NCBI GenBank assembly: GCA_030672305.1
Contig: DAOVGR010000020.1
Location: 1 to 36,127, forward strand
DNA: 36,127 nt
Origin: Thermoplasmatales archaeon
GTDB taxonomy: Archaea > Thermoplasmatota > E2 > DHVEG-1
Reading direction: 5' to 3'
Position 1 is the stretch's first letter, and each line of letters starts with the position of its first letter. Positions 1 to 36,127 of the stretch are shown here, in pieces. A program made the position numbers and the translations under genes. A model generated the notes under the pieces. It was not told the DNA's origin and made no database searches. It saw only the letters and a program-made list of their open reading frames with translations.

Positions 1-139
1 ATATCACATCACTGTGATATGTTGGCTACCTCTACTAAGGTATTAGAGCTTTTGACTCATCTTCGACTACTGCACCGTTACAGGTAAACAGCACAGAAGG
101 GACTTTCACCCTCCAGTCATACTGAGATACTGGGCACAC
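1..139 (-). mobile_element. Group II intron, 5' end (domain I), cut by window edge
   Basis: Read on the minus strand from 139 downward, the sequence opens with GUGUGCCC, matching the group II intron 5' consensus GUGYG. Further in it contains the block GGGTGAAAGTCCC (about 99-87), typical of domain I in bacterial and archaeal group II introns. The exon side (minus, 149-140) ends AGAGCTTCTG. A complementary stretch inside the intron (minus, 54-45, CAAAAGCTCT) pairs with it at 9 of 10 positions and is a candidate EBS1/IBS1 contact. A perfect 8-bp inverted repeat with a 4-base loop closes the visible end (1-20). The maturase/reverse transcriptase ORF and domains V/VI would lie left of the window and are not seen, so activity cannot be judged. 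Confidence 0.75.
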
Positions 140-158
140 CAGAAGCTCTAACTTCCGA

Positions 159-174
159 AAACACTAAATCGTGT
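159..174. repeat. Small inverted repeat in the 5' exon next to the group II intron
   Basis: The bases AACAC, then a 6-base loop, then GTGTT form a short hairpin about 20 bp from the intron insertion point. Some bacterial group II introns insert next to terminator-like hairpins. This stem is short and has no T-run in the intron's direction, so the link is only a suggestion. Confidence 0.3.
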
Positions 175-253
175 TGGACCATTATAAATATAATAAATAA
201 CAATCGATCAATAAATCTGTTGTTTATGAAAAAATGCTTATTGAGATGAAAGG

Positions 254-595
254 ATGAATAAAAACACGAAAGAAGAAATTAAAGACCATTTGAAAAGAAT
301 TTCAGATGAAATAGAAAAGATGAATGAGGATCTTAGGGAGAACCTAGATGATTTTGGTGATTTTGAAAACCGCCTGTATTGGGCTATAAAGGGTATTGAT
401 CCGCGTAAAGCGATATGTAGTAGACACAACCGAAAACTCCACAAAAACGATTATGGGGAGTTTATGTGTAAAGAATGTGCATATGATATTGTTGAAAAAG
501 CAGGAGTTGGTGTGTCAATTTATGACGAGAATATCTGGTTTGATCCTGATGATGAACCAACAACGAAAATAAAAGGAATACAGTACGGGCGTTAA
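254..595 (+). CDS. Small acidic protein with C/H/C/C zinc-finger-like cluster
   Basis: This 113-aa protein is not recognised. The first ~45 residues are charged and probably helical or coiled coil (runs of K/E/D). Residues ~55-76 carry a possible zinc site: Cys and His in CSRH, then C-x2-C in CKEC. The C-terminal part is acidic. The start ATG at 254 follows a close purine-rich ribosome site (AAAGG); an A/T-rich TATA-like element (TTATAAATA, 182-190) lies about 70 bases upstream. It sits alone between the group II intron and a long non-coding stretch, which fits an accessory region. A role in DNA or RNA binding would be a guess from the Cys/His cluster only. Confidence 0.6.
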   Translation: MNKNTKEEIKDHLKRISDEIEKMNEDLRENLDDFGDFENRLYWAIKGIDPRKAICSRHNRKLHKNDYGEFMCKECAYDIVEKAGVGVSIYDENIWFDPDDEPTTKIKGIQYGR

Positions 596-1011
596 ACAAT
601 TTCAGATTAATTATCAAAATAAGGAAAGATAAATCTTTAAAATAAGTATTATTTATTCCCCAATTAACCATAGATGTGTTCTACCCTTTTTATCCTTCTC
701 CGATAATTCTATTTATTAGATTTTCTTTTCTCATTTTTTTACCTTAGCATCTACTGACAATTCCAAGAGAATTTTTTTATAAACAATTTTTTAGTAATTA
801 TGTAGGGACTCTTGACCAATTGTTTAGAGAAGATTTATCTCAAAGATTTACTCATTACTTAAGCAGAATTGGTCTACCCTCAATTATAATCGATAAGAAA
901 TAGTATTATCACCCGTATGTGACAACATGTTTTTTCACCCTTAAAAGAGACAGAACCTCAACAATTTCCTTCGTAAAAATACCGTGCATAATGGCCTCTT
1001 TTAGATACCTA
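596..1011. other. Long non-coding stretch
   Basis: No credible gene is seen on either strand. The stretch is A/T-rich with several T-runs. Near its end (965-980) it carries a 16-base sequence, TTTCCTTCGTAAAAAT, that recurs exactly at 1979-1994 inside the end of the following gene. In both copies the same reading frame gives S-F-V-K-I followed by a short tail and a stop. It may be the remnant of a related gene end. Confidence 0.4.
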
Positions 1012-1020
1012 TTTATATAA
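1012..1020 (+). promoter_or_regulatory. TATA-like box for the HTH-repeat gene
   Basis: TTTATATAA lies about 26 bases upstream of the ATG at 1042, with no Shine-Dalgarno sequence between. This spacing fits a transcript starting at or next to the start codon (leaderless). Confidence 0.55.
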
Positions 1021-1041
1021 TCACTCTTGGTTTTTTCATTG

Positions 1042-2034
1042 ATGCCTCAAACAACATTACCCGAGATAATCGCCAAAGTGATAAGAGATAAAGTGAAGAG
1101 TGGAAAAACCAAAATAGAGGTAGCAAACGAACTGGATGTCAGCTATTACATGGTAAAGAAACATACACAGGATATCCCAACTATCTTGAATATACCAAAA
1201 CAACTCCAGCAAAGAATCCGGGAAGAAATCAAAAAAGGTAAATCGATACGTCAGGCTGCAAAAGAATTGCATGTATCACGTGATACAGTGATAAAATATA
1301 CAAGAGACATCCCAAAAAAACCTAAAATCAAAAGAAAAAGATCTCCAGAGTTGATAAAACAAATCAGAGCAAATGTTAGAAAATATAATTCAAAGTTTGA
1401 AACGGCAAGGAAGATGGGTCTTACTTACAAAACTGTAGGGTATTACACTGAAGACATTATCACGGTAAAAAGAATTTCTAAAGAAACAAGAGATAAAATC
1501 AGGGACAAAGTAAAACAAGGAAAAACAAAAGCTCAAGTCGCAAGAGAGCTGAATCTTTCTATATCTATCGTTTCTAACAACACTCAGGATATCTATAAGA
1601 TACCAAAAAAAGCAGATATCAATTATAGAGCATTTATATTATTGAAGGAACTAATAAATAACGGATATGCTTTTTCATCTTCTAAATATGGATTAAAAGA
1701 TTATCAAATACTCAAAACGAAATTTCCTTCAATTCACAGAGTTAAAATGTATGGCCGAGTAATCTTCTATTTGGAAGATAAATCCGACATTGCTGCAAGA
1801 ACTTTCCTTGAATCACTCGATAAAAAAATAACGAATTATCATGAACTGAAGCAGGTAATCAAAACCTTCAAAGTGAACATGGATAGCGAAGAAAAAAGTA
1901 GATATCTCCATAAGAAAAATTCAAAAGGACGAGACTTTGGTAAGAATTTTGAGGCCATGCGCCTCCGAGAAAAAGACCTTTCCTTCGTAAAAATTGAACT
2001 TTTTCATCTACTTAAAAAATTGCTGAGAGGATAA
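1042..2034 (+). CDS. Protein with four tandem helix-turn-helix repeats
   Basis: This 330-aa protein has four repeats of about 45 aa ending near residues 45, 90, 139 and 184. Each is built as IR-(D/E)-x-V/I-K-x-G-K-(T/S), then an A-x-E-L-x-V/L-S turn, a second helix and a closing T-x-D-I. This is the resolvase/transposase-type HTH pattern, so multivalent DNA binding is a fair inference. The C-terminal ~145 residues are basic and not recognised; no catalytic motif is visible. An in-frame TTG exists at 1027, but ATG 1042 is preferred because a TATA-like box sits 26 bases upstream and no ribosome site is present. The gene stands alone and ends in a T-rich tract (about 2037-2061) suited to archaeal termination. 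Confidence 0.7.
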   Translation: MPQTTLPEIIAKVIRDKVKSGKTKIEVANELDVSYYMVKKHTQDIPTILNIPKQLQQRIREEIKKGKSIRQAAKELHVSRDTVIKYTRDIPKKPKIKRKRSPELIKQIRANVRKYNSKFETARKMGLTYKTVGYYTEDIITVKRISKETRDKIRDKVKQGKTKAQVARELNLSISIVSNNTQDIYKIPKKADINYRAFILLKELINNGYAFSSSKYGLKDYQILKTKFPSIHRVKMYGRVIFYLEDKSDIAARTFLESLDKKITNYHELKQVIKTFKVNMDSEEKSRYLHKKNSKGRDFGKNFEAMRLREKDLSFVKIELFHLLKKLLRG

Positions 2035-2036
2035 CC

Positions 2037-2061
2037 TATTCTTTCTCTTTTCTTTTTTTTC
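2037..2061 (+). terminator. T-rich tract after the HTH-repeat gene
   Basis: A run dominated by T (several T stretches broken by C) directly follows the stop codon. Archaeal RNA polymerase terminates on such tracts. Confidence 0.4.
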
Positions 2062-2249
2062 TAATTAAATAGCGAAATACAATGTAAAAAAATAAAATAA
2101 AAATTACAAGAAGATTAACAATAGATACTATCAATCCAAAAAATTTTTATTGCAAAATTTAGGAAATCTGATTCTTTTGATATCATCTAAAAAAGTTATC
2201 TATTTTTCATATTAACATTTATGGACTTTTTTAAAAAAAAAAGAGTTAA

Positions 2250-3845
2250 TTACGGAAATGAAGAAGCTGATTCTTTTTCATCTACGATTTCACCTTCAAG
2301 ATAAATCCTAGTCTTAAAATATGATATTAGGTTTTTTGGAATATCTACTGAAAGAGTAATTTTCTTTTTCATTCCAGGATATATTTCAGATATTATTGTA
2401 TTTTCATAATTTGCTTTAAATCCACTTTGCGTAATAAAAGCACCTTCAATTAAAATATTTCTTGCAGATATCATTCCAAGGTTTTCAACAATTGCTTTTA
2501 CTTTTACAAAATCCCCAAAATCTGTATTTGTATAAATGGTAATTGTTCCATCTTTCCACTTATGTATAAGAAGTGGTCTATTTGAAACTGGATATATTGT
2601 TGCACTATCATTATACTCCCTATATTCATGTGGAATAAATCCGCAAGATTTTCCTTTGGTTGTTGTCTCTAAGAAATAGTAATCATCTATATAATATTCA
2701 TATTGTGGAATTTCTCCCTCACTAAGTTTTACGCCGACGGCCATATGATTTGGAAGTCTCAGGAGAGCAATCTCATATCCCATACTATAAAGCATGCTAA
2801 CAGTTAGAATTGCCTTGTCTTCACAATCGCCTTGGCTGTCAAATAATGTTTCAACAGGATAACGAGGATATTCATATGAGTTATTTTCCTCACTATCAGT
2901 TTTATATTCAATTGTTTGAACAAATGATGCAATATAGTTTATATTTTGAATATCTGTGCCAGAAAACTCAGACATAATTATTTCTAAAATAATATCAATA
3001 TATTCATCATCAAATGGATCAAAAATATAAAAACTATAATCATCATGAGATATTCTTTCAAGATTGCTTTGATAATTAAACAAGAATTCAGGTATTGGGA
3101 TACTTACTTTATGAGGACCATAATAATTCCAGCTGAACTCCTTTGTCTGAATAGTATCAGTTGTATCAACAGTGAAAGATTTAATTGTCAGAATGTTTTC
3201 ATCAATATCTCTCAAATTTAGAGTAAAAGAGGAATTATTAGGAGTAGACTCTCTATAAATAAAACACTCAATATATTTGGATTCTTTTGGCATAATAACG
3301 CTTGATAAAATTAAACCAACAGAGGGTTTATTATCCATAATTATCTGAGCATCATAAGGATAAATTGGAATGTCACCATTGTTAAAAACATACATCCTTA
3401 GTCCAAATAAAGAATTACTACCAAATGATGCATCTTTCTTCCACCATTTCTGTGAGCATGATACTATTTCTAAATCTGATCCTCTAAATGAAATAGATTT
3501 CGAATAAATTTCATTATTGTCAATATTATAAGCTCTTATCTTATATGAACCAGGTGTAACAGTATTCTTGTACTCATCCAAATATAAAATTGTATTATGA
3601 TCCCCTTTGAAAAAAAGATCTGAATCAACTAATTTATTAATTGCCCCTAAAACTTTAACGGTAACAGTTCCTGAACATGAAAAATTTATAGACAATGCTG
3701 GAAAACCATCATCATCATATATTTCATAACCTGTTAAAGAAAAACTAGTACCTCCTAAAATATCTTCAAATATACATCCAGAAAAAGAACTAGTTATAAA
3801 TAATAGGACAACTAAGGTTAAAAATTTCTTTTTTGTTAGAGGCAT
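2250..3845 (-). CDS. Lipoprotein with transglutaminase-like domain
   Basis: This 531-aa protein has a basic N-terminus, a hydrophobic segment and the lipobox-like end FSGC (about residues 20-23), pointing to a lipid-anchored, extracytoplasmic protein. The N-terminal ~230 residues look like beta-rich domains. A transglutaminase-like/cysteine protease-like core follows. Cys341 lies in GDCEDKA, His367 in NHMAVGV, and the acidic residue is probably in YYIDDYYFLET around 387-392. The last ~90 residues look like another beta-sandwich (CARDB-like appearance). It begins only 5 bases after the stop of the aminotransferase gene, so the two are probably co-transcribed. The substrate cannot be told; cell-envelope protein or peptide processing is the usual inference. 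Confidence 0.75.
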   Translation of the reverse strand: MPLTKKKFLTLVVLLFITSSFSGCIFEDILGGTSFSLTGYEIYDDDGFPALSINFSCSGTVTVKVLGAINKLVDSDLFFKGDHNTILYLDEYKNTVTPGSYKIRAYNIDNNEIYSKSISFRGSDLEIVSCSQKWWKKDASFGSNSLFGLRMYVFNNGDIPIYPYDAQIIMDNKPSVGLILSSVIMPKESKYIECFIYRESTPNNSSFTLNLRDIDENILTIKSFTVDTTDTIQTKEFSWNYYGPHKVSIPIPEFLFNYQSNLERISHDDYSFYIFDPFDDEYIDIILEIIMSEFSGTDIQNINYIASFVQTIEYKTDSEENNSYEYPRYPVETLFDSQGDCEDKAILTVSMLYSMGYEIALLRLPNHMAVGVKLSEGEIPQYEYYIDDYYFLETTTKGKSCGFIPHEYREYNDSATIYPVSNRPLLIHKWKDGTITIYTNTDFGDFVKVKAIVENLGMISARNILIEGAFITQSGFKANYENTIISEIYPGMKKKITLSVDIPKNLISYFKTRIYLEGEIVDEKESASSFP

Positions 3846-3850
3846 TATTA

Positions 3851-5074
3851 TTACAAAACAACTTCATTCTTTTGAAGTTTTTCCTTAATTACATTACCAA
3901 GTCTCTGCATACCTTTTTCTAGTTGTTCATCTGTTGAATAAGAAAAATTAAGTCTCATACATCTGGCACCACCACCATCTACAAAGAAGGCTTTTCCATG
4001 AACATAAGCAACTTTTTGTTTTATTGCATCTAAAAACAATAACTCGGTATCAATTCCCTCAGGAAGAGTAGGCCAGGCAAACATACCACCCTTTGGCTTA
4101 TTACAAACATAACCTTCAGGGAAATATTTCTGCATAGCTTTCATCATGATATCTCTTTTGGGTTTATACATCTCACAAATCTTCATTATATGCAGATCCA
4201 TTGACCCAAGTCTCATAAATTCACATGCAATAAATTGTGTGAAGGTATTTGTGCAAAGGTCAAGTGCTTGTTTACAAATAATCATCTTTCTGCAGAGTTC
4301 TGGGGAAGAGATACTCCATGCAAGTCTAAAACCAGGAGAAAGTATCTTTGAAAAAGTAGATATGTATATAACACGACCCTCATCATCGAATGCTTTTATT
4401 GGCTTAATATGGGGAACATCATATCTAAGCTTCCCATATGGATCATCTTCTACAACTATTAAATCATAGTCATTTGCAATATCAATGAGTTTTTTCCTTC
4501 GTGACTCAGGCATAATAACACCTGCAGGGTTCTGAAAGGTTGGTACAACATAGATAAACTTTGGGAGTATCTCATCTTTTAGTAATGTTTTTATTGTGTC
4601 TTCCAAGACATCTACCATCATACCATCCTTATCAAGCGGAATGCCAGTTAAATTGCTCTCATAGCTTCTAAATGCATTTATTCCTCCTAGATAGGTTGGA
4701 AGACCACAAATTGCTGTATCTCCAGGATTTAGAAACATTTTACCAACAGTATCTAATGCTTGTTGAGAACCGCTTGTTATAATAATATCATCAGGCTCCG
4801 CGTCAATTCCGTCTTTTATGGATCTTTCAGCAATTCCTTCTCTTAAATCGTTAAGACCTTGTGTTGTTCCATATTGGAGTGCAGTTTTTCCATGATTTTT
4901 CATAACAGATTCAATAACACTTTCTAAATCCTCAATTGGAAAAGAATTTGGGTTAGGCAAACCACCAGCAAATGAGATAATTTCAGGGTCCTGGGTAACT
5001 TTAAGTAATTCTCGTATTACAGATTTCCTCATTTTTCCGGCTCTATCTGAATATAAGCGCTCAATATTAAACAT
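3851..5074 (-). CDS. PLP-dependent aminotransferase, class I/II (MocR/LysN-like)
   Basis: This 407-aa protein is of normal length for fold-type I aminotransferases of the 2-aminoadipate/aromatic aminotransferase group. Visible are the AGGLPNP substrate loop near residue 36, the PLP-phosphate region SGSQQALD, the Asp/Tyr of VVEDDPYGKLRY, and the Schiff-base Lys243 in STFSKILSPGFR. The closing Arg region (ARCMRLNFSY) is also present. Such enzymes transfer amino groups between amino acids and 2-oxoglutarate using pyridoxal phosphate. The exact substrate (aminoadipate, leucine, aromatic) cannot be read here. The start ATG is preceded by GGAGAG. The downstream partner is the lipoprotein gene 5 bases away. 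Confidence 0.85.
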   Translation of the reverse strand: MFNIERLYSDRAGKMRKSVIRELLKVTQDPEIISFAGGLPNPNSFPIEDLESVIESVMKNHGKTALQYGTTQGLNDLREGIAERSIKDGIDAEPDDIIITSGSQQALDTVGKMFLNPGDTAICGLPTYLGGINAFRSYESNLTGIPLDKDGMMVDVLEDTIKTLLKDEILPKFIYVVPTFQNPAGVIMPESRRKKLIDIANDYDLIVVEDDPYGKLRYDVPHIKPIKAFDDEGRVIYISTFSKILSPGFRLAWSISSPELCRKMIICKQALDLCTNTFTQFIACEFMRLGSMDLHIMKICEMYKPKRDIMMKAMQKYFPEGYVCNKPKGGMFAWPTLPEGIDTELLFLDAIKQKVAYVHGKAFFVDGGGARCMRLNFSYSTDEQLEKGMQRLGNVIKEKLQKNEVVL

Positions 5075-5159
5075 AAAACTCTCCAGGCCACAGTATAGTA
5101 TACCATTTAATATGTATTTCGTAAAAAAATTGAAATATATGTAAATCTATAGGGAGCCG

Positions 5160-5339
5160 TTATTTGTCTCTTTCTTTTGAAAAAAGCGGTTTTAGATGTT
5201 CTTCAAATGCAGGCATTGTCTCTAAAGTATCTCTACAAATATTGAATTTATGAATTATATGCAAAGCTAATTGTTCATCTGCAGATAATGTACCATTTAA
5301 GTCTGTAAACATCTTACTTACATTTTTCTCAGAATCCAT
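5160..5339 (-). CDS. Small hypothetical protein (59 aa)
   Basis: This short acidic protein is not recognised; it is probably helical and has two Cys-free halves around one CRDT segment. An upstream in-frame ATG at 5354 exists, but the ATG at 5339 has a good ribosome site (GGGAG about 8 bases before it) and is chosen. A TATA-like element (minus strand, around 5390-5380, CTTATAAAT) lies at a suitable distance for a ~20-base leader. It is separated from the aminotransferase by ~85 bases and is divergent from the nucleotidyltransferase gene. Confidence 0.5.
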   Translation of the reverse strand: MDSEKNVSKMFTDLNGTLSADEQLALHIIHKFNICRDTLETMPAFEEHLKPLFSKERDK

Positions 5340-5547
5340 TATCTCATCTCCCATAATATCGAAGATGAACCTTGTTATCTATTTATAAGCTTTTCCATCT
5401 ATAATTATTGTGTTTTTCTCCTAATGATTTTACTTTTTGAAAAAAAAGTATTGAAATGTATAAATATACAAAAAATTCTAAAAATTATCAGAAAGATTTA
5501 TTAAAAAATTATTGCTCTACCAAAAGTTAATATTGGTGATATATCTC

Positions 5548-6576
5548 ATGGAGGCAATAATTCTTTCAGGAGGATTTGGGACCCGTCTAAGACCCTTGAC
5601 GTATACTAGAGCAAAATCATTGTTACCCATATTAAACAAACCGATGATAGTTCATCTTATAGAAACCTTTCCAGAAGAAGTAAATAAGATTATTCTTGCA
5701 GTAAATTATAGAAAAGATCAAATTGAGAATTATTTTAAAGAAAATGATTTTGGAAAAGAAATTATTGTAAATAATGAACCAAAACCTCTTGGTACCGGAG
5801 GAGCTACAAAGTTTGCTGAAAAACATATTACAGATCGATTTCTTGTGTTAAATAGCGATATTATTTGCTCACTTAATCTAAAGGATATGATCAAGTTTCA
5901 TACAAAAAATAATTCAATGGCTACTATTTCTTTATGGCCTGTTGAAAATGTTTCTGAATTTGGCGTTGCTGATGTAAAAGAAAACGGAAACATTGTTGGC
6001 TTTGTTGAAAAACCAAAACCTGAGGATGCTCCATCTGAATTTATCAATGCAGGTGCATACTGTTTAGAACCAGATGTATTAGATTATATTGATACTGACC
6101 GGTTGGTTTCTATGGAGAAAGAAATATTTCCACAAATTATTGAAGATACAAAACGATTTTTTGGTTTTAAATTTAAAGGATATTGGATGGACATAGGAAG
6201 AATTAGTAGTTATATCGAGATTCAAAGATTTTTATTAAGAAAAAATAAAATTGAAAAATGTCAAGGTAAGGATTGTAAAATATATGGTTCAATGAAGGAA
6301 ACATGTATTGGAAATAATGTTACTATTGGTAAAAGCTCAAAGCTTAATTCTGTTGTTGTATATAATAATGCAACAATCGGTGAAAATGTAAATTTATCGT
6401 ATTGTGTTGTAGGTGATAATTGCAAAATCGCAGATTTTTCAGATATTAGAAATTCTGTTGTTGGTGACAATGAAGAACTCTTAGAAAAAACTGTTTTAGA
6501 TAACAAAGCTATTTGGACCCAACCTATACCTAAAAGTTACCCTGATAAGCAAATCGGTAATGTAATAGAAAAATAA
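5548..6576 (+). CDS. Sugar-phosphate nucleotidyltransferase with beta-helix C-terminus
   Basis: This 342-aa protein starts at the ATG at 5548, eight bases after GGTGA, rather than at the upstream TTG. The N-terminus has the nucleotidyltransferase signature GGFGTRLRPLT with the conserved Lys in AKSLLPILNKP, then LNSDI (metal-binding Asp region) and NAGAYCLEP. The C-terminal ~100 residues carry hexapeptide-like repeats (left-handed beta-helix: GNNVTIG, NNATIGEN, GDNCKIA). The reaction is sugar-1-phosphate plus NTP to NDP-sugar plus PPi. The beta-helix is too short for a full GlmU acetyltransferase, so GDP-mannose or UDP-/dTDP-glucose type synthesis is more likely; the sugar is not decidable. 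The phosphohexomutase immediately downstream supplies the sugar-1-phosphate. Confidence 0.85.
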   Translation: MEAIILSGGFGTRLRPLTYTRAKSLLPILNKPMIVHLIETFPEEVNKIILAVNYRKDQIENYFKENDFGKEIIVNNEPKPLGTGGATKFAEKHITDRFLVLNSDIICSLNLKDMIKFHTKNNSMATISLWPVENVSEFGVADVKENGNIVGFVEKPKPEDAPSEFINAGAYCLEPDVLDYIDTDRLVSMEKEIFPQIIEDTKRFFGFKFKGYWMDIGRISSYIEIQRFLLRKNKIEKCQGKDCKIYGSMKETCIGNNVTIGKSSKLNSVVVYNNATIGENVNLSYCVVGDNCKIADFSDIRNSVVGDNEELLEKTVLDNKAIWTQPIPKSYPDKQIGNVIEK

Positions 6577-6645
6577 ATCTAAATTACAAAATCTATTTAT
6601 TTTACATTAAGTTATGCATCTCGAAATAATAACGGTGATTTATTT

Positions 6646-8025
6646 ATGACCAAATTGTTTGGAACAAATGGAATAAGAGGTGTAGTAAACGAGGACATGA
6701 ATTGCGAGCTTGCTCTTGGAATAGGTAAAGCATGGGGTACATATTTAAAAAAAACAATTACAAAACCTAAGGTTGCTATTGGTACAGATGCTAGACTTTC
6801 AAATCATATGCTTAAAAACGCGATTTCTTCAGGTCTGCTTGCTACAGGATGTGATATAATTGACGTGGGCCTCGTTCCGACACCTACGCTACAATACGCC
6901 GTAAGAGAAAAAGGATTTGATTCAGGTGTTATAATAACTGCTTCTCATAATCCACCACATTTTAATGGTATAAAGGGAGTTGCTAGTGATGGAACTGAAT
7001 TTTCAAAGGATATTGAAGAAGAAATTGAAAAAATCTACTTTCAACAGAGTTTTTTACATGTAAAATGGGATGATGTTGGAAAGAATACCACTTGGGATGG
7101 TGCAATAGATCTCTACATAAATGGGATATTAAACATAGTAGATGTTGATCTTATAAAAAGTAAACAATACCATGTAGTCCTTGACTGTGGAAACGGTGCA
7201 GGCGGCCTTGTTACACCTACTCTTCTTAAAAAACTGGGATGTAGAATCACAGAGTTATATTGTGAACCTGACGGAACATTTCCAGGTCATAACTCAGAAC
7301 CTTTACCAGAAAACCTTGTAGAATTAATTAAAAAAGTACCGGATGTTAATGCAGATATTGGTGCAGCACAGGATGGAGATGCTGATCGTGCAATATTTGT
7401 TGATGAGCAGGGTAACTATATATGGGGTGATACATCTCTAGCGATCGGTGCAAAATACGCAACAAAGGAAAAAGGAGGAGTAACAGTTACACCAGTAACT
7501 ACCTCAAGTATGTTTGATGACGTTGTAAACGCAAACAATGGAATTATTATTCATACTGCAGTTGGTTCACCAATTGTTGCTCGTGTTATGATAGAAAATG
7601 ATTCAGTCTTTGGTGGTGAAGAAAACGGTGGTTTGATTTTTCCCGAGCTACAATACTGTAGGGATTCAGCTATGTCAATTGTAAAAATTTTAGAAATTAT
7701 GGCAAAGGAAGAAAAAAAATTATCAGAATTAGTTGATGAAATACCAAAATATGAGGTATTCAAATTAAAAATGCCATGTCCACATGATAAAAAAGAAATT
7801 GTTATGAAAACTCTGGCAGAAGAAACTAAAAAAGATAAAAATGTAAAAAATGTAGATGAAACAGATGGAGTTAAACTCTATCTTGAAGATGGATGGGTTC
7901 TTATGAGACCATCTGGTACAGAGCCGATATTCAGAGTTTATTCAGAATCAAAAGAGAAAAGTAAAGCAGAAAAACTTGCATTAACCTATAAAAAATTAGC
8001 TGAGAGCATAATAAAAAGTCAATAG
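6646..8025 (+). CDS. Phosphohexomutase (phosphoglucosamine/phosphomannomutase family)
   Basis: This 459-aa enzyme of the alpha-D-phosphohexomutase superfamily interconverts sugar-6- and sugar-1-phosphates. The phosphoserine loop TASHNPP (Ser100), the metal loop DGDADRA, the sugar loop GEENGG and the phosphate-binding RPSGTEPIFRVYSE are all present and in order, so it should be active. GGTGAT (6631-6636) serves as ribosome site for ATG 6646. The gene follows the nucleotidyltransferase by ~70 bases and the two form a short nucleotide-sugar pathway. GlmM-like (glucosamine) and ManB-like (mannose) activity cannot be separated by eye. It converges with the KaiC-like gene with zero bases between the two stop codons. 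Confidence 0.87.
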   Translation: MTKLFGTNGIRGVVNEDMNCELALGIGKAWGTYLKKTITKPKVAIGTDARLSNHMLKNAISSGLLATGCDIIDVGLVPTPTLQYAVREKGFDSGVIITASHNPPHFNGIKGVASDGTEFSKDIEEEIEKIYFQQSFLHVKWDDVGKNTTWDGAIDLYINGILNIVDVDLIKSKQYHVVLDCGNGAGGLVTPTLLKKLGCRITELYCEPDGTFPGHNSEPLPENLVELIKKVPDVNADIGAAQDGDADRAIFVDEQGNYIWGDTSLAIGAKYATKEKGGVTVTPVTTSSMFDDVVNANNGIIIHTAVGSPIVARVMIENDSVFGGEENGGLIFPELQYCRDSAMSIVKILEIMAKEEKKLSELVDEIPKYEVFKLKMPCPHDKKEIVMKTLAEETKKDKNVKNVDETDGVKLYLEDGWVLMRPSGTEPIFRVYSESKEKSKAEKLALTYKKLAESIIKSQ

Positions 8026-8760
8026 TTAAATTTCTGATTTAAGCATTGGTGCAAGTTCAATTCCATTTTTAGAAGACATGCTTAATACAAATCTTGATCG
8101 CCCATGAGGTGTACCTCGCATCTTTATTACTTGAAGTGTTCTAATCAAATCTCCTTTTCTTTCAATATCTCCTAAAAAGATTATACCATCGGCAATGAAT
8201 TCTTCAATTTCATATTGGGAATATTGAAAGATTTTCGGTGGTATCTCTGAAGTTAAAAAAGTAGTACACATCATTGCTGTAAGTGATGCTCCTAATTTAA
8301 ACAAAAAATCCCTTATTGCTTCTCTTGTTTGTATCCTATAACATAAAGATGTTATCGAATCAATAATTAAACGTTTCGCATCAAGCTCTTTTGTTATATC
8401 ACGAATAACTTCAAATAAGATATTTATTTCTTCAAAACTATAATGCTCAGAGTTCAAACCAAGACGATCACTAATGCTCCATAGATCAATAACACTAAGA
8501 TCACCAGATTTTATAAGATTATCATCAAAGAAATCGTATACAGCTTGGTATTTCTTTAATTTTGGAACAGTTTCTGTCGCAGTGAAAAATACTCCCCGTT
8601 CACCTTGTTCGATACCATTTGCTAAAAATTGCATACTAAGAGTAGTCTTTCCTACTCCACTACCACCAGATATTAGAACAGTACTCCCTTTTGGTATTCC
8701 TCCATTCAGTTCGGAATCAAGGGTTTCAATGCCTGTTATACATCTAGTTTCCTTTACCAT
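8026..8760 (-). CDS. KaiC-like RecA-superfamily ATPase
   Basis: This 244-aa single-domain KaiC/RadA-like ATPase has the Walker A GGSGVGKTT (Lys38), the Walker B strand RLIIDSIT and a conserved RGTPH segment near the end. The family is widespread in archaea and usually linked to signalling or regulation; no partner is seen here. The start ATG at 8760 is preferred over the in-frame GTG at 8781 because GGAAAGGAG lies seven bases before it. Its stop codon directly abuts the stop of the convergent phosphohexomutase gene. The function is known only at the family level. Confidence 0.8.
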   Translation of the reverse strand: MVKETRCITGIETLDSELNGGIPKGSTVLISGGSGVGKTTLSMQFLANGIEQGERGVFFTATETVPKLKKYQAVYDFFDDNLIKSGDLSVIDLWSISDRLGLNSEHYSFEEINILFEVIRDITKELDAKRLIIDSITSLCYRIQTREAIRDFLFKLGASLTAMMCTTFLTSEIPPKIFQYSQYEIEEFIADGIIFLGDIERKGDLIRTLQVIKMRGTPHGRSRFVLSMSSKNGIELAPMLKSEI

Positions 8761-8994
8761 CCTTGTCTCCTTTCCACCCACAACATGAAATGTATTTACA
8801 ATATTAAATCATTTTTGTTTATTATGTATTAATAACAAGAAATAAATTAACTATTTTATTTTAAAATACTTTCTTGGACTGAATTCTATCTAAAAGTATA
8901 AAGTAATCTTTCCGGTTTCTCTTTTAACCTTAACACAATACATTAATAATACCTGTTTTATTTGGGGTCTAAAAATAAATAATAGAGGAATAGA

Positions 8995-9417
8995 ATGACT
9001 AAAGATGAAGAGCTTGCAAGATATTTATCTCTTATTGAACAATATAAAGAACAAATAAACACCCTTGAAATGCAATCATCATACATACAATCTGCAGTAC
9101 TTGATTATAATAAAGCAAAAATTACTCTTGAAAACTTAAAAAAGACAGAAAAAGACAAAGATATATTATTACCAATCGGTGGAAGTACTTTTATTAATGC
9201 AAACCTAAAGAATTCTTCTAATGTACTTTTTGATATCGGCGCTGGAATAATAACAGAAAAAAAAACAGAAGATGCAATAAAAAAAATTGATAAAAAAATT
9301 GAAGAGCTGCAATCAACACAAGAAAAAATATCAGCTGTTATACAAAATTTGCAGAATAATTCAACTGAGGTTTCTGCAAAAGCTCAAAAGCTTTTATCAG
9401 AAAGTGAAAGGGAATAA
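8995..9417 (+). CDS. pfdA: Prefoldin alpha subunit
   Basis: This 140-aa protein matches archaeal prefoldin alpha in length and layout. A long N-terminal helix has heptad pattern (residues ~1-45). The central beta-hairpin region follows, with LLPIGGSTFINANL and VLFDIGAGIITEK. The C-terminal helix (residues ~90-140) is rich in K/E/Q. Prefoldin alpha and beta form a jellyfish-like hexamer that holds unfolded proteins for the thermosome. The start at 8995 follows GAGG by a few bases. It lies 14 bases before ftsY and probably shares its transcript, an order found in many archaea. Confidence 0.9.
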   Translation: MTKDEELARYLSLIEQYKEQINTLEMQSSYIQSAVLDYNKAKITLENLKKTEKDKDILLPIGGSTFINANLKNSSNVLFDIGAGIITEKKTEDAIKKIDKKIEELQSTQEKISAVIQNLQNNSTEVSAKAQKLLSESERE

Positions 9418-9431
9418 TTAAAGGTTTAAAA

Positions 9432-10712
9432 ATGTTTAAGTTTTTAAGGAAGAAACTAAAAAAATTCGAAGATGAACTAGAGGCTGAACTTGAAAAAGAA
9501 GTAGAAAAAGAAACAATTGTTGATGAAAAAAAACCAGCTCCAATACCATCAAGACCGGTTATCGAAGAAAAACCCTTAGAAAAGGAAATCGTTGAAGATG
9601 AAACAATACCTGAAAAAATACCAGAAGAAAAAGAAGAAATTAAACCAAAGCTAGAAAAACCAAAAGAAGAAGTAGTAAAAGAAGAAAAAAAGATTATTCC
9701 TAAAACTAAACCTGAGGAAAAAGAGAGAAGAAAAAGAATAGAAAGAGATAAACGCAGAAGAGAAGAAGAAATTGATAAACAAATTGAAAAAAGCATTGAA
9801 ACTGAACTTGAATATACCCTAAAAACTAAGAGAAGCATTGAAGAAGTTGTTACAACAGAAAAAAGATCGTCTCGTGGAATTAGTGAAGAGAAATTAGATG
9901 CCCTGTTATGGGAGCTTGAAGTCGGTCTTTTAGAATCAGACGTTGCTTATACAGTTATTGAGTCGATTAAAAAAGACATTAAAGAGGAACTCAGGAATGC
10001 ATCTTTTGAACGTGATAAAATAAATGAAATGGTTGAAAATGTACTTAGAAATGCTATTTCTCATGTTTTAAAATCAAGTGAAATAGATTTTATGGATTTT
10101 ATTAAGAGCAGCAAGAAACCTATTGTCATTATGTTTGTTGGAGTAAATGGCTCTGGTAAAACTCTTGCTATAGCAAAAATGGCAACATTACTTAGGAAAT
10201 ATGGAATTTCTTCTGTTATGGCCGCAGGAGATACATTTCGTGCAGGTGCAATTGAGCAATTGAGCATACATGCAGATAAAGTAGGTGTAAAAATAATAAA
10301 ACATGGCTCTGGCGCTGATCCTGCAGCTGTAGCATATGATGCAATAGATCATGCAAAAGCAAAACATAAGGATGTAGTATTACTAGATACAGCTGGAAGA
10401 GTACAAACGAACATCAATCTTATGGATGAAATGGCTAAAATAAAGCGTGTGGCAAAGCCTGACCTGATAATATTTGTTGGTGATGCTTTATCTGGTAATG
10501 ATGCTGTTGAACAAGCAAAGCGTTTTAATGAAGTCGTAGGAATAGATGGAGTAATATTGACAAAAGTTGATACAGATGCAAAAGGCGGTAGTGCCTTATC
10601 TGTTGCTTATACGATTGGAAAACCTCTTCTTTTTATAGGTGTTGGGCAAGGTTATGAAGATCAGATCCCCTTTGAACCTCAGTGGATGATGGATAACATC
10701 TTTGGAAAATAA
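9432..10712 (+). CDS. ftsY: SRP receptor FtsY
   Basis: This 426-aa SRP-receptor GTPase docks the SRP-ribosome complex at the membrane. Residues ~1-130 form the charged A region, extremely rich in E/K/P and probably disordered or coiled. The N domain follows (~145-220) and then the G domain, with GVNGSGKT (Lys243), the DTFRAGA insertion-box loop, DTAGR and TKVDTDAKGG. All nucleotide-binding motifs are intact. The start ATG follows AAGG 14 bases after the prefoldin stop. The strongly biased N-terminal region creates a long antisense Ser/Phe-rich reading frame that is not a gene. Confidence 0.93.
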   Translation: MFKFLRKKLKKFEDELEAELEKEVEKETIVDEKKPAPIPSRPVIEEKPLEKEIVEDETIPEKIPEEKEEIKPKLEKPKEEVVKEEKKIIPKTKPEEKERRKRIERDKRRREEEIDKQIEKSIETELEYTLKTKRSIEEVVTTEKRSSRGISEEKLDALLWELEVGLLESDVAYTVIESIKKDIKEELRNASFERDKINEMVENVLRNAISHVLKSSEIDFMDFIKSSKKPIVIMFVGVNGSGKTLAIAKMATLLRKYGISSVMAAGDTFRAGAIEQLSIHADKVGVKIIKHGSGADPAAVAYDAIDHAKAKHKDVVLLDTAGRVQTNINLMDEMAKIKRVAKPDLIIFVGDALSGNDAVEQAKRFNEVVGIDGVILTKVDTDAKGGSALSVAYTIGKPLLFIGVGQGYEDQIPFEPQWMMDNIFGK

Positions 10713-10789
10713 TACTATTTTTTTTCATTAAAAACCAATATGGACATAACTGTAAAGGTACAGGGCTATGCTTGTACAACAATTCCTTT

Positions 10790-11042
10790 TAAACATGACT
10801 AACAAAACCACAATTGAGGTTTGGAAAAAATGATGATTGTGGGTCAAATATCAAGCAAAGAAGAAGCAAAGGAAGTGGAAGATATTGCAAAATGTTTGGT
10901 GGTTGGATACAGAGCAAAAATACTTGCAGAGAAGATTAAAAGGGTGATGTAATAGATGATACTGGACAAGAAAGGAAAAATGGATTTTAAAAATAAGAAA
11001 ACAATTCCCGATGACATTCCAATAATTTGGGTTAATTTTTAA
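10790..11042 (+). pseudogene. Cluster of tiny ORFs, probable decayed small genes
   Basis: Three short frames follow each other. An ATG near 10796 gives a 12-aa stub (MTNKTTIEVWKK) that resembles the start of a ribbon-helix-helix antitoxin. 10830-10952 encodes 40 aa, Lys/Glu-rich and helical, after a GAGG-type ribosome site. 10956-11042 encodes 28 aa after GGTGAT. Base composition here is less AT-biased than the intergenic flanks. Such frames fit a broken toxin-antitoxin-like pair, but no domain is long enough to be certain. The rest of 10713-11173 shows nothing else except a T-rich tract at about 11090-11125. Confidence 0.3.
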
Positions 11043-11140
11043 AAATTTCCCTTTATTCTCTCAATTTTGCTTTTATTATAACTGTAATAACTATCTTTTT
11101 CTTTTTACCATTTTTATTTTTTTTAGTATTCATGGATTAT

Positions 11141-11150
11141 ATTTATATAT
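11141..11150 (+). promoter_or_regulatory. TATA-like box of the 171-aa protein gene
   Basis: ATTTATATAT is centred about 27 bases before the ATG at 11174, with no ribosome site in between, which suggests a leaderless mRNA. Confidence 0.5.
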
Positions 11151-11173
11151 CCATGGTATATCTTTAGTTTAAA

Positions 11174-11689
11174 ATGGTAAATATTAAATCCAGAAGTGAA
11201 ATTTTAAATGATGTTATAAAGGATGGTAAAAAGCATCCAAATAATTGGAAAGCAGTTTTTGGAAAGGATAATAAAAGATTATCAAGAGACTACTATATTT
11301 TTAATCCAAAAACTGGAATTTATCTTCTAAAAGAATATGAAAAAAATCCCTTTGAAATAAAAGGAATTGGTGGAAAAATCGCACGACGAATAGATGAGGA
11401 CATTGAAGCAGATATATCAAAAAAGGCAGGTGACTTTGGAATAATACAAGGAGATTATCAAAAAATTATCAAAAACTTGGAAAAAGGAATAAAACCAGAA
11501 AAAATATTTAATGCAGCGTTTAAAGGAAAAAAAGATTTAGGAATAAGCATACCTATCAAAGGTCATGCTTCTACTTCAAAAGATGTATTTAACAATATTC
11601 ATAATATTTATTTTAAAGAACAAAAAAGAATAGATAAAAAACTTGAAAAAATGGCAATTGAAGATGGACTCTACAGCTCTTACGAATAA
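11174..11689 (+). CDS. Hypothetical basic protein, 171 aa
   Basis: The protein is not recognised. It is lysine-rich and soluble, with no signal peptide or membrane segment. Around residues 58-72 it has PFEIKGIGGKIARRI, which resembles the G-x-G turn of a helix-hairpin-helix DNA-binding motif, though this is a weak resemblance. The C-terminal third is probably helical. The ATG has no Shine-Dalgarno sequence but a well-placed TATA-like box. It is convergent with trpS, only four bases separating the two stop codons. The decayed small ORFs upstream suggest an accessory spot between ftsY and trpS. Confidence 0.6.
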   Translation: MVNIKSRSEILNDVIKDGKKHPNNWKAVFGKDNKRLSRDYYIFNPKTGIYLLKEYEKNPFEIKGIGGKIARRIDEDIEADISKKAGDFGIIQGDYQKIIKNLEKGIKPEKIFNAAFKGKKDLGISIPIKGHASTSKDVFNNIHNIYFKEQKRIDKKLEKMAIEDGLYSSYE

Positions 11690-11693
11690 TTAC

Positions 11694-13010
11694 TCAGTCT
11701 AAGTATTGTTTAATTTTATCTTTTGCTTCTTCTCTTTTTATCTTTATATCTTTTAGTAGTTTATCAATTAGCTCAGAAGCATATTTTTTACATTGACCAC
11801 AGGTTTTTTTACCGTCTTTACATGATGAAAATATCTCTTTTAGTTCCTTGTCATCTTCTATTAAATGGTATAAAAATAGTTCATAAACAACACATATATC
11901 TGGTTTTCCACCATGTTTTTTTTGTTCTTCTAAAGTAACTGCTCCCCCAGTTTTTGATTGCATAATCTTTTTTATTGCCTCTTTTGAGGAATCAGTGAGA
12001 AATATCGCGCTTTCTGGTTTTGAAGATGACATTTTTTCACCAGTTAAACCTGTCATGAATCTATGAAAAGTAGCTGACGGTTGAAAAAAGCCATAACCTC
12101 CAAGTTTTGTTTCTATTTTTGCTAATTTTTCATCAATTTTTTTGATATCCTCATCGATTGCATCTTGGATATATATTGCTTTGTATTCTGTGATTCGTTT
12201 TAATTTTTTAAAATTAAGATCGTTTAATATTTTTTCTGCGTTATCGAGCAGCTTACTTATATCTTTGTCAACTTTTACAAAAACACCAATTTTATTATCT
12301 TTTGTAACTGTTACATTATACAACCTATGAGCTTGTGCGATATCTCTACTTAATCGAATGTGTGGATCCTGGTCTACTCCTACCGGGACCAATGTAGGCC
12401 TGTTCCCACCAAATTTTTCAAGTTGTACATGAAGAATATCACCAGTTTGGACAAGTGGAGAAAAGATATGTGCCATGTTGGTTTGACCATTAAATCCATA
12501 TGTTGCTTGCATTTGTGACCAGTTTATTTTTTTACCTAAAATATAACCTAAATCCTTTACTTCTTGAAGTTTTGATTGGAAATAAATACGACATTTTTTG
12601 GGATTTAATCCTAAAGCAATATAATTTGGAATGTATTCATTTAATGCAAATTCTTTTGTTTCTTCTAATGTGTAACTCCTGGTTGCAAACGCTTCAATAT
12701 CAGCGACTGCAATGTTTATATCTGCACCAATGGTTTGATAATATATTACCTCATCAATTACCATCTTATGTCCAAGATGCATTTTACCAGAGGGCATTAA
12801 ACCTGTTAAAATTGCCCATGGTTTCTTTTTTTTAACTGAATCGGTTATAAGCTTAAATCCTCTATGCCCAAATATTACTCCCCTTCTGAGTAATTTGTGA
12901 GGTTTGGGCAGGTCTTTCCATAAATTTTTTGAAAATTCTTCAATTCCAAATTCATCACGAAGCCTGGAATAATCTTGGTATATAGTTGAACTCCAAGGGT
13001 CTATTTTCAT
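11694..13010 (-). CDS. trpS: Tryptophanyl-tRNA synthetase, archaeal type
   Basis: This 438-aa class I aminoacyl-tRNA synthetase charges tRNA-Trp with tryptophan. The N-terminus (PWSSTIYQDYSRLRDEFG) is typical of archaeal/eukaryotic TrpRS. The HIGH-like motif is PSGKMHLGH and the KMSKS-like motif is GEKMSSSKP. The GDILHVQLEKFGGNRP and VGVDQDPHIRL stretches belong to the catalytic core. The C-terminal part carries C-x6-C-x2-C (CKDGKKTCGQC), seen in archaeal enzymes and probably zinc-binding. It is full length. It is monocistronic and ends against the 171-aa gene. Confidence 0.95.
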   Translation of the reverse strand: MKIDPWSSTIYQDYSRLRDEFGIEEFSKNLWKDLPKPHKLLRRGVIFGHRGFKLITDSVKKKKPWAILTGLMPSGKMHLGHKMVIDEVIYYQTIGADINIAVADIEAFATRSYTLEETKEFALNEYIPNYIALGLNPKKCRIYFQSKLQEVKDLGYILGKKINWSQMQATYGFNGQTNMAHIFSPLVQTGDILHVQLEKFGGNRPTLVPVGVDQDPHIRLSRDIAQAHRLYNVTVTKDNKIGVFVKVDKDISKLLDNAEKILNDLNFKKLKRITEYKAIYIQDAIDEDIKKIDEKLAKIETKLGGYGFFQPSATFHRFMTGLTGEKMSSSKPESAIFLTDSSKEAIKKIMQSKTGGAVTLEEQKKHGGKPDICVVYELFLYHLIEDDKELKEIFSSCKDGKKTCGQCKKYASELIDKLLKDIKIKREEAKDKIKQYLD

Positions 13011-13440
13011 CTTAATCTAGTATCCTGAAACAAGCTATATTTCAAAAACTTACCGTTATTAGATAGACAAAATTTTATCTAATATCATGTTAAATAATAT
13101 TTCAACATAGGTTTTTATTTCGCAATGTTTATATAATTGTAAATCTATAAGTAGTATATAGGAATTGGATGGCAAAGATGAAAGGAAGAAAATAAATTTT
13201 TTAGCATTGGAAATTTAATCAGTATTATAAGCATTTATTAATTCTCTAAATATCACGATTATTGTACAAATTCAAATCCTGATATAGGACATATTTCAAC
13301 CGAAAGTTTTCTCATATTATTCCCCTCTTGTAATATACGTTTATATTATTGAGTTAAAATTGTTACTACCAATAATTTGTACAAAATAATATAAATAGCT
13401 ATTATTAAATATATGATGTACAAAAATTTAAAAAAAAATA
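13011..13440. other. Non-coding stretch between trpS and tRNA-Ser
   Basis: No gene of normal size is seen. A plus-strand TATA-like box (13129-13136) precedes a minute frame at 13169 (8 aa, MAKMKGRK), which may mark a decayed gene or an uncharacterised transcript. Three copies of TGTACA occur; the one at 13376-13385 is a perfect 10-bp palindrome (TTTGTACAAA) and that at 13262-13270 is TTGTACAAA. These could be regulator sites. The part next to the tRNA is a T-rich tract on the minus strand that can end tRNA transcription. Confidence 0.35.
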
Positions 13441-13528
13441 CGCTGAGGGGGAGATTCGAACTCCCGCTCCCCAGATGGAGAACCGGCTCTCAAGGCCGGC
13501 GCGTTAGGCCGGACTTTGCTACCTCAGC
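13441..13528 (-). tRNA. tRNA-Ser (anticodon UGA)
   Basis: Read on the minus strand, this is an 88-nt class II tRNA. The acceptor stem GCTGAGG pairs with CCTCAGC, with discriminator G. The anticodon stem CCGGC/GCCGG holds the loop CTTGAGA (anticodon TGA), and the variable arm is long and GC-rich. The T arm contains GTTCGAATC. No CCA is encoded and no intron is seen. It lies 60 bases downstream of the uS10 gene on the same strand and may be co-transcribed with EF-1A and uS10. Confidence 0.95.
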
Positions 13529-13588
13529 ATGAAAAGGTTTTAATCTGAGTAAATAAAAGGAGATAAAAAGAGTTTTTGGAATTTATTT

Positions 13589-13900
13589 TTATGATCTTAA
13601 AACAATTTCAATATTTACTCCATCTGGTACCTGAATTCTCATAAGTTGACGAAGTGCTCTATCACTAGCATCAAGGTCAATGAGTCTTTTATGAATCCTC
13701 ATCTCCCACCGATCCCAGGTTTCAGTACCCTCACCATCAGGAGATTTCCTACAAGGGACTTTAAGATGCTTAGTTGGAAGAGGAATAGGACCACTCATAT
13801 CAACTCCTGTACGTTCAGCAATCATTTTTATCTGATTACAAACTTCTTCAAGTTTTTTTGCGTTTGTACTTACTAGGGATATCCGTGCTTTTTGCGCCAT
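13589..13900 (-). CDS. rps10: Small ribosomal subunit protein uS10
   Basis: This 103-aa protein matches archaeal S10 in length throughout: ARISLVSTN at the start, then [22 protein letters not shown] (the loop reaching into the 30S head), [12 protein letters not shown] and [13 protein letters not shown] at the end. It is a component of the 30S head. The gene follows EF-1A after 51 bases on the same strand and precedes tRNA-Ser, forming a translation cluster. A GGAG lies 12 bases before the start ATG. Confidence 0.96.
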
Positions 13901-13951
13901 TCCATTTTACTCCAAAAAATAAAAAATTAAAAAGAAAAAATAAAAAGAAAC

Positions 13952-15235
13952 CTATTTGGCCTCTTCAACATCTAAACAAAAACCAGCAGCTACAGTTTGC
14001 CCCATATCACGAATTGCAAACCTTCCAAGTTGCGGTATCTTTTTTGAGGATTCAATCACCATTGGACGTGTTGGGATAATTTTTACTATTGCTGCATCAC
14101 CTGTTTTAATAAAATCAGGATTCTCTTCTTTTACAGTTCCGGATTTGGGATCAAGTTTCTTCTGAATTTCTTCAAATCTGCATGCAACTTGTGCTGTATA
14201 ACAGTGGAATACGGGTGTATATCCTTTTGTGATAACAGATGGATGATTTAATACCATTATCTGGGCAATAAAAGATTTTGCTACCATTGGTGGATCATTT
14301 GGTGGTCCAGCAACATCCCCTCTACGGATTTCGTTTTTAGCTACACCCCTCATGTTTACTCCAACATTATCACCTGGTACAGCCTGATCTATCTGTTCAT
14401 GATGCATCTCTATTGTTTTTGCTTCTCCAGTAACACCACCTGGCTTCATACTAGGTTTGAAGATGAGTTGCATACCTGGTTTCATAATACCACATTCTAT
14501 CTTACCAACAGGTACGGTACCAACTCCTTTGATGGTATATACATCTTGTACAGGCCATCTAAGAGGTAACTGGGTAGGTTTCTCAGGGACTATAAATTTA
14601 TCAACAGCTTGAAGAATTGTATCCCCTGTCCACCAATCAATCTTACCTTTCTCTTTTACATTATCTCCAACAAAGGCAGATACCGCGATATATTGAAGTT
14701 GTTCATCCTTATAACCCACGCTTTTTGCAAGTTTATCAACCTCAGATCTAACTGTTTCATAACGATTTTTATCATAAGGGGGTTTAGTGTCATCCATCTT
14801 ATTAATCGCAATAACCATTTGTTTTACACCAAGGGTTCTTGCAAGAAACATATGCTCTTTAGTTTGTGCCATGATACCCTCAGGTGCAGCAACTACAAGT
14901 ATTGCGGCATCAGCCTGAGAGGTTCCAGTGATCATGTTTTTAACAAAATCTCTATGGCCTGGAGCATCTATAATTGTGAAATAATATTTATCAGTATCAA
15001 ATCTTTTATGGGCAACATCAATAGTCAAACCTCGCTCTCGCTCTTCTTTGAGTTGATCAAATATCCATGCAAGTGCAAAGCTGCCTTTTCCTTTTGCTTC
15101 TGCTTCTTCTTTAAATTTATCGACCATGTGTTTTGGGAACTGTCCAGTCTGAAGTAAGATTTGTCCTACTAAGGTGGATTTTCCATGATCAACATGACCA
15201 ATAATTACAAGGTTCATATGTGGTTTATCTGCCAT
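13952..15235 (-). CDS. tuf: Translation elongation factor 1-alpha (aEF1A)
   Basis: This 427-aa GTPase carries aminoacyl-tRNA to the ribosomal A site. Motifs in order are G1 GHVDHGKST, the switch I region [13 protein letters not shown]3 [13 protein letters not shown]4 NKMD and G5 SAFVGDN, followed by the two beta-barrel domains with the [16 protein letters not shown] stretch. It has the archaeal/eukaryotic form, not bacterial EF-Tu. A very strong ribosome site (AAAGGAGG) sits just upstream of the ATG, as expected for a highly expressed gene. Upstream, 15252-15660 holds no convincing gene and probably contains its promoter (TATA-like TTTATAAAT on the minus strand near 15457-15449). Confidence 0.97.
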
Positions 15236-15681
15236 TATACTTTACCTCCTTTCAAGACCAATTAATCTTAGGTATATTAGCTTTTTCATATATACGTCTT
15301 TTCTTAAATTTTTGATAGCGTATATAATTTCTATTTATAAGATTTATCCTGTTAAAATAAGGAGTATTTTCATTTAGAAAATTTACTTTTTTCTTAAGAT
15401 TTTTTAGTTCATTATCACATAATTTTATGATCGAATTATTAATATTAATATTTATAAAGACCTTTGTCCTTTTTAAATAGGATAAAAATAGGAGATTTTT
15501 TAATATCATTTTTTTCTATTTTTGTTATATTCTGTATCATAAGATATATATCCAAAATATTGATTAAATGGAAATATCGAGGGTAGGCAGTGTAATTTTT
15601 TAATAAAACAAAGTCCATATTCTTATCTCTCTTCTCTGTCTCCCTCCCCCGGCTTTAAAAATTATTTTTTAATTTTAGAAA

Positions 15682-15731
15682 ATAAGATGGGCTCGGAGAG
15701 ATTTGAACTCTCGACCTCCGCCATGTCAAGG
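15682..15731. repeat. attL: 50-bp copy of the tRNA-Val 3' part
   Basis: This copy is identical to 25535-25584. It contains the tRNA-Val sequence from the discriminator base through the T arm, variable loop and anticodon loop into the anticodon stem, but lacks the 5' half, so it is a tRNA fragment rather than a gene. The start codon and first ~15 codons of the integrase are read from it in the antisense direction. Confidence 0.93.
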
Positions 15732-16559
15732 GGACATTTTTTACAGTTGAAAAAGGTATCAAATAGTGAATTAAAAGAATACCTGAATACCATTGAGTTA
15801 AGCGGTGTTACTGAAAAACATATTAAGGAAATGAAGAGGTTTTTAGAGAATTATCTCAATGACGTTGAATGGGGATTAGATAAAAATAAGACGATTCAGT
15901 ATTTTAAGAAGTTGAAGGATAACTCTTCAGTTTCTTACTATAGAAAGCAAGGTTATCAAATTTTAAAATTCTTATCACATCATAATCAAGAATGGGCTTC
16001 AAAGATTAAGTTACCTAGCGACCCTGTATATATGCCTATAAAAGTTACTCAGGAAGAAGTTGATAGTACATTGGATTATTTCAAAGGAAAAAAACATGAG
16101 CTACAGTTTAAAGCATTGATTAACCTTGCATGTGATTCTGGGATTCGTGCACATGAATTATATCAACTTGAGCCCTTAGATATTGACCTTAAAGATAGGG
16201 TGGTGAAAATTGAACATAATCCCAATAAGAATAAATCAACGAAAACCAAAACTTCAAGGGTAAGCTTCTTTACAGAGAAAACAGCTCAGATTTTGAAGGA
16301 ATACTTTGAATATTTCAATAATGGAAGTGGTTTAACATGTTTGTTTAATCAGACACATATTGAAAGACAGTTTAAAGACGCTCCATTAAGAGTTAAGGAT
16401 TTAAGGAAGTATTTTTCAAGTGAATGGGAAAGGCGAAATGGTAATCATCAATTGAAAGAGCGGTTACTAGGTCATAGTTTAAAATCAGTTGATGCTAGGC
16501 ACTACAGTTATTTAGATACTGAAGAAATCAAAGCGGTTTATGATAAGGTGATGAAATAA
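15687..16559 (+). CDS. SSV-type tyrosine integrase, C-terminal (catalytic) part
   Basis: This 290-aa frame has its first 15 residues read from the tRNA-derived att repeat. Residues ~20-95 form an SAM-like core-binding domain. The catalytic domain follows, with Arg154 (DSGIRAHELY), Lys237-x-x-Arg240 (KDLR in place of the usual HxxR), His263 (LLGHS) and the nucleophile Tyr273 in RHYSYL (Tyr275 is the alternative). KxxR is described for SSV-type archaeal integrases. The catalytic set is complete, so the frame may be functional if its ATG in attL is used. In the excised circle the frame continues upstream into 25333-25539 without interruption, giving ~359 aa. It is the only gene of the left half on the plus strand. 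Confidence 0.9.
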   Translation: MGSERFELSTSAMSRGHFLQLKKVSNSELKEYLNTIELSGVTEKHIKEMKRFLENYLNDVEWGLDKNKTIQYFKKLKDNSSVSYYRKQGYQILKFLSHHNQEWASKIKLPSDPVYMPIKVTQEEVDSTLDYFKGKKHELQFKALINLACDSGIRAHELYQLEPLDIDLKDRVVKIEHNPNKNKSTKTKTSRVSFFTEKTAQILKEYFEYFNNGSGLTCLFNQTHIERQFKDAPLRVKDLRKYFSSEWERRNGNHQLKERLLGHSLKSVDARHYSYLDTEEIKAVYDKVMK

Positions 16560-16610
16560 TGTTCTGTCTTTAAAGCAGAACAGCTACTCCAAATATTATT
16601 AGCTTCCTAT

Positions 16611-18422
16611 TCATTTATTTCTCCTCTTTGTTTTCTTCTTTATATTCTTTGGATTAGATTTTACTTTTGTAAATTTAAAATAAAATAGTGATGAAGCAAC
16701 TACCAATATCAGTATGACTGATACAATTAGAATGGTACCATATTTCTGAATGAAGTTTTGTTCTATTCTGAAAAACTCACTAGAATCATATGTGTATGAG
16801 TTCTGTGTATCTGTTATCTTTATCTCATAATAATCATTTGGTTCTATATCTGAAGGGATTGCCCATTCATATAAGCCATCATTATAGGTTTTTTCCATTA
16901 TAGTTTTGTATAAACTCCCATCATAATATAATTCGATTTTGACATAATCTCCAGCATTTGTAGAATCCCAATTCAGGATTAAGGTATCATCTGTATAATG
17001 AGTATAATCTAAACTTGGATTTGAAATTTTAATTTCAGGTATTGTTTCACTCACTTTATTAGATTTGGAACTTTCTCCAAAATCATTTGAAGCTGTCACT
17101 TGATAATAATAAGTCGTCCCTTTCTCTATGTTATAATCACTATAGCTTTTTTGTGTCCCTAGAGATTTGATTTGGATGAGTTGATTAGATGATGTTCCTC
17201 TAAATACATGATAATTCTCAATTTGAACTCCTCCATCAAAATCTGGGGCATTCCAATTTATCCGTATATAATCATTATATGCATTTATCCCTAGATTTTT
17301 TGGGGGGTCTGGTTCTGTTGGTTGTTTATATGCATAATGAACATACTTTTCACTATAATAACGTATTTTATAACAAATATGTGGGAGATTGTACTCATCA
17401 ATATCAATAGTTGGGGTTTCTCCTGAAGAAGATACTTTATCTAACTCCCAAGAATTACCATTATTATAACCATAATTAATTCCTTCCCCTCCATATGTAA
17501 CATGTGGATTATTTTCATTATCTACTACAATATCACAATAACTACCCTTATCATCACCAGATGAATCAATTGTACCATATTCCCAGTAACCCTTCACTTT
17601 ATTTGCATATTTTAAATTTCTATCATTAAAAGGTTCATCAATAGAATCTGAAAAACAAATATGTGGTTTATTATTACTATCTACATCTATAGATAATTGA
17701 CTAACTTCAGTATATTGGCTTTGACTGAGTAACTCGTTAATCCAATTACTGCCAGATAAATAAGCATACCAAAGTTTCGGTGATGTGGTCATAGGGCGAT
17801 ATATTAACTCGCAATAAAGCACATGAGGTTTATCATTATAATCAAGGGCTAAAGAAACATCAACTCCCACATTTCCACCAGAATCTATTATTGATATGTC
17901 CCATCCCCAACTATAAACAGCATATTTTACCCAATGATTATATGGTTCACTATCCCAGACGTTGTATACTATATGAGGACGTCCACTACTATCAACCTCC
18001 AAATCAAATGAAGTCGAACCCAATTGTCCAGTTGAATCCACTATATCTAAAGACCATGAACCACTCTGCTTTTTCATATAATACAAGGTTTTTGATTGCT
18101 CATAAATGATATGTGGTCGATTGCTTGAGTCCAAGTCAAGCTTTACATTTTCATCTCCCCAACTATCAAAGTTTGACTTTACTGTTTCTATATCCCAATT
18201 ATATCCATTATAAGTTCCATAATGAAGAGTTTGTGTATTTGGGTCTGAAAATACAATATGTAATTTATTATTTGAATCAATTTTACAATAAATATCTGTT
18301 AAATAAGTTGAACCATAAGACCTATATTTCCAACTGAGTTCTGAATCTGCATTTACTTGAGATGAAGTAACAAGTAATAGGATTATAACCAATAAAGTTG
18401 TAAATATGATTTCCTTTTTCAT
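16611..18422 (-). CDS. Membrane-anchored surface protein: beta-propeller, FN3-like, C-terminal TM
   Basis: This 603-aa protein has a signal peptide (residues 1 to ~25, ending VNA) and an ectodomain with seven repeats ending in (R/K/N)-P-H-(I/V)-x-(Y/F) preceded by an Asp (e.g. DSSNRPHI, DSSGRPHI, DSNNKPHI). Seven repeats suggest a seven-bladed beta-propeller. A fibronectin type III-like domain (~373-461) and a second beta-sandwich (~465-555) follow. A single TM helix (~561-582) and a basic tail of ~21 residues end the protein, so it should face outward with its tail in the cytosol. GGAGG precedes the ATG. It is the largest protein of the element. A virion spike, adhesin or host-surface protein are options. 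No homologue is recognised. Confidence 0.75.
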   Translation of the reverse strand: MKKEIIFTTLLVIILLLVTSSQVNADSELSWKYRSYGSTYLTDIYCKIDSNNKLHIVFSDPNTQTLHYGTYNGYNWDIETVKSNFDSWGDENVKLDLDSSNRPHIIYEQSKTLYYMKKQSGSWSLDIVDSTGQLGSTSFDLEVDSSGRPHIVYNVWDSEPYNHWVKYAVYSWGWDISIIDSGGNVGVDVSLALDYNDKPHVLYCELIYRPMTTSPKLWYAYLSGSNWINELLSQSQYTEVSQLSIDVDSNNKPHICFSDSIDEPFNDRNLKYANKVKGYWEYGTIDSSGDDKGSYCDIVVDNENNPHVTYGGEGINYGYNNGNSWELDKVSSSGETPTIDIDEYNLPHICYKIRYYSEKYVHYAYKQPTEPDPPKNLGINAYNDYIRINWNAPDFDGGVQIENYHVFRGTSSNQLIQIKSLGTQKSYSDYNIEKGTTYYYQVTASNDFGESSKSNKVSETIPEIKISNPSLDYTHYTDDTLILNWDSTNAGDYVKIELYYDGSLYKTIMEKTYNDGLYEWAIPSDIEPNDYYEIKITDTQNSYTYDSSEFFRIEQNFIQKYGTILIVSVILILVVASSLFYFKFTKVKSNPKNIKKKTKRRNK

Positions 18423-18917
18423 ATCATTTCCTCCCCTTAAGGATAAAGTTTAATCAGATAATCATTTATAAACTCTAGGATAACAGATGTTAACTTATTT
18501 TGGTACATATTACAACACAAAGATAATATACTCTTGATTCACTCATACTGATGCAAAGGGGGCAGATATTGGCTGATGGTTACCATGATTATCGCTTTAT
18601 TTTGTCTGCCCCAAAGTTTTATTTTTTTAAATTGTAAGTGGTATAAGAAATGTCAAAAGTCAGGGTATATTAGGATAAGACCTAATGCTTCTCTCTTATA
18701 CCACAGGTTAAGTCTTATTGTAAGATGAGGGCTAAACTCAGCCCATCTCCTACATTTTCCATAGAGTTTGTAAGGGTGAAACAACTTTATAGAAGCAAGA
18801 TGTTCTCACCTGCGTAGAACTTTTCAGGTGTAGATGTGTCACCTTACTAGGTTCATGTGATTCTGAAAGGGAAATGCAGGAGGTTAGAAATACAACATTT
18901 CCCCATCATTTCAAGTT
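18423..18917. other. Structured non-coding region of the element
   Basis: No gene is seen, but many inverted repeats lie close together: GGGGCAGA (18559-18566) with TCTGCCCC (18605-18612), a palindrome ATGGTTACCAT between them, and a perfect 11-bp pair GTGGTATAAGA (18638-18648) with TCTTATACCAC (18694-18704). The latter encloses the hairpin ATTAGG/CCTAAT (18669-18686). Further hairpins (TCTTA/TAAGA, GGGCT/AGCCC, GGTGA/TCACC) continue to ~18840. It may be a structured RNA or a replication/packaging site. Confidence 0.45.
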
Positions 18918-19277
18918 TTATTTTAAGTCAAAGTCTTTTCGTTGGGGCATTTTCTCAGATGGTTTAAGTATAGTTTCTAGGAAATCTCCGAGACCTTCGA
19001 CATTGTAAGCCTTCTCCAATGCTTTATAATTCGTCGTCATAGGATTGCTTTTACCTACATTAGCAATAAATGAGCATATTCTAGTTAATGCGTCTTTGTT
19101 TGTGTTCAAATAACCTGCTCGATTCGTGAACTCAGCGAGAGCACTTTTATATTTAGTCTCTTTCTCTTTATGCTCCTGTAGTATTCGTATCTCTTCGTTG
19201 GTAATTTCTTGGATTTCCTTATCTAATTTAGCCTTCTCATTTAGTAATTCTGCTTTACTTTTCTTTCGTGTTAACAT
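18918..19277 (-). CDS. Coiled-coil small protein, 119 aa
   Basis: Not recognised. The first ~60 residues are a strong helical, K/E-rich coiled-coil candidate (KAELLNEKAKLDKEIQEI and onward). The C-terminal half contains SNPMTTNYKALEKAYN and may be globular. There is no signal or TM. GGAGG before the ATG supports translation. It is the last gene of the minus-strand cluster that begins at 22826. Confidence 0.6.
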   Translation of the reverse strand: MLTRKKSKAELLNEKAKLDKEIQEITNEEIRILQEHKEKETKYKSALAEFTNRAGYLNTNKDALTRICSFIANVGKSNPMTTNYKALEKAYNVEGLGDFLETILKPSEKMPQRKDFDLK

Positions 19278-19340
19278 TCTCTTTTACCTCCAATCTTACA
19301 AATTCTCCTAAAAAATAGTAGAAAGGGTTGTATGCCCCTT

Positions 19341-19655
19341 CTAATCTTGTTTCTTATAATAGCCAGATTTGAGCTTTCTGTATGTCTCTTCTACGCTTTG
19401 ATTTCCTGTGAATTTTCCTGCGTTTGGATGATATGTTCTATCAACACTTTTTACAAGATTGCAAATCTTTTCTTTTGCTATTTCAACTTCTCCTTGAAAT
19501 TTAGTAACTGTTGCGTTGTTGTCAATTGCTCCCATATTTGCTAGTTCTTTCAGTTTTCTATGTTGCTCTTCCTCTTGCCTCTTTCTCAACTCTAGGAGTT
19601 CTTTATATTCTCTAAGCTCCTCAGTTGTCATTTGTGCTTTTATTTCGTCTCTCAT
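19341..19655 (-). CDS. Coiled-coil small protein with LANMGA motif, 104 aa
   Basis: Not recognised. Residues ~8-40 form a charged helix (EELREYKELLELRKRQEEEQ), followed by ELANMGAID and a basic C-terminus. The DNA encoding LANMGA is part of a 19-base stretch that recurs exactly in the 61-aa gene at 22641-22826, hinting at recombination or a shared docking motif. GGAGGAG precedes the ATG. There is no signal or TM. Confidence 0.6.
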   Translation of the reverse strand: MRDEIKAQMTTEELREYKELLELRKRQEEEQHRKLKELANMGAIDNNATVTKFQGEVEIAKEKICNLVKSVDRTYHPNAGKFTGNQSVEETYRKLKSGYYKKQD

Positions 19656-19863
19656 ATGTTTTCTCCTCCAATATGTTTTACATTCTTCGTTGGTGTAGAT
19701 TACTCTCCCATCAACTAGGTGAACGTAACCTATAGAAATGTATTCGCCTACGGCGAAACTCTTCTCGCCACGTCTACGCGTGGCTCCGATTTAGATTAGG
19801 GGGGATTTTTAAAAAATCTCTCAAAACCAACGAGTTAAACTGTCGCCCCCTCTCCGCACCTAC
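19656..19863. repeat. Non-coding gap with two tandem GC-rich hairpins
   Basis: TTCGCC-TAC-GGCGAA (19743-19757, perfect 6-bp stem) is followed ten bases later by GCCACG-6 nt-CGTGGC (19767-19784, perfect 6-bp stem). Both stand out in AT-rich surroundings between the 104-aa and 87-aa genes. Two copies of the octamer TCGTTGGT (19687 plus, 19826 minus) flank them. A termination/processing element or a protein-binding site is possible. Confidence 0.5.
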
Positions 19864-20118
19864 TCAGCCATATATATCATGACCATAGGATTTATCATTC
19901 TCTTCGATTTCTATTCTTCTTCTAATATACCATTTCGCTAATCGTTCTGTTAAATCTAGTTTTTCTTTTAATGTCTCAATTTCCATCTCTAGCCTCGCCT
20001 TAACCTCTCCATTTTCGTTGAAAGATTTTAATGCATATTTCTCTAGCTCTTCTCGATTCATTTTTGTAATTCTTATCTTAAACTCTGCGTCTATTTCTTC
20101 TTTCGTAATCTTTCCCAT
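19864..20118 (-). CDS. Small helical protein, 84 aa
   Basis: Not recognised. It is almost wholly predicted helix: KITKEEIDAEFKIRITKMNREELEKYA, then a heptad-like stretch KARLEMEIETLKEKLDLTERLA. The start could be GTG 20127 or ATG 20118. The ATG is preferred, preceded by GAGTGGT within the end of the upstream zinc-finger gene, so the two genes are tightly packed and probably translationally coupled. Confidence 0.55.
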   Translation of the reverse strand: MGKITKEEIDAEFKIRITKMNREELEKYALKSFNENGEVKARLEMEIETLKEKLDLTERLAKWYIRRRIEIEENDKSYGHDIYG

Positions 20119-20120
20119 AT

Positions 20121-20408
20121 TTACCACTCGTGAGGTAGCGTTCCTTTACCTTCTTTAAAAAGTTGCATTTCTCGTTGTATTCTCCTTACGTGGTTGTCGT
20201 CTTTGAAATAATGCTCTTGTGTACATCTATAAAAATGAGGGCTACGCTGTAAATCCTTGTGGTGTACTTGTATGATTTTCTCTAGCTTTGAACTACAACG
20301 AGGGCACGTCTTAGGAATTGGAGGCTCTGGAAAGCTCCCCCCTAATGCAACGACGACGCGCCTACCTATCTCTAGGATATTATCTTTTAACCTGTCTATG
20401 AATTTCAC
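20121..20408 (-). CDS. Small zinc-finger protein, 95 aa
   Basis: Not recognised as a family. The centre holds C-x2-C (CPRC, residues ~35-38), then a basic stretch with paired His (VHHKD) and C-x-x-x-H (CTQEH), a likely zinc ribbon. The N-terminus is amphipathic and the C-terminus basic/helical. The start is GTG with GGTGAG eight bases upstream. The gap to the upstream winged-helix gene is only four bases. Nucleic-acid binding is plausible for a replication cluster. Confidence 0.6.
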   Translation of the reverse strand: MKFIDRLKDNILEIGRRVVVALGGSFPEPPIPKTCPRCSSKLEKIIQVHHKDLQRSPHFYRCTQEHYFKDDNHVRRIQREMQLFKEGKGTLPHEW

Positions 20409-20412
20409 GCTC

Positions 20413-20697
20413 TCACCGTCTTACTATAAATTGTATGCCTTCGTAGAATCTCGCGCCGTTTTCTTCAACGGTTATAACATCATAGTTTTTGAATAAATAT
20501 TGCGTGAACATTTGCACAGTTGGAATTGGGAGTAGATTGCTTTCACAGAATCTTTTAAACCTATCATACAGATACTCCTTTGATACCTTACTCGTTGGTG
20601 CTCTTTCAACGAATGTGCTTAGAAATGCCTCATTTGGATTTGCGAGCATATCCCAACGCTGTCTTAGTTGTGTTAATTCTTGGTATACTGGATTCAT
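20413..20697 (-). CDS. Winged-helix protein resembling the D5 helicase C-terminal domain
   Basis: This 94-aa protein has residues ~30-94 (SKVSKEYLYDRFKRFCESN through FYEGIQF) following the pattern of the winged-helix domain found at the end of D5/P4-type helicases (K-x2-L-Y-x2-F/Y-x3-C, then Y-x-G-I). It has a near-perfect ribosome site (GGAGGTGA). It starts 10 bases after the stop of the SF3 helicase, which itself already ends in a similar winged-helix-like region, so this looks like a second, free-standing DNA-binding module. A role in origin recognition with the helicase is inferred. Confidence 0.6.
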   Translation of the reverse strand: MNPVYQELTQLRQRWDMLANPNEAFLSTFVERAPTSKVSKEYLYDRFKRFCESNLLPIPTVQMFTQYLFKNYDVITVEENGARFYEGIQFIVRR

Positions 20698-20707
20698 TTT
20701 TCACCTC

Positions 20708-22408
20708 CTATGATGCGTCATATCCATCTTCTCCTATATCTGTAAAATCTTCTAATATTGGCTGTGTTCCTTCTGGTCTTTTGTCTTTCTTTATTTCTAT
20801 ACCCATATAGCAATCTATGTTATCATGTCCTTTATTCTTGACTATAACCTTGTGGGTTTTCTTGAGATATGATGTCAACTGATTCTTGGTTATTTTCATA
20901 GCTCCCCTAGTTTCTTTAACGAATTTTTCTAGCAACTTATACATGTTATCTGTCGTCTCACCAGTTTCGTCTCCTACCGTTGTATCTAGATAGATGTGTG
21001 TAAAATGTTCTAGCGGATTTAGATAATATTCATATTTATGTATTCCATTAATCGTTGGTGTGTGTGTGAATCTACCATTCTTAAGAAGTCGCTTAAGACC
21101 TTCTATGCTCCACTTCAATAAGCCTCTCATCTCTTCTGTTGTTGTTAGTTTCTCTAATAGGTGTATGTCTTGTTTTCCCGCAGGATAGTATTTTTTGAAA
21201 GGTATCAAATGTATTCTATCGTATATTGCTATATCTCCATCCCCTAGCTCTATTAATTCATTCATTAAGGCTATAAGTTTCGCAGTGTTTTTGGCTTGAA
21301 ATTTATTACCTCCTTTATATTGCATACTTATTAAGTCGTTACCACATGTGGCTTTAATCTTGTCTGTATTTGAGAGTGCTTTTTTACTAACCTCTGCGGT
21401 TATATTTGCAAGTTTATCATAGAGGCTAGACGTTGCGAATCTATCGTATTGTAAGTCTTCTAATGATTCACCGCTTACACTATCTTTTCCAAGCATTTTA
21501 GATAAAAGCCTAGTGAGTACGCCTTTACCATTTCTACCTGTACCGTATAATATGAATATAACATGTATTGGATAGTCTCTGTATAGACAGTACCCGAACA
21601 TCTCCTGTATAAGTGCGATATTCTCTTCGTTTCCTTCCATTATATCGTCAACGAAGTCGAGAATTTCATCACACTTAGCATCTTTAATGTAGTCAACGCC
21701 TATGGTTGTTAAGAAATTATCATCCGGTGAATGTGACTCTAATTCGTCTGTGTCTAAGTTATACGTACCATTTTCACAGTTAATCTTATACAACGGAGGC
21801 TTCATAGCTGACCTCTCCGTTATGCTCTGTCGCTTGATTCCTTCTATTACTTCACGCACTAGATTAATTCTGACTTTGTCGTATTCTCCAACGAGATTTT
21901 CAACTATCGTTGCTGTCTTTGTTTCACCAGTAAATCTATATCTACCCGATTTTTTGTCATACCACCATAGCTCTTTATTAGAATCTCTCCCATCTACTAC
22001 GGTTTTAAAATGTAATTCCATGCCGTCATATATGTAACGATATAGCTTCTGTGCATTAATTGAGGTTATTATTTGACCTGTCTTTTTATCATATCTAAGT
22101 ATACCAAGCTCTTTTAACTTATGTTCTTTTGAATCAGCGTCTATGAAACCATGCTCTTCTACATATTTTACTATATCATTTTCTCTGTCTGATTCTTCAA
22201 TGTCTTGATTTATTCCCGACTCAGCATCTAATTTCTTGTTTGTCTCTCGCATTTTTGCTTCTATTATGGCTCGCTCTTCCTCAGGTGTCAATGTGTCCTT
22301 GATTTTAGGTAAGTCAGAAATATCATTAGAATCTACGTTTGTGTTTTCTACCCATTCCGTGTTTTCCTTTTTTGGAAAGCTATTACCATTTGTATTCTTA
22401 GTGCTCAT
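20708..22408 (-). CDS. D5-like superfamily 3 helicase (replication protein)
   Basis: This 566-aa protein has an acidic, low-complexity N-terminus (~1-85), then a D5_N-like region, and the SF3 AAA+ core with Walker A GTGRNGKGV (Lys295). The downstream RFATSSLYDKLANITAEVS and LIALMNELIELGDGDIAIYDRIHLIPF segments carry Walker B/sensor 1 and the arginine-finger region. The end (~470-540) looks like a winged helix closing with YMGIEIKK. Such proteins unwind the origin of viruses and plasmids. No primase (AEP) domain is visible in this protein or its neighbours. AAGGTGAC precedes the ATG. It is the core replication gene of the element. Confidence 0.88.
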   Translation of the reverse strand: MSTKNTNGNSFPKKENTEWVENTNVDSNDISDLPKIKDTLTPEEERAIIEAKMRETNKKLDAESGINQDIEESDRENDIVKYVEEHGFIDADSKEHKLKELGILRYDKKTGQIITSINAQKLYRYIYDGMELHFKTVVDGRDSNKELWWYDKKSGRYRFTGETKTATIVENLVGEYDKVRINLVREVIEGIKRQSITERSAMKPPLYKINCENGTYNLDTDELESHSPDDNFLTTIGVDYIKDAKCDEILDFVDDIMEGNEENIALIQEMFGYCLYRDYPIHVIFILYGTGRNGKGVLTRLLSKMLGKDSVSGESLEDLQYDRFATSSLYDKLANITAEVSKKALSNTDKIKATCGNDLISMQYKGGNKFQAKNTAKLIALMNELIELGDGDIAIYDRIHLIPFKKYYPAGKQDIHLLEKLTTTEEMRGLLKWSIEGLKRLLKNGRFTHTPTINGIHKYEYYLNPLEHFTHIYLDTTVGDETGETTDNMYKLLEKFVKETRGAMKITKNQLTSYLKKTHKVIVKNKGHDNIDCYMGIEIKKDKRPEGTQPILEDFTDIGEDGYDAS

Positions 22409-22426
22409 AGTGTCACCTTGAATACC

Positions 22427-22630
22427 TTAATAATCACTCTGCTTTTCTGTAATGAGTAAGTGTGTCCTTTCGTCAAATGTCTTTTTATGGTAGATTATCT
22501 TAGCTATTTTTTCTACCATATCCATTATATCAATATGTGTGCCGTAGTCACATTTATAGACGAGTGCTCCCGTAACTAACTGATTATACGCACTTGTACC
22601 TTCTTTGTTTTTGCTTTCGTTTTCTGTCAT
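22427..22630 (-). CDS. Small hypothetical protein, 67 aa
   Basis: Not recognised. It is polar, with a disordered N-terminus and a helical centre (DIMDMVEKIAKIIYHKK). GAGGG precedes the ATG. It lies 18 bases before the helicase gene and ~10 bases after the 61-aa gene, clearly in one operon. There is no TM or cysteine cluster. Confidence 0.55.
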   Translation of the reverse strand: MTENESKNKEGTSAYNQLVTGALVYKCDYGTHIDIMDMVEKIAKIIYHKKTFDERTHLLITEKQSDY

Positions 22631-22640
22631 GTTTTAACCC

Positions 22641-22826
22641 TCACTCATTGGCTCCATTGGTTTTCTCATCTTCGTTGGTTCCGTTGCTCTTTAATTCTGC
22701 AAATGCTCCCATATTTGCTAGTAGCTCTATAGTAATTCCGAGCACTTTTGACCTTGTGCCCTTTGGGAGAGCATCCCATATTTGGAATTGACTATCTGAG
22801 AGGGTGGTACATATTGAATGTGTCAT
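22641..22826 (-). CDS. Small hypothetical protein, 61 aa, first gene of the minus cluster
   Basis: Residues ~14-42 (QFQIWDALPKGTRSKVLGI and onward) resemble the second half of ribbon-helix-helix regulators (L-P-x-G-x-R-S-K-V followed by a helix), but this is only a resemblance. The tail is polar and low complexity. It contains LANMGA, shared at DNA level with the 104-aa gene. GGAG precedes the ATG. As the first gene after the repeat-rich region it could regulate the operon. Confidence 0.5.
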   Translation of the reverse strand: MTHSICTTLSDSQFQIWDALPKGTRSKVLGITIELLANMGAFAELKSNGTNEDEKTNGANE

Positions 22827-23642
22827 ATTATCTCCTCTCTAGCGAGCTTTTGAATTCACCATTTTTTTCTTTATACATTTTTTATTTCTCCTTTTGTTGG
22901 GTTTAATACCCTCTTGTTTTCATAGCCCAAGTTCAAAGGATTAATGCTGTCTAGAATATCTCAGGTTAAGAATCCATTCACACGAAATACGCTAGGCTCT
23001 TCTCTCTCGTGTTGCTACTTTGTGACGTGCCCCTGTATGGGCTGTGGTTGTTTTTGTCTAACGTCGTGTCACTTATTATTATGAGCTATTAATATATTTT
23101 AATCCAAATCTTGCTAATTGTTAACATTGAAATTATCAATATGCTTAAAGCTAATATTATCAATAATCTATATGTGTTATCCCCCTATAAATGTTTCTAT
23201 TTTCTCCCGTTGAGTCCGTTTTCTTCGTGGGTAAATATTCCCATTCGTTGGTCTATTTCCCACTTTTTACCCACGCTAGGGTGGTGATTTTGACGGGTAG
23301 AAAAAAGGATACATAGATGCTGAGAAAAAATAGCACATAGCAAGACACAGAAAAAAACACATTTCCCAATAAGAAAACGCACGAGAGCGCGACCTTTTTT
23401 AACTTTCTCTAACCTTAGTTATATGTTTAAAAAATAAAAAAGTATAAGTATAAACATATAGTAGGTAAGGAAATTTTCAAAAAAAGTCGCAATGTTGAAT
23501 ACAACGAGCTTATTTCCCCTCCGCTAGATTCTCCCTGTTCTGTACCTGTTGTTCTGTGCTCTCCTCGTAGATTATAGCCACCTCTAGGTTGTAGCCACCT
23601 CTCTCCTTCCCTGTGCGTGCTACAGTAGTCTACCTCCTAAGA
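22827..23642. other. Repeat-rich divergent region, candidate replication origin
   Basis: No supported gene is seen. The strand of transcription switches here. Inverted repeats include CGTGGGTAAA (23226-23235) with TTTACCCACG (23266-23275) and TATATGTTT (23420-23428) with AAACATATA (23452-23460). A TATTTCCC-like motif recurs across this region and beyond (23254, 23511, 23854; longer forms TATTTTCCCC/TATTTTCTCC in both orientations at 23199, 23676, 23791, 23822). The A/T-rich stretch 23400-23475 would melt easily. Next to an SF3 helicase operon this fits an origin. Confidence 0.5.
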
Positions 23643-23656
23643 AAATATATATAAAC
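23643..23656 (+). promoter_or_regulatory. Strong TATA-like box reading rightward
   Basis: AAATATATATAAAC suits an archaeal TATA element, with a start expected near 23680. It would drive the plus-strand genes of the element. The region just downstream carries GGGGGAAAATA, a member of the repeated TATTTTCCCC family, well placed for an operator. Confidence 0.5.
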
Positions 23657-23715
23657 ATATTCATATTAGATGGTCGGGGGAAAATAGACATCATTCAACA
23701 GGAGGGGGGCATATA

Positions 23716-23745
23716 TGGAGAAATATATAATTGGATTAGAATAAT
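23716..23745 (+). other. Nine-codon mini-ORF with near-perfect ribosome site
   Basis: AGGAGGGGGG (23701-23710) is followed five bases later by an ATG and a frame MEKYIIGLE ending in TAA. The ribosome site is stronger than those of most genes here. It may be a leader peptide upstream of the 78-aa membrane protein gene or the start of a decayed gene. Confidence 0.3.
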
Positions 23746-23929
23746 TATATTTATCAGGAGTAAAATCATAAAACAGCCTCTAGAATGATATATTTTCCCC
23801 ATACATCAAAGCCTTATAACAGGAGAAAATAGCTTAGAATCAGCTAGAAAAAATATTTCCCAGAATAGATAAAAATAAAATAGAAGAAAACTTATAAAAC
23901 AGAATCATATTTAAAAATAGAGGGATTTT

Positions 23930-24166
23930 ATGTCAAAATATACAGATAAATTAAGCGATAGAGAAAAATTCATAGTTTGGCTCTCAATGTTAGGAGGCTT
24001 AGGATTTGGATTAATGGGAAATATGATAGTCACAGCCACATTTAGATATATGGATAATATGAACAGTACGAACGCCCTTACAATCTATGTCATAACATGG
24101 ATAGCATTTTTAATAATATTCTCAATTATTACGAAATCATTAGATAAATTATATAAAAAACTATGA
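23930..24166 (+). CDS. Small membrane protein with two TM helices, 78 aa
   Basis: Not recognised. It has a charged N-terminus (residues 1-13) and two hydrophobic segments (~14-36 and ~50-66) separated by a short polar loop, ending in a basic tail (KSLDKLYKKL). GAGGGA lies five bases before the ATG. Both termini are probably cytosolic. It is the first sizeable plus-strand gene of the element. Small two-TM proteins are common in archaeal viruses and plasmids, but no specific function can be given. Confidence 0.65.
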   Translation: MSKYTDKLSDREKFIVWLSMLGGLGFGLMGNMIVTATFRYMDNMNSTNALTIYVITWIAFLIIFSIITKSLDKLYKKL

Positions 24167-24633
24167 ACGTGAGCAGGTTTAGTTATTTATTGATACAACG
24201 ACATAAGATTTCGATTGACACCTTATAAGCTCTAGCCCTTTTTTTATAACCCTAGCCCCTACTCGCTCGATTTTTTACTTCTACTTAACTTATGACATTA
24301 ATTAGTAACTACCCATTTTTGGGAGAAAAAAAGACACATAAATATATATCTCTTCTAAGCTCACGAAATGAGGCATTTTATAGGAGAAAAACGATAAGTA
24401 TATAAGTGTGCGTCACATTCATATTATTGGAGCTATAAAACGAGAGGGCATTTCATTTATGTTCCCCCTATGAGACAAGGGGTAAAATCAAAGCTCCCGT
24501 CGTTGGTGGCGTCGCAAGACTTATTCTTTATAAGTTCTAGTTGTTGGTAGTTTTTTGTAGGCACTAGACGGGATAAGATGAGAGTACATCAACGAGAAAT
24601 TCTAGGAGGCTAGGAGAGAGATTTAGAGAGTTT
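24167..24633. other. Non-coding stretch in the right arm of the element
   Basis: No credible gene is seen; only frames of about 20 codons or fewer occur, one of which (24163-24228) overlaps the previous stop as ATGA. The stretch includes TCGTTGGT at 24500-24507, a hairpin ACTTAT/ATAAGT near 24527-24543 and purine-rich GGAGAAAA stretches. Possible promoters for the following operon are AT-rich stretches around 24390-24440. Confidence 0.35.
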
Positions 24634-24643
24634 AGGAGGTGAT
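24634..24643 (+). promoter_or_regulatory. Perfect ribosome site before a gene lacking AUG/GUG/UUG at the right distance
   Basis: AGGAGGTGAT lies seven bases upstream (counting from GGAGG) of an in-frame ATA at 24647. The nearest standard codon, TTG 24656, is 16 bases away. No other in-frame start exists back to the stop at 24611. Confidence 0.6.
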
Positions 24644-24646
24644 AAA

Positions 24647-24766
24647 ATAAGACATTTGAGGTTAGTATTAGAAGATAAAGAATACGATAGATTGAAAGAA
24701 ATTAAAGGCTCTATGACGTGGCGAGAGCTACTATTAGAGTGTTATAATATAAAGAAAAGTAGGTAG
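24647..24766 (+). CDS. Small ribbon-helix-helix-like protein, apparent AUA start
   Basis: This frame gives 39 aa from ATA 24647 or 36 aa from TTG 24656. The body (LRLVLEDKEYDRLKEIKG, then SMTWRELLLECY) follows the strand-helix-helix pattern of short archaeal CopG/antitoxin-like proteins, in which a strand is followed by D-x-E-Y-x-R-L-K-x-x-K-G and then W-R-E-x-L-L. The perfect ribosome site points to the ATA codon, which would be an unusual initiation; the TTG is the conservative choice. It opens a tightly packed plus-strand operon. DNA-binding regulator or antitoxin is inferred from the pattern. Confidence 0.55.
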   Translation: MRHLRLVLEDKEYDRLKEIKGSMTWRELLLECYNIKKSR

Positions 24767-24788
24767 AAAATAGGAGAAATGATAAGAT

Positions 24789-24962
24789 ATGAAAGAAAGA
24801 AAAGAAATAAGAAAAATGAGGCAGTTGATAAAATCGAAAGTTAAGGAGATAGAAAACCCCCAAACCTGCAAAGAATTAGAGGAATTCATATCTCCAGAAA
24901 ATGACAGCGATAATAAATTGAAAAAACTTTCTATGCATCCGTATGGGGATGACTTGTTATGA
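24789..24962 (+). CDS. Basic small protein, 57 aa
   Basis: Not recognised. It has a strongly basic first half (KERKEIRKMRQLIKSKVKE), then a polar, proline- and acid-containing half ending in HPYGDDLL. Its TGA overlaps the ATG of the next gene (ATGA at 24959-24962), which supports both as real and translationally coupled. The ribosome site (GGAG at 24773-24776) is about 12 bases from this ATG and closer to an alternative ATG at 24779 that opens only a 21-codon frame. Confidence 0.5.
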   Translation: MKERKEIRKMRQLIKSKVKEIENPQTCKELEEFISPENDSDNKLKKLSMHPYGDDLL

Positions 24963-25141
24963 ATAATGAAACTACAGTAACCTCTGATACATCTATTAGT
25001 AGCGTTGAAATCAGTAAAAATAGCAAAGGTACAACTTATAAGGTCAAGTGCTACAACGTTGATATAGCAGAAGCTAAGAAGAAAGCTATAGAAATCTATG
25101 AGAGCTTGAAGGCTAAATATCCAGAGGGTGATTTAAAATGA
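24959..25141 (+). CDS. Small hypothetical protein, 60 aa
   Basis: Not recognised. It has a Ser/Thr-rich N-terminus, a beta-strand-like centre (GTTYKVKCYNVDI) and a helical end (AEAKKKAIEIYESLKAKYP). It starts in a four-base overlap with the 57-aa gene and ends in another ATGA overlap with the 58-aa gene, so all three belong to one operon. Confidence 0.6.
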   Translation: MNNETTVTSDTSISSVEISKNSKGTTYKVKCYNVDIAEAKKKAIEIYESLKAKYPEGDLK

Positions 25142-25314
25142 GCAACTGCGAAGGTCATATCAAGCGACAGGTTGCAATTGTAAAAGCTGTTAATACCTTT
25201 GGAAATGGTCTTTCTCAGGATTGGAAAATGGAAATCTACAGACAGGTAAATAAGTGGTTAATCAGTGATAAGATAGGGGAAGAGCGTAAGAACGGATTTA
25301 AAAGGAGATATTAA
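25138..25314 (+). CDS. Small hypothetical protein, 58 aa
   Basis: Not recognised. It is a basic, mostly helical protein with one cysteine (MSNCEGHIKRQVAIVKAV at the start), two Trp in the centre and a basic tail (ERKNGFKRRY). It starts inside the ATGA overlap with the 60-aa gene and is followed 18 bases later by the integrase N-terminal frame. Position next to int suggests an accessory recombination or copy-control factor, a guess from context only. Confidence 0.55.
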   Translation: MSNCEGHIKRQVAIVKAVNTFGNGLSQDWKMEIYRQVNKWLISDKIGEERKNGFKRRY

Positions 25315-25332
25315 TTCAGGTTTGGTGTTATC

Positions 25333-25602
25333 ATGGATAAAAAGAACATAACTCTAAGAGTAAGATGTGATTTAATCCAAAAGGCTAAAGATACACACCT
25401 TAACCTCTCTTCTTTTTTTGAAATCAGACTTCAGGAATGGTTTCAGGCAGAGGGCTTAACTTGTGCAGATTATGTGCAACACACACATAACACACGAAAA
25501 GAATTTGATTCCAACACAGGAATAAAACAAGATTATAAGATGGGCTCGGAGAGATTTGAACTCTCGACCTCCGCCATGTCAAGGCGACGTCATAACCACT
25601 AG
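25333..25602 (+). CDS. Integrase N-terminal part, int(N), split off by integration
   Basis: This frame runs for 89 codons. Residues 1-38 (KNITLRVRCDLIQKAKD, then LNLSSFFEIRLQEWF) look like a ribbon-helix-helix domain, followed by a polar linker to residue 69. From residue 70 it reads M-G-S-E-R-F-E-L and so on through the att repeat in exactly the same frame as the left-hand integrase, and then ends shortly after in the tRNA 5' half. Joining 25333-25584 to 15732-16559, as in the excised circle, gives one uninterrupted frame of about 359 aa. In the integrated state this piece may be a free RHH peptide or simply inactive. It is the last gene of the right-arm operon. Confidence 0.8.
   Translation: MDKKNITLRVRCDLIQKAKDTHLNLSSFFEIRLQEWFQAEGLTCADYVQHTHNTRKEFDSNTGIKQDYKMGSERFELSTSAMSRRRHNH
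25535..25584. repeat. attR: 50-bp repeat inside the intact tRNA-Val gene
   Basis: This copy is identical to 15682-15731. It ends in the anticodon stem just 5' of the anticodon loop. With one mismatch the similarity continues four bases further. Because the right chromosomal side supplies the 5' half, the tRNA gene is restored here. Confidence 0.93.
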
Positions 25603-25613
25603 ACCACGAGCCC
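25541..25613 (-). tRNA. tRNA-Val (anticodon GAC), integration target
   Basis: Read on the minus strand, this is a 73-nt tRNA. The acceptor GGGCTCG pairs with CGAGCCC, with discriminator A. The D arm holds TAGTGGTTATGA. The anticodon stem TCGCC/GGCGG (one G-U) holds loop TTGACAT (anticodon GAC), and the T arm is GAGAG-TTCAAAT-CTCTC. No CCA is encoded and no intron is seen. The gene remains complete despite the insertion because the element carries the same 3' half. Confidence 0.94.
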
Positions 25614-25764
25614 TATTTGCCAATGGAAAATAGCGTAATAGTTTTTGAAATTTACTGATAAATCAATAAAAAATAAATGATATGAATATTCAACTGTATA
25701 GTTACCTGCTAAAAACATAAATAAATCTTGTTTCTATTTTAAACTTTCCAAAAATCGGAGAGGG

Positions 25765-25935
25765 ATGCATTTGAATGAGAATAATGGTAAAATAAAGAAA
25801 ACTCGCACAAGTTTTTTTAAGGGAATCAAAAAGGAAGGCACTCTTGATGGAGCTACATTTGATATTTGGAAAACAGAATTACAAAAAGATCTTTACAATT
25901 TTTGGGAATCAATAAATGATTCTGGGAGAAGATAA
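25765..25935 (+). CDS. Small hypothetical protein, 56 aa
   Basis: Not recognised. It has a basic N-terminal third (GKIKKTRTSFFKGIKKEG) and a C-terminal helix with aromatic residues (FDIWKTELQKDLYNFWESI). GGAGAGGG directly precedes the ATG at 25765. It lies between tRNA-Val and the Nudix gene, outside the element's att site, so it is chromosomal by position. Confidence 0.55.
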   Translation: MHLNENNGKIKKTRTSFFKGIKKEGTLDGATFDIWKTELQKDLYNFWESINDSGRR

Positions 25936-25959
25936 TAAAAACTATTTTTTTGTTAAATA

Positions 25960-25970
25960 TTAAATATATA
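25960..25970 (+). promoter_or_regulatory. TATA-like box of the Nudix-TFS operon
   Basis: TTAAATATATA is centred 25 bases before the ATG at 25990 with no ribosome site between, suggesting a leaderless mRNA. Confidence 0.5.
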
Positions 25971-25989
25971 GTTAACATTCCTGTGGTTC

Positions 25990-26391
25990 ATGAGTTATAA
26001 AAATCCGAAATTAACTGCAGATGGAGCAGTTTTAAAAGAAGATAAAATTCTTTTAATCAAGCGGAAAAATAATCCTTTTAAAGGAAAATGGGCTCTTCCT
26101 GGTGGATTCGTCGAATATGGCGAAAAAGTGGAAGATGCAGTTATCAGAGAAATATATGAAGAAACAGGATTAAAAACTAGCATAAATAAAATTTTTGGAG
26201 TTTATTCTGATCCTAATAGAGATCCAAGAGGACATATTGTCACAATAGTATATTTATTAGATATTATGGGTGGAGAATTAAAAAGTAATGACGACGCTTC
26301 CGATGCAAAATTTTTTAATGTAAAAGAATTACCAGATTTATCATTTGATCATAATATTATATTAAAAGATATTTTAAGGAGTATTGAATAA
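25990..26391 (+). CDS. Nudix hydrolase (ADP-ribose pyrophosphatase-like)
   Basis: This 133-aa enzyme hydrolyses nucleoside diphosphates linked to another group. The Nudix box G-x5-E-x7-R-E-x-x-E-E-x-G is complete from GGFVEYGEK through REIYEETGL. WALPGG just before it is also typical. The YSDPNRDPRGH stretch after the box resembles the ADP-ribose/NADH pyrophosphatase branch, but the substrate is uncertain. The start lacks a Shine-Dalgarno sequence and has a well-placed TATA-like box. The TFS gene begins one base after its stop, so the two are co-transcribed. Confidence 0.88.
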   Translation: MSYKNPKLTADGAVLKEDKILLIKRKNNPFKGKWALPGGFVEYGEKVEDAVIREIYEETGLKTSINKIFGVYSDPNRDPRGHIVTIVYLLDIMGGELKSNDDASDAKFFNVKELPDLSFDHNIILKDILRSIE

Positions 26392-26392
26392 C

Positions 26393-26695
26393 ATGTTTTG
26401 TCCAAAATGTAAGAGTTTAATGTATCCAACAGAAGATATTATTGAATGTCGAAAATGTGGTTATAAAAAAGAAAAGAAAGGTAAAACTATAGTTGTAACC
26501 AAACAGAAAGAAAAAGAAATAATTCTTCTTGAAGATGATGATTCAAATAACGTTCTTCCTAAAACAAAAATCAAATGTCCAAAATGTGGGAATAATGAAG
26601 CTTTTTGGATTCTTAGACAAATGAGAGGTAGTGATGAACCAGAAAGTAGATTTTATACCTGTACAAAATGTAAAAATAAATGGAGAGAAGATTAG
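26393..26695 (+). CDS. tfs: Transcription factor S (TFIIS/RpoM-like)
   Basis: This 100-aa protein has the size of archaeal TFS. The N-terminal zinc ribbon has C-x2-C (FCPKC) and C-x2-C (CRKC). The C-terminal ribbon has CPKC and CTKC around the beta-hairpin RGSDEPESRF, whose Asp-Glu pair reaches into RNA polymerase to stimulate cleavage of backtracked RNA; it is intact. ATG 26393 is chosen over TTG 26384 because MFCPKCKSLM is the family's usual start. It lies one base after the Nudix stop and upstream of the PCNA gene, a neighbourhood common in euryarchaea. Confidence 0.93.
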   Translation: MFCPKCKSLMYPTEDIIECRKCGYKKEKKGKTIVVTKQKEKEIILLEDDDSNNVLPKTKIKCPKCGNNEAFWILRQMRGSDEPESRFYTCTKCKNKWRED

Positions 26696-26784
26696 GAAAG
26701 TTTAAATATAATATAAAGCAATATTAATATATAAAATTCATATATATCAGGTTGATTACAAACATAAATTTGGGGGAAAAATAA

Positions 26785-27441
26785 TTGCCAAAAAAATTAA
26801 TCGTAATTCTTGTTGCTCTAGGTTTTATTTCATCAGGTATAGCTTTTGCATCTGGTGAACAAGTTACAAAATATAATATTCGTGAAACTGAAGAAATTAC
26901 ATCTGATATGGATGAAAATACAATTACTGTAACTCTTTTTAAACATGAGTTTGATGGTTCAAGAACTCCTATAGAAGTTGAAATTGAGTTGGAAGAGGGA
27001 AAAGACATCGGGGAATTAATTGAAGAAAAATGTTTAGAGTATTTAGAAGATGATCCGATAATCAATAGATTAGTTGAGGAAAATATAACTCAAGAATTAA
27101 TAATGAAAATAAGGTCTCGAGGTAGAGGTCTTCATATTAGATTTAACTCACGTGTCCAATTTTTCAAACTATATAAATTATTTCCATTTCTTCCTCCTTA
27201 TTTCAGGACTTTTGTTATCGTTCCACTTATTATTTGTAATTATAAAAATGATAATCGGGCTAATACTACATTATCACAAATTAAAGGCAATAATTCAACA
27301 ACAGTGGTCGGACCACATAGAGTTATTTCAATAGGATTTTATGGTATTTCTTGGTGGATTGGAAAAGTTTCCTTAGTTGGTTTTGTAGTTAGAAATGGTT
27401 TTGTGGGAATTTCTTTACTGACAAGAATAAAAAAGCTATAA
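26785..27441 (+). CDS. Secreted or membrane-anchored hypothetical protein, TTG start
   Basis: This 218-aa protein is not recognised. TTG 26785 follows a strong GGGGG ribosome site by eight bases, and the next residues form a clear signal peptide (KKLIVILVALGFISSGIAFA). The mature N-terminal ~100 residues are acidic (EIELEEGKDIGELIEE). The C-terminal half is basic, with hydrophobic stretches (~130-152 and ~180-205) that may contact the membrane. It sits between tfs and pcn in the same direction but has its own AT-rich promoter region (TATA-like ATATATAAAA near 26729). Confidence 0.65.
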   Translation: MPKKLIVILVALGFISSGIAFASGEQVTKYNIRETEEITSDMDENTITVTLFKHEFDGSRTPIEVEIELEEGKDIGELIEEKCLEYLEDDPIINRLVEENITQELIMKIRSRGRGLHIRFNSRVQFFKLYKLFPFLPPYFRTFVIVPLIICNYKNDNRANTTLSQIKGNNSTTVVGPHRVISIGFYGISWWIGKVSLVGFVVRNGFVGISLLTRIKKL

Positions 27442-27466
27442 AATTGTTAGTAAAATACCGTCATAG

Positions 27467-27474
27467 TTATAAAC
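27467..27474 (+). promoter_or_regulatory. TATA-like box for pcn
   Basis: TTATAAAC lies about 65 bases before the PCNA start, allowing a leader of ~40 bases that contains the strong ribosome site TTGGGGGAG (27521-27529). Confidence 0.4.
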
Positions 27475-27536
27475 ACAAAACGTATTAATTTTCTTTAAAA
27501 TCTTATAACTCATAATATTGTTGGGGGAGAAAAAAC

Positions 27537-28274
27537 ATGTTTAATGCTAAAGTAAAATCAGAGGTACTTAAGGGTATAATTGACGTAACGTCTCCATTAG
27601 TAAATGAAGTTAAACTTAATATTACACCAAAAGGAATCTCTCTTAGAGCAGTTGATCCAGCACATGTTGCAATGGTAGATCTTGAGGTAAATAGTAAGGC
27701 TTTTGAAGAGTTTAATGCAACTGAGATGGAACTTGGGATAGACATGGATAAACTTGGAAGTATAATGCGTCTTTCAAGTTCTGGTGATATGATAACTCTT
27801 GACTATGATGAGGAGTCAAACAGGCTTATTGTAAAAATTGGAAATCTTATCAGAAAGATGGGGCTTATTGATACCGCAGGAATGCCAGATCCAAAAATGC
27901 CTAATTTAAATCTCCCAGGAAAGGTTATTTTAAAAGCATCTGAACTTAATCAAGGTGTAAGAGCATCTGAGGCAGTTTCAGATCATCTTGCATTAACTGT
28001 TGATAAAAATAATTTCGAGTTGTTTGCAGAAGGAGATACAGATACTGTAAATCTAAAACTTCCAAAAGATCTTCTTGTAGAACTTAACACCAGCTCTAAA
28101 TGCAAAAGTCTTTTCTCAATTGATTATTTCAGCAATATGATTAAACCAGTCAGAGGAGATGATCCAATTACAATTATGATAGGTAATGATAATCCTATCA
28201 AAGTTGAATTTGATATTGCTGAAAAGAAAGGTCATGTAACATATCTACTTGCACCTCGCATTGAATCAGAGTAA
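27537..28274 (+). CDS. pcn: DNA sliding clamp PCNA
   Basis: This 245-aa protein has normal PCNA length and features. It includes the N-terminal AKVKSEVLKGIIDVTSPLVNE, the PKGISLRAVDPAHVAMVDL stretch, the interdomain connector region, and the C-terminal YLLAPRIESE holding the AP(R/K)-E end contacted by PIP-box partners. The trimeric ring tethers DNA polymerase, FEN1, ligase and RFC. TTGGGGGAG serves as ribosome site, resembling that of the preceding gene. Downstream on the same strand are Pop5 and a winged-helix regulator. Confidence 0.96.
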   Translation: MFNAKVKSEVLKGIIDVTSPLVNEVKLNITPKGISLRAVDPAHVAMVDLEVNSKAFEEFNATEMELGIDMDKLGSIMRLSSSGDMITLDYDEESNRLIVKIGNLIRKMGLIDTAGMPDPKMPNLNLPGKVILKASELNQGVRASEAVSDHLALTVDKNNFELFAEGDTDTVNLKLPKDLLVELNTSSKCKSLFSIDYFSNMIKPVRGDDPITIMIGNDNPIKVEFDIAEKKGHVTYLLAPRIESE

Positions 28275-28287
28275 GACTTAATTTTTT

Positions 28288-28293
28288 GAGGTG
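28288..28293 (+). promoter_or_regulatory. Ribosome site that places the Pop5 start at an AUU codon
   Basis: GAGGTG lies five bases before the in-frame ATT at 28299. The frame is closed by TGA at 28287-28289, and no AUG, GUG or UUG occurs before the conserved core. Confidence 0.6.
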
Positions 28294-28298
28294 TAAAT

Positions 28299-28622
28299 AT
28301 TCCAAGCGAAAACAGGCGGCATAGATACATTTGTTTTCATGTTAAATCACAAACAAATGATAAGGAATTTTCAAAAGCAGATATTAATCAAGAGATAAAG
28401 TCACAATGCGCGCATCTTTTTAATTCGAATTGCTATAATTTGGGCATTCGCTTGATCAGGTTTGATGGAACAACTGGAATTGTTAAATGTAAACATACTG
28501 AGAAGGATAACACAATAAATCTTCTTAACTCAATTAGCAATATCTCTTCTAAGAAGGTAACTGTTGAGACATTTGGTACCTCAGGAACAATAAAAGCACT
28601 TATTCGTAAGTACATGAATTAA
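28299..28622 (+). CDS. rnp2: RNase P protein component 2 (Pop5), apparent AUU start
   Basis: This 107-aa protein shows the Pop5 pattern: RRHRYICFHV at the start, a helical middle with HLFNSNCYNLGIRLIRFD, the strand TGIVKCKH, and the near-terminal GTSGTIKALIRKYM. Pop5 pairs with Rpp30 on the RNase P RNA, which matures tRNA 5' ends. In-frame initiation is limited to 28290-28313, where only ATT 28299 is near-cognate and well spaced from GAGGTG. The only later standard codon, TTG 28440, would remove almost half the protein. Either AUU initiation or a sequence error must be assumed. It lies 24 bases downstream of pcn and is probably co-transcribed. Confidence 0.85.
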   Translation: MPSENRRHRYICFHVKSQTNDKEFSKADINQEIKSQCAHLFNSNCYNLGIRLIRFDGTTGIVKCKHTEKDNTINLLNSISNISSKKVTVETFGTSGTIKALIRKYMN

Positions 28623-28732
28623 AAACACTTTCTTAATGCAGATGGATATGCAGGTAAATGTGCAGGTGAATAATCATATTGCCGATAACTTATTAAAACA
28701 GTTTCTTATATGTATAAATTGAAGTGGATGGG

Positions 28733-29068
28733 ATGCAGGATGGAGACAAGACAGTTGCCTCTCCAGACAATCTTAGACCTTTCGTTATAAGGTCTCTCAG
28801 GAGAAGCAATGTAAGAAAAAAAATTGCAGATTATCTTTTTGAAATAAGCCCCAGTGGTAGTTACACTTCTGATATTGCATATAACGTAAAAACAACTCCA
28901 ACAAATGTAATTGGCGCAATAAGAGGAATGAGTACAAGATACAAAAACGACGATTCTCTTTTAAGTCTTAACCTTGTTGAACAGGTTGAAACCGGTAAAA
29001 ATGTAAAAATTTACAAACTAACTGATTTTGGAAAAGAAATAATACAATCAATGAGAGAAAGAGAATAA
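28733..29068 (+). CDS. Winged-helix DNA-binding protein
   Basis: This 111-aa protein is small, basic and compact: SNVRKKIADYLFEISPSG, then SYTSDIAYNVKTTPTNVIGAI (recognition helix) and a wing region with VEQVETGKNVKIYKLTDFGKE. This is the usual archaeal wHTH transcription-factor layout. A TATA-like sequence (28704-28718) places transcription at about 28733, so the ATG there is preferred over GTG 28724. It follows Pop5 on the same strand. Its targets are unknown. Confidence 0.75.
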   Translation: MQDGDKTVASPDNLRPFVIRSLRRSNVRKKIADYLFEISPSGSYTSDIAYNVKTTPTNVIGAIRGMSTRYKNDDSLLSLNLVEQVETGKNVKIYKLTDFGKEIIQSMRERE

Positions 29069-29075
29069 ATAGATT

Positions 29076-29558
29076 TTATTCCCACACAATTGTTCCTTTG
29101 TTTGATATATGATAAAACTCATCTTCAAGGATTTTTTGATGGTTTCTTTCATCCTGAGCTAGGTTATTAAAGATTTCTTTTTCCTTGTCATCATCAATCA
29201 TTTTAGCAATTTGTTCATATCTAGCCTGCGCATTTTTTTCTGCTTTAATTGCTAAGTTTATTACCATTACTATTTCATCTTTATTTGGTTCAAATTCTCC
29301 TTCAATTTCTGATCTAACTGTAGGAAATTCTTGACCTGATGCACTATCTTCAACTTTTTGTCCAATATTTCTAGACTCAATAATGCTTCTTACTCGATTA
29401 TAGTGGTTCTGCTCAAAGTCAGCAAGTTCTTTAAAAAGTTTTTTACCTGCTTTGCTCTTTGCTTTTTCAGATGCATATAAATAAAACTCCCTTGCTTTTA
29501 TTTCACTATTCATAGCTTCTTTCAGAAGTTTATCTATATTTTCAGTAGAATTTCCCAT
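29076..29558 (-). CDS. Ferritin-like (rubrerythrin-type) diiron protein
   Basis: This 160-aa four-helix-bundle protein has Glu in EAMNSEIKAREFY, then E-x-x-H in DFEQNH, Glu in AIKAEKNAQARYE and E-x-x-H in DERNH, the spacing of rubrerythrin/ferritin-like diiron sites. It lacks the C-terminal rubredoxin domain of full rubrerythrin. It is likely linked to oxidative stress or iron handling. ATG 29558 has GGAGG seven bases upstream and is preferred over the upstream frame. It is convergent with the winged-helix gene (seven bases apart). Confidence 0.82.
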   Translation of the reverse strand: MGNSTENIDKLLKEAMNSEIKAREFYLYASEKAKSKAGKKLFKELADFEQNHYNRVRSIIESRNIGQKVEDSASGQEFPTVRSEIEGEFEPNKDEIVMVINLAIKAEKNAQARYEQIAKMIDDDKEKEIFNNLAQDERNHQKILEDEFYHISNKGTIVWE

Positions 29559-29626
29559 TGTAATCCTCCAAACAATTTTCAAATGAAAGTATCTATGTAA
29601 GTTATAAGAAGATTACCTTAAATTTA

Positions 29627-30625
29627 TTATAATACGCGTATAACCATCCAATCTATATCTTCTGCTCCCCAAGTTGATCCATCTACTTCTACAATATTTC
29701 CTCCAATATCAAATACAGACATTGCTACTTTAAAAGAATTCGAATTTAAATCGTAAACATTTACAATAATTATTGCATTTGCTGGTAAACTTAAATTATA
29801 TCGTGGTGTTACAATGACTGATGTCGGAGTAGCACCCATGTTGTGAAGAATTGTTTGCCCATGAATAACATTTGGTTCATGTCCATATAAAATTTTTATA
29901 TTCATCTTGTCATAAGTAACAGCACCGTTTGCCAATTCACTTTTGCCAACTGCACCAGAAGCAATTTCTGCAGATGTTACAGCATCCGTTGCAATATCGT
30001 TTGTCTTTATTTCCCCATCTTTAATTTTTGCACTTGTAACAGAATCACTTGCTAAATCATTTGTAATAATGGTACCATTTTTTATCTTATCACTTGTAAT
30101 AGAGTCATTTGCTATATCAAATGTACCAGAGATTTTATCAGCAAGTCCACTTGTAAGATGTGTTAAAGAAATTGAATAATCAACAATTTGATCTCCCGTA
30201 ATTGATTTTGCTCTAATTCTTGATAATCCCAGTGGATCGATATCCGAATCAGTAATTGTACCATCTGCTACTTTTTGACTAGTAACTGAATTATTTGCCA
30301 ATGCATTCGTTCCAACAGCGGAAGCACTTAAAGAACTAGGAGCTACCAGAAATGCAGAAGATATCGCTGCTATTGAAAGAATGAAAGCGACTATCGCAAT
30401 TCCTAGAATCATTTTAGATGATATTTCAGATTTTTCTTTAGGGATAGGTGTTTTTTCTACTCTATGTTGAGGTTCAGGTTTTTTATATTCTTTAGTTTCC
30501 TGTTTTATAGGTTCGGCTTTTTTTTCAACTTGTTGTTTTATCTCAACAAGTTTAGTACCACATTTTCTACAAAATTTATCTTTTTCAGCATTTTCATAAC
30601 CACAATTTTGACAACTTTTTTTCAT
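29627..30625 (-). CDS. Zinc-ribbon, single-TM protein with repeat stalk and C-terminal head
   Basis: This 332-aa protein has an N-terminal zinc ribbon (CQNCGY and CRKCGTK), a K/E/P-rich linker, one TM helix (~75-100, MILGIAIVAFILSIAAISSAF), then repeats of 17-18 aa of the form (S/A)-(V/I)-T-S-x-K-I-x-(D/N)-G-x-I-x-x-x-D-(I/L)-A (about five copies). A C-terminal domain of ~85 residues (ILYGHEPNVIHGQTILHN onward) resembles receptor-binding heads of phage fibre proteins. The likely topology is a cytosolic zinc ribbon with the stalk and head outside. GGAGGAGG before ATG 30625 sets the start. It is divergent from a second zinc-ribbon membrane protein. Its role in surface attachment or sensing is inferred. 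Confidence 0.7.
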   Translation of the reverse strand: MKKSCQNCGYENAEKDKFCRKCGTKLVEIKQQVEKKAEPIKQETKEYKKPEPQHRVEKTPIPKEKSEISSKMILGIAIVAFILSIAAISSAFLVAPSSLSASAVGTNALANNSVTSQKVADGTITDSDIDPLGLSRIRAKSITGDQIVDYSISLTHLTSGLADKISGTFDIANDSITSDKIKNGTIITNDLASDSVTSAKIKDGEIKTNDIATDAVTSAEIASGAVGKSELANGAVTYDKMNIKILYGHEPNVIHGQTILHNMGATPTSVIVTPRYNLSLPANAIIIVNVYDLNSNSFKVAMSVFDIGGNIVEVDGSTWGAEDIDWMVIRVL

Positions 30626-30760
30626 ATTGCCTCCTCCAAAAAGCATTTCTAAAAACAAATAGTGGTTAAAAAGGTTCGTGCAGTATCATCTTTGTTAAAA
30701 GATAACGAATATTATTTAAAGAAAAAAAGAATTATTCAGAAATTATCTTGAGGGAAATAT

Positions 30761-31084
30761 ATGGCGTATTGCTCAAAATGTGGATTGAAAAATGAGGATG
30801 ATGCAGAATTTTGCAAGAAATGTGGGACATCTTTAAAAGGTAAAATAAAAGATCATGAAAAAGATGATGACTGCGTTTGTGGTGGTAGTAAACAAAATCC
30901 ATTTGTTCCAGTTTTTTGGGGAATTGTTGTTATTCTTTTTGGCCTATGGATTATCTTTTCATTTTTAATTCCTCGTTCTTATCTACCAGCGGGTTTACAA
31001 GATTTTTCATTTTGGGGATTAATAATTCTAATCTTTGCAGTAGCAATTATCCTAACAGGTTTTCGAATATTAACTAAGAAATAA
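30761..31084 (+). CDS. Zinc-ribbon membrane protein with two TM helices
   Basis: This 107-aa protein has an N-terminal zinc ribbon (YCSKCGLKNEDDAEFCKKCG, residues 3-22), a charged linker with an extra C-x-C (DCVCGG), then two hydrophobic helices (~46-68 and ~80-102) and a short basic end. GAGGG lies just before the ATG. It is divergent from the stalk protein, with which it shares the same type of zinc ribbon, so the two may act at the same membrane site. This family is common in archaea without known function. Confidence 0.7.
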   Translation: MAYCSKCGLKNEDDAEFCKKCGTSLKGKIKDHEKDDDCVCGGSKQNPFVPVFWGIVVILFGLWIIFSFLIPRSYLPAGLQDFSFWGLIILIFAVAIILTGFRILTKK

Positions 31085-31210
31085 GGTAAGAAACTTCATA
31101 TCATACTTAGTATAAATTTAAGATTAATTTGTAAACAATATATTATTTCTAATTAATATAAAAAAGGAATGTTAAAATACTAGAATATGTAGATTTTTAA
31201 CCGAAAAATT

Positions 31211-31219
31211 TTTATTTAC
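31211..31219 (+). promoter_or_regulatory. TATA-like box for the candidate ncRNA
   Basis: TTTATTTAC is centred about 25 bases before the first base of the closing stem (31240), where transcription of the structured RNA would begin. Confidence 0.4.
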
Positions 31220-31239
31220 AAGACACATGTAGCATAATT

Positions 31240-31348
31240 AAGGTCTGGAGGAGTAATAAAAATTATTACTGTTATAAACCGGAATATATAAGTTCCTTGG
31301 TGAGATGGGAGAAATTCACCTTCCCTCATTTCCCAGACCTTTTTTTTA
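31240..31348 (+). ncRNA. Candidate structured RNA ending in a T-run
   Basis: A perfect 9-bp closing stem, AAGGTCTGG (31240-31248) with CCAGACCTT (31333-31341), runs directly into eight T. Inside are a perfect 8-bp hairpin AGTAATAA-AAA-TTATTACT (31252-31270) and ACC-GGAA/TTCC-GGT (31278-31301). Then come alternative stems GGTGA/TCACC (31299-31303 with 31316-31320) or TGAG/CTCA (31301-31304 with 31325-31328). The segment is more GC-rich than its flanks and has a TATA-like element at the right distance. It could be a free ncRNA or a regulatory leader of the radical SAM gene that starts 54 bases later. Confidence 0.6.
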
Positions 31349-31401
31349 AGATCTCAATAACTTATTTCAATAGGTTATTAAATATACTAATTTGGAGGCA
31401 A

Positions 31402-32832
31402 ATGAAAGCTAAAAAACTATTATTTGTAGAACCACCAAGACATTATTGGTTTGTAATGGGAGAATATTGTCCACCACCCACAACCCTAGTTATTTTAGCA
31501 GCATACGTTGAAAGAGAGATTCCTAATTTAGAAATAGAGATTCTTGATTGCCAAGCAGAAAAAATGAGCTGGGACGGACTTGAAAAATATATTGAATCAA
31601 CAAATCCATCAATAGTATTAACATCTGGATTTACCTGCAATGCATATACATGTGTAAAAACATCAGAAATCGCTAAAAAAGTAAACGAAGATATCATTAC
31701 AATTGTCGGCGGTATACATTTTTCATCAATTCCTGAAGAATCCTTAAATGATTTTCCTGAAATTGATTATATTATTAGAGGGGAAGGAGAGCAAACTCTG
31801 GTTGAATATATAAAATCATTAAATAATGGAAAAAAAGTCGATAAAGTAAAGGGACTTTCTTTTAAACATAAAGGAAAAATAATTCACACACCACCTAGAC
31901 CATTTATAAAAAATCTTGATAGCCTTCCATATCCTGCATATCATCTTATTGAAGATTATATCAAAGAATATCATTTTTCTATGATGGCAGGAAAAAATAC
32001 AAGATATATGGTTCTTGAAGGAGCAAGAGGATGCGAGTATAGATGTTCATTTTGCACTCAATGGAACCATTGGGGTGGAATGTGGAGAACTAAATCAATA
32101 AAACGAATTGCAGATGAAATCGAGTATCTTAATGAAAATTTTGGAGGAGTTTTTTTATGGTTTACTGATGATCATACAAAACTCCAAGTCAGAGGAAAGA
32201 AACTCTATAATGAACTCAAACATCGTAAATGTAAAGAAGACGTGATGCTGTTTTTCCAAGCAAGAACTGACGATGTTGTAAAGCATCCTGATATTATTAA
32301 AAAATTACGTGAGGTTGGTACCTACTGGATTATGTGTGGTGTTGAAAATCATTCCAAAGAAATTCTTGAAGAATACAAGAAAGGAACCAACACTCCTGAT
32401 GCATATAAAGCCATGAAAGTTCTTAATGAAAATGATGTGTTTTCACATGCTATGTTTGTAATTGGAAGTAGAAAAGATACACATGAATCCATTGAACAAT
32501 TAAGGCAATTTTCAATAGATCTTCGACCAGATTTTGCAATTTATACTGCACTTACACCTTTTCCAGGTACAATATATTTTGAAACAGCAAAAAAGAAAGG
32601 TTGGATTGATGACCTTAATTATTCAAACTATGATATGGCACATGCCATTATGCCGACTGAAACACTCACAAGAAAAGAAGTTCAAGAGGAGCTTTGGAAA
32701 TGCTATCAAAATTTTTATGGGTCATATAGAAGAAATATAGCAGGAATATTTTCTAAAAATAAGTTGAAAAGGACTTTATATAGACATATGGCGGGTCAGC
32801 ATGTTTTATCAAAATTCAGGAGATTAATTTAG
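31402..32832 (+). CDS. Radical SAM enzyme with B12-binding-type N-terminal domain
   Basis: This 476-aa protein has residues ~1-145 matching the Rossmann-like cobalamin-binding domain of class B radical SAM proteins (PPPTTLVILAAYVE, IVGGIHFSSIPEE, DYIIRGEGEQTL). The radical SAM core has the 4Fe-4S triad Cys211-x3-Cys215-x2-Cys218 (GCEYRCSFC), followed by WFTDDHTKL and CGVENHSKEILEEYKKG. Such enzymes often do methylations or ring rearrangements in lipid, cofactor or antibiotic synthesis; the substrate is not readable. ATG 31402 follows TTGGAGG and is preferred over the upstream frame from 31297, which would run through the ncRNA. Confidence 0.85.
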   Translation: MKAKKLLFVEPPRHYWFVMGEYCPPPTTLVILAAYVEREIPNLEIEILDCQAEKMSWDGLEKYIESTNPSIVLTSGFTCNAYTCVKTSEIAKKVNEDIITIVGGIHFSSIPEESLNDFPEIDYIIRGEGEQTLVEYIKSLNNGKKVDKVKGLSFKHKGKIIHTPPRPFIKNLDSLPYPAYHLIEDYIKEYHFSMMAGKNTRYMVLEGARGCEYRCSFCTQWNHWGGMWRTKSIKRIADEIEYLNENFGGVFLWFTDDHTKLQVRGKKLYNELKHRKCKEDVMLFFQARTDDVVKHPDIIKKLREVGTYWIMCGVENHSKEILEEYKKGTNTPDAYKAMKVLNENDVFSHAMFVIGSRKDTHESIEQLRQFSIDLRPDFAIYTALTPFPGTIYFETAKKKGWIDDLNYSNYDMAHAIMPTETLTRKEVQEELWKCYQNFYGSYRRNIAGIFSKNKLKRTLYRHMAGQHVLSKFRRLI

Positions 32833-32908
32833 GATTTTGTTCAAATTAAGAATAACTTTATATATTGATATTTGTATTAGATTATAACAGAAAAAAAGGT
32901 GTATGGAA

Positions 32909-34066
32909 ATGGTGAAAACGAATCAAGAAATAATGCATGAATACGTTAAGAATAGACAGGCTAACAGCAAAGCGGTTAACACGATTAAGACAGATATTAC
33001 ATCACTTAAAGGATTACTAAGTTTTGTTGATAATAAACCATTCAAAAATATTACTGAGGAGGATACTAGAGATTTCATAGGTGGCTTTAGCAATGTTGCT
33101 ACAAAAGTGCAATATGCCACTCGAATTATAAAGTTCTATAGATGGTTCAACAGACTTGATAATAGAGAACGACCAAGTATTATGAAATGGTTCGAGTATC
33201 CATCTAAAGACCTGCTTATCAAAAACAAAGATGCTGATGTTAAACAATACCTGATAACTGATGAGGAGTATCAAACAATTATACAATTCTGTGGTGAGGA
33301 GCCTAAATGGAGTGCTCTGTTTGAAACATTGTATCTTAGTGGCGCTAGGCCTAATGAGGTTAACCAGATGAATATTGGCGATGTTGAAATAGATGAAAAA
33401 AACAGAGTGATTATTACTCTTCGTGATTCTAAGACTATTCCACGGAAAGTACCACTTCCGGATAATCCAAGTATGCTCATACGATGGTTGGAGTACCATC
33501 CACGAAAAATTGACAAAAATACACCATTGTTTTTGTCAAATAGTCATAGGAAATATTTCAAAAGAATGGTAACAGTAGCGATTAATAGGAAATTTGATAC
33601 TATTAAGAAATACACAAACATTAAGAAAACTCTTACACCCCATTGTTTCAGGAAAACACGAGCAACGATTATGTTCAGCAATCGTGATCCTATTTTTGAT
33701 GATACTGAAATAGGTAAGTTTTTTGGTTGGAAACCTCATACTGTGGTAGATAGACGACAACAGTATGATCTAAGAGATTTCGACGATTTAAAAGAAAAAA
33801 TCCAAGGAAAAAATAAGGTTAGATTAGATACTTTTGATATAGTTAAACAAGAGCGAGATACTCTTGAACGAAAATATCGAAATGAGATCAGAGATTTAAA
33901 AAAAGGGATATCCGATTTAAAACATCAACTAGTAAAAAAAACGGAGATTGACAATTTTGTTATGGATTCACTGAGCCTTATCGCTAGGGAGATGATACAA
34001 AAACAAGGAATTGAATCGATAAAAGAGATTTTCCGTAAACATAATGTGCCATTAGCCGAAGATTAA
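32909..34066 (+). CDS. Tyrosine recombinase (Xer/phage-integrase family) with coiled-coil tail
   Basis: This 385-aa protein has an SAM-like core-binding domain (~1-95) and a catalytic domain with Arg147 (LSGARPNEV), His245-x-x-Arg248 (PHCFRKTRA), a WKPHT segment at the second His site, and Tyr286 (RRQQYDL). The last ~75 residues (QERDTLERKYRNEIRDLKK onward) form a coiled coil, an addition seen in many archaeal integrases. ATG 32909 is spaced better from AGGTG than ATG 32903. TATA-like TTATATATTG lies at 32858-32867. It differs clearly from the SSV-type integrase of the element. No tRNA gene or flanking repeat is found beside it, so it is either a lone recombinase or the remains of another element. 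Confidence 0.85.
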   Translation: MVKTNQEIMHEYVKNRQANSKAVNTIKTDITSLKGLLSFVDNKPFKNITEEDTRDFIGGFSNVATKVQYATRIIKFYRWFNRLDNRERPSIMKWFEYPSKDLLIKNKDADVKQYLITDEEYQTIIQFCGEEPKWSALFETLYLSGARPNEVNQMNIGDVEIDEKNRVIITLRDSKTIPRKVPLPDNPSMLIRWLEYHPRKIDKNTPLFLSNSHRKYFKRMVTVAINRKFDTIKKYTNIKKTLTPHCFRKTRATIMFSNRDPIFDDTEIGKFFGWKPHTVVDRRQQYDLRDFDDLKEKIQGKNKVRLDTFDIVKQERDTLERKYRNEIRDLKKGISDLKHQLVKKTEIDNFVMDSLSLIAREMIQKQGIESIKEIFRKHNVPLAED

Positions 34067-34258
34067 TACCTAAAACATTTTACATTTTGCAAAACAATTG
34101 TTAAATTATGATGCGGTTAATCTTCTCAAAAAGATTTGGTTATTTCATATTATTAATCATATGAATATTTTTGATGATAGTATACTCATATTTTACAAGA
34201 AGAAAGTGCCTTTTAAAAAATTAGAGAAATCTTTTAATATTTTAATATGATTTTTCAT

Positions 34259-34639
34259 ATGATGCCAAAAAGAAAAATTCAATCAAGAAAGCATATAATA
34301 TCAGCAGAGGGAATACCAAATGTAAAATTAGTAAAAGTCAACTGTAATCAATGGCTTTTATTCGATGGTCATCATTCTATGTTAGCCTATATGCATGCTG
34401 GTAAAAAATATCTTCATGAAGTTACCCATCTCACTGTAGAAAATGAGGGCGTAAAAAACGTCACCGATGATGATATTACGGTGTTCTTTGGCCTTCATGC
34501 AAATAAAATTAGAGGCAAAGACTGGAGAGGTTATGTCATAAACTGGCAGGCACCCCAAAATAAGCAGATGTGTCCTCGAATCCAAAAGAATATGGGTGAA
34601 CTCTATGATGCTCTCTCTGTTAAAATCACCGCTTACTGA
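34259..34639 (+). CDS. ParB-like small protein
   Basis: This 126-aa protein has a basic start and then the strand-turn VNCNQWLLFDGHHSMLAYMHAGKKYL, which matches the ParB/sulfiredoxin superfamily core (D-G-H-H-x2-A-x3-A/G), although the usual Arg after the second His is Ser here. The rest contains THLTVENEGV and a Trp-rich GKDWRGYVINW. It is much shorter than chromosomal ParB and has no HTH. A TATA-like stretch near 34232-34243 fits a leaderless start at ATG 34259 or 34262; ATG 34247 is also in frame. Placed after a recombinase, it is probably accessory. Confidence 0.5.
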   Translation: MMPKRKIQSRKHIISAEGIPNVKLVKVNCNQWLLFDGHHSMLAYMHAGKKYLHEVTHLTVENEGVKNVTDDDITVFFGLHANKIRGKDWRGYVINWQAPQNKQMCPRIQKNMGELYDALSVKITAY

Positions 34640-34662
34640 TACTTACAACTATTTAATTACGC

Positions 34663-36126
34663 TTATTTTCTTCTGTGAATTATAGGGGCTTCTCTACTTA
34701 ATTTCATTAAATGATGGAGGGAGGTCAACCATGAAAGCGTCGACTCTGCACCTTGATTATGATTGACACCTGCGGAGGTTAGCCCATCGTTACAGCCCCC
34801 GGTGGTGAAGTCGTAGAGCATTTCATGGTGGTCATTTTTCCCGAGGAACCAATGGAAGCTTTTCCGTATCTCTTCTAACCATTTTTTATCCTTCGTTATG
34901 ATATAGGTATTGTAGCATGCTGTTACTAACGCAGCAGCCTCGATTGGTTGCTGATCAAACGCTGATTTTTTCCCTTCTCGTTTATACCATTCCTTGTTTC
35001 CAATAAAAGAAAGATGCCCTTCTTTTGCTGTTTGGATGTTTAACAGCCATTCCAATGATTTCACTCCGTGATCTAGCAGTTCTCTGTTACCAAGCCAGTC
35101 TCCAGCTACGATAAGCGCCTCCGGTATGCAAGCGTTATCATAGGTAACAATATCCTCACACCATAACCAATCATCAGAACTATTCTCTGAATACAAGGTC
35201 ATTAAGTGGTTTGATAAAATTTCACACATTTTTCGAACATCAGTCGCACCACCAAATCGCCTACTATACAGACGGCATCCCAAAATAACACGTGCCAATG
35301 CCCGTGGAGACTTAAATGATTGACATGTTGGTAGTGCTGCATTAAACATCCTGTTTACTAAAATCAATATATGATCAGTTGGAGGATAAGCAATAGTATA
35401 ACCTAGGGCATATAGAGCTCTCCCATGACAATCCTCTTCATTACCACCCTCATCTACCCACCGTCTATCATATGTCAAATAATTTCGAAACCTACCCGGT
35501 TTTTCATCAAACGCATGACTTAGAAACGACAAGTACCTGTGTATTAAAGGAAGAATGCTTTCCTCCTTAAATAACTCCCAGTTCATCACACATACCTGCA
35601 AGGCACGTGCGTTATCATCAGTGGCATACCCATGACGCCTATCAGGAGTTGTAAACATCGCATGCTGAAGAATTCCTGCCTCATCAGACAGAGTTCTAAG
35701 ATGAGTAAAGTTAATCTCAGGGAGAGAAAAACGTGAAACTTCAACCACTGCACTCGTTTTTTCTGGAGCATACTCTCGTAAAGCTTGATAAAAAATCTCA
35801 AAATATTGTCTACCTACTTCGTTCCAAATCATTTTCCTTCCAAACTGATAGGCATTCTTACGCAACTTGTTTCTTTTTTCTTCATTAGACAAAAGGTCAG
35901 ATATCTGTTTACCCAGCTTCCCTATATCTCCAAATGGAACAAGTACCCCTCGTCCATCCCCCAATAACTCTTGTGCATACCAATACGGCGTGGAGACAAC
36001 AACTTTTCCACATGCTACAGCATATGCTAATGTTCCAGAGACCAACTGATCTTGAGATAAATAAGAAGTGACAAAAATATCTGACATTATCAAATACTTT
36101 TTAAGCTCCTCTAATGAAACGTATAC
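34663..36126 (-). CDS. Glycosyltransferase GT4 C-terminal half fused to an alpha/alpha-barrel-like domain (5' end outside window)
   Basis: The frame stays open to the right window edge, so the N-terminal part is missing here. The first ~105 visible residues match the nucleotide-sugar-binding half of GT4 enzymes (LSQDQLVSGTLAYAVACGK, VVVSTPYWYAQELL, GRGVLVPFGD). The following ~370 residues (GYATDDNARALQVC, DCHGRALYALGY, DDWLWCEDIVTYDNACIPEAL, FDQQPIEAAALVTAC) resemble (alpha/alpha)-barrel glycoside-processing domains. Similar fusions exist in bacteria and archaea near exopolysaccharide or mannosylglycerate-like pathways. Its codon use looks more GC-rich than most of the window, consistent with transfer. 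It ends 23 bases from the convergent ParB-like gene. The exact reaction is unknown. Confidence 0.75.
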   Translation of the reverse strand, partial: VYVSLEELKKYLIMSDIFVTSYLSQDQLVSGTLAYAVACGKVVVSTPYWYAQELLGDGRGVLVPFGDIGKLGKQISDLLSNEEKRNKLRKNAYQFGRKMIWNEVGRQYFEIFYQALREYAPEKTSAVVEVSRFSLPEINFTHLRTLSDEAGILQHAMFTTPDRRHGYATDDNARALQVCVMNWELFKEESILPLIHRYLSFLSHAFDEKPGRFRNYLTYDRRWVDEGGNEEDCHGRALYALGYTIAYPPTDHILILVNRMFNAALPTCQSFKSPRALARVILGCRLYSRRFGGATDVRKMCEILSNHLMTLYSENSSDDWLWCEDIVTYDNACIPEALIVAGDWLGNRELLDHGVKSLEWLLNIQTAKEGHLSFIGNKEWYKREGKKSAFDQQPIEAAALVTACYNTYIITKDKKWLEEIRKSFHWFLGKNDHHEMLYDFTTGGCNDGLTSAGVNHNQGAESTLSWLTSLHHLMKLSREAPIIHRRK

Positions 36127-36127
36127 A

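Follow-up and report, generated by a model that had tools for sequence, protein, structure and literature searches.

Archaeal type I integrases, also called SSV-type or suicidal integrases, are tyrosine recombinases with the attachment site (att) inside the int reading frame. Upon integration, the two arms of the gene, int(N) and int(C), which join in frame, come to flank the element, and the target tRNA is restored (reviewed in PMC8371274). In the SSV1 integrase (ORF D-335), att lies in the 5′ part of int, the gene is split on integration, and the tRNA-derived peptide corresponds to residues 65–75 (DPPGFEPGTSG). The protein has a KxxR active site and matches PF07935 with its N-terminal domain (118 bits) and PF16795 with its catalytic domain (207 bits). 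A split integrase was also described earlier in Archaeoglobus veneficus (ArcVen-P3; PMC4158269). It is an open question why suicidal integrases, which destroy the gene encoding them, persist (PMC8371274). Here, we analyzed a 36,127-nucleotide stretch of DNA (hereafter, the window) from a Thermoplasmatales archaeon, in which we identified, with a probability of roughly 0.88, a small integrative element with a self-splitting type I tyrosine integrase bearing a family-wide ribbon-helix-helix (RHH) head.

The longest repeat within the window is a perfect 50-bp direct repeat (15682–15731 and 25535–25584), which extends to 59 bp at 95% and cannot be a product of chance. It comprises nt 30–73 of tRNA-Val(GAC) and 6 bp past the tRNA 3′ end; an initial reading made from the letters alone (hereafter, the sequence-only reading) had equated it with the 3′ part of this tRNA, and both ARAGORN and the repeat search agreed. 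Copy 1 (15682–15731) forms the element junction on the int(C) side and adjoins the left host flank, which is colinear with the genome of ‘Thermoplasmatales archaeon SG8-52-3’. Copy 2 (25535–25584), on the int(N) side, is contained within an intact tRNA-Val(GAC) detected by ARAGORN on the minus strand (25541–25613), which the insertion rebuilt. The host, an archaeon of marine sediment, belongs to the Thermoplasmata and to the same genus as SG8-52-3. Both window flanks are colinear on contig L186 of that genome: positions 13307–15735 (left flank, EF-1A side) align to 7768–5382 at 87%, and positions 25535–30973 (right flank, PCNA side) align to 5435–1 at 82%, with a 54-bp overlap inside an intact tRNA-Val (5357–5429). 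This orthologous locus is an empty attB, a site that the sequence-only reading had suggested looking for. Because the sister genome has an empty site, the window contains a true insertion beyond a mere repeat. Together with the colinear flanks, the empty site therefore defines a 9,853-bp element (15732–25584, including one att copy), which SG8-52-3 lacks and which was inserted by an integrase of the type I (“suicidal”) class.

The element carries two larger cargo genes on the minus strand, both assigned by domain matches: a D5_N/DUF5906 primase-helicase (20708–22408), which is probably the replication protein, and a 603-aa protein with an N-terminal signal-like segment and fn3/Kre9 domains (16611–18422). 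Immediately upstream of int(N), the ORF list shows two small overlapping ORFs on the plus strand (24959–25314), the second of which had no match in a family search; both are probably co-transcribed with int(N). No capsid gene was recognized among the scanned element proteins, and no fusellovirus genes were seen in the element.

Joining 25333–25584 to 15732–16559 yielded a single open frame of 359 aa. The plus-strand phase is identical in the two att copies and the frame is intact in both arms, as expected from the join of about 359 aa in the sequence-only reading. The predicted order is RHH domain, linker, att, core-binding domain and catalytic domain. The fused protein is a reconstruction from the two arms, because neither a free circle nor an intact gene was seen. 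The tyrosine-recombinase active site R..K..[H/K]xxR..H..Y is present in the joined frame and conserved in the family; the residues R223, K255, K306xxR309, H332 and Y342 (joined numbering), which include the R..KxxR..H..Y previously read from the left arm, are invariant in a six-row family alignment. Taken individually, int(C) (15687–16559, plus strand) is a 290-aa frame that begins at an ATG within att; it comprises a SAM-like core-binding domain and the catalytic domain of a tyrosine recombinase (PF00589, 51.5 bits). Structures were predicted for the int(N) and int(C) arms separately, as contiguous translations. The AlphaFold (AF2) model of int(C) had a pLDDT of 91, with low confidence for the first 18, mostly att-derived residues, and its best PDB matches were XerA structures (5hxy and 4a8e; E 3e-9 to 3e-8).

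The other arm, int(N) (25333–25602, plus strand; stop at 25600–25602), consists of a start codon, a predicted CcdA-like RHH domain (aa 1–40), a linker and ~20 aa read across the tRNA in antisense. Its match to Pfam CcdA (PF07362, an RHH family) reached 21.0 bits (E 4.5e-4), just under the curated cut-off of 22.4. In the AF2 model, residues 1–40 had pLDDT values of 88–97 and formed an extended segment followed by two helices (12–20 and 25–40), with no confident prediction past residue 40. This confidence pattern is as expected for an RHH chain modelled without its dimer partner. The RHH fold of the N-arm is assigned from sequence profiles, because Foldseek returned Arc (1bdv) as the sole match, a weak one with an E value of 2.1.

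We then considered how widely this architecture is shared. Relatives of the int(C) portion of the joined protein occur in 21 of the 52 genomes of the order, extending type I integration to marine-sediment Thermoplasmata, where the family is common; the genomes surveyed are mostly MAGs from few lineages. Nearly all of these relatives begin with a peptide resembling a translated part of a tRNA, in either orientation. For six more Thermoplasmata elements, the second att copy was located on the same contig and the frame entering it encodes an RHH-like N-arm, making seven elements, including that of the window, with both arms in one phase. In the element L079, the RHH is damaged and the 5′ half of tRNA-Gly is used. 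Distant relatives in Archaeoglobus JdFR-27 and Mnemosynella likewise have an RHH N-arm in phase with the C-arm, across att copies of 46 and 55 bp. Thus, in all nine elements whose two ends could be matched (from Thermoplasmata, Archaeoglobus and Mnemosynella), the RHH N-arm is in one frame with a tyrosine-recombinase C-arm across a tRNA-derived att; this agreement is informative because the elements use different tRNA phases (chance about 1/3 each).

The six complete joined proteins align along their length and all match CcdA (6/6; best E 3.7e-6). Five further N-arms exceed the curated CcdA cut-off, and N-arms apart from that of the window score 23–30 bits. Among 34 RHH N-arm ORFs, 28 run stop-free into a tRNA match, two end just short of the tRNA, two run off the end of a contig and the remaining two are damaged. 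A search of Archaeoglobi-type genomes that used only the RHH profile and no att letters found 10 loci; in every one (10/10), the ORF ends at or shortly before a tRNA or a fragment of one. In pairwise comparisons of N-arms (~41–66 codons per pair), dN was lower than dS. Judging from these alignments and profiles, the CcdA-like RHH head is part of the integrase in the whole family, in Thermoplasmata and in Archaeoglobi-related archaea. The RHH-like N-terminus proposed in the sequence-only reading is real and is conserved across the family. It was also fair to call such an extension unusual: the N-terminal domain of SSV1 belongs to PF07935, and neither RHH nor CcdA appears in the review on archaeal tyrosine recombinases (PMC8371274).

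No intact one-piece integrase was found in 390 genomes of the phylum, and no intact free copies were found in the collections viral_contigs, phages or plasmids. Three contiguous N-att-C loci were tried as candidate free forms and rejected: in SG8-52-3 contig 9, the N-arm is in frame 2 and the C-arm in frame 1; the locus G029:C138 has half an RHH; and G239:C8 has a stop ahead of att. Such loci are better read as scars of tandem insertion. In several relatives, one arm is interrupted by stops or frameshifts.

Upstream of the int(N) start, many family members carry a tandem palindrome, ATACGTAT, with 8-bp copies 10–11 bp apart, the downstream copy overlapping the start codon and contributing the AT of ATG. 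This motif was first spotted by eye and tested afterwards. An EM model of the tandem palindrome had a log-likelihood of 57.8, compared with 16–22 in six dinucleotide-shuffled controls. The exact pattern ATACGYAT-N2/3-ATRCGYATG matched seven times in the 52 genomes, every time at an RHH int(N) start (7/7); three of the seven lie outside the training set, and the reversed control pattern gave no match. An Archaeoglobi N-arm (L152) has three copies of the palindrome at 11-bp steps. In a subgroup of N-arms with an IRTTITI strand, AGTATATACT stands in place of ATACGTAT; this covariation of β-strand and operator motif (Fisher p 0.008 for one motif and 0.08 for the other) is suggestive only, because the rows are related. 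As a set, the regions upstream of int(N) did not reach significance in simple inverted-repeat statistics (6/34 at p ≤ 0.05), whereas the tandem palindrome model did. Tandem sites on the start codon are laid out like the operator of an RHH repressor. In the window, a motif search found no tandem operator at int(N), and the sequence GGTG, a possible Shine-Dalgarno core, lies 5 nt ahead of the ATG (25324–25327, plus strand). Because int(N) of the window has no tandem sites, is preceded by two small ORFs and has GGTG ahead of its ATG, its regulation must differ.

Based on these observations, we propose the following model. Full-length Int would integrate the circle before its gene is split. As the sequence shows, att recombined with the 3′ portion of tRNA-Val(GAC), which rebuilt the tRNA and put int(N) at one end of the element and int(C) at the other. 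Integration would strip int(C) of its start and promoter, with an in-frame ATG staying in att, and int(N) would retain its promoter and start and end within the tRNA. Excision would need an intact integrase supplied in trans by a relative, or a re-joined hybrid gene; tandem insertions could create such N1-att-C2 hybrids, and those seen are damaged or out of frame. For the family, as distinct from the window copy, the motif data suggest that the RHH head probably occupies the tandem sites over its own start codon, acting as an autorepressor, an arm-site binder or both. Whether Int(N) by itself would stay functional as a repressor after integration, again in the family and not in the window copy, is more doubtful; were it expressed at that stage, it would act as a free RHH repressor. 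It is similarly tentative to view the gene split as a switch that releases an Int(N) repressor and silences related incoming int genes, which would confer superintegration immunity without a separate repressor gene.

RHH/CcdA-type regulators are common small genes of mobile elements, and their frequency there raises the question of whether the RHH ORF is a separate regulator that merely happens to lie in frame with an integrase formed by the 290-aa frame from the ATG in att (15687). Such an integrase would have an in-frame ATG and both complete recombinase domains. Nonetheless, all nine pairs share a phase across att while more than one phase is in use, so that the agreement is unforced; no stop lies ahead of the tRNA in 28 of the 34 RHH ORFs; and the RHH ORF is the one found at that end in two phyla. 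We therefore consider a coincidental join very improbable. Decay of the whole element is less easily dismissed, yet still unlikely. A dead fossil, with both arms functionless remnants, would fit the relatives in which one arm has stops or frameshifts, as well as the lack of a free form in the searched collections; against it, both arms, the att copies (50/50 identical) and the tRNA are intact in the window, and dN is below dS in the N-arm pairs, albeit over few sites.

A stronger competitor grants the head to the integrase and confines it to recombination, namely to multimer assembly and arm-type binding in the intasome, with the tandem sites serving as arm sites and not as an operator. The N-domains of lambda and SSV integrases function in multimer assembly and in arm-type site binding within the intasome. 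The N-terminal parts of IntSSV1 and SSV2 control multimerization (PMC8371274), and the tandem sites, being upstream of int(N), lie in the P arm and are thus no more than a few hundred bp away from att. However, the sites sit exactly over the start codon, a typical operator position, and the window copy has none, which makes them dispensable for some members. We regard a purely recombinational role as a serious minority possibility; the arm-site and operator roles may both hold. Under our preferred reading, of an integrase-owned head that binds at its own start, integration severs a complete DNA-binding domain that retains its own start and often a specific tandem site. This offers a testable answer to the persistence of suicidal integrases: splitting the gene may serve as a regulatory switch as well as damaging it.

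Finally, we compared the integrase with known systems. Its mechanism is that of the type I integrases: it shares with SSV1 an att in the 5′ part of int, a gene split on integration, the KxxR active site and the same kind of tRNA-derived peptide. In contrast to SSV1, the window integrase combines a CcdA-like RHH domain with PF00589, and its PF16795 score (22.9 bits) falls below the cut-off of 27, as do those across the RHH-headed family (20–23 bits). Conversely, SSV1 Int had no match to the RHH profile. Judged by PF07935 and PF16795, membership in the SSV1-like fusellovirus integrase family was rejected. The fuselloviral partition of int proposed in the sequence-only reading therefore stands as a mechanism, given the in-frame arms, the att within the gene, the intact tRNA and the empty attB, and it fails as an assignment to a sequence family; the term ‘fuselloviral’ fits the mechanism only, because PF16795 is sub-threshold and no capsid gene was recognized. 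Also comparable are the suicidal integrases of Archaeoglobales and Thermococcales elements, with C-arms 29–31% identical and a tRNA-derived att in the 5′ end of int. In the tree, most Thermoplasmata C-arms group beside a clade of Archaeoglobales and viral-contig sequences (99/99), with the Thermoplasmata group separate; judging from the reported host range, the neighboring clade probably consists of pT26-2-like integrases. The head itself resembles RHH repressors of the CcdA, MetJ and Arc type with tandem operators, both in its CcdA profile match and in the tandem start-codon palindromes of many family members. Unlike in those repressors, the RHH domain here forms the N-terminal part of a recombinase, from which integration cuts it off.

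In relatives of the element, the int(N) start codon, which opens the reading frame of the ribbon-helix-helix (RHH) head of the integrase, is overlapped by ATACGTAT palindromes arranged in tandem with a spacing of 10-11 bp. A search of 52 genomes of the host's order returned seven exact matches to this tandem pattern, all seven at RHH int(N) genes. Examples of the tandem palindromes lie upstream of int(N) at G000:C21:1663-1681 in the window's own genome, at G026:C114:15317-15336 and G021:C1:163746-163764 in two others, and at the related locus L152. The window element lacks tandem ATACGTAT palindromes.

Two loci of one genome (L157 and L159) carry almost identical RHH heads joined to different tRNAs (Ser and Val), so the target is apparently not determined by the head. 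Contiguous N-att-C junctions occur at L087 (9768-10843), L093 (3322-4260), L168 (6898-7396) and, upstream of the C-arm, L070. They resemble the outcome of elements inserting in tandem at a single tRNA, which would give rise to hybrid integrase genes; one hybrid is out of phase and the rest are damaged.

Within the window, a 94-aa ORF (20413-20697) adjoining the 566-aa helicase matches the C-terminal end of primase-helicase families and is possibly a duplicated or split C-terminus. The right flank, outside the element, encodes a second tyrosine recombinase (32903-34066; 387 aa; Phage_integrase and SAM_4).

The window's genome holds two more family members, on G000:C21 in tRNA-Arg(TCG) and on G000:C27 in tRNA-Pro(TGG), the latter with an in-frame stop after 16 residues of its N-arm-like ORF. 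An element of 2.3 kb (L079, 1081-3419), with the 5′ half of a tRNA-Gly as att, contains the integrase, one ORF and little else. On the single contig G021:C1, an N-arm (163762, plus strand) and a C-arm (1893284, minus strand) lie far apart and share an identical tRNA-Val att peptide. They represent either two elements or one pair separated by inversion, in which case they would resemble TKV2 and TKV3, whose integrase arms were reportedly separated by inversion.
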